Source: an uncultured Alphaproteobacteria bacterium (GTDB lineage: Bacteria > Pseudomonadota > Alphaproteobacteria > Parvibaculales > Parvibaculaceae). From it: a DNA stretch of 63,048 nt. Both the position numbers and the translations under genes were made by a program. The stretch is taken from NCBI GenBank assembly GCA_903889655.1, contig CAISYL010000080.1:1-63048 (forward strand). The letters run 5' to 3'. Below the pieces are notes generated by a model. That model was given only the letters and a program-made list of their open reading frames with translations, had not been told where the DNA came from and did not search any database. Of this stretch, positions 1-63,048 are shown piece by piece. The first letter of the stretch is position 1. Each line of letters begins with the position of its first letter.

Positions 1-602
1 AAATCGAAGCGGCGGGCGGCGCCTGCATCGCGCGTGGGCTCGACGCGCGCAAGGAAGACGACGTGGCGGCTTTCATGGCGGAAGCTGATGTGCATGCGCC
101 GCTCGAGGTTGCGATCTTCAACGTCGGCGCCAATGTCAACTTTCCAATCCTCGACACGACGGAGCGCGTCTTCCGGAAAGTCTGGGAGATGGCGTGCTAT
201 TCGGGCTTCCTTGCCGGACGCGAGGCCGCGCGGCACATGCTTGCGCGCGGGCAGGGCTCCATCTTCTTCACCGGCGCGACGGCGAGCCTGCGCGGCGGCA
301 CCGGCTATGCGGCCTTTGCCTCGGCGAAATTCGGCTTGCGCGCGGTGGCGCAGAGCATGGCGCGAGAGCTGGGGCCGAAGAACATCCATGTCGCGCACCT
401 CATCGTCGATGCGGGCGTCGACACCGCCTTCGTGCGCGACCGCATCAAGGCGGCGCGCGGCGACGAGGCGTTGCAGAATTTGCAACCCGATCAGTTGATG
501 AGCCCGGCCTCGATCGCCGAGACCTACTGGATGCTGCACAACCAGACGCGCGACGCCTGGACGCATGAACTGGACATCCGTCCTTATGGGGAGACATGGT
601 GA
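1..602 (+). CDS. SDR-family oxidoreductase lacking the catalytic Tyr (5' partial)
   Basis: The reading frame is open from base 3, so the N-terminus, including most of the Rossmann dinucleotide-binding part, lies outside the window. The visible part has the SDR core: the NVGAN loop, a TGAT strand with the active-site region, and the helix ASAKFGLRAVAQSMARELG. The usual YxxxK reads FASAK, so the catalytic Tyr is Phe while Lys is kept. An SDR subgroup (SDR_c10 type) is known to lack this Tyr. It overlaps the next start by 7 bases and is probably co-transcribed with it. The substrate is unknown. A reductive role is possible, but without the Tyr the chemistry is uncertain. Confidence 0.85.
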   Translation, partial: IEAAGGACIARGLDARKEDDVAAFMAEADVHAPLEVAIFNVGANVNFPILDTTERVFRKVWEMACYSGFLAGREAARHMLARGQGSIFFTGATASLRGGTGYAAFASAKFGLRAVAQSMARELGPKNIHVAHLIVDAGVDTAFVRDRIKAARGDEALQNLQPDQLMSPASIAETYWMLHNQTRDAWTHELDIRPYGETW

Positions 603-1210
603 TGGCGAGGGTGGAACATCATTTCGATTTCGGCAGTCCGAATTCCTACATGGCCTGGAAGGTCATTCCCGAGATCGAGGCGAGGACCGGCGTCACGTTC
701 GAGAACGTGCCGGTGCTGCTCGGCGGCATTTTCAAGCTCACCGGCAATCAGCCGCCGATGATCGCCTTCGGCAACATCAGGAACAAACCGCAATACGACC
801 AGATCGAGATGCAGCGCTTCATCAGGAAGCACGGTCTGACGAAGTTCAAATTCAATGCGCATTTCCCGGTCAACACGGTGCAGATCATGCGCGGCGCCGT
901 GGCGGCCAAGATGGACGGCGTGTTGCCGAAATACATGGACATCGTTTTCCGCGCCATGTGGGAAGACTCGCTGAAGATGGACGATGCAGAGGTCGTCCGT
1001 GCGGCGCTCGATGCCGGCGGCCTCGATGGCGCTCGCATTCTGGCCCGCATTCAGGAGCAGGATGTGAAGGACAAGCTGCTCGCCGACACGACGGCCTCCG
1101 TCGAACGCGGCAGCTTCGGCGCGCCGACCTTTTATGTCGGCGACGAGATATTCTTCGGCAAGGACCGTCTCAGGGACGTCGAGGAAGAAATCGTCCGGAC
1201 GAAGGGCTGA
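596..1210 (+). CDS. 2-hydroxychromene-2-carboxylate isomerase-like (DsbA/GST-kappa fold)
   Basis: A 204-residue thioredoxin-fold protein of the HCCA isomerase/GST kappa family. The N-terminal strand FDFGSPNSYMAWK carries the family Ser motif, and the C-terminal FGAPTFYVGDEIFFGKDRL is the cis-Pro and binding region of the family. HCCA isomerases use glutathione to isomerise a chromene carboxylate in naphthalene-type ring degradation; many homologues have unknown substrates. The start overlaps the previous stop (ATGGTGATG, with a second in-frame ATG at 602) behind a GGGGAG ribosome-binding site. Together with the following gentisate dioxygenase-like gene it suggests breakdown of an aromatic or cyclic compound. 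The family is clear, the substrate is not. Confidence 0.85.
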   Translation: MVMARVEHHFDFGSPNSYMAWKVIPEIEARTGVTFENVPVLLGGIFKLTGNQPPMIAFGNIRNKPQYDQIEMQRFIRKHGLTKFKFNAHFPVNTVQIMRGAVAAKMDGVLPKYMDIVFRAMWEDSLKMDDAEVVRAALDAGGLDGARILARIQEQDVKDKLLADTTASVERGSFGAPTFYVGDEIFFGKDRLRDVEEEIVRTKG

Positions 1211-1307
1211 GGCTTCTTCGCCTCCCGAGGGGGCGAGCATTCTCAGCCGCGACACGCTGCCCGCACCCGGTGTAGACTGCCCATACGGGTGATGAGGGAG
1301 GTTGGGC

Positions 1308-2357
1308 ATGTCCCTGACGGCGGATCGCGGCGCCAGCGCGCAGGATCTCTTTTACGAACGTGTGGCCGGAGATCATCTGGCGCCGCTCTGGCGGCATCCC
1401 GAGATGAACATGATGAAGGAGCCGCGTCCGCGCGCGCTTCCGCATCTCTGGCGCTTTGAGACCATCCGTTCGACCATGATGGAAGCAGGCCGCGTTGTGT
1501 CGGCGACGGAAGCCGAGCGCCGCGTGTTGCTGCTGGTCAATCCGGGGCTTGGCGGCGTGAAGGCGCCAGTCGGTACGCTAGCCGGCGGCGTGCAGATGGT
1601 GATGCCCGGCGAGGTTGCGCCGGCGCACCGGCATACGCCGACGGCGATCCGCTTCGTGCTGGAAAGCAAAGGCGGAGCCTTCACCGCCGTCGACGGCGAG
1701 CGCGCACGGATGGAAGAAGGCGACTTCATCGTCACGCCGTCCGGTCTCTGGCACGATCATTCGAATGATGGCGATCAGCCGATCCTCTGGCTCGACGGCG
1801 TCGATGTGCCGATGGCGCGTTTCTTCGATGCGGTCTTCGCCGACAATTATCCGCAAGCCCATCATCCGCTTCGCCGCGACGAGGGCGACGCGCTGGCGCG
1901 CTATGGCAATGGGCTTCTGCCGGTCGACTGGACGCCGAAGGGGCTTCACTCGCCGCTCTTCCGCTATCCCTATGAACGCTCCCGTGCGGCGCTGGCGCAG
2001 CTCGCGAAATCGGATGCGGCCGATCCTCACAACGGACACAAGCTCGCTTATGTAAATCCCGCCACGGGCGACCATGCCGTGCCGACCATGGCGGCGTTTC
2101 TGACGCTATTGCCCAGGGGTTTCCGCGGCGCGCCCTATCGTTCGACGGAAAGCTCGGTTTATGTCGTATCGGAAGGCCGGGGGAAATCCGTTGTCGGAGA
2201 CACCGTCGTCGAATGGGGCCCGCGCGATATCTTTGCTGTGCCGAACTGGACATGGGTCCGCCACGAGCCGGAGAGCGAGGCCGTGCTCTTCAATTATTCC
2301 GACCGCGCCGCGCAGCAGAAGCTCGGCTTTTTCCGCGAGGAACGCGGCGCAATCTGA
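1308..2357 (+). CDS. Gentisate 1,2-dioxygenase-like bicupin
   Basis: A 349-residue two-cupin protein, the usual length for gentisate and salicylate ring-cleaving dioxygenases. The N-terminal cupin has the iron-ligand segment PAHRHTPTAIRFVLE followed by WHDH. The C-terminal cupin is kept (TESSVYVVSEG to NWTWVRHEPE) but lacks the HxH. Known relatives open gentisate or a related 2-hydroxy acid using Fe(II) and O2 in the cytoplasm. I chose ATG 1308 because GAGGGAGG lies 6 bases before it; a TTG at 1302 sits too close. It follows the isomerase after a 97-base gap that may hold its own promoter. The substrate could be gentisate, hydroxynaphthoate or a similar ring acid. Confidence 0.85.
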   Translation: MSLTADRGASAQDLFYERVAGDHLAPLWRHPEMNMMKEPRPRALPHLWRFETIRSTMMEAGRVVSATEAERRVLLLVNPGLGGVKAPVGTLAGGVQMVMPGEVAPAHRHTPTAIRFVLESKGGAFTAVDGERARMEEGDFIVTPSGLWHDHSNDGDQPILWLDGVDVPMARFFDAVFADNYPQAHHPLRRDEGDALARYGNGLLPVDWTPKGLHSPLFRYPYERSRAALAQLAKSDAADPHNGHKLAYVNPATGDHAVPTMAAFLTLLPRGFRGAPYRSTESSVYVVSEGRGKSVVGDTVVEWGPRDIFAVPNWTWVRHEPESEAVLFNYSDRAAQQKLGFFREERGAI

Positions 2358-2385
2358 ACATCGAAATCATCACAGGGAGGAAAAC

Positions 2386-3297
2386 ATGAAAGACCAGGAG
2401 ATCGTCGCCATCCGCGAGTTTCTCGCCTCAATGCCCGAACCCGCCGACACGGCGGAGCTGCGCCAGACCTACGACAATCTCGGCACCATCTTTCCGACCG
2501 CCCCGGACGTGACGCTTGAGAGCGTCACCGCCAATGGCGTGCCGGCCGAATGGGCTTCGACGCCCGGCGCCGCGCGCGACCGCGTCATCATGTATGTGCA
2601 TGGCGGCGGCTATGTCATCGGTTCGGTGAAGAGCCACCGCCACCTCGTGACCGAACTCGGCCGGGCAGCGGGGACGCGTACGCTGTCGGTCGATTACCGC
2701 CTCGCGCCGGAAGCGCCGTTTCCGGCGGCCGTCGACGACGCGCTTGCCGCCTATCGCTATCTGCTGGCGCAGGGTTTCGCGCCCGGCAATATCGCCATAG
2801 CGGGCGACAGCGCGGGCGGCGGACTGACTGTCGCGACGTTGCTCGCCATCCGCGACGCAGGGCTCGAACAGCCGGCCTGCGGCTTCTGCATCTCGCCATG
2901 GGTCGATCTCGAAGGTCTCGGCGACTCGATGACGGCGCTCGCTCATATCGATCCGATGGTACAGAAGGAAAGCCTGATGGACATGGCGGCGGCCTATCTC
3001 GGCGATGTGCATCCGCGCACGCCGCTTGCGGCACCGCTGCATGCGGAGTTCCGCGACCTCGCGCCACTGCTCATCCATGTCGGCGCGGCGGAAACGCTGC
3101 TCGACGATTCGATCCGGCTCGCCGGCAAGGCGGGTGCGGCCGATGTCGAGGTGACGCTTCAGGTCTGGCCGGAGATGATCCATGTCTGGCATTTCTTCCA
3201 TCCGATGCTCGACGCGGCGCGTCGCGCGATTGCGGATGGTGGCGATTACATCGGCAAGGCGATGGACCGGAATGCGAAGCTGAAGGCGGTCGCCTAG
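2386..3297 (+). CDS. Alpha/beta hydrolase, HSL/esterase family
   Basis: A 303-residue hormone-sensitive-lipase-type esterase. Visible are the oxyanion-hole motif HGGGYVIGS, the nucleophile elbow GDSAGGGL, and the acid and His region ending in EMIHVWHFFHPML. It should hydrolyse a short-chain ester or lactone in the cytoplasm; no signal peptide is present. The start at 2386 follows AGGGAGG by 6 bases. An upstream in-frame extension to 2161 overlaps the dioxygenase and is not believed. It lies 28 bases after the dioxygenase, so it is probably in the same transcript, and a hairpin terminator follows. In the pathway it may open an ester or lactone intermediate. Confidence 0.88.
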   Translation: MKDQEIVAIREFLASMPEPADTAELRQTYDNLGTIFPTAPDVTLESVTANGVPAEWASTPGAARDRVIMYVHGGGYVIGSVKSHRHLVTELGRAAGTRTLSVDYRLAPEAPFPAAVDDALAAYRYLLAQGFAPGNIAIAGDSAGGGLTVATLLAIRDAGLEQPACGFCISPWVDLEGLGDSMTALAHIDPMVQKESLMDMAAAYLGDVHPRTPLAAPLHAEFRDLAPLLIHVGAAETLLDDSIRLAGKAGAADVEVTLQVWPEMIHVWHFFHPMLDAARRAIADGGDYIGKAMDRNAKLKAVA

Positions 3298-3322
3298 AAG
3301 CTGGCGCCTGGGCTGACGCAGG

Positions 3323-3350
3323 GGCGGCGGGAAACATTCCGCCGCCTTTT
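3323..3350 (+). terminator. Rho-independent terminator after the esterase gene
   Basis: A GGCGGCGG stem with one bulged G and an AA/TT extension pairs with TTCCGCCGCC across an ACA loop, followed by TTTT. It lies 26 bases after the esterase stop and separates that gene from the following SDR genes. Confidence 0.7.
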
Positions 3351-3427
3351 GCATGAGCCTTGCGCCCCTGCGCTCCCCGTCGATTATGATGACCGCAAGC
3401 AGAAGAAACGGCCCAGCGGAGGAACAG

Positions 3428-4162
3428 GTGAAGGAACTCGACTTTTCGGGAAAGACGGTGCTCGTGGTCGGTGGATCGAGCGGCATCGGTAACGGCATCT
3501 CGCAAGCCTTCCGCGCGAAGGGCGCTACCGTGCATGTCTGGGGCACGCGACCTAAGGCGTCGGATTACTCGGCGGCGGAAGGCTCCGATCTCGCCGGACT
3601 TCACTACGATCACATGGACGTCGCCGATTTCGACGCGATCGAAGCCTACAAGGCGCCGTTCGACAGGCTCGACGTGCTGGTGCTCTGTCAAGGCACGGTG
3701 ATCTATCAGCGCGGCGAATTCAGGATGGACGGTTTCCAGAAGGTGATGGACGTCAATCTCAACAGCCTGATGGCCTGCGCGATCAGGTTCCACGATCTGC
3801 TTGCGGTATCGAAAGGTTCGCTCATCACTGTGAGTTCGACCGCCGCCTTCCATTCGACCCGCGGCAACCCGGCTTACAACGCCTCGAAGACCGGCGCCGT
3901 GGGGCTCACGCGCACGCTGGCGGAAGCCTGGGCGAAGGACGGAATTCGCGTCAACGGCATCGCACCGGGCCTCGTCGATACCAAACTCACCAAGGTGACG
4001 ACCGAAAATCCGGAGCGGCTTGCGGCATCCATCCAGGGCATTCCGATGCGCCGGCTCGGTACGCCGGAGGACATGGCCGGCGTCGCGCTGTTCCTTGCGT
4101 CGCCGCTTGCAGCCTACGTGCTCGGTCAGACGATCCCGGTCGATGGCGGTCTCATTCTCTGA
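3428..4162 (+). CDS. SDR-family dehydrogenase
   Basis: A 244-residue classical short-chain dehydrogenase. It has the cofactor motif GGSSGIGNG, the CQG variant of the NAG motif, the catalytic Ser in TVSSTAAF, YNASK, and the C-terminal GQTIPVDGG. It oxidises an alcohol or reduces a ketone with NAD(P)H in the cytoplasm; the substrate is not recognisable. GTG 3428 was chosen because GGAGGAAC lies just before it and the cofactor strand then starts at residue 8. The upstream ATGs at 3353, 3389 and 3392 would overlap or adjoin the preceding terminator. It is 54 bases ahead of a second SDR, an arrangement typical of ring or steroid-like degradation clusters. Confidence 0.88.
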   Translation: MKELDFSGKTVLVVGGSSGIGNGISQAFRAKGATVHVWGTRPKASDYSAAEGSDLAGLHYDHMDVADFDAIEAYKAPFDRLDVLVLCQGTVIYQRGEFRMDGFQKVMDVNLNSLMACAIRFHDLLAVSKGSLITVSSTAAFHSTRGNPAYNASKTGAVGLTRTLAEAWAKDGIRVNGIAPGLVDTKLTKVTTENPERLAASIQGIPMRRLGTPEDMAGVALFLASPLAAYVLGQTIPVDGGLIL

Positions 4163-4216
4163 ACCTGGGCTTTGAACGCGACCTCTGAACGCAGCACGAA
4201 CAGGAAGGGAAACGTC

Positions 4217-4987
4217 ATGACGGAACTGAGCCGGTCGGTGAGGGGATTGACGGTGCTGGTCACTGGCGCCGCCAGCGGCATGGGCCGCGCGACGGCGGAA
4301 GTCTTCGCCGCCGAAGGGGCGAATGTCGCGGTGACGGATTACGACGGCGAGGGCGCGGAGGCCGTGGCCGCCGGCATCGTCGCCCAAGGCGGCAGGGCGA
4401 AAGCCTGGAAGCTCGACGTCGGCGACAAGGCGGAGATTGATGCGGTCGTCGCCGATGTCGCGCGACACTTCGGCGGGCTCGACGCCGTCGTCAACAATGC
4501 CGGCATCTCCGGCTTCACGCAGATCGACAATGAAGGTTATGACGAGCTCTGGGAGCGCATGATCCGCGTCTGTCTCACAGCGCATCAGCGCATCATCCGT
4601 GCCGCGCTGCCGCATCTGCGCAAATCGAAAAGTCCGCGCATCGTCAATATCGCCTCGACCGAGGCGCTGGGCGCGACGGCGCTCGATAGCGCCTATTCGG
4701 CGGCGAAGGCCGGCGTGACAGGTTTGACCCGGGCGCTTGCGGTCGAGCTCGGCAAGGAGGGCATCACCGTCAACTGCGTTTGTCCCGGTCCGATCCTCAC
4801 CGGCATGACGAGAGGCATTCCCGACGAGCAGAGGGACATTTATGCCAAGCGTCGCACCGCGCTTCGCCGCTATGGATTGCCGGAGGAAGTGGCGCACATC
4901 ACGCTGAGCCTCTGCATGCCGGCAGCGAGCTACATCACCGGCGTGACCATCCCCGTCGATGGCGGGCTGATGGCGCGGAATGCGTGA
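4217..4987 (+). CDS. SDR-family dehydrogenase
   Basis: A 256-residue classical SDR with the full motif set: GAASGMGRA cofactor loop, VNNAG, catalytic Ser in NIASTEA, YSAAK, and the PG segment CPGPILTGM. The C-terminus [11 protein letters not shown] is standard for FabG-like enzymes. It should oxidise a secondary alcohol or reduce a ketone in the same pathway as its neighbours. ATG 4217 follows GGAAGGGA by 6 bases; an in-frame start at 4172 has no ribosome-binding site. Three SDRs in one short cluster suggests a multi-step oxidation of a substrate with several hydroxyl groups. Confidence 0.88.
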
Positions 4988-5002
4988 GAAACGGATTTAG
5001 AT

Positions 5003-5049
5003 CCTCATCCTTCGAGACGCGGACCTTCGGTTCGCTCCTCGGGATGAGG
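5003..5049. repeat. Dispersed palindromic element (hairpin)
   Basis: The arms CCTCATCC and GGATGAGG enclose a second pair (CGAG and CTCG) and a central ACC-TTC-GGT mini-hairpin, giving a 47-base near-perfect hairpin between two genes. Elements of this form are scattered between genes in many Rhizobiales-like genomes. Only one copy is seen in this window. Confidence 0.65.
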
Positions 5050-5068
5050 TTTATTGGGTAAGGCGAAC

Positions 5069-6118
5069 ATGGCGCTAGAAAGCTGGACCGATCTCGTCGA
5101 TCTCGACAGGCTCCGCGACTGGATGGATGGGCAGGGGCTCGAGCGCGGTCCTCTGGAGGATGTGACGCCGCTCGCGGGCGGGACGCAGAACATCCTGCTG
5201 AAGTTCGGGCGCGGCGGCCGCAGCTTCGTGCTGCGCCGCCCGCCGCACCGGCCGCATATGAATGGCAGCGAGACGATGCGCCGCGAGGCGCGCGTGCTCG
5301 GCGCGCTCAAAGGCAGCGACGTACCACATCCGGGATTGATCGCGGCTTGTCCCGATGAGGAGGTCCTCGGCGCCGCCTTCTACCTGATGGAGCCCGTCGA
5401 CGGTTTCAACGCGACGGTCAAACTGCCGTCGCTTCATGCGGGCGATGCGAAGATCCGGCATCGCATGGGGCTCGCCATTGCCGATGGCGCGGCGGCGCTC
5501 GGCCGCGTCGATCATGTGGCGGCGGGGCTTTCCGACCTCGGCAAGGCCCAGAACTATCTCGAGCGCCAGGTGAAGCGCTGGCGCGCGCAACTCGAATCCT
5601 ACCGCGAATATGAGGGCTGGCCGGGGCCCGGCGACATCCCGGGCATCGACAAGGTCGCCGACTGGCTCGACCGGAACAGGCCCGCCTCGTTCAAGCCCGG
5701 CATCATCCACGGCGACTATCACCTCGCCAATGTGATGTACCGGTTCGACGGACCGGAGCTCGCGGCGATCGTCGACTGGGAGCTCACCACCATCGGCGAC
5801 CCCCTGATCGATCTCGGCTGGCTGATGGCGACCTGGCCGGACGCGGAGGGCCGGGGCACGGCGGGCTCCGTCGGCATCGAGCCATGGGACGGGTTCCCGA
5901 CGGCCAGCGAACTCGTCGCGCGGTATGCCGATGGATCTACGCGCGATCTCTCCGCCATCGAATGGTATGCGGTACTCGCCTGCTACAAGCTCGGCATCAT
6001 CCTCGAAGGAACGCATGCACGCGCCTTCGCCGGCAAGGCGCCGAAGGAAACCGGCGACATGCTGCACGCCTCGACCGTCGGCCTCTTCAATCGGGCACTC
6101 GGCTGGATCGGCGGATAG
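5069..6118 (+). CDS. APH-family phosphotransferase (acyl-CoA/small-molecule kinase-like)
   Basis: A 349-residue aminoglycoside-phosphotransferase-fold kinase. It has the nucleotide-binding start LAGGTQNILLKF, the catalytic loop HGDYHLANVM (Brenner motif), and the metal-binding segment IVDWELTTIGDPLIDLGWL. Family members next to dehydrogenases and catabolic genes are often not antibiotic kinases. ACAD10/11-type and LvaA-type relatives phosphorylate hydroxyacyl-CoA esters so that the hydroxyl can be eliminated. ATG 5069 is preferred over TTG 5054. A strong terminator follows, so it ends the cluster. Its role in activating a hydroxy-acid intermediate is inference from context. Confidence 0.85.
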   Translation: MALESWTDLVDLDRLRDWMDGQGLERGPLEDVTPLAGGTQNILLKFGRGGRSFVLRRPPHRPHMNGSETMRREARVLGALKGSDVPHPGLIAACPDEEVLGAAFYLMEPVDGFNATVKLPSLHAGDAKIRHRMGLAIADGAAALGRVDHVAAGLSDLGKAQNYLERQVKRWRAQLESYREYEGWPGPGDIPGIDKVADWLDRNRPASFKPGIIHGDYHLANVMYRFDGPELAAIVDWELTTIGDPLIDLGWLMATWPDAEGRGTAGSVGIEPWDGFPTASELVARYADGSTRDLSAIEWYAVLACYKLGIILEGTHARAFAGKAPKETGDMLHASTVGLFNRALGWIGG

Positions 6119-6145
6119 CGGCGCCTATCGCAGCTGCGAAAGACG

Positions 6146-6195
6146 GGCGGGGATAAGTATTTCGTCTCTACCCGACTTATCCCCGCCATTATTTT
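6146..6195 (+). terminator. Rho-independent terminator after the kinase gene
   Basis: A perfect 13-bp stem (GGCGGGGATAAGT with its complement at 6175-6187) and a 16-base loop are followed by ATTATTTT. It closes the 1-6118 cluster and isolates it from the alpha-2-macroglobulin gene. Confidence 0.8.
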
Positions 6196-6305
6196 CGCGC
6201 TTATATTGTCAGAGCCCGGCCGATGCGCTCGCGCGTCTGTCATGGTGCTGTGCGCGTGTTATGGTTTGATCGTTCAATCAGGATTCTTGCGAAGGCTTCT
6301 CCATC

Positions 6306-9300
6306 ATGCGCGCGCTTACTCGCTTCTGCCTGGCGGCCCTCTCCACCCTCGCTTTTTTCCTCATTTTCCCCGGCGGACCGGTGGCCGCCGAAGGAACTCT
6401 TGCGGTCGCGCGCATCACGCCGTCGGGCGAGGATGTTCCGGCCGAACGCCAGATCGTCATCGAGTTCGACCGGCCGGTGGTGCCGCTCGGGCGCATGGAG
6501 CGGACGGCCGCTGAAATTCCGGTCGAGATCGCGCCGAAGCTCAACTGCGAATGGCGTTGGCTCAGTGAAAGCGCGCTGGCGTGCCAGTTGAAGGAAGCCG
6601 ACGCGCTGAAGGCATCGACGCGTTATTCGGTCATCGTCAATCCCGGCCTGAAGGCAGTTGACGGCACCACGCTGGCGACGCCTTTTCGTCACGAATTCAT
6701 CACCACCCGCGTCGCGCTCGACCGGGCCGAATTCTCCGAATGGTCGGGACCGGCCGAGCCGGCACTGCTCGTCACCTTCAATCAGCCCGTCCGGCGGGAT
6801 TCCGTCGTCAATCATCTGGCTTTCGTCTGGAAAGCCGATAAAGCAGGCGCGGACAAGGGGGCCGGCGAGCTTGCCGTTCGGGCCGCAGCGGGCCCCGACT
6901 GGAGCAAGGCACCGGACGATGCGCTGGTGAAAGTCGAGCGCGAGCCGGGCTTTCGCGGCTTCTTCATGCGGCTGCTCGCCTATTTCCCGTGGTTTCGTCC
7001 GGACTCCGTTCCGGCGACAGAGGAATGGGCCCGCCGGACATGGCTCGTGACGGCGGCGAAACCTTTGCCGCTCGACACGGAAGCCGAACTCGTCATGAAA
7101 CCGGGGCTCATTTCCGGCGCAGGGCCCGAGCGCAGCGTCATCGATCAGTCGGTGCAGAAATTCGCGACTTTCGGCGATTTCCGTTTCGCGGGACTGCGTT
7201 GCGCCGCGAATGACGGGAACGAGATTACCATCCGGCCCGGCGATGCGGAAAAGCCCAAGGCCGATTGCGGGCCCTGGAACGTCGTTCGACTGCTTTTCAC
7301 CGCACCGGTGAAGATGAAGGAAATCCGCGATCACGTTGCGTTGTCGCCGGAGCTCGGCAAGGCGAGCCCGGATGACGATCCCTGGGCCAGCACCGACCCA
7401 GAGCAGACGGAAGGCTATTACGCGTGGAAAGGCCGGCAGAAGGGCGACGAATATTCGGCGCGGTTCCCGATCTATCTGCGCTCGGATCGCGACTATGAAG
7501 CGACGCTGAAGAAAGACGACAAGGGACAGATCGTCGATCTCTTCGGGCGCAAGCTCGAGGGCGCGCTCGATATTCGCTGGCACATGGACAACCGGCCGCC
7601 GAATTTCGAAATTCCGAACAATATCGCGGTGCTTGAAAAGAACGTCGACAGTGAGGTGCCGCTCTATGTCAACAATCTGACGAGCCGCGATTTCCATTTC
7701 TCGCGCATGACGTCGCATGGCGTCGATATCGATCTCTCCGTGCGTCAGGCGCTCGATCCGATCCGCAACATTCAATATGCGGTGCCGTTCGGCGTGCGTG
7801 GATTGCTGGACGGCAAATCCGGCGCGGTGCTCGGCTGGATGACGACGACGCCCGACCTGCCGGAGAAGAAGTCCGGCTTTCTCTTTGCGCAGGTGACGCC
7901 TTTCGGCTTGCATGTGAAGGTCGCGCATTACAATACGCTGGTCTGGGTTTCCGATCTCGCGACGGCGGAGCCTGTCGCGGGTGTGAAGGTCGAGCGCTAT
8001 CGCGATCCGGTGCTCGGGACGGCGCTTTGCAACAGCGAGGCGCCGGGCGACTGGACGCGGCCGGACGAGGTCGAAGCGAGCGCGACGACGGACGAAAACG
8101 GCCTTGCGGTCCTGCCGGGTATCGCGCCGCAGGCTGGCGTTTATGAATCCGCCTGCGACAAGGCCCTGACCATCCGCGCGACCAAGGGCGACGATCTGGC
8201 GCTGATGCCGCTCAATTATCAGTTCGAGGCGGATACCTATCGCGCCTCCGGCGAACAAATCTGGCCGCAGGAACAGAGCGAGCAGGAGCATATGCGCGTC
8301 TGGGGTACGACGGCGCAGGGCGTCTACCGTGCGGGCGATACGATCCAGTACAAGATCTATGTGCGCGGGCAGTCGAACGAAGGGCTGACCGCCGCGCCGC
8401 CTTCCGACTATCGGCTCCAGCTCGTCGATCCGATGGGCAAGCTCGTCGCCGACATCAAGAAGGTCGCGCTCAACGAATTCGGCGCAACGGACGGCTCCGT
8501 CACCGTGCCGAAGACCGGCGCGGTCGGCTGGTACAAGTTCCGGCTGCTGCAGAAGTTGCGCGGCGACGCGGGTGAGCCGCAGAAAGACGATGAGAGCGCC
8601 GAAGCCGAAGGCGCGCTCGGCAGCGGCTGGTATGCCTGGATGCCGGTGCAGGTGCTGGTCAGCGATTTCACGCCGGCTTCATTCCGCGTGACGGCCAATG
8701 TGGACGGCAAGGTTTTCGGACCGTCGAAACCGGTCGAGGTCGAGGGCAAGGCGGAGCTTCACTCCGGCGGGCCCTACACCAATGCGACGGCGCGGATCAC
8801 GGCGAGTTTCACACCGATGCCGATGTCGTCCGATCATCCCACGGCGGCGGGGTTCGATTTCTCGCGCAGCGATCTCGAGACCTCGCGCTATGAGAAGATG
8901 CTGGCGCAGATGCAGCAGCCGCTCGATGCGCAGGGCATCGCCAAGGTCAGTGTCGCCATTCCCGATCAGGGCAACGACACCTATGGCAGCCTCACCTTCG
9001 AGGTCGCGGTGATGGATGACCGGGGCAAGAATGTCGCGAATTCCGTCGAGGCAACCTATGCGGCGACGGATCGATTCGTCGGCCTCAAGGCCAAGGAATG
9101 GATCTATCAAGCCGGGAAGTCTGCGGGCTACAGCTACATCGTCGTCGATCCGTCGGGGACGCCGGTGAAGGATGCCAAGGTCGATCTCAAGATCGAGATG
9201 AAGAGGGTGACAGCGGCGCGCGTGAAGTCAGCGGGCAACACCTATCAGACCGTCTACAATACGAGCTGGGAGAAGGCCGGTGCCTGCGAAGGTACGCCCG

Positions 9301-12300
9301 AGGCGCAGCCGGCCGATTGCAACTTCGTGCCGAAGGAAGCGGGCGAGTATCGCATCACGGCGACGGTGAAGGGGACGAACGGAAAGGCGCAGATCGCGAG
9401 CAGCGATTTCTGGGTGACGGGCCGCGACGTGGTGTTGTGGGAAGGTGAGCCGGACACGGCCTTGCAGATGTTTCCGGAAAAAGCCTCCTACATGGTCGGC
9501 GAGACGGCGCGCTATCTGATCAAGAACCCCTACCCGAATGCGAAGGCGCTCATCACCATTGAGCGCTATGGCGTGCTCGATCATTTCGTCCAGACTTTCA
9601 CCAGTTCGACGCCCATCGTCGAATTCCCGGTGAAGCCGAGTTACGCGCCGGGCTTTTATGTTTCCGTCGTGCTGCTCAGTCCGCGTGTCGACAAGCCGCT
9701 CGAAGCGGGCCAGGTCGATCTCGGCAAGCCATCCTTCCGGATGGGCTATAACTCCGTACCGGTGACGGACCCCTATAACGAGCTCGCCATCAAGGCGACG
9801 GCGGAGCGCGGCGAATACCGACCGGGCGAGACGGTGAAGGTTGCCCTGCATGCGGAGCCTCGCCATGAGGGCAAGGCGGAGCCGATCGAACTCGCGGTCG
9901 CGGTTCTGGATCAGGCGGTCTTCGATCTCATTACCGGCGGCAAGGCCTATTTCGATCCGTATAAGGGCTTTTACAAGCTCGATAACCTCGATGTGCGCAA
10001 CTACAACCTGCTGCTGAAGCTCGTCGGGCGGCAGAAGTTCGAGAAGAAGGGCGCCAATCCCGGGGGCGATGGCGGTGCCGATTTCAAGTTCCGCGACGAT
10101 TCCCGATATGTCGCCTACTGGAACCCGAGCCTGCTCACGGATGCCGGCGGCAATGCGAGTTTCAACTTCGAGGCGCCGGACAATCTGACGGGCTGGCGCA
10201 TTCTCGCCATCGGGACGACGCCGACCGACAAGGCTGGGCTCGGCGAGGGCGACTTCAAGGTCAACCGGCCGACCGAGATCAGGCCCGTGATGCCGAACCA
10301 GGTGACGGAAGGCGACAGCTTCAACGCCGGGTTCAGCGTGATGAACCGCACCGACAAGAAGCGGCATATCAAGGTCGATATCGAGGCGGCCGGCACGCTC
10401 GACGCAAAGATGGCGGGCACGCTGAGCAGGGAGGTCGATCTCGATCCCTATGCACGGACGACGATCTTCATGCCGCTGGTTGCCGGGCGTGTGGCGACGG
10501 TGCCGGGCGTCCTGCAGGGCGAGATCGCCTTCAAGGTCGTGGCGGGGGATGCCACGGACAAGGACGGTTATCTGACGAAGCTGCCGATCAACAAGCGCGT
10601 CGATCTGGTGACCGCCGCGATCTACGGGTCGACGGATCAGGGCGACGTTACAACGCCGGTCGCTTTTCCGAAGGATATCAGGCCGGATGCGGGGCAGCTC
10701 GATGTCGTGCTGAGCCCGACCGTGGTCACGGATGTGGCGGGGGCCTTCCGCTTCATCGCCGATTACCCGTTCCTCTGCTGGGAGCAGAGGATCACCAAGG
10801 GCGTGATGGCCGCGAACTTCTCGGCGCTCGGGAAATATCTGCCGGCCGATCTCACCTGGGCAGGCGCGGCGGATACGTTGAAGGCGATGCTTTCAAGCGC
10901 CGCCGATTTCCAGGCGCCGAATGGCGGCATGGCCTATTGGGTGGCGACGAATGAAAGGGTCGATCCCTATCTGTCGGCCTATACGGCGCTTGCCTTCGGA
11001 TGGCTGCAGCATCGCGGCGTCTCGACGCCCGATGTCGTGGAGACCAAGCTCGTCTCCTATCTGCAGGATTTCCTGCGCAAGGACGAAGCGCCGGACTACT
11101 ACTCCGCCGACATGACGGCCTCGGCGCGGGCGGTTGCGCTCAACGCGCTGTCGCAGCGCGGGCGGGTCACGCTGCGCGATCTCGAACGGCTCAGGCCGCG
11201 TTACAAGACGATGGGGCTTTTCGGCGATGCGATGCTGTTGCAAGCGGCGGCGACGCTGAAGGACACGAGCGGCGACAAGCTGGCGGACGAGCTTGCCGAT
11301 ATCATCATGGCGCATTCGAACCAGACGTCAGGCAAGTTTCTATTCAGCGAAGAACAGGGCGAGGGGTTCTCGCGGATGCTGGCGACGCCGCTCCGCGACA
11401 ATTGCGCGATCCTGTCGAGCCTCGTCGCCTATGGACGCAACCCGGCACAGAAGGCGCGCATGGAGCAGGTGACGTTCAAGCTGGTGCGCGCGATTTCCCA
11501 GACCCAGCGGGCGGCTGGCTACTGGAGCAACACGCAGGAGAACATGTTCTGCACGGCGGCGCTGATCGACTATGCGGCCGTTTATGAAAATGTTGCGCCG
11601 GATCTCCATCTGACGGCGACATTCGGCAGCGAGACGCTCGGCACCGCCGACCTGAAAGGCGTTCAGGCAAAGCCGGCGACGCTGACGCGGCCGATCGGGC
11701 CGCAAGATCCCGGCACGACGGGAACGGTCTCGATCAAACGCGAGGGCGCGGGCCGCTTCTATTATGCAACACGGCTCTCTTATGCACCGACCGATGCGGC
11801 AGCGCCGGCAGTCAACAGCGGCATCGAGGTCCGGCGCGAATACAGCGTCGAGCGGGACGGGAAATGGGTCTTGCTCGGCGATAAGGCGGAGGTGACGCGT
11901 GGCGAACTCGTGCGCGTCGATCTGTTCCTTTCGCTGCCCTCGGCGCGGAATTTCGTCGTCGTCAACGATCCGGTGCCGGGCGGTCTCGAACCGGTCAATC
12001 GCGATCTAGCGACTTCGTCGGCGAGCGATGCGGGCAAGGCCGATTTTACGCCGCCGGAGGGAAGCTGGTGGACCCACGCCAAGGCATGGATGGAATATGA
12101 GGCCAATTTCTGGAGCTTCTATCACCGCGAGTTGCGCTTCGACAGCGCGCGCTTCTATTCGGACTATCTCGATGCCGGCGACTATCACCTGGCCTATATG
12201 GCGCAGGCGATCGCGACCGGCGAGTTCCAGCGGCGCGCGACCAAGGCCGAGGAAATGTACGATCCGGACGTCTTCGGGCTTGGCACCTCAGGGAGCCTGA

Positions 12301-12320
12301 CGGTCAAGGAGAAGCCCTGA
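6306..12320 (+). CDS. Bacterial alpha-2-macroglobulin (thioester protease trap)
   Basis: A 2004-residue protein. A signal peptide of about 29 residues is cut near VAA-EG, then come repeated macroglobulin beta-domains, the A2M family region with LTGWRILAIGTT near residue 1300, and the thioester motif CWEQ at Cys1491-Gln1494. The alpha/alpha toroid and a receptor-like C-terminus follow. Such proteins trap proteases that breach the outer membrane, by covalent thioester capture. E. coli YfhM is a lipoprotein, but no lipobox Cys is seen here, so this one may be free in the periplasm. The pbpC gene starts 1 base after the stop, the classic A2M-PBP1C pair. Confidence 0.93.
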   Translation: MRALTRFCLAALSTLAFFLIFPGGPVAAEGTLAVARITPSGEDVPAERQIVIEFDRPVVPLGRMERTAAEIPVEIAPKLNCEWRWLSESALACQLKEADALKASTRYSVIVNPGLKAVDGTTLATPFRHEFITTRVALDRAEFSEWSGPAEPALLVTFNQPVRRDSVVNHLAFVWKADKAGADKGAGELAVRAAAGPDWSKAPDDALVKVEREPGFRGFFMRLLAYFPWFRPDSVPATEEWARRTWLVTAAKPLPLDTEAELVMKPGLISGAGPERSVIDQSVQKFATFGDFRFAGLRCAANDGNEITIRPGDAEKPKADCGPWNVVRLLFTAPVKMKEIRDHVALSPELGKASPDDDPWASTDPEQTEGYYAWKGRQKGDEYSARFPIYLRSDRDYEATLKKDDKGQIVDLFGRKLEGALDIRWHMDNRPPNFEIPNNIAVLEKNVDSEVPLYVNNLTSRDFHFSRMTSHGVDIDLSVRQALDPIRNIQYAVPFGVRGLLDGKSGAVLGWMTTTPDLPEKKSGFLFAQVTPFGLHVKVAHYNTLVWVSDLATAEPVAGVKVERYRDPVLGTALCNSEAPGDWTRPDEVEASATTDENGLAVLPGIAPQAGVYESACDKALTIRATKGDDLALMPLNYQFEADTYRASGEQIWPQEQSEQEHMRVWGTTAQGVYRAGDTIQYKIYVRGQSNEGLTAAPPSDYRLQLVDPMGKLVADIKKVALNEFGATDGSVTVPKTGAVGWYKFRLLQKLRGDAGEPQKDDESAEAEGALGSGWYAWMPVQVLVSDFTPASFRVTANVDGKVFGPSKPVEVEGKAELHSGGPYTNATARITASFTPMPMSSDHPTAAGFDFSRSDLETSRYEKMLAQMQQPLDAQGIAKVSVAIPDQGNDTYGSLTFEVAVMDDRGKNVANSVEATYAATDRFVGLKAKEWIYQAGKSAGYSYIVVDPSGTPVKDAKVDLKIEMKRVTAARVKSAGNTYQTVYNTSWEKAGACEGTPEAQPADCNFVPKEAGEYRITATVKGTNGKAQIASSDFWVTGRDVVLWEGEPDTALQMFPEKASYMVGETARYLIKNPYPNAKALITIERYGVLDHFVQTFTSSTPIVEFPVKPSYAPGFYVSVVLLSPRVDKPLEAGQVDLGKPSFRMGYNSVPVTDPYNELAIKATAERGEYRPGETVKVALHAEPRHEGKAEPIELAVAVLDQAVFDLITGGKAYFDPYKGFYKLDNLDVRNYNLLLKLVGRQKFEKKGANPGGDGGADFKFRDDSRYVAYWNPSLLTDAGGNASFNFEAPDNLTGWRILAIGTTPTDKAGLGEGDFKVNRPTEIRPVMPNQVTEGDSFNAGFSVMNRTDKKRHIKVDIEAAGTLDAKMAGTLSREVDLDPYARTTIFMPLVAGRVATVPGVLQGEIAFKVVAGDATDKDGYLTKLPINKRVDLVTAAIYGSTDQGDVTTPVAFPKDIRPDAGQLDVVLSPTVVTDVAGAFRFIADYPFLCWEQRITKGVMAANFSALGKYLPADLTWAGAADTLKAMLSSAADFQAPNGGMAYWVATNERVDPYLSAYTALAFGWLQHRGVSTPDVVETKLVSYLQDFLRKDEAPDYYSADMTASARAVALNALSQRGRVTLRDLERLRPRYKTMGLFGDAMLLQAAATLKDTSGDKLADELADIIMAHSNQTSGKFLFSEEQGEGFSRMLATPLRDNCAILSSLVAYGRNPAQKARMEQVTFKLVRAISQTQRAAGYWSNTQENMFCTAALIDYAAVYENVAPDLHLTATFGSETLGTADLKGVQAKPATLTRPIGPQDPGTTGTVSIKREGAGRFYYATRLSYAPTDAAAPAVNSGIEVRREYSVERDGKWVLLGDKAEVTRGELVRVDLFLSLPSARNFVVVNDPVPGGLEPVNRDLATSSASDAGKADFTPPEGSWWTHAKAWMEYEANFWSFYHRELRFDSARFYSDYLDAGDYHLAYMAQAIATGEFQRRATKAEEMYDPDVFGLGTSGSLTVKEKP

Positions 12321-12321
12321 C

Positions 12322-14541
12322 ATGGAATGGCTTGGCTGGAGCTGGCGCCATCGCGACCGGACGCCGATGCGTCCGAACGAATGGAGCTGGACGCGCTGGG
12401 CGGGGCTCGGCGCCACGGCCTTCCTGCTCTGGCTGGGCGTTGCGACCTTGGCCGGCGTTGCGGCGGATACGGCGCTCGATCTCAAGCCACGCGCGGCACG
12501 CCATATCCTGCTCGACCGCCAGGGACATCCGTTGGCGGAGGAGGCGGGCGAGTGGAACGTGCAGAACCAGGTGCCGCTTTATCGCATGCCGCAAAGGTTG
12601 AAGGACGCCGTGCTGCTGGCCGAAGACCGGCGTTTCTTTTCCCATCGCGGCGTCGACTGGACGGCGCGGCTTCATGCGATCTGGCAGGACGTGCGGGCCG
12701 GACGCAACGTGCGCGGTGCGAGCACCATTACCGAGCAGGTCGTGCGCATGCTGGTGCCGCGGCCCCGGTCGCTTTGGTCGAAATGGCTGGAAGGCTTCGA
12801 TGCGGGGCGGCTCGAGGCGCGCGCCACGAAGTCGGACATTCTCGAATTCTACCTGAACCAGGTGCCTTACGCGTCGAACCAAAGGGGCGTCGCCAATGCG
12901 GCGCGGTTCTATTTCGACCGCGATCTCGACACGCTGGATACGCGCGAGATGATCGCGCTGGCGATCCTGCCGCGCGCGCCATCGGGGCTCGATCCCTATC
13001 GCGGCGGCGCGAAGGTGCTCGACAGGCGCAGCATCAGGCTCGCCACCGCGATGCGGCATGCCGGCGTGTTGCCGGCAGCGGAATGGCAGAGCGTCGTCGA
13101 GGCGCCGCTCGAGCTGCAGGCACCGCCGCGCCGATCGGCTATCGGGCATTTCCGCAATTACGTCGAGCGCCAGCTTGCCGCGCGGACCGGAAACACGCCG
13201 CAGCGCGTGACGACGACGCTCGACAGCGGGCTTGTCGATTTTGCGCAAGGCCTGCTCGATGAGCGGCTTGCGAACCTTTCGGGACGACGGGTGCGCAACG
13301 GCGCGCTTCTCGTGGTGGATCGGCGCAGCGGCGAAATCCGCGCCTGGGTGGTTGCCGGTGCGGAGGCGGATGCAACGACGCCGGGCCGCTTTCTCGATGC
13401 GGTGCTGATCCCACGCCAGCCGGGATCGGCGCTGAAGCCGTTCCTTTATGCGGCTGCCTTCGATGCGGGCTGGTCGCCGGCCGAGCGGATCGAGGACGCG
13501 CCCTATGCGGAAGCCGTGGGAACGGGGCTTCACCGCTTCAACAATTACAGCCGGCAATTCTATGGCGAGGTGAGCGCGCGGCAGGCGCTGGGCAATTCGC
13601 TCAATATTCCGGCGCTTCATGCGGTGAGTTTCGTCGGGCCCGACCGCTATCTCGATGCGCTGCACCGGCTCGGTTTTTCGAGCCTGAAGAAGAGCGCGGG
13701 CTTTTACGGCGACGGGCTTGCGCTGGGCAATGGCGAGGTGTCGCTTCTCGAACTGGTGCGGGGGTACACGGCGCTGGCCAATGGCGGCGTCACCGTGCCG
13801 CTTCGCGCAATTGTCGATCCGAATGCACATGCGGCGCCGGGCGAGCGGGTCTTCAGCCGCGATGCGGCGCTTCTTGTCGGCAACGTGCTCTCCGATCCCT
13901 GGGCGCGGGCGATGGAGTTCGGGCGTTATTCCACGCTCAACCTGCCGGTGCAGACGGCCGTGAAGACGGGGACCTCGACCGACTACCGCGATGCCTGGGC
14001 GGTCGGCTTCGACAGTCGTTACGTCGTCGGCATCTGGATGGGCAATCTCGACCAGACGCCGACCGACGGCATCACCGGCTCGACGGGACCGGCGTTGGTG
14101 CTGCGCGGCGTCTTTGCCTATCTCAATCGCGACCAGAACACGAAGAGCCTTCCGCTGCCCTCCGATCTGCCGCTTGCCGACAGTTGTACGCATGGCGAGA
14201 GCGGCTGCGAGCAGATTTACGATTACAGGACGAACGCCGTGCTGCATGCGCCGGCAGAGGCATGGCAGGTGGCGGGACCGTCCATCCTGACGCCGACGCC
14301 CAATCTGCGACTTGCCTACGACCCGAGGCTGCCGGCGGAACGGCAGATGTTCCGCTTTGCGCTGGGCGGCGTCGAGCCGCAGGCGAAAGTGACATGGGTT
14401 CTGAACGGCGCACCGATCGCGACGACGCGGGGGCCGGAGTTCATGTGGCGCGTGACGCGAGGTGTCTATGCGGTCGAGGCGCGCGTCGAAGACGAAGACG
14501 GGGCCCGGGTGCTTGGACCCGTGGCATTTTCGGTCCGCTAG
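12322..14541 (+). CDS. pbpC: Penicillin-binding protein 1C
   Basis: A 739-residue bifunctional peptidoglycan synthase. One transmembrane anchor lies at about residues 28-48. The GT51 glycosyltransferase has Glu101 in [12 protein letters not shown] and GASTITEQ at 132-139. The transpeptidase has Ser369 in SALK, SLN at 426-428 and KTGT at 548-551. A C-terminal BiPBP_C beta-domain covers about residues 650-739. It polymerises and crosslinks peptidoglycan at the inner membrane. The pairing with alpha-2-macroglobulin supports a model in which PBP1C repairs wall damage while A2M traps the attacking protease. Its last 4 bases overlap the convergent fuconate dehydratase gene. Confidence 0.95.
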
Positions 14542-15848
14542 GATGCGAAGATGTGCGCCGCGATCGACGCCGGCTTCATCTCGATGCTGAAGCCGGGGCG
14601 CTGCGGCGGCATATAGCGCCCTTCGCGCAGGATGCAGGGATCGACGAAGTGCTCGTGCAGGTGGTCGACATATTCCGCCACGCGGCCTTCCATGCTGCCG
14701 GAGATGACGAGATAGTCGATCATCGAAAGGTGCTGCACGTATTCGCAGAGACCGACGCCGCCCGCGTGAGGGCAGACCGGCTTTCCGAATTTCGCGGCCA
14801 TCAGCATGATCGCCAGGTTCTCGTTCAGGCCGCCGACGCGGGCCGCGTCAATCTGCACGATGTCGAGGGCGTTGCCTTGCATGAATTGCTTGAACATCAC
14901 ACGGTTCTGGCACATCTCGCCGGTTGCCACCTTGATGGGGGCGATGGCGGCGCGGATCTGCGCGTGGCCGAGAATGTCATCGGGCGACGTCGGCTCCTCG
15001 ATGAACCAGGGCGAGAATTCGGCGAGATGTTTCATCCACTCGATCGCCTCGCCGACCTCCCAGACCTGATTGGCATCGACCATCAGCTTGCAGTCGGGGC
15101 CGATCTCCTCGCGCATGATGCGGCAGCGGCGGATGTCGTCGGCGAGATCGCGGCCGACCTTGATCTTCAGATGGGTCCAGCCCTCGGCGCGCGCCTCGCG
15201 GCAGAGGCGGCGGATCTTGTCGTCGTCATAGCCGAGCCAGCCGGCGGATGTCGTATAGGCCGGATAGCCGCGCGCCTCTAGCAGCGCCCGGCGCTCGTCC
15301 TTGCCTTCGCTCGCGCGCGAGAGGAGATCGAGCGCTTCGGTACGCGTGATCGCGTTGGTGATGTAGCGGAAGTCGATGGTGCGGACTAGATCTTCCGGCG
15401 TCATGTCCGCGATCAGGCGCCAGACGGGTTTTTCCTCCGCCTTCGCCCAGAGGTCCCAGACGGCATTGACGACGGCGCCGGTCGCAAGGTGCATGACGCC
15501 CTTGTCGGGCCCGAGCCAGCGGAGCTGCGAGTCGCCGGTGACGTAACGCCAGAAGGCGCCCATATCCGATGCGATGTCGGCGAGATTCATGCCGACCAGG
15601 CGCGGCATCAGCGCGTCGATTGCTGCGACGCACAACTCGTTGCCGCGGCCGATGGTGAAGGTGAGTCCGTGGCCGGAAAGGCCGGGAACCGATGTCTCCA
15701 GCACCACATAAGCGGCCGAATAGTCCGGATCCGGGTTCATGGCATCCGAGCCGTGAAGCCCCGTTGACGTCGGGAAACGGACGTCATGCGACCGCCATCC
15801 GGTGATTTTCATCCGCCTTGTGTTTTTCACTTTATCCGCCGTCGGCAT
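14538..15848 (-). CDS. L-fuconate dehydratase (enolase superfamily)
   Basis: A 436-residue enolase-superfamily acid-sugar dehydratase. Features are the N-terminal capping domain, KIKVG catalytic Lys motif, metal-ligand strands VDANQVW, FIEEPT and TGEMC, and the His base segment [10 protein letters not shown]. The pattern matches L-fuconate dehydratases, which remove water to give 2-keto-3-deoxy-L-fuconate. It faces the iclR-led fucose operon head to head with 75 bases between starts, so both sides probably share control. ATG 15848 has AGGA almost touching it. An internal ATG at 15812 gives the [16 protein letters not shown] start usual for the family and may be the true one. The 3' end overlaps pbpC by 4 bases. 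Confidence 0.9.
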
Positions 15849-15856
15849 TCCTGCTA

Positions 15857-15873
15857 GGTTTCATAGAGAAACC
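15857..15873. promoter_or_regulatory. Candidate IclR operator in the fuconate dehydratase/iclR divergent promoter
   Basis: A perfect inverted repeat GGTTTC-N5-GAAACC (17 bp) lies between the two divergent starts. A further GGTTTC half-site is at 15893-15898, 36 bases from the first. An AT-rich ATATATAAAA stretch between them could serve as a promoter core. The assignment to the adjacent IclR protein is inferred from position. Confidence 0.5.
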
Positions 15874-15923
15874 AAGAAGACATATATAAAACGGTTTCGT
15901 CAACGTCTCTTCGGGAGGGCGGC

Positions 15924-16727
15924 GTGGCACAGAAAAAAGTCCGTAAACAGACCGCATCCGCGCGCAAGGTCGTCGAAGTGCGGCGCTACACTGCGCCGGC
16001 GCTCGAGAAGGGACTCGATATTCTCGAATTTCTCGCCGAGCATCACGATGGCTGCACGCTTGCGGAAGTCGCTTCCGGGATAGGCCGCACCAAGGGCGAG
16101 ATATTCCGCATGCTGGCGGTTCTCGAAACGAGACGCTATGTGGAACGCGAGCGAGAGCTGGATCGATACCGCGTGACCGACAAGCTGTTCCGGCTCGGTC
16201 TCCGGCAACCACGCTATCGCGCGCTGGTGCAGGTGACGGCGCCCTTCATGGAGGGCTTCTCGGAAGCGACGCGCTATCCCTGCCATCTCGCCATCGCGAC
16301 CGGGAGCCAGATCGCGGTGATCGCGCGCGCCGAGGGATCGGACCTCGTCGGCGTCTCGGTGCGGGTCGGCTACCGGCAGCCGCTGATCGATACGGGTTCC
16401 GGCATGTGCCTGCTTGCCTTCATGTCGGAGCATGGGCGCAAGCGCGCTCTCGATATGCTTCGTGAAGAGAAGAGGAGAATCCAGCCGGCGAAGTTCGAAG
16501 CCGACATGAAGAAGATCAGGAAAGACGGCGGTTTGATCGAGCAGAGCCGGATCATGGAAGGCGTGTGGGATATTTCCTGCCCCATCATGGTCGCGGGCGA
16601 GGCGATTGCGGCGCTGACTGTGCCCTACGTGCGGCTCAAGACAAATGCGATCAGCCGCGAAGCGGTGGCGCGCAGTCTGTCGGAAACGGCGGGGCGGATT
16701 TCCGTCGCCCTGCGCGATGCGGCCTGA
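15924..16727 (+). CDS. IclR-family regulator of L-fucose catabolism
   Basis: A 267-residue IclR regulator. An N-terminal winged helix covers about residues 25-85 (ALEKGLDILEFLAEH, then LAEVASGIGRTKGEIFRML). The effector domain includes the typical DTGSGMCLLAF segment. GTG 15924 follows CGGGAGGG. Genes of this family usually sense a pathway intermediate and act at adjacent promoters. Here it heads the sugar-acid operon and is divergent from fuconate dehydratase, so control of L-fucose use is the natural inference. The next gene starts 13 bases after its stop. The effector is unknown; L-fuconate or the keto-deoxy acid would fit. Confidence 0.88.
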   Translation: MAQKKVRKQTASARKVVEVRRYTAPALEKGLDILEFLAEHHDGCTLAEVASGIGRTKGEIFRMLAVLETRRYVERERELDRYRVTDKLFRLGLRQPRYRALVQVTAPFMEGFSEATRYPCHLAIATGSQIAVIARAEGSDLVGVSVRVGYRQPLIDTGSGMCLLAFMSEHGRKRALDMLREEKRRIQPAKFEADMKKIRKDGGLIEQSRIMEGVWDISCPIMVAGEAIAALTVPYVRLKTNAISREAVARSLSETAGRISVALRDAA

Positions 16728-16740
16728 GTGGAGCGGCGGT

Positions 16741-17763
16741 ATGTCCTTGCGCATGCGTCGGCTCGGCCGCACCTCACTTTCCGTTTCCGAAATTGGCTTC
16801 GGGGCCGCTCCGATCGGAAATCTGTTTGCAAAGATGAGCGACGCCGAGGCAGAGGCGACGTTGCAGGCAGCATGGGACGCTGGCCTGCGCTATTTCGACA
16901 CCGCGCCGCTTTATGGCTTTGGCCTCAGCGAGGAACGGCTGGGACGCTTTCTGCGGACCAAACCGCGGAAGGATTTTGTCGTTTCCAGCAAGGTTGGTCG
17001 CATTTTGAAGCCCAATACGGGCTGGCACGAGCAGCGCGAATTTTTCATCGAAGCGGGACTCTTCGAGCCGGTCTTCGACTATTCCTATGACGGTATCATG
17101 CGGTCGTTCGAAGATAGTCTGGAACGGCTGGGCCTCGACCGGATCGACATTCTTTTGATGCACGACGTCGGCGCCGCGACGCATGGCGCGGCGCATCGCG
17201 AGACGATGCGCATAGCGATGGAGGGCGGCTATCGGGCTATGGATGCGTTGCGGCGCGAAGAGCAGGTGCAGGCGATCGGCATCGGCGCCAATGAGTGGCA
17301 GGTGTGCGCAGAAGCGATGGAACGCGGAAGCTGGGACATGTTCCTGCTCGCGGGCCGTTATACGCTTCTCGAACAGGAACCGCTTCAGAGTTTCTTCCCG
17401 CTCTGCGAAAAGGCGGGTGCCGGCATCGTGATCGGCGGTCCGTTCAATTCGGGGATACTCGCGACGGGAGCCGTCGACGGCGCGCATTTCGACTACGGGG
17501 CCGCCCCTGAAGACGTGCTGGCACGGGTGAGGCGGATCGACGCTGTTTGCCGCGCGCATGGCGTTCCGTTACCGGCGGCTGCGCTGCAATTCCCATTGGC
17601 ACATCCACTGGTCGCGTCGGTCATTCCGGGCGTCGCCGGCCGCGCTCAACTCGACAGCGCGCTGGATTATGCACGGCGGAGCATTCCATCCGCGCTCTGG
17701 TCCGATCTCAAGCGCGAGGGGCTGCTGCCCGCGAATGCGCCTCTGCCGGAGGGGCGCTCATGA
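16741..17763 (+). CDS. L-fucose (D-threo-aldose) 1-dehydrogenase, aldo/keto reductase
   Basis: A 340-residue AKR TIM barrel with the tetrad Asp53, Tyr58 (DTAPLYG), Lys84 (SSKVGR) and His141 (LLMHD). It resembles D-threo-aldose 1-dehydrogenase and pyridoxal 4-dehydrogenase enzymes, which oxidise L-fucose at C1 to the lactone using NAD(P). The operon supplies lactonase, dehydratase and later enzymes, which supports the fucose assignment over pyridoxal. ATG 16741 is chosen because longer starts run into iclR. The stop overlaps the lactonase start as ATGA, indicating coupled translation. Confidence 0.87.
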   Translation: MSLRMRRLGRTSLSVSEIGFGAAPIGNLFAKMSDAEAEATLQAAWDAGLRYFDTAPLYGFGLSEERLGRFLRTKPRKDFVVSSKVGRILKPNTGWHEQREFFIEAGLFEPVFDYSYDGIMRSFEDSLERLGLDRIDILLMHDVGAATHGAAHRETMRIAMEGGYRAMDALRREEQVQAIGIGANEWQVCAEAMERGSWDMFLLAGRYTLLEQEPLQSFFPLCEKAGAGIVIGGPFNSGILATGAVDGAHFDYGAAPEDVLARVRRIDAVCRAHGVPLPAAALQFPLAHPLVASVIPGVAGRAQLDSALDYARRSIPSALWSDLKREGLLPANAPLPEGRS

Positions 17764-18602
17764 GGATCGATGCGCATCAGCATTTCTGGCGGTTGTCGAA
17801 AGGCTTTTATGGCTGGCTGACGCCGGAGCTCGAGGCGATATATGCCGACTTCGAACCGGCGCAAATGAAACCATTGCTCGCCGCCGCAGGTATCGACGGG
17901 ACTGTGGCCGTTCAGGCGGCGCCGGATATGCGCGAGACGGAATTTCTGCTGTGCCTTGCCGAGAAAAATCCCTTCATCCGGGGTGTGGTCGGCTGGATCG
18001 ACATGGAGACGAAGGAGGGCATCGCGGCGTTGAAGCGCTTTGGGCGGAATCCTCTCTTCAAGGGTATCCGGCCCATGATCCAGGACATCATGCCGGTCAC
18101 CTGGATGCTGGGAGCAAAGCTCGATCCGGCTTACCGGACGCTCATCGATCTGGGATTGAGCTTCGATGCGCTGGTGAAGCCGCTGCATCTCGACGTGCTC
18201 GCGATGCTGCTCGACCGGTATCCGGATCTCTCCGTCATCATCGACCATGGCGGCAAGGCGGCAATCCGGGAGGGGCTCGGCGGTGCAGGCGGCTTCGACG
18301 AATGGGCGCCGAAGATCGACAGGCTGGCGCGGTTTCCGAATGTCGCCTGCAAGCTTTCGGGCCTCCTTACGGAGGCGAGGCCCGGTGCAACGCTGGACGA
18401 TCTCGCGCCCTATCTCGATCATCTCCACGATGCCTTCGGTGCCTCGCGGCTGATGTGGGGGAGCGACTGGCCGGTGTTGCTGCTTGAGAGCGATTACGCG
18501 CGCTGGGATGCGATGTTCGCCGAATGGCTTTCCGGAAAGCCGGACGCGGCGCGCGACGATATCATGGGCGGCACGGCGACGCGCCTCTATCGGCTTCAAT
18601 AG
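17760..18602 (+). CDS. L-fuconolactone hydrolase (amidohydrolase_2 family)
   Basis: A 280-residue metal-dependent TIM-barrel hydrolase. It opens with the metal motif DAHQHFW, has a central IDHGGK strand, and ends with GSDWPV carrying the catalytic Asp. Members beside AKR-type fucose dehydrogenases hydrolyse L-fucono-1,5-lactone to L-fuconate. The ATG overlaps the upstream stop by 4 bases and has no separate promoter. It is step two of the pathway, between the dehydrogenase and L-fuconate dehydratase. A related sugar lactone cannot be excluded. Confidence 0.87.
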   Translation: MRIDAHQHFWRLSKGFYGWLTPELEAIYADFEPAQMKPLLAAAGIDGTVAVQAAPDMRETEFLLCLAEKNPFIRGVVGWIDMETKEGIAALKRFGRNPLFKGIRPMIQDIMPVTWMLGAKLDPAYRTLIDLGLSFDALVKPLHLDVLAMLLDRYPDLSVIIDHGGKAAIREGLGGAGGFDEWAPKIDRLARFPNVACKLSGLLTEARPGATLDDLAPYLDHLHDAFGASRLMWGSDWPVLLLESDYARWDAMFAEWLSGKPDAARDDIMGGTATRLYRLQ

Positions 18603-18613
18603 ACGGAACGATC

Positions 18614-19726
18614 ATGGCGCTTATCGAGCAAATAGAAATACTGATGGTGCCGCTCGCGCCGAAGACGCTGCGAACCGACGCGATCCAGAGCTTCGTCTGT
18701 CAGGAGACGATCATCGCGCGCATCTGGGACGCGGATGGCGCGGTCGGGACCGGATATTCCTACACGATCGGCACCGGCGGCTCCTCGATTTTGCGGCTTC
18801 TCGCGGATCATCTGGGACCCCGCATCGTGGGCCGGGATGCGGACGAGATCGAGGGTATCTGGAACGATCTCAAATTCCACACGCATGCGACGACGGTCGG
18901 CGCCATCACATCGCTGGCGCTGGCCGCCATCGATACGGCGTTGTGGGATCTGCGCGCGCGGCGCGCGCGGTTGCCATTGTGGAAGCTTGCGGGCGGCGCG
19001 AGGGACCGCGCGCCGCTCTATACGACTGAAGGAGGCTGGCTGCATCTCTCGGCCGAAGCGCTGGTCGAGGATGCCCTGGAGGCGAGGCGGCTCGGCTTCA
19101 GCGGCGCCAAGGTCAAGATCGGCAAGCCGAGCGCGGCGGAAGACGTGCGGCGGATCGAATTGCTGCGGCTTGCGGTCGGCGACGAGTTTGACATTCTCAC
19201 GGACTGCAATCAGGTCTTCACCGTCGATGAGGCGATCCGGCGCGCGAGCATGCTCGAGCCTTACGATCTCGGCTGGATCGAGGAGCCGTTGCCGGCCGAC
19301 GATCTCGACGGACATATCCGGCTGAGCCGCTCGACATCGTCGCCGGTCGCCGTTGGCGAGTCCATTTATTCGATCCGCCATTTCCGCGAATACATGCAGA
19401 AGGGCGCCTGTTCGGTCGTTCAGGTCGATGCGGCACGGATCGGCGGCATTACGCCCTGGCTCAAGGTCGCGCATATGGCGGAGGGCTTCAACATGCCGGT
19501 TTGCCCGCACTTCCTGATGGAGCTGCACGTCTCGCTGGTCTGTGCGGTGCCGAACGGGCGGCGCGTCGAATATATCCCGCAGCTCGACGAGATCACGACA
19601 TCGCGGATGCGGATCGAGGATGGCCATGCGCTGGCGCCGGAAGAGCCCGGCCTCGGCATTGCCTGGGACTGGGACGCCATCAAGGACAGATGCGTCGAGG
19701 CGGTTGAGATCAGCGGCGAGCGGTGA
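18614..19726 (+). CDS. Second enolase-superfamily acid-sugar dehydratase/racemase (MR subgroup)
   Basis: A 370-residue mandelate-racemase-subgroup enzyme. It has the KVKIGK Lys base, metal-ligand strands DCNQVF, WIEEPL and VGESI, and the PHFLMELH His region. It is clearly different from the fuconate dehydratase at 14538 (shorter, with TDCNQ in place of VDANQ). The operon already has a dehydratase in the divergent gene. This one may dehydrate or epimerise another 6-deoxy or C4-epimeric sugar acid fed into the same lower pathway. ATG 18614 starts 11 bases after the lactonase stop. Substrate unknown; the fold and catalytic residues are clear. Confidence 0.85.
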   Translation: MALIEQIEILMVPLAPKTLRTDAIQSFVCQETIIARIWDADGAVGTGYSYTIGTGGSSILRLLADHLGPRIVGRDADEIEGIWNDLKFHTHATTVGAITSLALAAIDTALWDLRARRARLPLWKLAGGARDRAPLYTTEGGWLHLSAEALVEDALEARRLGFSGAKVKIGKPSAAEDVRRIELLRLAVGDEFDILTDCNQVFTVDEAIRRASMLEPYDLGWIEEPLPADDLDGHIRLSRSTSSPVAVGESIYSIRHFREYMQKGACSVVQVDAARIGGITPWLKVAHMAEGFNMPVCPHFLMELHVSLVCAVPNGRRVEYIPQLDEITTSRMRIEDGHALAPEEPGLGIAWDWDAIKDRCVEAVEISGER

Positions 19727-19733
19727 GGGAAGC

Positions 19734-21673
<1,940 letters not shown>

Positions 21674-21674
<1 letters not shown>

Positions 21675-23128
21675 TGCAGACGAAATATGAACCCACTCTG
21701 GAGTCGTTGAACTCCCGCGCCTTACCACAATGGTATGACGACGCGAAGTTCGGCATTTTCATTCATTGGGGAATGTTCGCCATACCGGGGTTCGCGGCGA
21801 AGGGCGGCAGCATTTCGGACGCATTCAAGAATGATTACGATCGAGCGGTCGCCATGACGCCCTATACGGAATGGTACTGGAATGCGATCAAAATTCCCGG
21901 CACGCCATCGGCGGAGTTCCACAAGAAAATGTATGGGAACGCGCCGTACCAATCCTTCAGGGAGCCGTTTCTCGAGGGATTGAAGCAGTGGGATCCGGCG
22001 CAATGGGCGGAAAGCTTCCGCGATGCCGGTGCGAAATATGTGGTGCTGGTGACGAAGCATCATGACGGCTTCAGCCTCTGGCCGAGCAAGGTCGCGAACC
22101 GGCACGAGGCGGGCTGGCACACGGAGCGCGATATCGTCGGTGAACTCGCGCGGGCCGTACGCGCGGCGGGCATGCGTTTCGGCGTTTATTATTCCGGCGG
22201 TATCGACTGGACTTTCAATCGTGAACCGCTCAGGACGATCACCGACTTCATGGGATCGATGCCGGGCGGCGACTACCCCGCCTACGCGATGGCGCAGACG
22301 CGCGAGTTGATCGAAAAATACGAGCCGAGCCTGCTCTGGAACGACATTTCCTGGCCGACGGATTTCGACGAGCTTCTCCACCTCTTCGCCGATTATTACA
22401 ACGCCGTGCCGGATGGCGTCGTCAACGATCGCTGGATCTGTGCGAGCCTCAGGGGCAAGATCATGCGCCTGAAGGCGGCGCGGCGCGTGATGGACTATTT
22501 CGCAAAGCGTCACATCCGCAAGAATCCGAAGGCGTTCGACGGCATCATTCCGGCCGTCGTGCCGCACAGCGATTTCCGCACACCGGAATATGCGCGTTTC
22601 CCGGATATCAAAAAGAAGAAGTGGGAAGCCACGCGCGGCATGAGCTATTCCTTCGGCTTCAACCGCAACGACCGCGACGAGGATTACGCTCCCGCCGAAC
22701 AGCTTCTGTCGGATTTCATCGACGGCGTCGCGAAGAACGGCAACCTGCTTCTGAATGTCGGGCCGCGGGCGACCGATGCGCAGATACCGGAAGAGCAATT
22801 GAGCCGGCTCCGGACATTCGGCGCCTGGATGCGCGTCAATGGCGAGGCGATCTATGGTACGCGGCCTTGGACGCGCGCTTCCGCCGAGACCGTGGACGGG
22901 CTGCCGGTCCGCTTTACGCGGAAGGGCGATACGCTCAATATCATTTTTCTGGGCAGCCCGAGCGGAACCGAATTCCGGATCAAGGATATTTCGCTTGCGG
23001 GCGAGGGGAAGCTTCTCGCCGATGGAAGCCCGGTCGTGCTGAAGACGGAAGGGAACGATCTTTTGCTCGGGTTCCGGTCTTCTCTCAAGGGGGATTTCGC
23101 GCCGGTGGTAAGCGTCAGGCTGTCCTGA
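21674..23128 (+). CDS. Alpha-L-fucosidase, GH29, no export signal
   Basis: A 484-residue GH29 enzyme. Residues 27-34 contain GIFIHWGM. TKHHDGFSLWPS is at 127-138. Asp224 in LWNDISWP aligns with the known GH29 nucleophile region. GNLLLNVGP lies in the C-terminal half of the barrel, followed by a short beta-domain. The N-terminus MQTKYEPTLESLNSR is hydrophilic with no signal peptide, so it should act in the cytoplasm on imported short fucosides and release L-fucose into the operon pathway. It is the last gene of the operon, overlapping the preceding stop by one base. Confidence 0.93.
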
Positions 23129-23180
23129 TCTTCGCGATATTCTGGAAAAATACCGGGCCGAATAAATTTCGCGGGCGGAC

Positions 23181-23209
23181 TTGACGCCTACGGAGTACTC
23201 ATCCATATG
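23181..23209 (+). promoter_or_regulatory. Candidate promoter/operator of the MarR-efflux operon
   Basis: TTGACG (23181-23186) and a weak -10 candidate CATATG (23204-23209) are 17 bases apart. The perfect 8-bp palindrome GAGTACTC (23193-23200) sits between them. A repressor bound there would block RNA polymerase, fitting MarR autoregulation. Confidence 0.45.
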
Positions 23210-23241
23210 TCTGCCTAAGCAATGATTGCCGGGGCAGGAAT

Positions 23242-23712
23242 ATGAGCAGACCTTATTATCGTCCGGAGACATATAGGGCGAAGACGGCCGTTTCCTACCT
23301 CATCCGGCGGGCGCACAATCTTATCCTGCCGAAATTCGAGGCGCTTTTTACCGCGCATGACTTCACCTTCACCCAATGGGTGGTGTTGATGCATCTGCGC
23401 GACGAGCTGGCCGATACCTGTTCCGAAATAGCGCGCAACATGCACCACGACAACGGGGCGCTCACGCGCATCGTCGACCAGCTCGAGGCGCGCGGCCTTG
23501 TCGAGCGGCATCGCTGCGAGATCGACCGCCGTGTGGTCAGGCTTTCATTGACGCCGGCGGGAAGGAAGACGGTCGACGCCCTCATTCCCGTCGCCACGGA
23601 TTATCTCAACGAAGTCATGGGCGGCTTCACGAAGGCGGAAGGGGACCAGCTGATCTCGCTGTTGACGCGCCTCGTCACGCGCATCGAGGAAGCCGACGAG
23701 GTGAAGGCATGA
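23242..23712 (+). CDS. MarR-family regulator of an efflux operon
   Basis: A 156-residue MarR-type winged-helix protein. The recognition region covers TCSEIARNMHHDNGALTRIVDQLEARGLVER, then the wing CEIDRRVVRLSLTPAGR. Such proteins are usually small-molecule-responsive repressors of drug efflux genes. The three following genes form a complete tripartite pump and the first overlaps this gene as ATGA, so autogenous control is likely. The start follows GGGGCAGGA. The inducing ligand is unknown. Confidence 0.9.
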   Translation: MSRPYYRPETYRAKTAVSYLIRRAHNLILPKFEALFTAHDFTFTQWVVLMHLRDELADTCSEIARNMHHDNGALTRIVDQLEARGLVERHRCEIDRRVVRLSLTPAGRKTVDALIPVATDYLNEVMGGFTKAEGDQLISLLTRLVTRIEEADEVKA

Positions 23713-25148
23713 GAAGCGCGATCACACTTGCCACACTGACGAGCCTTCTGCTCGGCGGATGCGTACTTCCACCATCGATCGAGCCGCAAGAGACGGCGCT
23801 TTCTCCGCAGGCGGTCGGCCTCGGAACCGAGGCTGCGCCGCAGGCGCCGAGTGCCTGGTGGAAGGCCTTCGGCGATCCGCAACTCGACGATCTCGTCGCG
23901 CGCGGTCTTGCACATAATCCGACGCTCGCGCAGGCGCTTGCCCAGATGAGGTCTGCGCAGGCGCAGACAGGCGTCGCACATTCGCAGACCTTGCCGCAGG
24001 TGACAATCGACGGTGAAGAGCAGCGCCAGCGCTTCAGCGGCACCTATATCTATCCGCCGCCCTATGCCGGCAACTGGAACTGGATGGGCGATCTCAACGC
24101 GAATCTTTCCTGGAACATCGACTTCTGGGGCAAGCAGGCGGCGCTCGTTGCGCAAGCGGGCTCCGAGGAAGAAGCGGCGCGGCTCGATGCCGAAGGCGCG
24201 CGGCTTGCGATCTCCGGCGCGCTCGTTCAGGCCTATATAGGGTTCGACCGCGCCTATGCGCTCGCCGATGTGGCGACGCAGACCGTGGCGCAACGTCAGC
24301 ATATTCTCGATCTCTCGCGCCAGCGCGTCAGCTACGGCCTCGACAGCAACGCCGAAGTCAGGGAGGCGGAGTCGCTGCTGGCCGCGGCGCGCGCGGCGGA
24401 AGAGCGGGCGACGGGCGACCGGGATCTCGCGCTTCACGAGGTTGCCGCGCTTGCGGGCGAGGGCGCCAATGCCTATGCCGCCATCCATCGTCCGGCGCTC
24501 CGGCTCGAGGGCGCCCTGCCGTTGCCGACGGCTCTGCCGGCCGATCTCCTGAGCCGCCGGCCGGACGTGCTCGCCGCGCGGATGCGCGTCGAGGCGTCAT
24601 TGTCGGGGCGGAAGGCCGCCAAGGCGTCGTTCTATCCGGACGTCAATCTGATGGCTTTTGCAGGCTGGGCGGCCATCGGCCTCGATACGATGCTGCTGGC
24701 GCCGTCGCAGAATTACGGCGTCGGGCCGGCGATCCATCTGCCGATCTTCGACGGCGACAAGCTGAAGTCGCAATATATCGGCGCGACCGCCGACGTGGAC
24801 GCGGCCATCGCCGGCTATAATGCGGCGGTCGTTTCGGCCGTGCACAATGTCGCGGATCGCCTGACCGAGACGGGATCGCTGTCGCGGCAGCTCGCCGACG
24901 AGCGGCAGTCTCTCGATGCGGCGCGCGAAGCCTATCGTCTCGCCGAACGGCGTTACCGCGCGGGGCTCAGCACCTATCTCTCCGTGCTGAGTGCCGAGAC
25001 CCTTCTGCTCGATGCGCAGCAGCAGCAAGTCACCCTCGCGGCGGCGCAGGCGACGAACCGCATTCAGCTTCTTCTGGCCGTCGGTGGCGATTTTACGCCG
25101 CCCACGCAGAAAGCGGCGAGCAACGACACCACGACGAACTCTCAATAA
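23709..25148 (+). CDS. Outer-membrane efflux lipoprotein (NodT/OprM type)
   Basis: A 479-residue TolC-like channel. The N-terminus MRSAITLATLTSLLLGGC is a lipoprotein signal with the lipobox LGGC and lipidation at Cys18. Two outer-membrane-efflux repeats follow (about residues 60-250 and 265-460), including the family phrase LLSRRPDVLAARMRVE and the C-terminal YRAGLSTYLSVL. It should form the outer-membrane duct for the HlyD/MFS pair encoded next. The ATG overlaps the marR stop, and a longer frame from 23376 lies inside marR and is rejected. Twenty bases separate it from the fusion-protein gene. Confidence 0.92.
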   Translation: MRSAITLATLTSLLLGGCVLPPSIEPQETALSPQAVGLGTEAAPQAPSAWWKAFGDPQLDDLVARGLAHNPTLAQALAQMRSAQAQTGVAHSQTLPQVTIDGEEQRQRFSGTYIYPPPYAGNWNWMGDLNANLSWNIDFWGKQAALVAQAGSEEEAARLDAEGARLAISGALVQAYIGFDRAYALADVATQTVAQRQHILDLSRQRVSYGLDSNAEVREAESLLAAARAAEERATGDRDLALHEVAALAGEGANAYAAIHRPALRLEGALPLPTALPADLLSRRPDVLAARMRVEASLSGRKAAKASFYPDVNLMAFAGWAAIGLDTMLLAPSQNYGVGPAIHLPIFDGDKLKSQYIGATADVDAAIAGYNAAVVSAVHNVADRLTETGSLSRQLADERQSLDAAREAYRLAERRYRAGLSTYLSVLSAETLLLDAQQQQVTLAAAQATNRIQLLLAVGGDFTPPTQKAASNDTTTNSQ

Positions 25149-25168
25149 TCAGCCCATCGGGTCATCAT

Positions 25169-26353
25169 ATGAGCTACGATTCAAGCGTTCTTGGAAGAGG
25201 AACCCCCCGCCAGCGCGGCCTCGTCCTACTCGGCATCGTCGTCATTCTCGGCCTGTTGGCCTGGGCGGCGCATTGGCTGATCTTCGGGCGGCATTTCCAG
25301 ACAACGGACGACGCCTATGTTGCGGGCGACGTTGTGCAGATCACCAGCGAGCAGCCCGGTACCGTACAGTTGCTGAGCGCCGACGACACGCAATCGGTGA
25401 AGCGCGGGCAGTTGCTCATCACGCTCGATCCATCGAGCGTCGACATCGCGCTGCAATCGGCGGAAGCCGATCTTGCCCGGACAGTGCGGCAGGTGCGCGC
25501 CCAGTTCGCCAAGGCCGACGGTTTGCGCGCCGACATCGCGCAGCGCGAAGTCGCCGTGCGGCAGGCCGAAAGCGATCTCAAGCGGCGGCGCTCGCTTGCC
25601 AGCGACGGGGCGGTTTCCGGGGAAGAGCTCGCGCATGCGCGTGACACGGTGACGGCGATGGAGGCATCGCTCTCGTCCGCGAAGGAACAGCTCAACGCGA
25701 CGCTTGCCTCGATTGACGGCACGACGATCTCGACCAATCCCGACGTGTTGGCGGCGGCGGCGCGGGTTCGCGACGCGGCGCTCGGCGTCCGGCGAACGCG
25801 TATCGTTTCGCCGGTCGACGGGCTCGTCGCGCGGCGGACGGTTCAGCTCGGCCAGCATGTCGCCGCGGGAACGCCGCTGATGGCGGTCGTTCCGCTCGGT
25901 GGCGTCTGGGTCGACGCGAATTTCAAGGAAGGACAACTTGAAGATGTCCGGATCGGCCAGCCTGTGACGCTGAAGGCCGACATCTATGGCGGCGATGTCA
26001 CCTATCATGGTCGCGTCGTCGGCGTGTCCGCCGGCAGCGGCAATGCCTTCGCGCTGCTCCCGCCGCAAAACGCGTCCGGCAACTGGATCAAGATCGTCCA
26101 GCGCCTGCCGGTGCGCATCGAGCTCGATCCGGCCGAAGTGAAGGCGCATCCGCTACGTGTCGGCATGTCGATCACGGCGAGCGTCGACGTCGCCGATACA
26201 TCCGGGCCGCTGGTTTCGGAGCAGGTACGTTCCGTGCCCTTGCCGGAACGGCCGCGCGACGACCGCGACGCGGGCATCGAGCAGGCGATCGAGCGCATCG
26301 TCGCCGCCAATAGCGGTCTCAATGCGACTTCCGCCTCGGCGCAGGTGCCATGA
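25169..26353 (+). CDS. EmrA-type membrane fusion protein (HlyD family)
   Basis: A 394-residue periplasmic adaptor. One N-terminal transmembrane helix covers about residues 18-40, then a biotinyl-lipoyl half-motif (DDAYVAGDVVQITSEQPGTV), a long alpha-hairpin at about 85-200, the second lipoyl half (SPVDGLVARRTVQLGQHV), and a beta-barrel starting VWVDANFKEGQL. It links an inner-membrane MFS pump to the outer-membrane channel. Its stop overlaps the start of the MFS gene as ATGA. The set matches EmrAB-TolC. Confidence 0.92.
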   Translation: MSYDSSVLGRGTPRQRGLVLLGIVVILGLLAWAAHWLIFGRHFQTTDDAYVAGDVVQITSEQPGTVQLLSADDTQSVKRGQLLITLDPSSVDIALQSAEADLARTVRQVRAQFAKADGLRADIAQREVAVRQAESDLKRRRSLASDGAVSGEELAHARDTVTAMEASLSSAKEQLNATLASIDGTTISTNPDVLAAAARVRDAALGVRRTRIVSPVDGLVARRTVQLGQHVAAGTPLMAVVPLGGVWVDANFKEGQLEDVRIGQPVTLKADIYGGDVTYHGRVVGVSAGSGNAFALLPPQNASGNWIKIVQRLPVRIELDPAEVKAHPLRVGMSITASVDVADTSGPLVSEQVRSVPLPERPRDDRDAGIEQAIERIVAANSGLNATSASAQVP

Positions 26354-27915
26354 GCGGCGCCCCCACCAGTTCGGGGGGAAGCGCCGGGCCGCAGCCGCTT
26401 CATGGCGGCGCGCTGGCGTTGACCTCGGTGGCGCTTGCGCTCGGCACCTTCATGCAGGTGCTCGACACGACCATCGCGAACGTCTCCATTCCGACGATTG
26501 CCGGCAATCTGGGCGTGAGCGCCGATCAGGGGACATGGGTCATTACGTCCTTTGCGGTGTCGAACGGTATCGCCGTGCCGCTGACCGGCTGGGTGATGCG
26601 GCGCTACGGCGCGGTGCGGACTTTCGTCGTCTCGGTGCTGCTTTTCACGGTCGCGTCGCTGCTCTGCGGCATTGCGTGGAACCTGTCGAGCCTCGTTTTC
26701 TTCCGTGTGCTGCAGGGTGCGGCGTCGGGACCGATGATCCCCGGTTCGCAGGCGCTGCTGCTCGCCATCTTTCCGCCGTCCAAGCGTGGAACGGCGCTGG
26801 CCATCTGGTCGATGACGACGCTGGTCGCGCCGATCTGCGGACCGATCCTCGGCGGCTACATCTCCGACAATTATTCATGGTCGTGGATATTCTTCATCAA
26901 TATTCCGGTCGGCCTTCTCTGCGCCGTCATCTGCTGGCGGAGTCTCGGCCGCAGCGAGACGGCGACGCAGAAGCTACCTATCGACATGATCGGTCTCTCG
27001 CTTCTCGTCGTCTGGGTCGGGGCGCTGCAGGTGATGCTCGACACCGGCAAGGATGCGGACTGGTTCGCCTCGACGCAGATCATCGTGCTGACGCTCGTTG
27101 CCGCCATCGGCTGCGTCGCGTGGGTCATCTGGGAAGTCACGGAGAAGCATCCGATCGTCGACCTGTCGCTTTTCGCCAACAGGAACTTCGCGCTCGGCGT
27201 CGTCGCATCGGCGCTGGCCTATGCGGTGTTCTTCGGCAATGTCGTCATCCTGCCGCTGTGGCTGCAACAGCAAATCGGCTATACGGCTACCTGGGCGGGG
27301 CTCGTTGCGGCACCGAGCGGCGTGGTCGCGGTCGTGTTGACGCCGCTCGCTGCCCGGATCATGTCGCGCATCGATGCACGCTGGACGGCGAGTTTTTCGT
27401 TCATCATGTTTTCGGTATCCTATTTCATGCGTGCGGGCCTCACTTCCGATGCGAGCTTCGGCGCTTTCGTTCTGCCGCTGCTGGTGCAGGGCGTCGCCAT
27501 GAGCTTCTTCTTCGTGGCGTTGCTGACGATCGCGCTCAACGGCATCGATCCGCAGCGCATACCGGCGGCGTCCGGCCTCTATAACTTCATCCGCATCACG
27601 GCGGGCAGTTTCGCGACTTCGCTCACCACAACGCTGTGGGACAGACGCGAGGCGCTGCATCAGAGCCGGTTGGCGGAGGCATCGAGCATCTACGATCCGA
27701 CCATGCAGAATGCGCTGGCGACGCTGCATGGGATCGGCGTTCCCGATACGCAGGCGATTGCCATTCTGACGCGCAACCTTATCGGACAGGCCTATCTGCT
27801 CGCGTCCGACGATTATTTCTGGCTGTCGGGGTGGCTCGTGCTTCTGCTGATCGGGCTCGTCTGGGGTGCGCGTCGTTCGCTGAGCGGCGGGCCTGTGGTC
27901 GGCGGCGGCGACTGA
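26350..27915 (+). CDS. EmrB-type MFS drug exporter (DHA2, 14 TM)
   Basis: A 521-residue DHA2-family exporter. Motif C-like LDTTIANVSIPTIAGNLG opens helix 1, the motif A region MRRYGAVRTF follows helix 2, and about 14 hydrophobic segments fit the family. It should expel hydrophobic toxicants by proton antiport with the upstream EmrA and OprM-like partners. It ends the operon. Its stop lies only 3 bases from the stop of the convergent CoA-transferase gene, leaving no room for a separate terminator. Confidence 0.92.
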   Translation: MSGAPTSSGGSAGPQPLHGGALALTSVALALGTFMQVLDTTIANVSIPTIAGNLGVSADQGTWVITSFAVSNGIAVPLTGWVMRRYGAVRTFVVSVLLFTVASLLCGIAWNLSSLVFFRVLQGAASGPMIPGSQALLLAIFPPSKRGTALAIWSMTTLVAPICGPILGGYISDNYSWSWIFFINIPVGLLCAVICWRSLGRSETATQKLPIDMIGLSLLVVWVGALQVMLDTGKDADWFASTQIIVLTLVAAIGCVAWVIWEVTEKHPIVDLSLFANRNFALGVVASALAYAVFFGNVVILPLWLQQQIGYTATWAGLVAAPSGVVAVVLTPLAARIMSRIDARWTASFSFIMFSVSYFMRAGLTSDASFGAFVLPLLVQGVAMSFFFVALLTIALNGIDPQRIPAASGLYNFIRITAGSFATSLTTTLWDRREALHQSRLAEASSIYDPTMQNALATLHGIGVPDTQAIAILTRNLIGQAYLLASDDYFWLSGWLVLLLIGLVWGARRSLSGGPVVGGGD

Positions 27916-27918
27916 CGC

Positions 27919-29766
27919 TTAACGTGCGAGAGCACCGTGGAGCAGGGTGGCGTAGAAACGATCCGTGAAATTCCGCGGACGATCGAGTCCTATGCGCGCG
28001 AGGCATTCGCGGGCCTCGGCGGAGGGCGTCATCGAGAGCCCGCGCAGGAGAAGCGGTACGAGCTTCGACGGGGATTCCGAGGCGGCTTTCAATGTCTGCA
28101 ATGCCGGCAGCAGCCGTAGTTCCGTATCGGTGAAATCGGTGCCGAAGGGGAAGGGCGAGAGCAGCCCGCTTTCGTGCATGGCGCCCAACGCCTTTTCAAT
28201 TCGCGCCGGCGTATTGGCGCGAAAGGCCGCAGGAATTTCGTAGCTTGCTTCGATCTTGCCGATTTTCTTCGCTTCGGTCAGCAGGCCTGTCTGAAAGCGT
28301 GAATCGGTAATCGCCAGCATGGAGGCAATGCAATCGCGGTCGGTTTTTCCGCGCAGGTCCGCGACACCATATTCGGTGACGACGATATCGCGCAGATGGC
28401 GCGGGATCGTCGTGTGGCCGTAGGACCAGCGGATATTCGAAATGACCTTGCCGCCGCTTTCGCGGGTCGACCGCAGGGTGATGATCGAGCGGGCGTCTTC
28501 GAGCGCAAAAGCCTGGGCAACGAAATTATACTGTCCGCCGACGCCGCTGACGATGCGGCCGTCATCGAGCCCGTCCGAGACGATGTCGCCCAGCAAGGTC
28601 GCCATCATCGCGCTGTTGATGAACCTTCCGCCGACGCGAGCGCGGCGCTTTTCTTCCTCGTTGCCGTAGAGTTCGTTGACATAGGAGATCGGCTTCATGT
28701 GGATCTTTGCGCGCATCTCTTCGGGCATGTCACGCAACGCCTTGTAGAAGCTCTTCGGGCCGACGAAGAAGCCGCCATGGAGAACGGCGCCGTCGACTTC
28801 GCGCTTCAGCACGCCCGCCTTTATGAGTTCGAGGAAGGAGTCGACCAGCATCTCGCTCGAACCGAATAGCCCTTTATCGAAGGGAGCGTCATATGTCTGG
28901 CGACCGGGCCCTTCGGCAGTCTCCAACGCCTGTGCGGCGTTGCAATAGGCCACATTGTCGTGATGCCGGAGGATGAGACCGCGCGCGACGGCATCGCCCA
29001 TCGAGCCGATGCCGATCTGGAGCGTCCCGCCGTCGGGGACGAGCCGTGCGACGTGAAGACCGACGGCATAGTCGGCGATGCCGACCGGCTCCTTGGGCGG
29101 CGCGAAAAGCGGAAAGTCGGTAGCGGGACTTTCCAGGACGTGACTGAAGGCCGAGGCCGGCAGTTCCGCCTCGTGGCCGAGATAGGGAAGCTCGCTGTTC
29201 ACCTGGCCGATGAAAAGGAAATCCGCCTTGCCGGCTTCACGGGCCGCGAGAAGATCGAGCGTGATATCGGTGTTGGAACTGACGCTGTAATGCGTGCCGG
29301 CGGGATGCTTCGCGACGAGTTGCCCGACCACATTTGCGCCGCGATCGAGAATGTAGCGCAGCGCATGGGTGTAGTTGGCGGAGATATAACCTTGCTGCGC
29401 CCGGGGGACATTGAGCCAGCGGCCGGCCAGGAAGAAGAATTCGTTGATTTCGATATTCGCCGGCAAGGTGCCGGCGCGGAGCGCCTTCGCATAGGCAAGG
29501 TCGGGATAGCCGCCGAAGAGACGCTCGACGAGTGGGCCGGTGAAGCGCCGCTCGAGATCGCTTGAAGCCTGCGGCTTTTCGAGCGTCAGCGCCGTGAATA
29601 TCTGGAGCGCGATGGAGGGGTCTGCGGCCGCGCGGGCGAAAAGCGCGTTGGCGACGTGGTTAGCCTTGCCGAGGCCGAGAGGCAGCGCGAGCACAATCCG
29701 CTTGCCGACCTTCGCAATGATGTCGTCCGCGAGCGCTTCCGGATCGCTGAATGGCTGCGGCATCAT
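27919..29766 (-). CDS. Acetyl-CoA hydrolase/CoA-transferase family protein
   Basis: A 615-residue protein of the acetyl-CoA hydrolase/4-hydroxybutyrate CoA-transferase family, with a GIGSMGDAVA loop and the catalytic Glu region KGLFGSSEMLVDSF near residue 300. The C-terminal domain carries GVGGQYNFV and EYGVADLRGKTD. It transfers or hydrolyses CoA on a short acyl group. It is about 100-150 residues longer than classical two-domain members, with an additional C-terminal tail. It is 30 bases downstream of the fadE-like gene on the same strand, so it probably recycles CoA or acetate during fatty acid oxidation. The acyl specificity cannot be read. Confidence 0.85.
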   Translation of the reverse strand: MMPQPFSDPEALADDIIAKVGKRIVLALPLGLGKANHVANALFARAAADPSIALQIFTALTLEKPQASSDLERRFTGPLVERLFGGYPDLAYAKALRAGTLPANIEINEFFFLAGRWLNVPRAQQGYISANYTHALRYILDRGANVVGQLVAKHPAGTHYSVSSNTDITLDLLAAREAGKADFLFIGQVNSELPYLGHEAELPASAFSHVLESPATDFPLFAPPKEPVGIADYAVGLHVARLVPDGGTLQIGIGSMGDAVARGLILRHHDNVAYCNAAQALETAEGPGRQTYDAPFDKGLFGSSEMLVDSFLELIKAGVLKREVDGAVLHGGFFVGPKSFYKALRDMPEEMRAKIHMKPISYVNELYGNEEEKRRARVGGRFINSAMMATLLGDIVSDGLDDGRIVSGVGGQYNFVAQAFALEDARSIITLRSTRESGGKVISNIRWSYGHTTIPRHLRDIVVTEYGVADLRGKTDRDCIASMLAITDSRFQTGLLTEAKKIGKIEASYEIPAAFRANTPARIEKALGAMHESGLLSPFPFGTDFTDTELRLLPALQTLKAASESPSKLVPLLLRGLSMTPSAEARECLARIGLDRPRNFTDRFYATLLHGALAR

Positions 29767-29796
29767 GCGGTGCCTTTCGGGCGCCGCGATGCGGGA

Positions 29797-32079
29797 CTAT
29801 CGCTGCCTGAGAACTTTCGGATGCATGGGAGTTTGGGGCTCGTCGTTTCTTGCATTTTTGTCGTCGCTTTTCGGCGACAGCTCCACCGGGGCGAAATCGT
29901 CGACCTCGATCACCTGCTGCACGGCCTTGTCTGCGGCGGCAAGGGTTTCGAACTCGTCGTCACTTATCATGCCTCGGGCTTCCGGCTTGCGCCAGTCATG
30001 TATGCCCTTGTCCCGAAGACGCTCCCGGATAGGCCCCGCTTCAACGACGAGGGCGAAGGCGCGTTCGAGTTTCGCCAAACCATCGTCGCCCCGACCATGG
30101 AAGATGCCTGAGGTCAGGCGGTCGCGTGTCGCGGATGGCGCAAGCAGGAGATGAGCGCAGTCGGCGCTGAGCTGGTCCGAAGGTCCGCGTTGATCGCGAC
30201 CGAAGGGGAGGGCGAGAAAGCGCAGCAGCCAGGCGGCGGGACGGTTCGGCAGGTTTGCAAAAAGTTCGTCCAGGCGTTGTTCGATCGCCGCAAAGCCCGT
30301 TTCCATGCACCAGCCCAGCAACGGTAAATCTTCTGTCTGGCGGCCTTCGTCTTCCCAGCGTTTCAGTGCGGCGGAGAGAAAATAGAGCTCCGAGAGGATG
30401 TCACCCAGGCGGGCGGAAAGCATTTCCTTGCGCTTCAATGCGCCGCCGAGCGTCAGCAGCGCTATGTCCGAGGTAAGCGCGAAGGCGGCGGCATAGCGAC
30501 CAAGACGACGGTAATAGAGCGTGGCCTTGCCGGCATCCGGTGCCGGCGCGAAGCGACCGCCGGTCCAGGCGCGGCTCCAGACGCGGAAGAGATTTCCGAG
30601 GCTGTGCCCGACATGACGCCAGAACTGGCGGTCGAATTCGTCGAGGCCGCGCGCCCTGTCCTCATCCGCAAGGGCCGTCATTTCCTTCAGGAGATAAGGA
30701 TGGCTGCGGATCGCGCCCTGGCCGAAGAGAATGAGGCTACGCGTCAGGATGTTCGCGCCTTCGACCGTGATGCCCACGGGAACGGAGCGATAGATACTGC
30801 CGAGATAATTGAGCGGGCCGTCGATGACGGCCTTGCCGCCATGCACATCCATTGCGTCGTTGACCGCGACGCGCATGCGCTCCGTCGCCTGCGACTTCAT
30901 GATCGCGGAGATGACCGAAGGCTTGTGGCCCTGATCGAGACCGGCGCAGGTGAGGCGGCGAGCGGCGTCGAGCTGATAGGCGATGCCGCCGATGCGGGCG
31001 AGCCGCTCCTCGATGCCTTCGAATTTGCCAATGGAAATGCCGAATTGCTCACGGATGCGGGCATAGGCGCCTGTCGTATGAGCGCAGAAAGCAGCACCGG
31101 CGGCGGACAGAGACGGGAGCGAGATGCCGCGGCCGGCGGCAAGCGCGCTCATCAGCATCTGCCAGCCCTGGCCCGCCCGCTCGGCGCCGCCGATGATCGC
31201 GTCCAGCGGCACGAAGACATCGCGCCCCCAGTTCGGGCCGTTCTGGAAAACCTGCATGGAGGGCAAATGCCGGCGGCCGATCTCGACGCCGGGCGTATCT
31301 GTCGGGATGAGGGCGACGGTGATACCAAGTTCCTCCTGCGAGCCGAGGAGGTGGTCGGGATCGTAAAGCTTGAAGGCGAGGCCGAGCACAGTCGCGACCG
31401 GACCGAGCGTGATGTAACGCTTGTGCCAATTGAGACGCAGGCCGATCACGTCGCGGCCCTGATATTGCCCGCGGCAGACGATGCCGGTATCCGTCATGGA
31501 GGCGGCGTCGGAGCCCGCCTCAGGACTGGTGAGGCCGAAACAGGGAATTTCGCGGCCATCCGCGAGGCGAGGAAGCCAGCGGTCGCGCTGCTCCTTGGTT
31601 CCAAACTGCATCAGAAGTTCGCCGGGCCCCAGCGAGTTCGGAACCATGACGGTGACGGCAGCGGAAATCGAGCGCGTCGAGATCTTGCGGACGACTTCCG
31701 AATGCGCGAAGGCCGAGAAGCCAAGGCCGCCATATTCTTTCGGGATGATCATGCCGAAGAATTTGTTGGACTTGATGAAGGACCAGGCCTCGGGCGGAAG
31801 ATCGCGCAATTCCCAATTGATCCGCCAGTCGTCGAGCATCGCGCAAAGCTCTTCGGTCGGGCCTTCGAGGAATGCCTGTTCCTCGACGCTGAGCGCCGCC
31901 GGCGGGGTTTCAAGGAGCTTCGTCCAGTCGGGGTTTCCGGTGAACAGATCGGCATCCCACCACACGTCGCCGGCCTCGATCGCGGCGCGCTCGGTTTCCG
32001 ACATCGGGGGAAGGATGGTCTTCGCCCAAGCGTAGATGGGGCGCGACAAAAGGGTCTTGCGCAATCCGTTCAATGACAT
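29797..32079 (-). CDS. fadE: Acyl-CoA dehydrogenase, FadE type
   Basis: A 760-residue flavoprotein of the large FadE class. It has the ACAD N-terminal region, FGLTSPEAGSDAASM flavin/substrate motif (about residues 195-210), and the C-terminal helical domain with VGITVEGANILTRSLI carrying the putative catalytic Glu. A DUF1974-type C-terminal extension of about 250 residues is typical of FadE and absent from short ACADs. It introduces the 2,3-double bond in fatty acyl-CoA. The start has GAGGAGGAC 4 bases upstream. It leads a two-gene operon with the CoA-transferase. Confidence 0.92.
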   Translation of the reverse strand: MSLNGLRKTLLSRPIYAWAKTILPPMSETERAAIEAGDVWWDADLFTGNPDWTKLLETPPAALSVEEQAFLEGPTEELCAMLDDWRINWELRDLPPEAWSFIKSNKFFGMIIPKEYGGLGFSAFAHSEVVRKISTRSISAAVTVMVPNSLGPGELLMQFGTKEQRDRWLPRLADGREIPCFGLTSPEAGSDAASMTDTGIVCRGQYQGRDVIGLRLNWHKRYITLGPVATVLGLAFKLYDPDHLLGSQEELGITVALIPTDTPGVEIGRRHLPSMQVFQNGPNWGRDVFVPLDAIIGGAERAGQGWQMLMSALAAGRGISLPSLSAAGAAFCAHTTGAYARIREQFGISIGKFEGIEERLARIGGIAYQLDAARRLTCAGLDQGHKPSVISAIMKSQATERMRVAVNDAMDVHGGKAVIDGPLNYLGSIYRSVPVGITVEGANILTRSLILFGQGAIRSHPYLLKEMTALADEDRARGLDEFDRQFWRHVGHSLGNLFRVWSRAWTGGRFAPAPDAGKATLYYRRLGRYAAAFALTSDIALLTLGGALKRKEMLSARLGDILSELYFLSAALKRWEDEGRQTEDLPLLGWCMETGFAAIEQRLDELFANLPNRPAAWLLRFLALPFGRDQRGPSDQLSADCAHLLLAPSATRDRLTSGIFHGRGDDGLAKLERAFALVVEAGPIRERLRDKGIHDWRKPEARGMISDDEFETLAAADKAVQQVIEVDDFAPVELSPKSDDKNARNDEPQTPMHPKVLRQR

Positions 32080-32227
32080 GGTTGTCCTCCTCGTTCACAC
32101 CTTAACGATTGTGGACGGCTTCGGTTGCAAGGGGGCATTGAGGCAGGTCATGGACGAAACGGGCCGAATCCTGTGGAGTTGGTGAAATCAGTCGGGATCT
32201 GCGGTCGAAAGACCGAAAGGGGACGAA

Positions 32228-33829
32228 ATGACGGCAATTCTGACCGTTCACGGTGCGGCCCGCACCGTTACGGGCTCGTGCTACCTCATCGAGACGAACG
32301 ACCATAAATTCCTCGTCGATTGCGGCATGTTTCAGGGCGCGAAGACGCTGAAGGCGCTGAACTACGGCCCGTTTCCCTTCGACCCGCGCGAGATCGATTT
32401 CATGCTGCTGACGCATGCGCATATCGATCATTCGGGTTTGATCCCGAAGCTTGCCAAGCAGGGCTTTACCGGACCGATCTATGCGACGCGCGGTACCATC
32501 GACCTCGCCGGTTGCATGCTGCCGGATTCGGGCCATATCCAGGAAGTCGAAGTCGAGGAACTAAACCGGCGCAATGCCCGACGCGGGCGGGAACGGGTGA
32601 CACCGATCTATAACGCGGAAGATGCGGAGGAGTGCCTGAAGCTCTTCAAACCGGTCAAATACGACGTCTGGGTGCGGCCGGTCGAAGGCGTACGCGCGCG
32701 TTTCTGGAATGCCGGGCATATTCTCGGCTCCGCGTCGATCGAGATCGAACTCGATACGGATGCACCCTCGGCGCGGCAGTTGCGTCTGCTTTTTTCCGGC
32801 GACATCGGACCGAATGCGCAGACTTTTCATCCCGCGCCAGATTCGCCGGAGAATATCGATTACCTCATTTGCGAATCGACCTATGGCGGCAGGACGAGGC
32901 CAAAGCTCACCCATGACGACCGGCTCGACATTCTTGCGACGGAAGTCACGGAGGCCTTCAAGGATCACGGCGCGCTGGTGATCCCGGCCTTCGCCGTCGA
33001 GCGAACGCAGGAATTGCTGGCCGACATCGTCGAGCTCGTCGATACCGGACGTATTCCGCGCGTGCCGATCTTTCTCGATTCTCCGCTGGCCATTCGGGCG
33101 ACGCAGGTTTTCCTCGATCATGCTGAGGAACTGGAAAATGGCGGCGCGTTTTCCAAAGCCATGGCGACGCCGCTTTTACGGACGACCGAGACCGCGGCCG
33201 AAAGCATGCAGATCGAGCGGGTCGAGGGCAATCACATCATCATTGCCGCGAGCGGCATGTGCGACGCAGGGCGCATCCGGCATCATCTGAAAAACCATCT
33301 CTGGCGACAGAACTCGACCGTCATGCTGGTCGGATTTCAGGCGAAGGGAACGTTGGGACGCATTCTTGCCGACGGCGCCAAGGCCGTGCGCATTCAGGGC
33401 GAGGAGGTAAAAGTGCGGGCGAGAGTGCGCCAGGTCGACATCTATTCCGGGCATGCCGATGGCGACGGTCTCGTGAACTGGGTCGAGGCGCGAATGCCGG
33501 TGAAACGGGCGATCCTGCTCGTTCATGGCGAGGAAGAGGGGATGGAGGCGATGCACAAGCGCCTCATCGACCTCGGTCTCGATGGCGAGCGGATGATCGA
33601 ACCGGCGCTCGACGATGCTTTCGATCTGGTCGCCGAGGCGCCCGGGCCGCATGCTCGCCCGGGGCCGCGACGGCTGCAGCCCGAGATCGTCGGCCGGGCG
33701 GATTGGCACAATGATCTGTCGCGGCTCTGGCTCGATATCGAAGAAGAGCTGGATCACGCGGCCGACGATCGCGCACGCGGCGTCATCCTGCGCAAGTTGC
33801 GCCACGCATTGGATGCGACGGGACATTAG
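32228..33829 (+). CDS. MBL-fold beta-CASP hydrolase (RNA-processing type)
   Basis: A 533-residue metallo-beta-lactamase-fold protein with HAHIDHSG (metal ligands), AGHILGSAS, SGDIGP, CESTYGG, a beta-CASP insertion and the C-terminal YSGHADGDGL His motif. Bacterial relatives are CPSF/Ysh1-like exonucleases or ribonucleases. In alphaproteobacteria this gene is often found with pfkB, PEP synthase, alcohol dehydrogenase and universal-stress genes. The start has AAAGGGGAC upstream and pfkB follows after 9 bases. Whether it degrades RNA here has not been shown. Confidence 0.88.
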   Translation: MTAILTVHGAARTVTGSCYLIETNDHKFLVDCGMFQGAKTLKALNYGPFPFDPREIDFMLLTHAHIDHSGLIPKLAKQGFTGPIYATRGTIDLAGCMLPDSGHIQEVEVEELNRRNARRGRERVTPIYNAEDAEECLKLFKPVKYDVWVRPVEGVRARFWNAGHILGSASIEIELDTDAPSARQLRLLFSGDIGPNAQTFHPAPDSPENIDYLICESTYGGRTRPKLTHDDRLDILATEVTEAFKDHGALVIPAFAVERTQELLADIVELVDTGRIPRVPIFLDSPLAIRATQVFLDHAEELENGGAFSKAMATPLLRTTETAAESMQIERVEGNHIIIAASGMCDAGRIRHHLKNHLWRQNSTVMLVGFQAKGTLGRILADGAKAVRIQGEEVKVRARVRQVDIYSGHADGDGLVNWVEARMPVKRAILLVHGEEEGMEAMHKRLIDLGLDGERMIEPALDDAFDLVAEAPGPHARPGPRRLQPEIVGRADWHNDLSRLWLDIEEELDHAADDRARGVILRKLRHALDATGH

Positions 33830-33838
33830 AGAGGCGGA

Positions 33839-34783
33839 ATGACGGCGAGGATCGCGACGCTGACGATGAACCCTTCGATCGACGTTTCGACGTCGGTGGC
33901 GGAGGTTAAGCCTGTTCACAAGCTGCGCTGTGCGGCCGGGCATCGCGATCCCGGCGGCGGCGGGATCAATGTCGCTCGTGTGCTCAAGCGGTTCGATCAT
34001 GATGTGATGGCCATCTATGTTGTCGGCGGCATTACGGGGAAGCTGCTGAAACGGCTCGTCGAAAGCGATGGAATAGACAGCTGCGTTATCGAAGCGGCTG
34101 CGGAGACGCGAGAAGACTTCACGGTCTTCGAGGAGAAAAGCGGCGATCAGTTCCGTTTCGTGATGCCGGGGCCGGACCTTCCGGAGGCAGTATGGAGCAC
34201 GGCGCTCGAGACGATTTCGGCACTCGATCCGGCACCGGCTTACATCGTCGCGAGCGGAAGCCTGCCGCACGGCGTCCCTGAGGATTTCTATGCGCGGGTG
34301 ACGACCGCCGGAAAAAAGATGGGCGCGCGGGTCGTGGTCGATACGTCCGGCGCGGCGCTTGCTGGTACGCTTTCCGCGCGACCTTTCATGGTGAAGCCGA
34401 GCCTGCGTGAGTTGCGCGAGCTGACGGGAATGGAATTCACGGATGACACTTCGATGATCGAGGCGGCGCAGCGCCTGGTCGATACGGGCAAGACGGAGAT
34501 GGTGGCGCTGACACTCGGCGAGGACGGTGCCTTGCTCGTGACGGCCGATGGCGTCTGGCGTGCCAATGCCCCCAAGGTGAGGGTGCTGAGCGCGGTTGGC
34601 GCCGGAGACAGTTTCGTCGGCGGGATGGTGGGCGCTCTGGCACGAGGGACATCGCTGGAAGATGCCTTCCGTCGGGGCGTTGCGTCGGGCTCCGCCGCGC
34701 TGCTCTCGGCGGGCACAGAACTATGCCGGCCGGACGACGTGGAGCGCCTGCTGCCGGAGGTGACGGCTCGGCGGCTCGGCTAG
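33839..34783 (+). CDS. pfkB: PfkB-family 6-phosphofructokinase
   Basis: A 314-residue ribokinase-fold sugar kinase of the 1-phosphofructokinase/Pfk-2 branch. It has NPSIDVSTSV, the GGGGINVARVL substrate motif, the middle PSLRELRELTG segment, and VGAGDSFVGGMVGAL with the catalytic Asp. It should phosphorylate fructose-6-P (or a related hexose phosphate). It is co-transcribed with the MBL-fold hydrolase (9-base gap, GAGGCGG ribosome-binding site). With PEP synthase nearby, it fits emergency carbon flow when respiration is limited. Its stop overlaps that of the convergent PAS gene. Confidence 0.87.
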   Translation: MTARIATLTMNPSIDVSTSVAEVKPVHKLRCAAGHRDPGGGGINVARVLKRFDHDVMAIYVVGGITGKLLKRLVESDGIDSCVIEAAAETREDFTVFEEKSGDQFRFVMPGPDLPEAVWSTALETISALDPAPAYIVASGSLPHGVPEDFYARVTTAGKKMGARVVVDTSGAALAGTLSARPFMVKPSLRELRELTGMEFTDDTSMIEAAQRLVDTGKTEMVALTLGEDGALLVTADGVWRANAPKVRVLSAVGAGDSFVGGMVGALARGTSLEDAFRRGVASGSAALLSAGTELCRPDDVERLLPEVTARRLG

Positions 34784-35214
34784 AGCCCGCTTACCGCGCC
34801 GAGCAGCATGCCGATGCGTCCATCGCCCCACATCGGGAGCAGGAGACGTGCATAGGTGCCGTGACGATGATAGGTCGGCGCGCGGCTCTCGACGGTCGCG
34901 CTGGCTTGTGCGCGAATGAAATCGAGCGGTGCATGGATGTCGATCTCGTCCGCAAAACCGCCGGCGAAATCCTTGCCGTATTTCGACACGAGCTTCTTGC
35001 CGACGATGTCGAAGCGAAAACGTTCCGGTTTGTCGAAGGCTTCGATCAGCATGAGGCTGTCGACGAGACCGGGCAGCGACGAGAGCTTTACATCGTCCCA
35101 ATAGGGCATGTCGCTCGCCTTGCCGCGGATGAGGCCGCGCCAATAGGTGCGGACCTTTTCGAGATCGGCGTCGAGCGTGGCGGGGAGAGCATAGGGCGTC
35201 GCGGGATTTGTCAT
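34780..35214 (-). CDS. Small PAS-domain protein (PAS_5-like)
   Basis: A 144-residue protein that looks like one alphaproteobacterial PAS_5 domain: an N-terminal helix with TYWRGLIRGKASDMPYWDDV, a beta-core FRFDIVGKKLVSKYGKDFAG, and a C-terminal LLPMWGDGRIGMLLGAVS strand. No output domain is present. Such stand-alone domains may bind a ligand or partner. It is 65 bases downstream of the GH1 gene on the same strand and could be the last member of the PEP synthase operon. ATG 35214 is favoured because the long upstream frame lies over GH1. Confidence 0.65.
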   Translation of the reverse strand: MTNPATPYALPATLDADLEKVRTYWRGLIRGKASDMPYWDDVKLSSLPGLVDSLMLIEAFDKPERFRFDIVGKKLVSKYGKDFAGGFADEIDIHAPLDFIRAQASATVESRAPTYHRHGTYARLLLPMWGDGRIGMLLGAVSGL

Positions 35215-35279
35215 TGTCTCGTCTGTCTCCGTTTCCTCGATTGAGAAGCTAACCTGCATCGGGCGGGGCGGCAACGCCG

Positions 35280-36638
35280 TCAGCCTGTGGCGCGGATGAG
35301 GCCTGCATACCAATGGGCCGAGGATTTGGGCGTACGCTTCTGCGTCGTGAAATCGACATGGACGAGACCGAAGCGGTTTCCATAGCCGGCGCCCCATTCG
35401 AAATTGTCGAGCAGCGACCAGACGAAATAGCCACGGACGTCGGCACCGGCCTTCAGTGCCTCTCCAAGCGCTTTCGTGTAGGCATCGAGGTAATGAACAC
35501 GCTGTTCGTCGAGGATGGCGCCTTCGGCATTCGGCGCATCGTTTGAGCCGCAGCCATTTTCGGTCACATAGACCGGCAAACCGTACCGCCGCGACGTCTC
35601 GATCAGTTCTTCGCGGAAGGCGTCGGGATGGATCGGCCAGCCGATGCCGGTCTGCTGCATGCTGGTCGGCGCGCTGCCCCATGCGAAACCGAGCTGCGAG
35701 GCCGGGTCGGTCTTTGCGTATATCGGCGAATAATGATTGAGGCCGAGCCAGTCGAGGGGACGACAGATGCGCGCCATATCGCCGGCCTGGACATAGGGTT
35801 CGAAATCGCGAGCGACAAGCGCCGGATAGGCCGCGAAGCGCTGCGGATCGGGGAAGACGAGATTCCAATGCGCATCGAGGAGCGCGGCTGCCTGTATATC
35901 TTCCGGCGTGTCGGTCGATGGATAGACTTGCTGGCGATTGTGCACCGCGCCAAGAAGAGCACCGGGAACATGATCGCGCAGGACATCGATGGCGGCGCCA
36001 TGCGCGAGATTGAGATGATGAGCCGCCTTGAAATAGGCGCTTCGATCCGCGACGCCGGGGGCGTTCCAGCCGAGCGCATAGCCGAAGATGGTCGAGACGG
36101 AGGGTTCGTTGAAGGTGGCGAAGCGCTTCACGCGGTCGCCGTAGCGGCGCGCGATGAGAGCGGCGTAGTCGGCGAACCAGCCGGCGATGTCGCGATTGGT
36201 CCAGCCACCGAGATCGCCGAGGGCTTGTGGCAGGTCCCAGTGATAAAGACATAGCCACGGTTCGATACCGGCTTCCAACGTTGCGTCGATCAGTCGGTCG
36301 TAGAAGGCGAGGCCGGGCTCGTTGGCCGCGCCGCGGCCGCGCGGCAGCAGACGTGGCCAGGCGGTCGAGAAGCGGTAGGCCTTGACGCCGAGCGACTTCA
36401 TCAGCGCGATGTCCTCAAGGTAGCGATGATAATGATCGCAGGCCACGTCACCCGTATCGCCGTTCGCAATGCGGCCCTTCTGGCGACAATGCGTGTCCCA
36501 GATGCTCGGCGCGCGGCCGTCTTCGTTGACGGCGCCCTCGATCTGATAGCTCGAGGTCGAGACGCCCCAGAGAAAGTCCGCAGGGATCGCGCTGATGTCG
36601 ATACTCGGCTTGGGAATGACTGTCGTTTTCGCGTTCAT
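35280..36638 (-). CDS. Beta-glucosidase, GH1
   Basis: A 452-residue GH1 barrel, normal length. FLWGVSTSSYQIEGA is near the start, the acid/base Glu178 is in TFNEP, the nucleophile Glu360 is in VTENG, and the C-terminus carries WSLLDNFEWGAGYGNRFGL. No signal peptide is seen, so it should cleave cytoplasmic beta-glucosides. ATG 36638 has GAGAGG 8 bases upstream, and a longer frame to 36722 runs into the ABC gene. It starts 16 bases after the degenerate ABC gene, placing a glycosidase in the PEP synthase operon, which is an unusual combination. Confidence 0.93.
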   Translation of the reverse strand: MNAKTTVIPKPSIDISAIPADFLWGVSTSSYQIEGAVNEDGRAPSIWDTHCRQKGRIANGDTGDVACDHYHRYLEDIALMKSLGVKAYRFSTAWPRLLPRGRGAANEPGLAFYDRLIDATLEAGIEPWLCLYHWDLPQALGDLGGWTNRDIAGWFADYAALIARRYGDRVKRFATFNEPSVSTIFGYALGWNAPGVADRSAYFKAAHHLNLAHGAAIDVLRDHVPGALLGAVHNRQQVYPSTDTPEDIQAAALLDAHWNLVFPDPQRFAAYPALVARDFEPYVQAGDMARICRPLDWLGLNHYSPIYAKTDPASQLGFAWGSAPTSMQQTGIGWPIHPDAFREELIETSRRYGLPVYVTENGCGSNDAPNAEGAILDEQRVHYLDAYTKALGEALKAGADVRGYFVWSLLDNFEWGAGYGNRFGLVHVDFTTQKRTPKSSAHWYAGLIRATG

Positions 36639-36654
36639 GGATTTGCCTCTCGTC

Positions 36655-38454
36655 TTAGTCGGTGTCCTGGTCTGGAAGGGAAGCGACGCCGGGGCGCGGT
36701 CCGCCGAAGAGATAATGTCCATCCGGCGCGCGTTGCAGTGTCAGCTTGCGATCATGGTAGCGATCGAGCGCACCATGGAATCCGATGGTGATGACGGTCG
36801 CGTCCGGGAATTCGGCGCGCAGCAATTCGAGCATCCGTATTTCGCCGCGCGGGTCGAAAGCATCGGTCGCCTCCTGCATGAAGATCCAGCGCGGGCGCTG
36901 CAGAAAAAGACGCGCGAAGCCGAGCCGCTGCTGGCCGCGAACCGTGAGCGTTCGATCCCAGGTATCGGTGTCGTCGAGGCGGGGTGCGAGATAGCCGAGG
37001 CCCGCGCAATCGAGTGCGCGGCGCATAGCATCGCTGTCGAAGGCGTCGGAGGCAGATGGATAGGCGAGTGCGGCGCGGAGCGTGCCGAAGGGAATAAAGG
37101 GTCGCTGCGGCATGAAGAAAATCCTGTCGTCGCGCGGCAGCAGAACCTCGCCTTGGCCCCAGGGCCAGAGACCGGCGACGACCTTGAAGAGATCGACGGC
37201 CGCGCTCGCGTCTCCTCCGATCAGAACGCGCTCGCCTGGATGAATTTCCGCGTCGAAGCCGTCAAGGACGAGCTGGCCTTCCGGCGTGGCGATGCGTAGC
37301 TGACGGATAGTGAGATCCCGGCGCGCAGATTTGGCGATGGCGATGTGGTGCCCATCGGCGGGCGGCGCGTTGCGCAATGTCTCGATGTCGTCATGCAGCG
37401 ACAGGATGCGCTCGGCCGACGCCCGCCAGCGGGCCATGTCGGCGAGATTGTCGACCGGCCAGGAGAGGGCGGAGGTAAGTTTCTGGAAGGCCTGCGCCGT
37501 CTGCATCAGGACGCCGAGGGTCATCGTGCCGGCGATGTATTGCGGTGCGGCGACGAGGATCGGAAAGACGGGGAGAAGCGCGCCATAGCCCGAGGTGAAA
37601 AAGAGAATCCAGCCCAACGCCAAGGTCTGCCGGTTCCACCATTCGCGAATGCCCGCAAAGAGGTCGATGGCGCGACGACGTTCCATCGTTTCGCCGCCAA
37701 TCAGCGCGACGGACTCAGAGTTCTCGCGCGCCCGGGCGAGACCGAAGCGGAAGTCGGCCTCAGCCGCCTGAAGTGCGTTGGTGGAGCTGACCAGAGGCTT
37801 TCCGAGGATGATGCCGAGTACGATGCCGACGCCCGCATAAACGAAGGCGAGCGGAACCATGTAGCCAGGCACGTGAAGCGAGGTGCCGTCATAACGGACA
37901 TCGACCGGACCGGTCACGGAGAGAAGGATGTCGACGAAACTGCCCAGAATGAGAATGGAATAGACGAGAGTGTGGACAAGCGCGATTGCCTGTTCGGTGA
38001 CGATATGGATGTCTTCCGAAATACGGCCGTCGGGATTGTCGTGATCGCCGGGCGTGAAGATGAGCTGGTAATGCCGGCGTTCGGCCATCCAGTCGTCGAT
38101 CAGGCGTCGCGTCAGCCAGCGGCGCCAGCCGAGTTGCAGGGCCCGCTTCACCCGCAAATGGGCGGCGGTCACGACCATCGTCAGGACGAAGATGATAGCG
38201 AAAATACCGATCTGCAGAACGAAGTCCGAGATCGAGCGCTCGCCCAATGCATCGAAGAGAGCGCCGTTCCAGTAATTCGTCCAAATGGCGAGGATGACCT
38301 GCGCGACCGTGAGAAGGAAGAGGACTGCGGACAGCGAGCCCGCCATCCATCGGCCTTCGCCGAGCCAATAGGCGCCGGCGAGACGCAGGAAACGCCGCAT
38401 GAAGTAATACCGTGCGGCAAAGCTGTCGCTCTTCTGTAGAGGAGCGGCGTTCAT
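36655..38454 (-). CDS. YddA/SbmA-like ABC membrane protein with degenerate ATPase domain
   Basis: A 599-residue half-transporter. The ABC_membrane_2-type domain covers about residues 25-340, with the family elements TNYWNGALFDALGER and EADFRFGLARARENSESVALIGGE. The nucleotide domain covers about 380-590 and is changed at every catalytic motif. The Walker A position reads GGDASAAVD (no GK[ST]), the signature reads LTVRGQQR, Walker B reads WIFMQEATDAFD (Asp replaced by Gln), and the H-loop reads TIGFHG. AGLWP and FMPQRPF (Q-loop) are kept. It therefore probably does not hydrolyse ATP. It overlaps PEP synthase by 4 bases (ATGA) and precedes GH1. The frame is intact, so it is maintained and is not a recent pseudogene. 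Confidence 0.85.
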   Translation of the reverse strand: MNAAPLQKSDSFAARYYFMRRFLRLAGAYWLGEGRWMAGSLSAVLFLLTVAQVILAIWTNYWNGALFDALGERSISDFVLQIGIFAIIFVLTMVVTAAHLRVKRALQLGWRRWLTRRLIDDWMAERRHYQLIFTPGDHDNPDGRISEDIHIVTEQAIALVHTLVYSILILGSFVDILLSVTGPVDVRYDGTSLHVPGYMVPLAFVYAGVGIVLGIILGKPLVSSTNALQAAEADFRFGLARARENSESVALIGGETMERRRAIDLFAGIREWWNRQTLALGWILFFTSGYGALLPVFPILVAAPQYIAGTMTLGVLMQTAQAFQKLTSALSWPVDNLADMARWRASAERILSLHDDIETLRNAPPADGHHIAIAKSARRDLTIRQLRIATPEGQLVLDGFDAEIHPGERVLIGGDASAAVDLFKVVAGLWPWGQGEVLLPRDDRIFFMPQRPFIPFGTLRAALAYPSASDAFDSDAMRRALDCAGLGYLAPRLDDTDTWDRTLTVRGQQRLGFARLFLQRPRWIFMQEATDAFDPRGEIRMLELLRAEFPDATVITIGFHGALDRYHDRKLTLQRAPDGHYLFGGPRPGVASLPDQDTD

Positions 38455-40847
38455 GCTTTTCCTTCGGCTTCGGCGACGATTTTCATCGTCTTGACTAGGC
38501 TGGCCGGGTTCACGCTGATCGAGTCGATGCCGAGCTTCGTCAGGAAACGGGCAATCTCGGGATCGTTGGCCGGCGCCTCGCCGCAAATGCCGACATGGCG
38601 CTTGTTGCGCTTCGCGCCGGTGACCGCGAGGCGAAGCATTTCGAGCATGCCGGGATCGTTCTCGGCGAAGTCGAAAGCGACGATTTCCGAGTCCCGATCG
38701 ACGCCCAGCGTGAGCTGCGTCAGATCGTTGGAACCGATGGAAAAGCCGTCGAATATTTCGGAGAATGCATCGATGCGGATCACGTTGTTCGGGATTTCGC
38801 ACATCACATAGATTTCGAGGCCGTTCTCGCCGCGCTTCAGTCCGTGCTGCGCCATGGTCTCGATCACCTTGCGGGCTTCGTCTTCACGGCGGCAGAAAGG
38901 CACCATGATGCGCAGATTGGTGAGGCCCATTTCGCCGCGTACGCGGGCGAGAGCCGCGCATTCGAGCGCGAAGCCCGCAGCATAGGCGGGATGGGCATAG
39001 CGCGAGGCGCCGCGGAATCCGATCATCGGATTCGATTCCGTCGGCTCGAAGCCACGACCGCCGATGAGGCTTGCATATTCGTTCGACTTGAAGTCGGACA
39101 GACGGACGATGACGGGCTTTGGATAAAAGGCGGCGGCGATGGTTCCGACGCCTTCGGAGAGTTTCTCGACGAAGAAGTCAGCCGGCTTCCTGTAACCGGC
39201 CGTCAGCCGCTCGATCTTCCGGCGATCCGCGGCGGAAGCGACTTTCTTCGGCTGGGCGAGCGCCATCGGATGGACGCCAATTGACTCGTTGATGATGAAT
39301 TCCATGCGGGCGAGGCCGACACCATCATTGGGCAACATGGCGGCATGAAAGGCGATGTCGGGATTGCCGACATTGGCCATGATGGCGGTCTTCGGGTGCC
39401 GCAGGTCGCGGATCGACATGCGCGCGACATCGAAGGGCACCTTGCCTTCATAGATATGCCCGGCTTCTCCGTCGGCGCAGGAAACGGTGACGGTTGCGCC
39501 CGTCTTGATCCTCGCAGTCGCGGTCTCGGCGCCGACAACGGCAGGGACGCCCATTTCGCGGGCGACGATGGCCGCATGGCAGGTGCGGCCGCCGCGGTCG
39601 GTGACGATCGCGGCCGCCTTCTTCATGATCGGCTGCCAGTCGGGGCTGGTCGTCTCGGCGATCAGGATTTCGCCTTGCCTGAATTTTGTCAGATCGTGAA
39701 CGTCGCGGATGACGCGTGCCTTGCCGGTCGCGATCTTCTCGCCGACGGCGCGGCCGTTCGCCAGCACACGTGCCTTGCCCTTCAGCGCGTAGGTCTCGAC
39801 CACATCGGTGGTGCGCTGGGAGGCGACTGTCTCGGGGCGGGCCTGGATGATGTAGAGCTTTCCGTCGGCGCCGTCCTTTGCCCATTCGATGTCCATCGGA
39901 AGCGGGTGACCCGCTTCCTTCGAATAATGGTCTTCGATGGCGATGGCGTGGCCTGCGAGTTCCAGCGCCTCGGCGTTGCTGAGGCAGTAGCGCTTGCGGT
40001 CGGCCTGTGTGGTCGGCTTGAGAAGGGTCGTCGCGTCGCCCTTCTTGCGCTGGTAGACGAGCTTTACCTGCTTGGCGCCCAGCGTGTGGCGCAGGATCGC
40101 ACGATGTCCCTGCTGATAGGTTGGTTTGTGCACATAGAACTCGTCGGGGTCGACCTGGCCCTGGACGATGGTCTCGCCGAGGCCGTAGGCACCGGTGATG
40201 AAGACGACATCGCGGAAGCCCGATTCCGTGTCGAGGGTGAACATGACGCCGCTTGCGGCGAGGTCCGAGCGGACCATCTTCATCACGGCGACGGAGAGGA
40301 AAACCTTGAAGTGATCGAAGCCATTGTTGACACGGTAGACGATGGCGCGGTCCGTGAAGATCGAGGCGAAGCAGCGACGGCAGGCCTCGACGACATCATC
40401 CAGTCCGGCAATGTTGAGATAGCTCTCATGCTGGCCGGCAAAGCTCGCATTCGGCAGATCTTCCGCCGTGGCGGAACTGCGCACGGCCACGGCGGTGTTT
40501 CTGCCGTATTCCTTCTGAAGAGCGGAGTAAGCCGTTTCGATCTCGCCGCGGATTTCGTCGGTGCCGGTTGCGGCATAGACGATGGCGCGTGCCGACCGGG
40601 CGGCGCGGGCGAGCGCCTTCGTATCCGTGACGTCGAGGTCAGAGAGGAGTGCTTGAAGTTTTTCCCATGCGCCGGCTTTGGTCAGGGCGTCGCGATAGGC
40701 GGCGGCCGTCAGTGCAAAGCCGTTCGGGACGCGGACCCCTTCTTTACCGAGTGTGTTGTAGAGTTCGCCCAGCGAAGAGGTCTTGCCGCCGACCAACGGA
40801 ACGTCGCGAACGCCAAGGTCCCGGAACCAGCGAATATAATCGGTCAT
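38451..40847 (-). CDS. ppsA: Phosphoenolpyruvate synthase (pyruvate, water dikinase)
   Basis: A 798-residue PEP synthase in standard order. The N-terminal ATP-grasp domain carries VRSSATAEDLPNASFAGQ at 122-139. The phosphohistidine domain has His424 in GGRTCHAAIVARE. The TIM-barrel PEP domain has GSNDLTQLTLGVDRD and the C-terminal Cys in GICGEAPAND. It converts pyruvate, ATP and water to PEP, AMP and phosphate, or the reverse. ATG 40847 starts directly with the conserved ATP-grasp region; a 21-residue upstream extension has no support. A FNR/FixK box lies 70 bases upstream. It leads an operon with the degenerate ABC gene and GH1. Confidence 0.93.
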   Translation of the reverse strand: MTDYIRWFRDLGVRDVPLVGGKTSSLGELYNTLGKEGVRVPNGFALTAAAYRDALTKAGAWEKLQALLSDLDVTDTKALARAARSARAIVYAATGTDEIRGEIETAYSALQKEYGRNTAVAVRSSATAEDLPNASFAGQHESYLNIAGLDDVVEACRRCFASIFTDRAIVYRVNNGFDHFKVFLSVAVMKMVRSDLAASGVMFTLDTESGFRDVVFITGAYGLGETIVQGQVDPDEFYVHKPTYQQGHRAILRHTLGAKQVKLVYQRKKGDATTLLKPTTQADRKRYCLSNAEALELAGHAIAIEDHYSKEAGHPLPMDIEWAKDGADGKLYIIQARPETVASQRTTDVVETYALKGKARVLANGRAVGEKIATGKARVIRDVHDLTKFRQGEILIAETTSPDWQPIMKKAAAIVTDRGGRTCHAAIVAREMGVPAVVGAETATARIKTGATVTVSCADGEAGHIYEGKVPFDVARMSIRDLRHPKTAIMANVGNPDIAFHAAMLPNDGVGLARMEFIINESIGVHPMALAQPKKVASAADRRKIERLTAGYRKPADFFVEKLSEGVGTIAAAFYPKPVIVRLSDFKSNEYASLIGGRGFEPTESNPMIGFRGASRYAHPAYAAGFALECAALARVRGEMGLTNLRIMVPFCRREDEARKVIETMAQHGLKRGENGLEIYVMCEIPNNVIRIDAFSEIFDGFSIGSNDLTQLTLGVDRDSEIVAFDFAENDPGMLEMLRLAVTGAKRNKRHVGICGEAPANDPEIARFLTKLGIDSISVNPASLVKTMKIVAEAEGKA

Positions 40848-40881
40848 TTGTCTACCCGTTTCGACGCCACCTCGCTTCTCC

Positions 40882-40923
40882 CTTATCGGCAATCGCCGGT
40901 GCGGCCACATTGATTGCAGTCAA
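40882..40923 (-). promoter_or_regulatory. FNR/FixK-type class II promoter of ppsA
   Basis: The box at 40910-40923 reads, on the gene strand, TTGACTGCAATCAA, matching TTGAT-N4-ATCAA in 9 of 10 positions. A -10-like GATAAG lies at 40882-40887. The box centre and -10 centre are 32 bases apart, exactly the spacing of class II FNR/CRP activation (box at -41.5). This predicts induction under low oxygen. Confidence 0.65.
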
Positions 40924-40941
40924 ACGGCGGCCCGAAACGCA

Positions 40942-40967
40942 TTCGGCCCCACTTATGCGGGGCCGAA
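40942..40967 (-). terminator. Hairpin terminator after ssuD
   Basis: A perfect 9-bp stem TTCGGCCCC/GGGGCCGAA with an 8-base loop lies 28 bases downstream of the ssuD stop. It separates ssuD from the ppsA promoter. The T-run is poor (TGCGTTT on the gene strand). Confidence 0.55.
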
Positions 40968-40995
40968 CTGGTGGATGGCGTAGCCTCTGCCGGGT

Positions 40996-42195
40996 TCAGG
41001 ACGGGCCGGAATGGGCATAGCCGCCTGCCCGGAAGTGCTCGCCGGCTTCGCCCGCGCGGCCGGGCTTTACGGTGACGGCCGGTTTCGCGACGCCGGCGAT
41101 GTTCAGCAGCGGAAAGACGTGTTCGGCGAAACGATAGGCTTCCTCCAGGTGGGGATAACCCGACAGAACGAAATATTCGACACCGAGAGCGCGGTATTCG
41201 CGGATGCGGGCAGCCACATTTTCCGGTGAGCCGACGAGCGCCGTTCCCGCGCCGCCCCGGACGAGTCCGACGCCGGCCCAGAGATTGGGACTGACGACGA
41301 GTTTGTCGCGACGACCGCCATGCAGCGAGACCATGCGCTGCTGGGCGACGGATTCGCTGGCTGCCAGACGCTTCTGGATTGCGGCTACGACATTGTCGTC
41401 GAGGTCTTCGATCAGCTTTTCTGCGTCTCTCCAGGCCTCTTCTTCGGTTGGCCGCACCAGCACATGCATGCGGATGCCGATGCGGATCTTGCGGCCGTGC
41501 TCTGCGGCCTTCTTGCGAACCTGGGCGATCTTTTCGGCGACTTGCGCCGGCGGTTCGCCCCAGGTGAGCCATGTGTCGATGTGCTTGCCGGTGACGTCGA
41601 TGGCGGCATCGGACGAGCCACCGATGAAGAGGCGCGGGCCGCCATCCTGCACGGGCGGGAAGAGTAGTTGCGCACCTTCGGCCTTGATATATTTCCCGTC
41701 AAAATCGACCTTCTCGCCGGTCATCAGGCGCTGCCAGACGGTCAGATATTCATCGGTGAGTGCGTAGCGCCGGTCGTGATCGAGGAAGACGCCATCGCCG
41801 GCGAGATCGTTCGAGTCCCCACCCGCGACCACGTTGAGAATGAGACGGCCTTCGCTGACGCGATCGAGGGTGGCCGCTTGCCGAGCCACCGCGAGCGGCG
41901 AGGACACGCCCGGACGCAGGGCGACGAGAAATTTAAGCCGCCGGGTGAGCGTTGCGAAGGCCGAGGCAAGCACCCAGGAATCCTCGCAATTGCGGCCAGT
42001 CGGAATCAGTACGCCTTCGTAGCCGAGCCGGTCGGCTGCCTGCGCGATCTGAGCCAGATAGCTGAACTCGGTCGAGCGGGCGCCTTCGGCCGAGCCGAGC
42101 TTACGCCCGTCGCCGTGAGAGGGGATGAACCAGAAAGGGTGGATCGCGTCGTCGGCTTCTTTGCGCGTGTCCGAAATGTCCGAGATATCCGCCAT
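40996..42195 (-). CDS. ssuD: FMNH2-dependent alkanesulfonate monooxygenase
   Basis: A 399-residue luciferase-like TIM-barrel monooxygenase. It opens with [15 protein letters not shown], then [43 protein letters not shown] and TWLTWGEPP, all characteristic of SsuD. It uses reduced FMN and O2 to release sulfite and an aldehyde from alkanesulfonates in the cytoplasm. No flavin reductase (ssuE) is seen in the window. It lies alone, 15 kb from the sulfonate importer. A palindrome upstream (42241-42255) nearly matches one in front of tauD. The start has GGAGA 6 bases upstream. Confidence 0.93.
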
Positions 42196-42240
42196 GACAA
42201 GTCTCCATCAAGCTGCCCGTCTGGGCTGTCTGATAAAACA

Positions 42241-42255
42241 CTATCAAACAGATAG
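42241..42255. promoter_or_regulatory. Palindromic regulatory site upstream of ssuD (copy 1)
   Basis: The 15-mer CTATCAAACAGATAG is an inverted repeat CTATC-N5-GATAG centred about 53 bases before the ssuD start. The same sequence with one change occurs before tauD (60646-60660). It is probably the operator of a sulfonate or sulfate-starvation regulator. Confidence 0.55.
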
Positions 42256-42309
42256 ACATAAAGTAAATTGACGGGCGGCGTGGCCGTCTGTCGCATGTCG
42301 GGCGCGGGG

Positions 42310-42711
42310 CTAATGACGCTCGCCGAATTCCGTGCAGCTTTCGCCGAAGGCGTCGAGGCCCTCTTCGAGGTAATCGGCGAGAAGCGGCAGGCCGAGCAGA
42401 TATTCCGCCGTGCGTGCATTGTGTTCGCCCGCCGCCGTTTCCACCGCCTCGTCCCAATCCTCGGCATCGAAAGTGCCGCGGCCGACCCAGGCCAGCGCCA
42501 CGAGTTCGATCTGCTCGTCTTCATCCAGCGCGCGGATGAACTCCACCACTTCCTGATAGGTCGGGTCGTCGGCGAAATCCTCCAGGATGTCGCGCATATC
42601 CTCGTCGGTGGCGTTGGAGCCGGAACGAGGGTTGGTGACTTCTTCCTTGACGTCGAACATGCGCGCTTTGGAGATGATGTAGCAGACCTTGTCCGTGCTG
42701 ATATCGGGCAT
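42310..42711 (-). CDS. DUF3775 protein
   Basis: A 133-residue acidic helical protein of the DUF3775 family. It starts PDISTDKVCYIISKARMFDVKEE and carries VGRGTFDAEDWDEAVETA and the C-terminal NARTAEYLLGLPLLADYLEEGLDAFG. Function is unknown; the family is widespread in alphaproteobacteria. ATG 42711 has CAGGAGGGG upstream, whereas a longer frame to 42759 lies over ftsH. It lies 13 bases downstream of ftsH and is likely co-transcribed with adh and ftsH, so it may be linked to the same low-oxygen or stress response. Confidence 0.82.
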   Translation of the reverse strand: MPDISTDKVCYIISKARMFDVKEEVTNPRSGSNATDEDMRDILEDFADDPTYQEVVEFIRALDEDEQIELVALAWVGRGTFDAEDWDEAVETAAGEHNARTAEYLLGLPLLADYLEEGLDAFGESCTEFGERH

Positions 42712-42724
42712 GAACCCCTCCTGA

Positions 42725-44554
42725 TTACGCTTGCTTGCGAGACACGGGTGCGACGGCAACGGGCCTCAACGGCGGAAAATCTTCCGGCGTGATCGTTTCT
42801 TTCGCAAGCAACAGTTTTGCGCCAGCCTCGAGATCCGCGGCGTGGGCCTTCAAGATGTCCGTTGCACGGGCATAGGCCTCGTCGATGAGCTTGCGGACGG
42901 CGAGGTCGATCTCGCGGGCCGTCGCCTCGGAATAGTCCTTGTCGCGGACGCTCATCATATTGTCGCCGAGATAGGCCGAATGCTGTGCCTCGAGAACAGC
43001 CTGGCCGAGTTCGGCGGCCATGCCGAACCGGGTGACGATCTGGCGCGCGATATCCGTGACCTTGGCGAGATCGTCGGCGGCCCCGGTCGATATCTCGCCG
43101 AAGGTCACGTCTTCGGCGGCCCGGCCCGCCAGCAGCACAACCATGCGGTTCTTGAGTTCGCCCAGGGTGATCAGGAAGCGGTCTTCGGTCGGGCGCTGGA
43201 GTGTATAGCCAAGCGCGCCGATGGAGCGCGGGATGATCGAGACCTTGTGAACCGGGTCGGTGCCCGGCAGGGAAGCGGCGACCAGCGCATGACCCATTTC
43301 GTGCCAGGCGACGCGTTCGCGCTCCGTCGGATTAAGCAGGCGGCTTTTCACTTCGGAACCGGCGACGATGCGTTCCACCGCGCCGGTGAAGTCGTCCATG
43401 GTCACGCTCTCGCCGCCGCGCCGCGTCGCGAGGATGGCTGCCTCGTTGACGAGGTTGGCGAGGTCGGCGCCGGTGAAACCCGGCGTGAGGGCCGCGATCT
43501 TGTCGGGATCGATGTCGGTCGCCAACGTCACCTTGCGCAGATGGACCTTCAGGATCGCTGTGCGGCCGCTCCGATCGGGGCGATCGACGACGATCTGGCG
43601 GTCGAAACGGCCGGCGCGCATCAGGGCCGGATCGAGAATTTCCGGACGGTTGGTGGCGGCGAGCAGCACGATGCCGGCGCGAGGGTCGAAACCATCGAGT
43701 TCGGCGAGAAGCTGGTTCAGCGTCTGCTCCTTTTCATCCTGGCCGCCAAGACCGCCCATGGCCGAGCGCGCACGACCGAGCGCATCGAGTTCGTCGATGA
43801 AGATGATGCAGGGAGCGGCCTTGCTCGCCTGCTCGAAGAGATCGCGAACGCGGGCTGCGCCGACACCGACGAAAAGCTCGACGAATTCCGAACCGGAGAT
43901 CGAGAAAAAGGGCACGCCCGCTTCGCCGGCAACGGCGCGGGCGAGCAATGTCTTGCCGGTGCCGGGCGGTCCGACGAGAAGGATGCCCTTGGGTACATGT
44001 GCGCCGAGGCGGCCGTATTTCTCCTTGTTCTTCAGGAAAGCGACGACCTCCTGAAGCTCCATCTTCGCTTCCTCGACGCCCGCCACGTCGGCAAAGGTCA
44101 CGCCGGTCTGCGTTTCCACATAAACCTTCGCCTTCGACTTGCCGACATTCATCAGTCCGCCCATGCCCTGCCGGTCGGCGACACCGCGAAAAAGGAAGAA
44201 CCACAATCCGCCGAAAATCAATGCGGGTACGACCCAGGAGAGCAGGGTCGTCATCCAGTTCTGATCCGAACCGCCGGTGAACTTCACGCCCGCCTTCGTG
44301 AGTTCGCTCGCAAAGCCGGGCTCGACGCGGGTTGTCGCGAAGTAATCCTTGCCGTCCCGAGGCTTTACGAATTTCCCCTGGATCTGCGTCTCGGTGACGG
44401 TGACTTCACTGATCGCCTTCTGGTCGAGCAGATTCAGGAAATCGCTGTAATCGATCTGCGCCACCTGCCGGTAGCCGAACCAGAGCTGGAAGGCCGTGAT
44501 GAGCAGGAAAGCGACGACGAAATAGCCGGCATTGAGTTGAAATTTCTTGTCCAT
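42725..44554 (-). CDS. ftsH: ATP-dependent zinc metalloprotease FtsH
   Basis: A 609-residue membrane AAA protease. Two transmembrane helices (about 8-27 and 104-121) flank a periplasmic FtsH_ext domain. Walker A is GPPGTGKT with Lys201, Walker B is [11 protein letters not shown], and the second region of homology is [20 protein letters not shown]. The zinc site His418-Glu419 is in HEMGH (Met in place of the common Ala). FtsH degrades damaged or regulatory membrane proteins. The linkage to alcohol dehydrogenase and DUF3775, away from the usual tilS-ftsH context, suggests this is an additional paralogue used in stress. It starts 20 bases after adh. Confidence 0.93.
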
Positions 44555-44574
44555 GGTGGAGCCGGCCTTCCTCT

Positions 44575-45612
44575 TCAAGCTTCGATGACGACTTTCAGCG
44601 CATGCGTGCTGGCCGCCTTGCCGAAGGTGTCGTAGGCGTCGAGGATGTTCGACAGTTTGAAGCGATGCGTGATGAGACGTTTCGGATCGATTTTCTTCGA
44701 CTGTACCGTCTTCAGCAGCATCGGCGTCGTTACCGTATCGACGAGGCGCGTCGTGATGGTGATGTTCTGCGACCAGAGGCGCTCCAGATGAAGGTCGACC
44801 TTGACGCCGTGGACACCCACATTGGCGATGGTGCCGCCGGGCGCAACGATGTCTTCGCAGATGACGAAGGTCGCAGGCACGCCGACCGCCTCGATTGCGG
44901 TGTCGACGCCACGGCCGTTCGTCATCTTCATGACGGCCTCGGCGGCCTTGCCGTTTGCGCTGTTGACGGTCGCGGTCGCCCCGAAACTCTTCGAGACCGC
45001 AAGGCGATTGTCGTCGAGGTCGATCATGATGATCTCGGCGGGCGAATAGAATTGCGCGGTGAGCAGCGCCGCAAGACCGATCGGGCCTGCGCCGACGATG
45101 GCGACCGTGTCGCCCGGCTGGACCTTGCCGTTCAGTACGCCGCATTCGAAGCCGGTCGGAAGAATATCGCTCAGCATCACGAGCGCTTCCTCGTCGGCGC
45201 CCTCGGGAATGCGATAGAGACTGGTGTCGGCATGAGGAATGCGGACGTATTCGGCCTGGGTGCCGTCGATCCTGTTGCCGAGAATCCAGCCACCGGTCGT
45301 GCAGTGGGAATACATCCCCTTGCGACAATACTCGCACTTGCCGCAGGCCGAGATGCACGAGATGAGGACGTGATCGCCCGGCTTGAAGGTCGATACGCCG
45401 GCGCCGACCTTCTCGACGATGCCGACGCCTTCGTGCCCGAGAATGCGGCCCGGTTCGCAGGTCGGCACATCGCCCTTCAGGATGTGAAGGTCGGTGCCGC
45501 AGATGGTCGTGCGGGTGATCCTGACGACGGCGTCCGTCGGCGCCGAAACTTCAGGCATGGGACGATCTTCCAGAGCCTTCTTGCCGGGGCCTTGATAGAC
45601 GAGGGCTTTCAT
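44575..45612 (-). CDS. Zinc-dependent alcohol dehydrogenase
   Basis: A 345-residue medium-chain dehydrogenase. The catalytic-zinc region is TTICGTDLHILKGDVPTCEPGRILGHEGVG. The four-Cys structural zinc loop is around ACGKCEYCRKGMYSHC. The cofactor motif is VAIVGAGPIGLAALL, with Asp after the second strand (IDLDD) favouring NAD. It belongs to the group that oxidises or reduces short alcohols and aldehydes, often induced under oxygen limitation in alphaproteobacteria. The FixK/FNR box 65 bases upstream of the start fits that. ftsH follows after 20 bases. Confidence 0.92.
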   Translation of the reverse strand: MKALVYQGPGKKALEDRPMPEVSAPTDAVVRITRTTICGTDLHILKGDVPTCEPGRILGHEGVGIVEKVGAGVSTFKPGDHVLISCISACGKCEYCRKGMYSHCTTGGWILGNRIDGTQAEYVRIPHADTSLYRIPEGADEEALVMLSDILPTGFECGVLNGKVQPGDTVAIVGAGPIGLAALLTAQFYSPAEIIMIDLDDNRLAVSKSFGATATVNSANGKAAEAVMKMTNGRGVDTAIEAVGVPATFVICEDIVAPGGTIANVGVHGVKVDLHLERLWSQNITITTRLVDTVTTPMLLKTVQSKKIDPKRLITHRFKLSNILDAYDTFGKAASTHALKVVIEA

Positions 45613-45645
45613 GGGGGAGTTCCTGCGGGCCGTTTGTGATTTGCC

Positions 45646-45690
45646 TCTATAGGCATGCCGCCGTCGCAGCGTTGCATTGACCTCGATCAA
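45646..45690 (-). promoter_or_regulatory. FNR/FixK-type promoter of the adh-ftsH operon
   Basis: On the gene strand TTGATCGAGGTCAA (45677-45690) matches TTGAT-N4-ATCAA in 9 of 10 positions. A TATAGA -10 candidate is at 45646-45651. The box centre is about 35 bases before the -10 centre, close to but 3 bases off the ideal class II spacing. The site also lies about 120 bases upstream of the divergent homospermidine synthase gene. Confidence 0.62.
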
Positions 45691-45810
45691 TGGAAGACGT
45701 GCGCGCCCGCGGCTTCTGCGTTCTTTCATTGGGGACGCTTGTTTTGTATAAGGCGGGAGTTCCTCCCAGCTCACGAGGCCCTCGCGCCGTTTATGTCGGA
45801 AGTGTGAAAG

Positions 45811-47229
45811 ATGCCTCTGGAATCAAAACCCATCGAGTTTCGCGGCTGCATCGTCATGGTCGGTTTCGGCAGCATCGGTCGGGGTGTCTTGCCGCTGATC
45901 CTTCGCCACATCGGGGTGACGCCGGACCGCATGGTCATCGTGACCGCCGAAGAGGAGGGGCGGCGAGAGGCACAGCTTCAAGGCATTCGTTTCATTCTGC
46001 AGCCGCTGACGCGCGAGAATTACATTTCGGTTCTGGAGCCGCTGATCGGCGAGGGCGATTTCCTGCTCAATCTGTCCGTCGAAGTTTCGAGCCTTTCGCT
46101 CATCGAGCTCTGCTACGCGAAGAATGCGCTCTACCTCGACACCTGCAATGAACCGTGGCCGGGGCGGTATACGGATACGTCGCTGTCGCCGTCGATGCGT
46201 TCGAACTATGCGCTGCGCGAAGAGGCGCTGGAGCTGAGAGCGCGGCAGGAAGGCGGTCCGACGGCGATCCTGACGCATGGCGCCAATCCGGGCCTCGTTT
46301 CGCATTTCGTCAAGCAGGCACTCATCAATCTCGCCACGGATCAGGGACGCAGGATCGAGACGCCGAAAAGCCGCAGCGGATGGGCGGACCTTGCCGAACA
46401 GCTCGGCGTCAAGACGATCCATATCGCCGAGCGCGACACGCAGGTTTCGCCGGTGCCGAAGCGCGTCGGCGAATTCGTCAATACCTGGTCCGTGGACGGC
46501 TTCATCGGCGAAGGCAGCCAGCCGGCCGAACTCGGTTGGGGCAGCCATGAGAAGCATTTTCCACCCGATGGATTTCGCCATGACTTCGGTGACGGCGCGG
46601 CGATCTATCTCGGCCGGCCGGGCGCCTCAATGCGCATGCGCAGCTGGACGCCGCTCGAAGGGCCCTATCACGGATTCCTGATTACGCATGGCGAGTCGAT
46701 TTCGATTGCCGATTATCTGACGCAGAAGGATGGCGACCGTGTGCGCTACAGGCCGACCGTCCATTACACCTATCATCCGTGCGATGCCGCCGTTCTTTCG
46801 GTTCACGAGCTTGCGGGCAAGAACTGGAACGAGCAGACCGAGAAACGCATTATCGTCGATGAGATCACGAGCGGCATGGACGAGTTGGGCGTGCTGCTAA
46901 TGGGGCATGAACGCGGCGCCTACTGGTATGGATCGCAATTGTCGATCGGGGAGGCAAGAAGCCTTGCGCCCTACAACAATGCGACCGGCCTTCAGGTCAC
47001 GGCGGCAGTTCTCGGCGGCGTCGTCTGGGCGATCGAAAATCCGCGGCGCGGCATTGTCGAACCCGAGGAAATGGATTTCGAACGCGTGCTCGAAGTCGCG
47101 GGCCCTTATCTGGGTAATGTCGTCGGCGTCTATAGCGGCTGGACACCGCTGGTCGACCGCGGGCGTCTTTTTCCCGAAGATCTCGACATCGAGGATCCCT
47201 GGCAGTTCAAGAATTTCCGCGTGGTGTGA
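45811..47229 (+). CDS. hss: Homospermidine synthase
   Basis: A 472-residue bacterial homospermidine synthase, about the usual length. The Rossmann start is IVMVGFGSIGRGVLPLI, followed by LLNLSVEVSSL, YLDTCNEPWPG, LTHGANPGLVSHFVKQAL and the C-terminal AYWYGSQL and WTPLVDRGRLF segments typical of the family. It makes sym-homospermidine from two putrescines (or putrescine and spermidine) using NAD as a catalytic cofactor in the cytoplasm. Homospermidine is a common polyamine of alphaproteobacteria. It stands alone, divergent from adh and convergent with the phytanoyl-CoA dioxygenase-family gene. Confidence 0.94.
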   Translation: MPLESKPIEFRGCIVMVGFGSIGRGVLPLILRHIGVTPDRMVIVTAEEEGRREAQLQGIRFILQPLTRENYISVLEPLIGEGDFLLNLSVEVSSLSLIELCYAKNALYLDTCNEPWPGRYTDTSLSPSMRSNYALREEALELRARQEGGPTAILTHGANPGLVSHFVKQALINLATDQGRRIETPKSRSGWADLAEQLGVKTIHIAERDTQVSPVPKRVGEFVNTWSVDGFIGEGSQPAELGWGSHEKHFPPDGFRHDFGDGAAIYLGRPGASMRMRSWTPLEGPYHGFLITHGESISIADYLTQKDGDRVRYRPTVHYTYHPCDAAVLSVHELAGKNWNEQTEKRIIVDEITSGMDELGVLLMGHERGAYWYGSQLSIGEARSLAPYNNATGLQVTAAVLGGVVWAIENPRRGIVEPEEMDFERVLEVAGPYLGNVVGVYSGWTPLVDRGRLFPEDLDIEDPWQFKNFRVV

Positions 47230-47248
47230 TTCCGCGACGAGCGAGAAT

Positions 47249-48106
47249 CTAGATCTCGGCGGGTGGCCAGAGGCGAGGATTGATCGGGCCGTCGGCCGGC
47301 GTGCCGGGTTCCTTGCCGTCGAGCCAGACCTGATGATCGAAGTTGCGCGCCGGTGAATCGACCGGGCCGACATTGGTCCCGTCAGCATACCAGATGATGG
47401 TCATGACGGAGCGGAGCAGGGAGCTGTTGTTAGCGGGTGCGCGGTGGAGCGTCCAGCCTTTGTGGAAGGTGGCATCGCCCGCGCGCATCGCGCCGTGCGT
47501 CTCGGTCTCGTAGCCTTTCCGCGCCACGAGATCGGCGAAGGCAGCTTCCGATTCATCGCCGATGATCCAGGGGCCGAGATCGCCGTGGAGATGACTCCCG
47601 TTGGCGAAGGTCATCGAGCCGACCTCGGCGGGAATGTCCACAAGCGGCATCCACATGGTGACGGTCTCGTCCGTATCGAGCGGCCAGTAATTCTGATCCT
47701 GATGCCAGGGCGTATGTCCGCCGCCGGGCTCCTTGTAGAGCGCCTGATCGTGATAGAGGCGGACGCCGGAAACGCCGAGAAGATCGGCGGCGACTTTCGC
47801 AAAGCGCGGCGAATAGACGAAATCCTTGATTGTCGGATTGCGCGTCCACAGGTTGGGCACCTGCAGAAAGGCTTTGCCGTAGGTATCGCGCTCGGAGAGC
47901 GGCGCTGCGCGTTCGGCATATTTCAGCACCGCTGTTTCGATGGCCGGGCGATAGACCGCGATCTCGTCTGCGGAGGCGAGGCCGCGCACGACGGCATGGC
48001 CCTTCTGCTGGAGCGATGCGATGGCGGTCGGGTCGACAGGATACGGGGTGTCGAGCTTGCGAAACTGCTCGCGTTCCGCCTCGGTGATGAGTGCCGAAGA
48101 TGTCAT
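47249..48106 (-). CDS. Phytanoyl-CoA dioxygenase-family (PhyH) oxygenase
   Basis: A 285-residue Fe(II)/2-oxoglutarate oxygenase. The facial triad is His135 and Asp137 in HTPWHQDQNYW, with the distal His (about 221) in GWTLHRAPANNS. VTMWMPLVDIPAEVGSMTFANGS is the family core. It should hydroxylate a small molecule or acyl-CoA, but the substrate range of the family is wide. ATG 48106 is chosen because GGGGAG lies about 10 bases upstream; the frame to 48136 has no ribosome-binding site. A nested palindrome lies 41-54 bases upstream. Confidence 0.88.
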   Translation of the reverse strand: MTSSALITEAEREQFRKLDTPYPVDPTAIASLQQKGHAVVRGLASADEIAVYRPAIETAVLKYAERAAPLSERDTYGKAFLQVPNLWTRNPTIKDFVYSPRFAKVAADLLGVSGVRLYHDQALYKEPGGGHTPWHQDQNYWPLDTDETVTMWMPLVDIPAEVGSMTFANGSHLHGDLGPWIIGDESEAAFADLVARKGYETETHGAMRAGDATFHKGWTLHRAPANNSSLLRSVMTIIWYADGTNVGPVDSPARNFDHQVWLDGKEPGTPADGPINPRLWPPAEI

Positions 48107-48146
48107 GCGCGGTTCGTCTCCCCTCGAACGTGCCATGAAAATTTAC

Positions 48147-48160
48147 AGTCATATCTGACT
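48147..48160. promoter_or_regulatory. Palindrome upstream of the PhyH-family gene
   Basis: AGTCA-TATC-TGACT is a perfect 14-bp inverted repeat. It is flanked by TTTAC (48142-48146) and GTAAA (48165-48169), which form an outer pair. It sits in an AT-rich stretch ahead of the start and looks like a regulator site; no regulator gene is adjacent. Confidence 0.4.
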
Positions 48161-48367
48161 AGAAGTAAAGAGGATGCGCGGGTCGCCCGGCCGTTTCCGC
48201 GATCTCCGGGACGCCGCCGGATGGAGAATTTGACCAGACGTCGCGTAACGCTGCGTCGGCGGGACCTCTCGATTGCTCGTCCGACGTGTCGATTGACGGC
48301 GGTGCTGCGGGGGCGGAAACTCGCCGCAAATCGGACACTCAAGAATGAAGAACCAAGGGAGCATCAG

Positions 48368-49603
48368 ATGAAAGAAGCATGGATCATCGACGCGGCGCGC
48401 ACGCCGCGCGGCGTCGGCAAGATCGGCAAGGGCGCGCTGACGGAAGTTCATCCGCAACGCATTCTCTCGACAGTGCTCAAGGCACTTGGCGAACGCAACA
48501 ATCTCGACAGCGACGATATCGACGATGTCATCGCCGGTTGCGGCACGCAGTTCGGCAAGCAGGGCGCCTGCATTGCGCGCATGGCGGCGCTCGACGCCGG
48601 CTGGAAGAACACGGCGCCGGGCTTTTCGCTCGATCGCTTCTGCGGCTCGGGGCTCACCGCCGTCAACCTCGCCGCGATGGGCGTCATGTCGGGCATGCAG
48701 GACCTCGTCGTCGCCGGCGGCGTCGAGTCCATGTCTTATGGTTCGAGCCTGCCGCGCGCCGGCGGTGCCACCGTCGACAGCAACAATCTGCATCTGCGGG
48801 AAATCCATCCGCAGCCCCATCAGGGCATCTGCGCCGATCTGATCGCGACGCTCGAAGGCATCAGCCGAGAGGACACGGACAAGCTTGCGCTGGAAAGCCA
48901 GCGCCGCGCCGATCACGCGATCCGCAACGGACATTTCGCGAAGAGCCTCGTTCCAGTCTATCACGATGACGGCCGCCTCGCGCTCGACAAGGAAGAGTTT
49001 CCGCGTCCGGGCACGACGCTCGAGAGCCTGGCGGGCCTCAAGCCGGCCTTCGCTGCGATGTATGATTTCCCGCTCGACGAGGAAGGCCTCACCTACAAGA
49101 AGCTGGTGCAGAAGTCCTATCCCGACGTGCAGATCAATCACATCCACCATGCCGGCAATTCGTCGGGTGTCGTCGACGGCGCCGGCGCGGTCGTGATCGC
49201 ATCGCCGGAATATGCCAAGGCGCATGGGCTGAAGCCGCGCGCCCGCATCCTTTCGGTGGCGACGGCGGGCGACAGCCCCGAGCTGATGCTCAATGCACCG
49301 GTGCCCGCGACGAAGAAGGCGCTGCAGATCGCCGGCATGTCGCTGAAGGACATCGATCTCATCGAAATCAACGAGGCCTTCGCAGTCGTGCCGCTGAAGT
49401 TCATGCGCGACCTCAACGTTGATCCGGAGATTGTCAACGTCAATGGCGGCGCGATGGCGCTCGGCCATCCGATCGGCGCGACGGGGGCGATCATTCTCGG
49501 CGCGCTGCTCGACGAACTGGAACGCCGGGATCTCAATGTCGGCCTCGCCACGCTTTGCGCGGCGGGCGGCATGGCGCCGGCGACGATCATCGAGCGGATG
49601 TAG
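48368..49603 (+). CDS. Thiolase (acetyl-CoA C-acyltransferase)
   Basis: A 411-residue thiolase. The acyl-accepting Cys92 is in DRFCGSGLTAVN. The NEAF motif is in IEINEAFAVVPL, then the His motif GGAMALGHPIGATGA, and the second catalytic Cys in CAAGGMAPA. It cleaves 3-ketoacyl-CoA in beta-oxidation or condenses acetyl-CoA. ATG 48368 follows AAGGGAG, while a very long frame from 47444 is only the reverse of the PhyH gene. A strong terminator follows directly. It stands alone, without a fadB-like partner in the window. Confidence 0.93.
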   Translation: MKEAWIIDAARTPRGVGKIGKGALTEVHPQRILSTVLKALGERNNLDSDDIDDVIAGCGTQFGKQGACIARMAALDAGWKNTAPGFSLDRFCGSGLTAVNLAAMGVMSGMQDLVVAGGVESMSYGSSLPRAGGATVDSNNLHLREIHPQPHQGICADLIATLEGISREDTDKLALESQRRADHAIRNGHFAKSLVPVYHDDGRLALDKEEFPRPGTTLESLAGLKPAFAAMYDFPLDEEGLTYKKLVQKSYPDVQINHIHHAGNSSGVVDGAGAVVIASPEYAKAHGLKPRARILSVATAGDSPELMLNAPVPATKKALQIAGMSLKDIDLIEINEAFAVVPLKFMRDLNVDPEIVNVNGGAMALGHPIGATGAIILGALLDELERRDLNVGLATLCAAGGMAPATIIERM

Positions 49604-49624
49604 GCAACCGCGACGATCTCGACG

Positions 49625-49658
49625 AAACGCCCGCCGGCATAAACCGGCGGGCGTTTTT
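49625..49658. terminator. Strong bidirectional terminator between the thiolase and MFS genes
   Basis: A perfect 13-bp stem (AAACGCCCGCCGG with its complement) with loop CATAAA runs into TTTTT on the plus strand. The A-rich left side gives a short U-run in the other direction. The two flanking genes converge here. Confidence 0.85.
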
Positions 49659-49679
49659 GTCTGCGGAAGGCGATGCGGG

Positions 49680-50879
49680 TCAGTCGGCCGGTTCGACGAT
49701 GATGACGGACGCCGCGTGATGGGCGCGGGCAAAGCGCAGGTGGAGAGCGAAGGCGATCGCCACCGCAAGGGCTAGGACGACCGCGGTGACCTCAAGAACG
49801 CCGCTCATATCGTGGTCGGTGGCGACGGCCGATGTCAGCATGGGACCGGCACTGCAACCGAGAAGTTGCGCGCCCGCCATGAGCATGGCGGAACGGCGGG
49901 ACGGATCGGCCTCGATGAGGAGCGGCACCTGAAACGGCAGGGCGAAGAGCCAGAGAAAGCCGAAGGCGGCGACGCAGAGCAGATAGATCGCCGCACTGGG
50001 CTGCATGGCAAAGATGCCGACGAGAGCTATATTGGCGAGGCCGCAGGCGATGAAGGCGAAGACCGCGTTTACGCGGCCGGCGAGGGCCGTTGCGGAGAAT
50101 CCGCCGACGACTTGCGCCGCGAGCGCGACGGCGACGGCCAGACCGGCGGTCTGTGGCGATACGCCGGCCAGTACGCCGACGCGTTCGATATAGACCCAGA
50201 GGCCGACAATCGCCGCGAGATAGAGGAAGACGACGAGCAGCGCGATGATGCCGGAGATCGGCAGCGCCGCGCCCGGTGTGTTGTCGGTTTTTGGCAGCGG
50301 CTCGAACCGATCCGGGATGAAAAACGTGCAGGCGATCGCGAGCGCGGAGAGCGCGCCCAGTGTGAAGAGCCCCACGTTCACGCCATAGATCGGCAACAGT
50401 GTGACGGGCAGGGCGGCGGCAAGCACGAACTGCATGAGGGTCTGCAGCGTGACGAAGATACCGGAAAGCCTCTCCGGCGATTGTCCGCGTGTAATCAGGT
50501 TGACGGCGACCCAGACGAGAAGACCTGACGCCGACCCCGCCACGGCACGAAGAAGGACGATGCCCATGCCGTCGACATAGATCGTGCCGAAATTGGCGGC
50601 CGCCAGAACGAGGCAGGCGGCGATGCTCATCAACCGCAGGCGATGCGGCTTGAGCAACATGCCGGCGAGGGCGGAGACGATGCCGATGGCGAGCAGTTCG
50701 CTCGTCGCGGCATAGCCAACCTCGGCCACGTCGAGGCGACCAGCTTCCGCGAGAGCCCCAAGCAGCAGGGGCTGCAGACCGAGCATCAGCAGAGCGATCG
50801 AGCCGAGAATGAGGCAGGCAGCAACAGCGCCGGTCTTCGGAGGAGCACCAAAACCATCGATACGCATACTGTCGGTCAT
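49680..50879 (-). CDS. MFS transporter, 12 TM
   Basis: A 399-residue major-facilitator protein of about 12 hydrophobic helices. It has VLLRAVAGSASGLLVWVAVN in the fourth to fifth helix region and a central loop FIPDRFEPLPKTDNTPG. No strong drug-export signature is seen. It is 22 bases downstream of the TonB-dependent receptor, so it probably carries the same ligand across the inner membrane after outer-membrane uptake. Substrate unknown. The clustering with a TetR regulator, aldolase, kinase and aminotransferase suggests a catabolic import role. Confidence 0.83.
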   Translation of the reverse strand: MTDSMRIDGFGAPPKTGAVAACLILGSIALLMLGLQPLLLGALAEAGRLDVAEVGYAATSELLAIGIVSALAGMLLKPHRLRLMSIAACLVLAAANFGTIYVDGMGIVLLRAVAGSASGLLVWVAVNLITRGQSPERLSGIFVTLQTLMQFVLAAALPVTLLPIYGVNVGLFTLGALSALAIACTFFIPDRFEPLPKTDNTPGAALPISGIIALLVVFLYLAAIVGLWVYIERVGVLAGVSPQTAGLAVAVALAAQVVGGFSATALAGRVNAVFAFIACGLANIALVGIFAMQPSAAIYLLCVAAFGFLWLFALPFQVPLLIEADPSRRSAMLMAGAQLLGCSAGPMLTSAVATDHDMSGVLEVTAVVLALAVAIAFALHLRFARAHHAASVIIVEPAD

Positions 50880-50901
50880 GATGCTCCTCCGTCTCCAGAG
50901 A

Positions 50902-53127
50902 TCAGAAATTGGTCTTGAAATAGACGCCGAAGGTTCGCGGATCGCCGTAGTAGAGGATGTCGAAGTTCAACGAATCGAGAGGAACCGTGTCGACGACATA
51001 CTTTTTGTCGAGAATATTCTTACCCCATATACCTGTTTCATAGGCGCCATCGGGCGAACGCCAGCCGAGGCGACCGTCGACGAGAAGCACCGGCCCTTGT
51101 GCAAGACGTTCGGTATTGCCGGTATCAGTGTAGACCTTCGCTTTGTAATTGCCGTTAAGCGTCGTCACGATCGCGTCTCCGCCTGAGAGCGCATATTCAT
51201 AATACGCTCCCGCATCCAGGCTCAACTTCGGTGCGTTGACCATCGTATTGCCCGAGTTGTCGACAGGGTTGCCGCTGCTGTCGAGGGTCTTGAAGTTTTC
51301 ATATTCGGAATGCAGCAGAGAGGCGCCGAGTGACAGCGTAAGCCCTTCCAAGGGGCGCGCTTGCACCTCGGCTTCTAGGCCATAGACCTTCGCGGCGGAG
51401 GCGTTATCCAGGATTTGAGCTGTCGTCAAACCACGCGGAACGAGCGTGTAGACCTGAAGATCCTTGTAGTCGTAGTAGAATGCCGAAGTATTCAGCCGCA
51501 GTTTTTTCGTTATATCGATCTTGGAACCAACTTCGTAGGCGTTCACGCTCTCATCATTGTACGGCCCCAAGTCGGATGCGACCGTCGTTGAGACACCGGA
51601 GAAACCACCGCCCTTGTATCCCCGGTTGTAGGTTGCGTAAACCTGCGCGGCATCGGTGATCTGATACTTGAGGCCAAGGCGGCCAGACAGAGAGCTCCAG
51701 TGCTTCGATTTATCATAGGAAAGAATGTGATCGGTGCCGTAATTGCCGACCTCATCATAATTAAAGTCTTTGAAGTCCGCTGAATAGCGCAGGCCGACGG
51801 TCGCCGTTAGCTTGTCGGTCACTTTGTAATCGGCTTGCCCAAAGGCAGCATAGCTATCCGTGCGCTGCTCATAAGGGTAGTAATAGTCCCCGATGGCGTC
51901 GGGAGGCGAATAGCCTAGATCAACAAGCGCGTCGACCCTGTTGTTCACCTTGAGCGACTCATGCGCGTAGTAGATGCCGGCCACCCAAGCAAGGGGCGTG
52001 TCGCCATTTGATTGGAGGCGCAATTCCTGACTGACTTGGTACTGTCGTGCTTTGTAGCGACTTTCGATCAGGTTCTCAGGATCGGAGTCCGTGTCCTCTA
52101 CGTCGTCGCGCAAAGACCAGTCCAGTGCAGAGATAGAGACGAGCGATGCTGAGCCGAGATCCCATTTGATATTGTTGGAGACGCCAAACAGGTCGACCGC
52201 GTCAGTTCCCTCGATGTTGTAGTCACCAGCAAAGGGATCCCCATCGTGGTCTGCATAGCCGTAGCCAAAGAGCCCGAAGAAGGTGCCACCAGGGGCGATC
52301 TCCCTGTTTTGCCCCATGATCGCTCCGTTGCGCAGCTTGCCCCCGCGGAACTGCGTCGTCATCTCGAAGTCTTCATTCGGCGTGAAGAGGAAGGTAAGGC
52401 GGCCTGCCCATTTATTGGTGTTGTTGACATCGTGGCCGGTCACGCGATTTTCGGTGTAGCCGTCATTGCGGCTGTAGGTGGCGGCGATGCGGACGGCGAG
52501 CTTGTCCTTAACGATAGCATCGCTGACGGCACCTTCCAGATTGAGCGTGTTGTAATTGCCGTATTCGGCGGAGGCATAACCTTCGAGGTCTTGCGTGGGC
52601 TTCGCCGTGATGATGTTGATCGCGCCGCCCGTTGTGTTGCGGCCGTAGAGCGTACCTTGCGGTCCGCGCAGTACTTCGACGCGTTCGAGATCGAAGAACT
52701 GACCGCCCTGCGCGAGCGGCGAGCCGATATAGGCGCCGTCGACATAAATGCCGACCGCGTTGGACGAGGTCGGGTTGAAATCGTTGGAGCCGATGCCGCG
52801 AATGAAGATTTTCGGATTGGCCGAGGCGTCCGCACTCTTGATCTGCAGTGACGGGGCGAGACCCGTCAGGTCGTTGACGTCCTTGACGCCCAGATCGTTC
52901 AGCGTGTCGGCGGTGAAGGCGGTCACCGCGACGGGGACCTTCTGGATGTTCTCCGAGCGCTTCTGCGCCGTGACGACGATCTCCTGAAGTGTTCCGTCGT
53001 CGGCCGTGGAGCTCGCGGTCGTGGCGGCTGGAGGTGGCGGTGCGGCCTCTTCGGCCTGGGCGACCGAGACGGCGAGGAGCAGCGCCGCGGTGCATGTGGT
53101 TCCCAGATATCGTGTGACGAACTTCAT
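50902..53127 (-). CDS. TonB-dependent outer-membrane receptor
   Basis: A 741-residue receptor. The signal peptide is cut after about VAQA, followed by a Pro/Ala-rich linker. The TonB-box-like EIVVTAQKR is near residue 50. The plug domain carries IFIRGIGSNDF, VGIYVDGAYIG and VEVLRGPQGTLYGRNTTGGAINIITAKP. The 22-strand barrel ends in YFKTNF with terminal Phe. It takes up a ligand too large or scarce for porins. An operator-like palindrome precedes it and the MFS gene follows. The barrel-coding half is visibly less GC-rich than its neighbours. The ligand is unknown; iron chelate, glycan or an aromatic or sugar derivative are all possible. Confidence 0.92.
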   Translation of the reverse strand: MKFVTRYLGTTCTAALLLAVSVAQAEEAAPPPPAATTASSTADDGTLQEIVVTAQKRSENIQKVPVAVTAFTADTLNDLGVKDVNDLTGLAPSLQIKSADASANPKIFIRGIGSNDFNPTSSNAVGIYVDGAYIGSPLAQGGQFFDLERVEVLRGPQGTLYGRNTTGGAINIITAKPTQDLEGYASAEYGNYNTLNLEGAVSDAIVKDKLAVRIAATYSRNDGYTENRVTGHDVNNTNKWAGRLTFLFTPNEDFEMTTQFRGGKLRNGAIMGQNREIAPGGTFFGLFGYGYADHDGDPFAGDYNIEGTDAVDLFGVSNNIKWDLGSASLVSISALDWSLRDDVEDTDSDPENLIESRYKARQYQVSQELRLQSNGDTPLAWVAGIYYAHESLKVNNRVDALVDLGYSPPDAIGDYYYPYEQRTDSYAAFGQADYKVTDKLTATVGLRYSADFKDFNYDEVGNYGTDHILSYDKSKHWSSLSGRLGLKYQITDAAQVYATYNRGYKGGGFSGVSTTVASDLGPYNDESVNAYEVGSKIDITKKLRLNTSAFYYDYKDLQVYTLVPRGLTTAQILDNASAAKVYGLEAEVQARPLEGLTLSLGASLLHSEYENFKTLDSSGNPVDNSGNTMVNAPKLSLDAGAYYEYALSGGDAIVTTLNGNYKAKVYTDTGNTERLAQGPVLLVDGRLGWRSPDGAYETGIWGKNILDKKYVVDTVPLDSLNFDILYYGDPRTFGVYFKTNF

Positions 53128-53171
53128 GGCGATCCCCTGTCCCCGTCACGACAACTACGTGACAAACAGAA

Positions 53172-53189
53172 CGATAGTGGTCGCTATCG
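53172..53189. promoter_or_regulatory. Candidate TetR operator upstream of the TonB receptor
   Basis: CGATAG-N6-CTATCG is a perfect 18-bp inverted repeat, 45-62 bases before the receptor start and directly after the TetR gene. Its position suggests that the adjacent TetR protein represses the receptor and MFS genes. Confidence 0.55.
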
Positions 53190-53216
53190 AAGTGTCAAAC
53201 GGTTTTCAGCGGTCCG

Positions 53217-53942
53217 TCAGCGGAATTTTGAGTAGTAGAGCGCGATCATCGAGGCGAGTTCCTCGGTCATTTTTTTGGCATCTTCGGGCTCTTCGATGGC
53301 CATTTCGGTGGCAGCATATCCCACTTCGGTGGTGAGACGCGCGGCCATCCGCAATTCTTCCTCGTCCGTTTTCCTGTAAAGAGTGCTCAAACATTTGGCG
53401 ATGTGGTTGGCGACGAGGTCGCGAGAGGCGATACGCACCTCGCGCAGCACCGGCACAGCGCGCATCGCACGCATGATCCACACGCCACCCGGTTCGCGCC
53501 GCGTGATCTCGTTGACCTGCTGCTGGATGTCGAGCGTCTTGCGGTAGCTCTCTTCGTAGTTTTTCGATTCGAGCCCGCCGTTTTCGATCCAGGCAAAGAC
53601 GGCATCGTCCTGCCGTTGCATCAGCCGGGCGCCAAGCTCGCGCAGTAATGCATATTTGTTCGGGAAATATCGATAGAGGGCGGGCGGAGTGAGGCCGGCG
53701 CGCTTGCAGACAAGATTGGTGGAAAGCTGTTCGACGCCGACCTCTTCGAGAAGTTCGCCGGCCGCCGCCAGAATGGCGTCATAGGTCTGCCGAGAGCGCT
53801 CCTGCAAAGGCTGAGTCTTCATCTCCATGTCGGGAGACCGATTGCCTCCGCGCTTGCCCGCCTTCAGGGCCGCCGCCGTGGCACGCTTCACCGGCGCTTT
53901 CGCGGCCGTGTCGGGATCCTTGCGTTTGCCTGTGCTCTTCAA
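53217..53942 (-). CDS. TetR-family regulator
   Basis: A 241-residue TetR regulator. The helix-turn-helix lies at about residues 45-95 (YDAILAAAGELLEEVGVEQLSTNLV, then RAGLTPPALYRYFPNKYALL), followed by an all-helical ligand domain. The frame begins with TTG 53942, behind GCGGA, and adds a Lys/Arg-rich 38-residue tail before MEMKTQPLQERSR. ATGs at 53828 and 53822 are alternatives with no ribosome-binding site. It lies 89 bases downstream of the aldolase and upstream of the TonB receptor, with a palindrome on the receptor side. It probably senses the imported compound or a breakdown product. Confidence 0.87.
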   Translation of the reverse strand: MKSTGKRKDPDTAAKAPVKRATAAALKAGKRGGNRSPDMEMKTQPLQERSRQTYDAILAAAGELLEEVGVEQLSTNLVCKRAGLTPPALYRYFPNKYALLRELGARLMQRQDDAVFAWIENGGLESKNYEESYRKTLDIQQQVNEITRREPGGVWIMRAMRAVPVLREVRIASRDLVANHIAKCLSTLYRKTDEEELRMAARLTTEVGYAATEMAIEEPEDAKKMTEELASMIALYYSKFR

Positions 53943-54031
53943 GATCGTCCGCTCTGGATTACTGGTTCTCTGTCATCCGAAGATGTTCCCCGCTGACGGC
54001 CGCGTCAATGAGGAGGATTGCCACAATCTCC

Positions 54032-54688
54032 TCAACGCTTCTGTCCATAGCCGCGAAACTGATTGAATATCTCCGCCATCTGATCGTCCGACAGTATGTG
54101 CGGTTCGCCGATCAGCAGCGTACCGTAATAGACGGCCGCCTGTTCCTCGACTTCCTCGGCCAGCGCATAGGCATGGTCGAGGTTGCGGCCAAGGGCAATC
54201 TGGCCGTGATTGGCCATAAGGCAGGCGAGGCGTCCATCGAGAGAGGCCACCACGGTGTCGGCGAGTTCCGACGTGCCAAATACCTCGTAAGGTGCCACGG
54301 GAACCTCCGTGCCGCCGGTTACGCCGACCATGTAATGAATGGCGGCAATGGGCTTGTGGCTGCAGGCGAGGATCGTTGCGTGGCGCGAATGACAGTGGAC
54401 GACGGCATTCATGTCGGGGCGCTTTTCGAGAATGCGCTGATGCATGCGCCATTCGCTGGAGGGGCGTTTCGCGCCAGGCGAGGTCGTGCCGTCGGCTGCG
54501 ACCTCGACGATGCTGTCCTCGTCGAGCAGGTCGGGCACGATGCCGCTTGGAGTCACAAGGATGCCATCGCCGAAGCGCACGGACGCGTTGCCGGAGGTCC
54601 CGCGGTTGAGGCCGCTTGCCGCCATTTTCTTCATGACGCGGACAAGGCCGGCACGGAGTTGCATTTCGTCGGATTGTGGCGCGGTCAT
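54032..54688 (-). CDS. Class II aldolase/adducin-family (fuculose-phosphate aldolase-like)
   Basis: A 218-residue class II aldolase domain protein with zinc ligands His98 and His100 in VVHCHSRHA, His161 in ANHGQIALG, and Glu79 in SSEWRMH. GTSGNASVR and VTPSG form the phosphate/substrate loops. Relatives split L-fuculose-1-P, L-ribulose-5-P or similar ketose phosphates into dihydroxyacetone phosphate and an aldehyde. It begins 9 bases after the kinase gene, so kinase and aldolase probably act in sequence. It is not part of the oxidative fucose operon 30 kb away. A 10-bp hairpin overlaps its stop codon. Confidence 0.87.
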   Translation of the reverse strand: MTAPQSDEMQLRAGLVRVMKKMAASGLNRGTSGNASVRFGDGILVTPSGIVPDLLDEDSIVEVAADGTTSPGAKRPSSEWRMHQRILEKRPDMNAVVHCHSRHATILACSHKPIAAIHYMVGVTGGTEVPVAPYEVFGTSELADTVVASLDGRLACLMANHGQIALGRNLDHAYALAEEVEEQAAVYYGTLLIGEPHILSDDQMAEIFNQFRGYGQKR

Positions 54689-54697
54689 CGTCGATCC

Positions 54698-55639
54698 TCA
54701 GTTCGTTCTCAGCGGAGCTTGCCGCATGAAAGCCTCGGTCGCCTCGAAACTCTCCACGCGGCCGAGTGTGCCGAGCCCTTGTGCAACCAAAGCCGCCGTC
54801 GCGGTCGCGAAACGGCAAGCATCGACGATATCCCAGCCGCGATCGAGCGCAGCGATGAAGCCCGCGCAATAGGAGTCGCCACAACTCGTCGTGTCGACCG
54901 GTTCGATAGCATAGGCGGGGAGGCGTTGCGTGTCTTCGCCGAGCGCGAGTAAGGAGCCTTCGGCGCCGAGCTTGAAAATACAGTTCTGGGCGCCCATCGC
55001 CTGAAAGGCTTTGGCGGCATCTTCCGGTGTCTCCGTCTCGGTCAGGAACAGGGCTTCGGAAATGCTCGGCATGAAATAATCGACATAAGGCAGTATCTGC
55101 TCGAGTTCTGATTTGGTGTGGGGGCCGGGCGCGATGATATCGCAGACGACGAGCGCCCCGGCCACTTTGGCCGTGGCGAGAAAGCGTTTGCGTGCCTCGG
55201 CGTCGATGTTCGGCGCGCCGACGGCGCCCCAATGGATGTACCGCGCGCTTTTGGCGGCTTCGATCGCTTCTTCAGACAGGGTCATGAATATGCTGGCGCC
55301 CAACGCATGCAATGTGGGCCGCCGACCCTGGTTGTCGATCGGGAGAATGGTGGCCGATGTGGTCATGCCCGGCAACGTGGCGAGGAAGGCGGTGTCGACG
55401 CCGTAATCCTCGTAAGTGAGGCGCAGGAAGCGCGCAATGCGATCTTCGCCAAGTGCGGAGACGAGTGCCGTGTCGACGCCGAGCGCGGCGGCGACGAGCG
55501 CCGTGCCGCCCGCCGTACCGGCCGGCATGATCTCGATCTGCTCGATCAGCCGTCCCGCTCCGTCTTCCGGGATGGAGTCGATCGGCCGCCCGAGAATATC
55601 GAGCGTGGTCAATCCGACGGCCAGCAGTCTTCCTCCCAT
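54698..55639 (-). CDS. PfkB-family carbohydrate kinase
   Basis: A 313-residue ribokinase-fold kinase. It has the N-terminal VGLTTLDILG, GTAGGTALVAAALG, and the C-terminal DTTSCGDSYCAGFIAAL with the catalytic Asp. The usual GAGD anion-hole reads SCGD, a variation seen in some uncharacterised PfkB branches. It should phosphorylate a ketose or sugar acid, providing the substrate of the following aldolase (9-base gap). The ribosome-binding site AAAGGAG is strong. It is divergent from the class III aminotransferase, which may act before it. Confidence 0.87.
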   Translation of the reverse strand: MGGRLLAVGLTTLDILGRPIDSIPEDGAGRLIEQIEIMPAGTAGGTALVAAALGVDTALVSALGEDRIARFLRLTYEDYGVDTAFLATLPGMTTSATILPIDNQGRRPTLHALGASIFMTLSEEAIEAAKSARYIHWGAVGAPNIDAEARKRFLATAKVAGALVVCDIIAPGPHTKSELEQILPYVDYFMPSISEALFLTETETPEDAAKAFQAMGAQNCIFKLGAEGSLLALGEDTQRLPAYAIEPVDTTSCGDSYCAGFIAALDRGWDIVDACRFATATAALVAQGLGTLGRVESFEATEAFMRQAPLRTN

Positions 55640-55669
55640 CGTCTTCTCCTTTGGCGTTTATTGTTCGCC

Positions 55670-55687
55670 TTGATAGCGCGCTTTCAA
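55670..55687. promoter_or_regulatory. Near-perfect palindrome in the kinase/aminotransferase divergent promoter
   Basis: TTGATAGCGCGCTTTCAA pairs at 8 of 9 positions. It lies between the two divergent starts (84-base gap), where one regulator could control both directions. It differs from the operator-like site at 53172 apart from a shared GATAG core. Confidence 0.42.
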
Positions 55688-55723
55688 TATGGTAGTCAAA
55701 GCTATTGTATCTGACCAAGGGAG

Positions 55724-57001
55724 ATGCCGGTGAACAACAAGATCGATCTCGAACTTCGGGCGCGAGCCAAGGCCGTCATCCCCAATGGCATGTATGGCCA
55801 CGAGTCTGTGGGGTTGCTGCCCGACGGCTATCCGCAGTTCTTCGCCAAGGCCGACGGCGCCTATATCTGGGACGTCGACGGCAATCGTTACCTCGATTTC
55901 ATGTGTGCGTATGGGCCCAATCTCCTGGGCTACAAGCACGAAAAGATCAACGCGGCCTATATCGATCAGCTGTCGCGTGGCGATGCGATGACGGGCCCGT
56001 CACCGATGCTCGTCGAGCTTGCCGAAAATTTCGTCGGAATGGTTTCGCATGCCGACTGGGCGATGTTCGCGAAGAACGGCACGGACGTGACCTCGATGGC
56101 AATGGTCATCGCGCGGGCGCATACCGGCAAGAAGAAGATCGTGCTCGCGAAGGGTGCCTATCATGGCGCCGCTCCGTGGTGCACGCCGATCAAGAATGGC
56201 GTCACCGAGGAAGACCGGGCGAACCAGATTTTCTATGACTATAACGATGTCGCGAGCCTCGAGGCCGCGGTGAATGAGGCGGGCGACGATCTCGCGGCGA
56301 TCTTCGGATCGCCCTTCAAGCACGATGCCTTTGTCGACCAGGAAATGCCCAACCCCGCCTATGCGCGCCGTGCCCGCGAACTCTGCGATGCCAAGGGTGC
56401 GCTGCTTGTAGTCGACGATGTGCGGGCGGGGTTCCGCCTGGCGCGCGACTGCAGCTGGTCGCTCGTGGGCGTTCAGCCGGATCTCAGTGCCTGGGGTAAG
56501 CTGATCGCGAACGGTCATCCGATCTCGGCGCTGCTCGGCTCGGAAAAGGCGCGGGAAGCGGCCGGCTCGATCTATGTCACCGGCTCCTATTGGTTCGCCG
56601 GGGCGGCCATGGCGGCGGCCGTCGCAACGCTGAAGGAAATCCGCGAGACTGACTATCTCGAGCACACGGTCAAGCTCGGAACCAAGCTACGCAACGGCCT
56701 CGCCGAACTCGCGGCGGCGAGCGGCTTCGGTCTTCGCCAGACCGGTCCCGTGCAGATGCCGCTCTTTCTGTTCGACGACGATGCCGATTTTCGCAAGGGC
56801 TACTTCTGGAGCGCGGAACTGTTGAAGCACGGCGTCTATGTGCATCCGTGGCACAACATGTTCCTTTGTGCAGCCATGAAGGACGAGGACATCGACCTGG
56901 CGCTGAGGGCGGCTAAGGAAGGTTTCGCGGCCCTGAAGCAGCACCAAGGCGCGCTCGAACGCATCGGCAAGCTCGATGCGCTTCAGGCGGCTCACGTCTG
57001 A
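55724..57001 (+). CDS. Class III PLP aminotransferase (glutamate-1-semialdehyde aminomutase-like)
   Basis: A 425-residue fold-I PLP enzyme. It has DGNRYLDFMCAYGPNLLG near the start, the FAKNGTDVTSMAMVIARAHTG phosphate loop, the cofactor Asp in VVDDVRAGFR (the common Glu is Asp), and the PLP Lys in DLSAWGKLIANGHPISALLG. It moves an amino group or performs a 1,2-aminomutase shift on a small substrate. The ATG at 55724 lies directly on AAGGGAG; the in-frame GTG at 55730 has ideal 6-base spacing and may be the real start. It is divergent from the kinase/aldolase pair and probably removes an amino group from the imported compound. Confidence 0.87.
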   Translation: MPVNNKIDLELRARAKAVIPNGMYGHESVGLLPDGYPQFFAKADGAYIWDVDGNRYLDFMCAYGPNLLGYKHEKINAAYIDQLSRGDAMTGPSPMLVELAENFVGMVSHADWAMFAKNGTDVTSMAMVIARAHTGKKKIVLAKGAYHGAAPWCTPIKNGVTEEDRANQIFYDYNDVASLEAAVNEAGDDLAAIFGSPFKHDAFVDQEMPNPAYARRARELCDAKGALLVVDDVRAGFRLARDCSWSLVGVQPDLSAWGKLIANGHPISALLGSEKAREAAGSIYVTGSYWFAGAAMAAAVATLKEIRETDYLEHTVKLGTKLRNGLAELAAASGFGLRQTGPVQMPLFLFDDDADFRKGYFWSAELLKHGVYVHPWHNMFLCAAMKDEDIDLALRAAKEGFAALKQHQGALERIGKLDALQAAHV

Positions 57002-57002
57002 A

Positions 57003-57020
57003 GCTGAAGTATCCTTCAGC
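57003..57020. terminator. Hairpin between the convergent aminotransferase and ssuB genes
   Basis: A perfect 7-bp stem GCTGAAG/CTTCAGC with a TATC loop spans the few bases between the two stops. The U-run is poor, so termination is plausible but weak. Confidence 0.45.
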
Positions 57021-57774
57021 CGGTTTCTCCGAGAGATAATAGCACCTCGGCTTTCAGCCGGCTGAAGGCAACGTCCGTGCGATCGCGCGGGCGCGGCAGG
57101 TCGACGTCCACCGTCTTGCGGATGCGGCCGGGGCGGGGCGCCATGACGACGACGCGATCTCCGAGATAAAGCGCTTCGTCGACGTCATGCGTCACCAGCA
57201 CCATGGTAATGCCTTCGGCTTGCCAGATATGCTGCAGTTCTTCCTGCATGTGAGCGCGGGTCAGTGCATCCAATGCGCCGAAAGGCTCGTCCAGCAGCAG
57301 CAAGGCGGGACGGTTGACGAGACCGCGGGCGATGGCGGCGCGTTGCGCCATGCCGCCCGAGAGCTGTCTGGGAAATGCCTTTTCGAAACCATTGAGGCCG
57401 ACGAGAGAAATATGCCCGGCGATGCTGGCGCGTTTCTCCTCGACACTCAGCTGTGAGTTTTCAAGCGCCAGCGCGATGTTTTCCTCGACGGTCAGCCAGG
57501 GGAATAGCCTGTGCTCCTGAAAGATGAGGCCGCGCGCCAGGCTGGTGCCGGAGATGCGCTTGCTGCCCAGCAGAATTTCTCCGCCATAGTCGCTATCGAG
57601 GCCGGAGATGAGGCGGAGCAGGGTGGACTTGCCGCAACCGCTCGGGCCGAGCAGCGACAGGAATTCGCCCGGTTCGACGGTAAGGCTCAGATCGTCGATC
57701 GCCGCGAAGGCGTCGCCGGCCACCTGGAAGCGCTTGTTGATGTGGCGAATGTCGAGCGTGCCAAGTTCCGTCAT
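57016..57774 (-). CDS. ssuB: Sulfonate/taurine ABC transporter ATPase
   Basis: A 252-residue ABC ATPase with all motifs intact: Walker A GPSGCGKST, Q-loop IFQEHRLFPW, signature LSGGMAQR, Walker B LLLLDEPFGALD and H-loop THDVDEAL. It matches the SsuB/TauB class (EHRLFPWLTVEENIALAL). It powers the two permeases encoded upstream. ATG 57774 is 13 bases after the permease stop; the longer frame is rejected because it lies over the permease gene. It is the last gene of the ssuA-permease-permease-ssuB operon. Confidence 0.92.
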   Translation of the reverse strand: MTELGTLDIRHINKRFQVAGDAFAAIDDLSLTVEPGEFLSLLGPSGCGKSTLLRLISGLDSDYGGEILLGSKRISGTSLARGLIFQEHRLFPWLTVEENIALALENSQLSVEEKRASIAGHISLVGLNGFEKAFPRQLSGGMAQRAAIARGLVNRPALLLLDEPFGALDALTRAHMQEELQHIWQAEGITMVLVTHDVDEALYLGDRVVVMAPRPGRIRKTVDVDLPRPRDRTDVAFSRLKAEVLLSLGETG

Positions 57775-57787
57775 GTTCCGGTTCCGA

Positions 57788-58552
57788 TCAATTCGTGTCC
57801 TGCCAGCGCAGCACATAGGCCTGCATGCGATTGGCGATAGTGTTGAAAAGAAAGCCCACGCCGCCGATGACACCCATACCGAGCAGCACAAGCTCCATGC
57901 GGAATTGCTCGCGGCCCTCCATGATGGCGCTGCCGATGCCGGGTGCGACGGCGAAGAGATATTCTGCGCCGATGGTAGCGAGCCAGGCATAGATCAGCGC
58001 GAGGCGGAGACCGGTGGCGATCGACGGGGCGGCGGAGGGCAGGATCACTCTGCGGAGCGTCTGAAGACGCGTGAGTTTCAGGATGCGGGCGACTTCGAGA
58101 TAGCGCGCATCGACGCTTCGCACGCCCTGATAGGTGTTGAGCATCACGGGCAGGAAGACCGCGAGGCCGATGAAGGCGATCTTGGCCGGCTCGTCATTGC
58201 CAAGCCAGATCGACATCAATGGAATCCACGTGAAGAGCGCGATGTGCTTCAAGCCGTTGAGAAGGGGGCTCAGCAAGTCGTCGAGCAGGCGGATTGTACC
58301 GAGGCCTGCACCCAGAACGAGGCCTACAAAGCCGCCGCCAAGGAGGCCGAGGACGTCGCGCCTGAGACTTGCACCGAGCGCAGTGAGAAGCGATCCATCG
58401 CGAAACTGCTCACGCGCCGTCGCCACCACCGCTTCGGGCGAGGCCCAGATGCGCGTGTCGAGCAGGCCATGACGGATGGAGAGGTCCCAGGCGATGAGCA
58501 GCAGCAGCGGGAAGACGAGGCCCGAGCCGAGAATTTTTTCGAGCCTGCTCAT
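57788..58552 (-). CDS. ssuC: Sulfonate ABC transporter permease (SsuC type)
   Basis: A 254-residue inner-membrane permease of about six helices. The cytoplasmic EAA-loop is YLEVARILKLTRLQTLRRVILPSAAPSI, and the C-terminal segment carries AYAWLATIGAEYLF-like features of the TauC/SsuC family. It overlaps the first permease by 4 bases (ATGA). Two different permeases in one operon suggest a heterodimeric channel, whereas E. coli SsuC is a homodimer. Confidence 0.9.
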   Translation of the reverse strand: MSRLEKILGSGLVFPLLLLIAWDLSIRHGLLDTRIWASPEAVVATAREQFRDGSLLTALGASLRRDVLGLLGGGFVGLVLGAGLGTIRLLDDLLSPLLNGLKHIALFTWIPLMSIWLGNDEPAKIAFIGLAVFLPVMLNTYQGVRSVDARYLEVARILKLTRLQTLRRVILPSAAPSIATGLRLALIYAWLATIGAEYLFAVAPGIGSAIMEGREQFRMELVLLGMGVIGGVGFLFNTIANRMQAYVLRWQDTN

Positions 58553-59469
58553 GTGGCTCCTCCATAACGCCGCGCCAGCGTCGTTTCGGCTTGTGCGAGC
58601 AACTTGTCGAGCGTGAAGCCGATGATGCCGATGACGATCATGGTGGCGATCATCACGTCGAGCTGAAAGAGTTGCCGTGCCATGACCATCTGGTAGCCAA
58701 CACCTTCCGTCGAGGCGAGGAGTTCGACCACGACGAGCGATTGCCAGGCATGCGTGAGGCCGTAGCGCAGACCGGTGAAGATCGGGAGCAGGGCGCCGGG
58801 CAGCATGATCCGGCGTAATGTCTGGAGCTTGCCGAATTTGTAGATCCGGCCAAGTTCGAGATAGGCCTTCGGGATGTTGCGGAAGCCATCAAGCGTATTC
58901 AGCATCGTCGGGATCAACGCCGCTTCCGCGATGATGACGATCTTCAAGGCTTCGCCGATCCCGAAGAGGATCATCAGGAAGGGTATCCAGGCGAGAACGG
59001 GTATCTGTGCAACCGCGAGGAAGGTCGGTCGCAGAAAGCGCTCGACACGCGGCGAGAGCCCCATCGCTGCGCCAAGCACGAGACCGATGAGCGCGCCGGC
59101 CGCGAAGCCGGACGCCACGCGCCTGACGCTGATCGTCAGGTTGGCTGCAAGGTCGCCGGACGCGACCATCGATGCGAGGGCGCTGTAGACGGTTTCGGGC
59201 GATGGCAGGATGAGCTGCGGGACAAGGCCGGCACGGGACGCGATATCCCAAAAGAAGAGCAACAGGATCGGGGAGAGCGATCCGAGGCATAGGCGCCGAT
59301 AGGGAAAGGCACCGCGGACGGCGATCGCCTTTTGCCGCTGCCGGACCTGCAGCGTGGCTTCGCCCGCGATCGGTGCGACAGGCAGTTTGATAAGCGTGGC
59401 CGTTTTGCCGGAAGGCGCGGGAATAAGGCGCCGGCGAAGCGGCGCAAGATTTGTGTTCGACGCTCTCAT
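58549..59469 (-). CDS. ssuC: Sulfonate ABC transporter permease (SsuC type, long N-terminus)
   Basis: A 306-residue permease with an N-terminal hydrophilic extension of about 60 residues before the first helix (LGSLSPILLLFFWDIAS). The EAA-loop is YLELGRIYKFGKLQTLRRIMLPGALLPI, followed by AWQSLVVVELLAS. It is clearly homologous to the downstream permease but diverged from it. It overlaps both the substrate-binding-protein gene and the second permease gene by 4 bases, so the three are translationally coupled. Confidence 0.9.
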   Translation of the reverse strand: MRASNTNLAPLRRRLIPAPSGKTATLIKLPVAPIAGEATLQVRQRQKAIAVRGAFPYRRLCLGSLSPILLLFFWDIASRAGLVPQLILPSPETVYSALASMVASGDLAANLTISVRRVASGFAAGALIGLVLGAAMGLSPRVERFLRPTFLAVAQIPVLAWIPFLMILFGIGEALKIVIIAEAALIPTMLNTLDGFRNIPKAYLELGRIYKFGKLQTLRRIMLPGALLPIFTGLRYGLTHAWQSLVVVELLASTEGVGYQMVMARQLFQLDVMIATMIVIGIIGFTLDKLLAQAETTLARRYGGAT

Positions 59470-60545
59470 TGCGTGACCACCGGCTTGCCGTCCTTGTCGA
59501 ATTCCGGCCAGTAACGTTCGAGGCCAAGCGACTGCAGGGCGAGTTTCAGCGGCTCGCGGTCGATCCAGCCATTCATGTCGACGGGGGAGCGGATCAGGTT
59601 GAAACGCAGAGAGTTTGCCGCGGAGCGCTCATATTGCGCGGTGATGAAGTCGTCGAATAGAGGGCTGTTCAGGATCTTCGGGTCTTCGCCGGCCTGCGCC
59701 TCCTTGAAGAGCGCCGCCGGTACGCCGACCTTGGCCCAGATGTCATAGAGCGCGGGCTGGTTCGCCGGTTCGGAGGCCCAATGCGCTTCACCGACCAACA
59801 CCTTGACGACGCGATTGACGATCGCCGGATGCGCCTTCGCAAAATCGTCGGTCACGAGAAAGGCAGCCTGCGAGGACAGCTTCGGGTCCTGGCCTTTGGT
59901 CGTATAGAGGTATTTGATGAGGCCCTTGTCGCGCGCGCCGAACGAGTAATAAGACGTGAACGACGCATCGACCTGATGCGCGGCGAGCGCGGAGAGGCTC
60001 GTCGCTGCGTCGAGGTTGACGACCTTGAGGTCGCGGTATGAGAGGCCGACGGTCGACAGGATGTTCGCGGCGGTAAGCTGGAAAAGTGTGCCGTTGAAGT
60101 TCGAGACCGTGCGGCCCTTGAGATCGGCAAGACTCTTCAGCGTCGAGTCCGACGGGATCGCGATATAGGTCGGGAAGCGCGTACCGGCCGCGAGAAGAAG
60201 CCGCGTTTTGAGCCCGAGAGAGCGGCCGACGATTTCGGGCAGGTCGCCTTGCCATGCGAAATCGAGCTGGCCGCTGGCAAGCGCTTCATTGACCGCCGGG
60301 CCCGCGCCGGCGAAGAAGTGCCATTCGATCTTTGTACCGTCTGCGGCAAATTCCTTCTCCAGCAATCCCTTCACATGCACGCCGGATATGTAATTACCGG
60401 CCGAATAGGGACGCCCTCCGACGCCGGCCATGGCGACCCCGATGCGGATGACGTCAGGCTTGTCTCCGGCCTGTGAGGTCAGGGGACCGGCGAAAATGCT
60501 CGCCGAGAGGACGAGTAAAAATCCGAAAATACGCCGAACCGGCAT
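59466..60545 (-). CDS. ssuA: Sulfonate ABC transporter substrate-binding protein
   Basis: A 359-residue periplasmic binding protein. The signal peptide ends near LTSQA-GD. It has an IRIGVAMAGVGGRPYSAGN binding strand, LDFAWQGDLPEIVGRSLG, and the DLKGRTVSNFNGT domain typical of SsuA/TauA/NrtA-like proteins. It should capture aliphatic sulfonates or sulfate esters for the downstream permeases. ATG 60545 is preferred because AAAGGA is 5 bases upstream; an in-frame ATG at 60551 overlaps that site. It is divergent from tauD, sharing a 172-base regulatory region. Confidence 0.88.
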   Translation of the reverse strand: MPVRRIFGFLLVLSASIFAGPLTSQAGDKPDVIRIGVAMAGVGGRPYSAGNYISGVHVKGLLEKEFAADGTKIEWHFFAGAGPAVNEALASGQLDFAWQGDLPEIVGRSLGLKTRLLLAAGTRFPTYIAIPSDSTLKSLADLKGRTVSNFNGTLFQLTAANILSTVGLSYRDLKVVNLDAATSLSALAAHQVDASFTSYYSFGARDKGLIKYLYTTKGQDPKLSSQAAFLVTDDFAKAHPAIVNRVVKVLVGEAHWASEPANQPALYDIWAKVGVPAALFKEAQAGEDPKILNSPLFDDFITAQYERSAANSLRFNLIRSPVDMNGWIDREPLKLALQSLGLERYWPEFDKDGKPVVTQ

Positions 60546-60594
60546 GGGCATCCTTTCCGCATTTGGCGCCGACCCGGCTCCGCAAACCACATCT

Positions 60595-60624
60595 GCACAA
60601 CGTGAAAGAAGAAAGTCGTTGTGC
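60595..60624. promoter_or_regulatory. Inverted repeat in the ssuA/tauD divergent promoter
   Basis: GCACAACG-N14-CGTTGTGC is a perfect 8-bp inverted repeat, and a third CGTTGTG half-site follows at 60628-60634, next to a TATATAAG element. The arrangement resembles a LysR-like multi-site operator, but no regulator gene is adjacent. Confidence 0.45.
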
Positions 60625-60645
60625 TTTCGTTGTGTTTATATAAGT

Positions 60646-60660
60646 CTATTAAACAGATAG
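60646..60660. promoter_or_regulatory. Palindromic regulatory site upstream of tauD (copy 2)
   Basis: CTATTAAACAGATAG differs in one base from the 15-mer in front of ssuD at 42241-42255. It is centred about 65 bases before the tauD start, a position similar to that at ssuD. It probably links these loci to one regulator. Confidence 0.55.
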
Positions 60661-60717
60661 GATCAAGGTAGATTCTTCGCCAATTTTCAAATCGCAATCG
60701 CGCGAAAAGGAGGCTTC

Positions 60718-61641
60718 ATGACGGCAAATGACAATCAGACCCTCGCGGCACTCGGTTTTGAAGTGGTCCCGGTGGCGGGACGTATCGGCGCCGAAGTACG
60801 GGGCATCAAGCTTTCGGGCACGCTCGATGCGCGGGCGCTTGGCGCGTTACGCGAGACGCTGAACCGGTACAAGGTGCTTTTCTTCCGCGGACAGACGCAT
60901 CTCGACGACGTCACGCAAGAGGCGTTTGCGACGGCGCTGGGCAAGCCGCTCGCGCATCCGACGGTGCCGGTCAAGCAGGGCAGTTCATGGCTCCTCGAAC
61001 TCGACTCGCAATATGGCGGACGGGCGAATTCCTGGCATACCGACATCACCTTCCTCGACGCCTATCCCTGGGCATCCATCCTGCGCGCGGTGGTCGTTCC
61101 AGCGGCCGGCGGGGACACCGTCTGGGCGAATACGGCGGCGGCCTATCAGGAGCTTTCGCCCGAACTCAAGTCGCTGGCCGACAATCTCTGGGCGCTGCAC
61201 ACCAATGATTACGATTACGCCGCGGTGCGCCGGGATATCACCGACGAACAGATCAAGCGGCACAAGGAAGTCTTCGCTTCGACCGTCTATGAGACCGAGC
61301 ACCCGCTGGTACATGTCCACCCGGAAACCGGTGAGCGGCATCTTCTGACCGGGCATTTCCTGAAGCGGATTCTCGGTGTTTCATCTGCGGATTCGGCGCG
61401 TCTCTTTTCCGTCTTCCAGGATCATGTGACCCGGCTCGAAAACACGGTGCGCTGGCGCTGGGCGGTCGGCGACGTTGCCATCTGGGACAATCGCGCCACG
61501 CAACATTACGCAGTCAACGATTATGGCGACGAGCACCGCGTCATGCGCCGCGTCACGCTGGCGGGCGAAGTACCCGTCGGCGTCGACGGGCGGCGCAGCC
61601 GGACGGTGAAGCCGGCTCCGGTCAGCATCGCGGCGGAATGA
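60718..61641 (+). CDS. TauD/TfdA-family 2-oxoglutarate dioxygenase (sulfonate or alkylsulfate cleaving)
   Basis: A 307-residue Fe(II)/2-oxoglutarate dioxygenase. The metal triad is His107 and Asp109 in SWHTDITF plus His263 in RATQHYAVNDYG, with the oxoglutarate-binding Arg near 274-278. It has the length and HPLVHVHPETGERHLL segment of TauD and AtsK enzymes, which oxidise taurine or alkyl sulfates to release sulfite or sulfate. AAAAGGAGGC gives a strong ribosome-binding site. Divergence from the sulfonate importer and the shared palindrome with ssuD support a sulfur-scavenging role. Taurine versus alkylsulfate cannot be decided here. Confidence 0.9.
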   Translation: MTANDNQTLAALGFEVVPVAGRIGAEVRGIKLSGTLDARALGALRETLNRYKVLFFRGQTHLDDVTQEAFATALGKPLAHPTVPVKQGSSWLLELDSQYGGRANSWHTDITFLDAYPWASILRAVVVPAAGGDTVWANTAAAYQELSPELKSLADNLWALHTNDYDYAAVRRDITDEQIKRHKEVFASTVYETEHPLVHVHPETGERHLLTGHFLKRILGVSSADSARLFSVFQDHVTRLENTVRWRWAVGDVAIWDNRATQHYAVNDYGDEHRVMRRVTLAGEVPVGVDGRRSRTVKPAPVSIAAE

Positions 61642-61659
61642 CGCGCCGATTGCCAGATG

Positions 61660-61685
61660 CGGGCGCGCCTTGCGTGGCGCGCCCG
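61660..61685 (+). terminator. Terminator-like hairpin after tauD
   Basis: A 10-bp stem (CGGGCGCGCC with its complement) with a TTGCGT loop lies 18 bases after the tauD stop. It is followed by TTCTATT instead of a pure T-run. Confidence 0.6.
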
Positions 61686-61690
61686 TTCTA

Positions 61691-61728
61691 TTCCCGGCCA
61701 ATCGGCCTGTTCCCGGCCCATCAGGCCT
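61691..61728. repeat. Two tandem 19-base imperfect repeats with GGCC palindromes
   Basis: Copies at 61691-61709 and 61710-61728 begin TTCCCGGCC and differ at about three positions. Each carries a GGCC-N4-GGCC dyad. They lie between the tauD terminator and the helicase gene; function is unknown. Confidence 0.4.
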
Positions 61729-61830
61729 TGCTTCCTGCCGATTAGCGCGCGCGTTTATCGCCGACGCGTGCTATGACCCGCCTTTCCCCGAGGAACAGGC
61801 CCGGACGCGCGCGGCAAGGCCGCCCGCCGG

Positions 61831-63048
61831 ATGCAGCAGGATTTGGTCCCAGACGTGGCTTTTTTACCGACAAGTCGTCCGCTCGCCCGCGCGTTGGCTG
61901 AGCGTTCCTATAATGATCCGACACCTGTCCAGACGGCAGTGCTGGAGCCGGAAGCGGCCGAGCGCGACCTTCTGGTCTCCGCGCAGACGGGGTCCGGCAA
62001 GACGGTGGCCTATGGCCTCGCGCTCGGATCGACGCTTCTCGGCGATGCCGAACGGCTCGACGAGCCGGAAGATCCGCTGGCGCTGATCGTCGCGCCGACG
62101 CGCGAACTGGCGCTCCAGGTTCATCGCGAATTGCAATGGCTCTACGCGTTCGCCAATGCGCGCGTCGTCGCCTGTGTGGGCGGTATGGACCCGCGCAGTG
62201 AGGCCCGCCAGCTTGCGCAGGGCGCGCATATCGTGGTCGGCACGCCGGGCCGCCTGCGCGACCATCTGGAGCGCGGCCGGCTGAAAATCGGTGCGCTCAA
62301 GGCTGTCGTTCTCGACGAGGCCGACGAGATGCTCGATCTCGGATTTCGCGAGGATCTCGAATTCATTCTCGACGCGACACCCAAAGAGCGCCGGACGCTC
62401 CTTTTCTCGGCGACGCTGCCGAAGGAGATCGTGACGCTCGCGCGGCAATATCAGCGCGATGCGTTTCGCATTCAGGCGGCGGGCGGAGAGCGCGGCCATG
62501 CGGATATCACCTATCGCGCGATCCGGGTTGCGGCGAACGAAGTCGAACACACGGTCGTCAACGTATTACGCTTCGCGGAGGCACCGACGGCGATCGTCTT
62601 CTGCAATACGCGTGAGGCCGTCAGGCATCTGCAGGCGATCCTGCTCGAGCGTGGCTTTTCGGTCGTCGCGCTTTCAGGCGAATTGAGCCAGGGCGAGCGC
62701 AATCATGCTTTGCAGGCCTTGCGTGATGGACGCGCGCGGGTCTGTGTCGCGACCGACGTCGCGGCGCGAGGCATCGACCTTCCGAGCCTCGGCCTCGTCA
62801 TTCATGCCGATCTGCCGCACGATGCGGAAGTGCTGCAGCACAGGAGCGGGCGCACCGGTCGCGCCGGTCGCAAGGGCGTCAGCGTAATGCTGGTTCCGCA
62901 ATCGAAGCGCCGCAAGGCGGAGCAGTTGCTCAACACGGCGCGCATCAAGGCGGAATGGGTGGCGCCGCCGTCGCTCGAAGACATCAAGAGACTCGATCAG
63001 GAACGCTTGCTCGAAAGTTCGATCTTCGCCGAGGAAGCTGCCGAAGAC
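61831..63048 (+). CDS. DEAD-box RNA helicase (3' partial)
   Basis: The frame from ATG 61831 stays open to the window end, giving 406 residues. Motifs in order: the Q-motif region YNDPTPVQTAVLEP, motif I SAQTGSGKT, Ia APTRELALQ, Ib TPGRLRDHL, motif II DEAD, III FSATLP, IV IVFCNTREAVRHL, V ATDVAARGIDLPSL and VI HRSGRTGRAGR. It unwinds RNA duplexes in the cytoplasm. The ribosome-binding site is weak; TTG 61843 and GTG 61855 are alternatives. The C-terminal tail after KRLDQERLLESSIFAEEAAED is missing, so any RNA-binding extension (DbpA-like or other) cannot be judged. Confidence 0.9.
   Translation, partial: MQQDLVPDVAFLPTSRPLARALAERSYNDPTPVQTAVLEPEAAERDLLVSAQTGSGKTVAYGLALGSTLLGDAERLDEPEDPLALIVAPTRELALQVHRELQWLYAFANARVVACVGGMDPRSEARQLAQGAHIVVGTPGRLRDHLERGRLKIGALKAVVLDEADEMLDLGFREDLEFILDATPKERRTLLFSATLPKEIVTLARQYQRDAFRIQAAGGERGHADITYRAIRVAANEVEHTVVNVLRFAEAPTAIVFCNTREAVRHLQAILLERGFSVVALSGELSQGERNHALQALRDGRARVCVATDVAARGIDLPSLGLVIHADLPHDAEVLQHRSGRTGRAGRKGVSVMLVPQSKRRKAEQLLNTARIKAEWVAPPSLEDIKRLDQERLLESSIFAEEAAED

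Follow-up and report, generated by a model that had tools for sequence, protein, structure and literature searches.

The six genes between positions 49,680 and 57,001 of the window (the whole 63,048-nucleotide stretch analyzed here, from an uncultured member of the Parvibaculaceae) raise the question of which compound is degraded by an enzyme set that joins a class III aminotransferase to a sugar-type kinase and aldolase. The initial annotation predicted TetR-controlled import of an amino-bearing sugar or polyol, followed by removal of the amino group, phosphorylation and aldol cleavage, and its placement of the genes is correct: all six are intact open reading frames with labels that match Pfam. 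Five lie on the reverse strand, comprising an MFS transporter (49,680–50,879; a weak match to MFS_1, with E = 5.9 × 10−7 and 29.2 bits against a curated cut-off of 33.4), a TonB-dependent receptor (50,902–53,127; PF00593 and PF07715), a TetR-family regulator (53,217–53,942; TetR_N), a FucA-like class II aldolase (54,032–54,688) and a PfkB/ribokinase-family kinase (54,698–55,639; PF00294, 163.5 bits). The aminotransferase gene (55,724–57,001) lies on the forward strand, with GTG at 55,730 as a possible alternative start.

The aminotransferase matches FumI (PDB 6hbs) with 231 of 401 residues identical (58%) and an E value of 3.8 × 10−155, compared with 7 × 10−49 for the next family in the PDB. 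Its K259, in the motif WGKLIANG, aligns with the lysine of WGKCFANG in 6hbs, a position that we take to be the PLP-binding catalytic lysine. In midpoint-rooted trees the enzyme falls in a clade beside FumI, together with all of the sampled named Phenylobacterium sequences. Glutamate-1-semialdehyde aminomutase, the top NCBIfam match, was rejected, as it scored 223 bits against a cut-off of 398 and FumI far outscored it when the PDB was compared. Published accounts describe how FumI removes the C2 amine of hydrolyzed fumonisin B1 with pyruvate as its partner (PMC2933618), how three more FumI homologues degrade the same compound (PMC9858248) and, for at least one of these three, a Phenylobacterium source (PMC10204369). 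Being of the FumI type, the aminotransferase probably has a long-chain amino alcohol, and not an amino sugar, as its substrate. Members of a sister aminotransferase clade occur paired with a FucA-like aldolase and a protein of the 3-oxo-tetronate kinase family; in both plasmid examples of that clade the gene next to the aminotransferase encodes a solute-binding protein, hinting that this clade perhaps uses soluble substrates.

The aldolase is 45% identical to Escherichia coli FucA over 202 residues and, in the alignment, keeps H98, H100, H161, E79, Y119, Y214, N34, S77 and S78, which by FucA numbering are the zinc ligands, the catalytic Glu and Tyr, and the phosphate site. The FucA metal, catalytic and phosphate-site residues are invariant in eight linked aldolases. 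The window enzyme scores below the equivalog cut-off for L-fuculose-phosphate aldolase (TIGR01086, 191 bits against 400), and its structure model, of modest confidence (pLDDT 78), was set aside. Aldolases of the FucA class yield (3R,4R) products, the configuration of both 2-keto-phytosphingosine and D-ribulose, and in a comparison of four classes of DHAP aldolase only FucA matched 2-keto-phytosphingosine. The kinase, whose best PDB sequence match is YdjH (3h49), is modeled with a ribokinase fold (pLDDT 89), and nine linked kinases all keep the motif DTTSCGD, which contains the catalytic GD. Where substrates are known for the closest solved relatives of the two enzymes, they are small sugars, and PfkB kinases are not known to take lipids.

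The expectation that aminotransferase, kinase and aldolase genes would recur together across bacteria holds in part. Kinase and aldolase genes lie near the aminotransferase, in varied order, in 14 of 99 FumI-like loci, so the clustering of the module genes exceeds chance; the remaining 85 loci lack the pair. Environmental isolates with all three genes include Novosphingobium olei TW-4 and Phenylobacterium aquaticum KACC 18306, the latter with a further FumI-like gene (L054). Pairs without the other genes, which the initial annotation regarded as evidence against the module, do occur. Genome G026 has a kinase/aldolase pair (locus L088; kinase 39–40% and aldolase 44% identical) without a FumI-like aminotransferase, as has G335 a related kinase, and among the 14 kinase/aldolase loci (window included, some loci incomplete) relatives of the TonB receptor and of the MFS protein are found near the aminotransferase in only 8 and 11, respectively. 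Among 40 genomes of the window's family, the four that carry the aminotransferase are also the four that carry the kinase. Distances also correlate, with r = 0.94 for aminotransferase and kinase, to which shared ancestry contributes. Across a class sample of 385 genomes the aminotransferase was found in 13, the kinase (at an E value of 10−55) in four and both in two, including that of the window, a co-occurrence that is by itself weak evidence of linkage. The neighboring SsuABC-like and TauD genes (57,016–61,641), the PhyH gene (47,249–48,136) and a thiolase gene were set aside as module members. In 80 named FumI-like loci (flanks of up to 9 kb) TauD, SsuA, PhyH and the permease had no matches, the ATP-binding protein of the SsuABC-like set had only 27–32% matches (in L014, L023 and L057), and thiolase matches (36–38%) appeared only in loci without the kinase and aldolase.

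Control by the TetR protein, previously assumed, is supported by a conserved palindrome core, TAGYNNNNRCTA, that occurs exactly twice in the window, in two module promoters: within ATAGTGGTCGCTAT (53,174–53,187), upstream of the receptor gene, and within GTAGTCAAAGCTAT (55,692–55,705), in the divergent kinase/aminotransferase promoter. The palindrome precedes the aminotransferase gene in all 16 loci with a related TetR nearby, in none of 11 with another TetR type, and in 2 of 72 where no TetR was found, making the TetR protein the probable regulator of the module. A site also precedes a receptor gene in L003, L016, L036, L045, L064 and L128, with none listed there for L079, L058, L059 and L090, and on a Novosphingobium capsulatum plasmid a site separates the aldolase gene from a P450/aldehyde-dehydrogenase pair. 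The window's own genome contains the operator pattern at 10 distinct places, two of them in the module and one preceding a P450 gene on C272. The other seven, judged by eye, look unrelated (five inside open reading frames, two before unrelated-looking genes), and the pattern alone is therefore not a specific predictor. Overall, the six genes make up a module that recurs and is apparently co-regulated, and the predicted scheme, in which import and loss of the amino group lead on to phosphorylation and aldol cleavage, draws support from gene linkage, co-occurrence and the shared operator.

The neighbors of related aminotransferases bear on the substrate. Of the 80 named FumI-like loci, 54 have an Amidase gene within 8 kb of the aminotransferase, and the number with an amidase but neither kinase nor aldolase is also 54; a DMFA2_C-type protein is encoded nearby in 7 of 99 loci, five of them confirmed by Pfam. 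Amide hydrolases of either type would be expected if an N-acylated lipid, for example ceramide, were the source of the amine. Because tested members of the FumI-type family deaminate a long-chain amino alcohol and many relatives have an amide hydrolase close by, a sphingoid base is a likelier substrate than an amino sugar or polyol, and the initial annotation was probably mistaken on this point. The window's own genome encodes one DMFA2_C protein, which shares 48–51% identity with three of the linked proteins and whose gene is about 3 kb away from one for a GH5 glycosidase related to a sterylglucosidase and more weakly to endoglycosylceramidase; the 18-kb stretch read there contains no module-type operator. 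Neutral ceramidase was rejected as a partner: neither the genome nor any of the 13 aminotransferase-bearing genomes of the class sample contains PF04734, and the three strongest of its 11 matches in that sample are in same-family genomes without the aminotransferase. Elsewhere, the genome encodes a sphingosine-1-phosphate-lyase-like protein on another contig. The bacterium may or may not produce sphingolipids of its own: none of nine Aminotran_1_2 proteins reaches a serine-palmitoyltransferase cut-off, but an unassigned BioF/Kbl-family protein (L113) is present. Among the six module genes there is no sphingosine-1-phosphate lyase, no SphC oxidoreductase or SphB cytochrome c, and no fumonisin carboxylesterase (FumD); eight COesterase matches, two nearly full length, are present on other contigs, at the level of the domain only.

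We consider it close to an even chance that the module encodes a pathway, under TetR control, for the catabolism of phytosphingosine-type (4-hydroxysphinganine) sphingoid bases. The TonB receptor and MFS protein would import such a base, or a lipid containing one, and the aminotransferase would convert the C2 amine to a ketone, as FumI does, to give a 1,3,4-trihydroxy-2-oxo-alkane, in effect a ketose with a hydrocarbon tail. The kinase would then phosphorylate the C1 hydroxyl (possibly before transamination), and the aldolase would cut the C3–C4 bond of 2-keto-phytosphingosine 1-phosphate. Of the two products, DHAP would enter glycolysis and the long-chain aldehyde (pentadecanal when the base is C18 phytosphingosine) would be oxidized and passed to beta-oxidation, all without sphingosine-1-phosphate lyase. 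The fuller proposal is a tentative one, put at somewhat less than an even chance: a novel pathway combining C2 transamination, C1 phosphorylation and FucA-type C3–C4 cleavage to DHAP and pentadecanal, open also to phytoceramides through coupled amide hydrolases, and governed by a sphingoid-sensing TetR that uses TAGYNNNNRCTA and in relatives would also control receptor, transporter, amidohydrolase and P450/aldehyde-dehydrogenase genes. The sphingoid route is supported by the FumI-type aminotransferase, the FucA residues and stereochemistry, the linkage, the shared operator and the amide hydrolases. Counted against it are the pair in G026 and kinase in G335 that lack a FumI-like aminotransferase, the 54 named loci with an amidase alone, the sister clade with its 3-oxo-tetronate-kinase-family partner and solute-binding protein genes, the lyase-like protein, the missing PF04734 ceramidase and the operator-free DMFA2_C gene of the genome itself, the unrelated-looking operator matches, and a kinase family not known to act on lipids. 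As the initial annotation had supposed of this gene set, no description of the route was found in the literature searched, which included few subscription journals.

Several of these points would suit a soluble amino sugar alcohol or other amino polyol that enters through the receptor and MFS protein, becomes a ketose by transamination and, once phosphorylated, is split by the FucA-like enzyme. The small-sugar substrates of the solved kinase and aldolase relatives, the sister clade and the kinase/aldolase pair known without the aminotransferase all favor this reading, but it is unlikely given the position of the aminotransferase beside FumI and among relatives that use a long-chain amino polyol, and the amide hydrolases near many relatives. 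Moreover, the ketoses to which common D-amino-sugar alditols lead have the FruA or TagA configuration, not that of FucA. The similarity to FumI could instead indicate a system of the kind found in Sphingopyxis MTA144, for detoxification or catabolism of sphinganine-analogue mycotoxins (fumonisins, AAL toxins); the fum cluster of that strain likewise includes genes for a TonB receptor and an MFS protein. We regard this as distinctly unlikely. Hydrolyzed fumonisin B1, going by the compound name in PMC2933618, has no C1 hydroxyl and thus offers no obvious role for the kinase and FucA-type cleavage; the module also contains no esterase, against eight COesterase matches elsewhere in the genome. Finally, the two halves of the module may share the work on a single imported glycolipid, with the aminotransferase taking the sphingoid base and the kinase and aldolase a head-group sugar. 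Co-regulation is possible without shared intermediates, and the GH5 glycosidase gene close to the DMFA2_C gene would fit, but the correlated divergence of aminotransferase and kinase (in part shared ancestry) and the lack of an isomerase among the six genes make such a split very unlikely.

Phytosphingosine ranks among the main backbones of plant and fungal sphingolipids, and a steady supply in soil is therefore to be expected. Textbook sphingoid degradation rests on sphingosine-1-phosphate lyase; if the sphingoid route is correct, turning the backbone into a ketose and handing it to sugar enzymes would be a second solution to the same problem. It would also explain the role of FumI-like enzymes in bacteria that perhaps never meet fumonisin, and would provide a TetR sensor and enzymes with which to detect or remove sphingoid bases and related mycotoxins.

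Set beside known systems, the module most directly recalls FumI, the aminopentol aminotransferase of Sphingopyxis sp. MTA144, through shared membership of class III and 58% identity over 401 residues. Homologues that have been tested remove the C2 amino group of a long-chain amino alcohol. The module enzyme, known from its sequence, has a kinase and a FucA-like aldolase as linked partners and no fumonisin esterase in its module. Canonical sphingoid-base breakdown uses sphingosine kinase and sphingosine-1-phosphate lyase, and both routes would break a phosphorylated sphingoid base into a fatty aldehyde and a small fragment that carries the phosphate. The canonical cut, however, falls at C2–C3 and gives phosphoethanolamine, whereas the module would cleave a ketone at C3–C4 by a retro-aldol reaction, with DHAP and an aldehyde shorter by one carbon as products. 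The sphBCD genes of Pseudomonas aeruginosa, predicted in PMC11893366 to encode a cytochrome c, an oxidoreductase and a PLP-dependent aldolase, likewise help to remove sphingoid bases under a sphingosine-responsive regulator. They differ in lacking the set of FumI-type enzyme, PfkB kinase and FucA-like aldolase. A kinase together with a FucA-type aldolase is found in the L-fucose and 5-deoxyribose routes, in which the aldolase splits a ketose 1-phosphate into DHAP and an aldehyde; the module, with no isomerase among its six genes, would obtain its ketose by transamination, and it adds a TonB receptor and a FumI-type enzyme.

All six genes that the initial annotation had assigned to the module are intact and retain the labels given to them, with Pfam in agreement (only weakly for the MFS protein, whose match falls below the Pfam cut-off). 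The genes for the MFS protein (49680–50879), the TonB-dependent receptor (50902–53127), the TetR regulator (53217–53942), the class II aldolase (54032–54688) and the PfkB kinase (54698–55639, 9 bp from the aldolase gene) lie on the minus strand, and the class III aminotransferase (55724–57001) is encoded divergently on the plus strand; no NCBIfam model shown for the three enzymes reaches its cut-off. Next to the module, at 57016–61641, are genes for an SsuABC-like sulfonate ABC transporter and for a TauD-family dioxygenase; their association with it is not conserved among the named relatives. At 45811–47229, beside a zinc alcohol dehydrogenase (recognized by eye), is a saccharopine-dehydrogenase-type protein that appears similar to homospermidine synthase.

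Gene linkage was compared across 99 loci: 80 named loci carrying a FumI-like gene, which were the best of the 177 found, 15 further genome stretches, three plasmid regions and the window. Two of 17 stretches (L087 and L088, chosen for their kinase and containing no FumI-like gene) were left out, as were loci L083–L086 and L131–L140. Fourteen of the 99 loci (8 of the 80 named) have kinase and aldolase genes no more than 8 kb from the aminotransferase gene. They comprise four from Phenylobacterium, one each from Brevundimonas, Novosphingobium, Sphingopyxis, Sandaracinobacteroides and genome G311, three from other genomes in the genus of the window, one on an N. capsulatum plasmid, and the window itself. 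Gene order varies among them, and relatives of the MFS protein and the receptor are present in 11 and 8 of the 14, respectively. Their pairwise distances correlate between aminotransferase and kinase (r = 0.94), aminotransferase and aldolase (0.54) and kinase and aldolase (0.63), each with Mantel p = 0.0002 and with a contribution from shared ancestry. Within the window's family, the aminotransferase (E 1e-100) occurs in 4 of 40 genomes and the kinase (E 1e-40) in the same four, with the two genes adjacent in each; in the class sample of 385 genomes, 13 carry the aminotransferase and four the kinase (E < 1e-55), two of the latter without the aminotransferase. The association of the three enzymes is not universal: genome G026 holds a kinase/aldolase pair (39–40% and 44% identity) without the aminotransferase, and genome G335, likewise without it, holds a kinase (43% identity) around which the stretch read shows no aldolase.

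Reading of nine divergent promoters yielded an operator-like palindrome, TAGYNNNNRCTA. The 63-kb window has just two copies of it, one ahead of the receptor gene and one in the kinase–aminotransferase interval; two or more sites were found in 1 of 500 resampled copies of the module. A longer form allowing one mismatch gives 4 matches in the window against 1.3 expected, and because 4 of 100 shuffles reach that count too, it is the strict form and its position that matter. When ∼330 bp upstream of the aminotransferase gene were scanned, the palindrome was present in all 16 loci with a window-type TetR nearby, including all nine (9/9) that played no part in motif discovery, versus none of the 11 loci whose TetR is of another type and 2 of the 72 in which no TetR was found. 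The N. capsulatum plasmid region contains five sites (average in resampled sequence, 0.15): one ahead of each of the receptor and aminotransferase genes, one in the gap between the aldolase gene and a P450/aldehyde-dehydrogenase pair, and two further out. A slightly longer version of the pattern has ten matches across the own genome: two within the module, one upstream of a P450 on contig C272 (L161, 5196–6590), and seven inside ORFs or beside seemingly unrelated genes. The C272 P450 shares 39–40% identity with P450s from the L101 and L128 clusters and is a possible distant member of the module regulon.

Among sequences of solved structures, the aminotransferase has its best match in 6hbs, an 'aminopentol aminotransferase' (E = 3.8e-155; identity at 231 of 401 aligned positions), followed by the glutamate-1-semialdehyde aminomutase family (E = 7e-49). 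The 6hbs protein is FumI of Sphingopyxis MTA144 (PMC9858248), an enzyme that deaminates hydrolysed fumonisin B1 at C2 with pyruvate as the amino acceptor (PMC2933618); three further tested homologues also degrade hydrolysed fumonisin B1 (PMC9858248), at least one being of Phenylobacterium origin (PMC9858248, PMC10204369). In both midpoint-rooted trees (100 and 40 sequences), the clade holding the window aminotransferase and all sampled named Phenylobacterium enzymes has FumI, together with two plasmid proteins, as its sister group, a topology by which tested enzymes would bracket the window protein, provided that the tested Phenylobacterium proteins belong to its clade.

An amidase gene lies within 8 kb of the aminotransferase gene in 54 of the 80 named loci, none of which (0/54) has the kinase, and directly downstream in 46 of the 81 loci of the first clustering; the amidase label comes from Pfam for L003, L006, L012 (part) and L063, and from similarity for the remainder. 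Locus L063 (9001–11983) is an example, with a FumI-like aminotransferase, an amidase-signature protein nearby and the kinase absent. A DMFA2_C-type protein is found nearby in 7 of the 99 loci, four of which also have the kinase and aldolase, and Pfam confirmed DMFA2_C in all five of the seven that were run. Amide hydrolases of two unrelated families thus accompany the aminotransferase, which suggests that its amine is released from an amide, for which ceramide would be the obvious candidate; the 54 amidase loci that lack the kinase may possibly, as a guess, serve ceramide turnover in sphingolipid makers. The single DMFA2_C protein of the own genome is on another contig (C48) and is 48–51% identical to three linked ones; no operator-like site is present in the 18-kb stretch around its gene. 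About 3 kb away is a GH5 gene (the pair of genes is at L147, 3015–5036 and 8102–9646) with nearest solved relatives that include a sterylglucosidase (8exd) and, more weakly, endoglycosylceramidase. PF04734 ceramidase was not found in the own genome, which does encode a sphingosine-1-phosphate-lyase-like protein. Full-profile PF04734 neutral ceramidase matches are present at L125–L127, in same-family genomes without the FumI-like aminotransferase (G143, G009 and G242).

Of 202 aligned residues, the aldolase shares 90 (45%) with E. coli FucA. The positions that correspond to the zinc ligands, the catalytic residues and the phosphate site of FucA do not vary among eight linked aldolases, so that a phosphorylated ketose would be the expected substrate. 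The kinase belongs to the PfkB family, with E. coli YdjH (labelled uncharacterised) as nearest sequence; its DTTSCGD motif is invariant in nine linked kinases, and its AlphaFold model (pLDDT 89) has structural matches among ribokinases as well as to YdjH and sulfofructose kinase. FucA-type aldolases make (3R,4R) diols. By a parity check, phytosphingosine (2S,3S,4R) with its C2 turned into a ketone agrees at C3/C4 with the configuration of FucA products and D-ribulose, whereas the remaining three aldolase classes do not fit. The data directly show which genes are present, that they are linked, that the operator-like site recurs and that key residues are conserved. The scheme that we infer, covering the substrate, the sequence of steps and their products as well as the TetR ligand and the transport direction, is one in which the aminotransferase would convert phytosphingosine to the 2-keto-1,3,4-triol, the kinase would form its 1-phosphate and the aldolase would release DHAP and pentadecanal. 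TetR-regulated catabolism of phytosphingosine-type bases via ketone, phosphate and aldol cleavage has, in our estimation, nearly an even chance of being the module's function.

A soluble amino sugar alcohol or amino polyol is, by comparison, an unlikely substrate. For the three members examined of a sister clade of the aminotransferase, from Pseudoroseomonas (L139, 5972–9212), Shinella (L140, 901–9227) and genome G340 (L097, 7332–10592), a 3-oxo-tetronate-kinase-family protein (above cut-off in two of three) and a FucA-like aldolase are encoded nearby, with other genes intervening in Shinella. This arrangement supports the aminotransferase–kinase–aldolase logic through an unrelated kinase; solute-binding-protein genes adjoin the sister-clade aminotransferase in the two plasmid examples, making a soluble substrate possible there. 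Among 21 Aminotran_1_2 matches in the own genome, the nine strongest were classified and include one 5-aminolevulinate synthase and one BioF, both by cut-off. A BioF/Kbl-family protein (L113, contig C63) that falls below every NCBIfam cut-off scores 197–294 bits against serine-palmitoyltransferase models with cut-offs of 500–670. No sphingolipid-making enzyme was thus recognised, although one may be encoded. With the absence of serine palmitoyltransferase less certain, phytosphingosine catabolism, and with it the proposal of an undescribed route, becomes slightly less likely and a soluble substrate slightly more so. Because the assembly is split into 294 contigs and has 3.67% contamination, there is some risk that genes located outside the window's contig were mis-binned.

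The initial annotation knew of no described pathway with exactly this gene set, and the literature searched likewise yielded no description of the route. We propose tentatively, at somewhat below an even chance, that this is an undescribed route in which phytosphingosine, and by way of amide hydrolases also phytoceramides, would be degraded with the base handled like a ketose, under a sphingoid-sensing TetR. According to a 2018 sphingolipid review, phytosphingosine is a base of plants and yeast and the lyase requires phosphorylation (PMC6148460); the eukaryotic phytosphingosine pathway is named in the title of a reference in PMC10002949. The P. aeruginosa sphBCD genes encode a predicted cytochrome c, an oxidoreductase and a PLP-dependent aldolase (PMC11893366).
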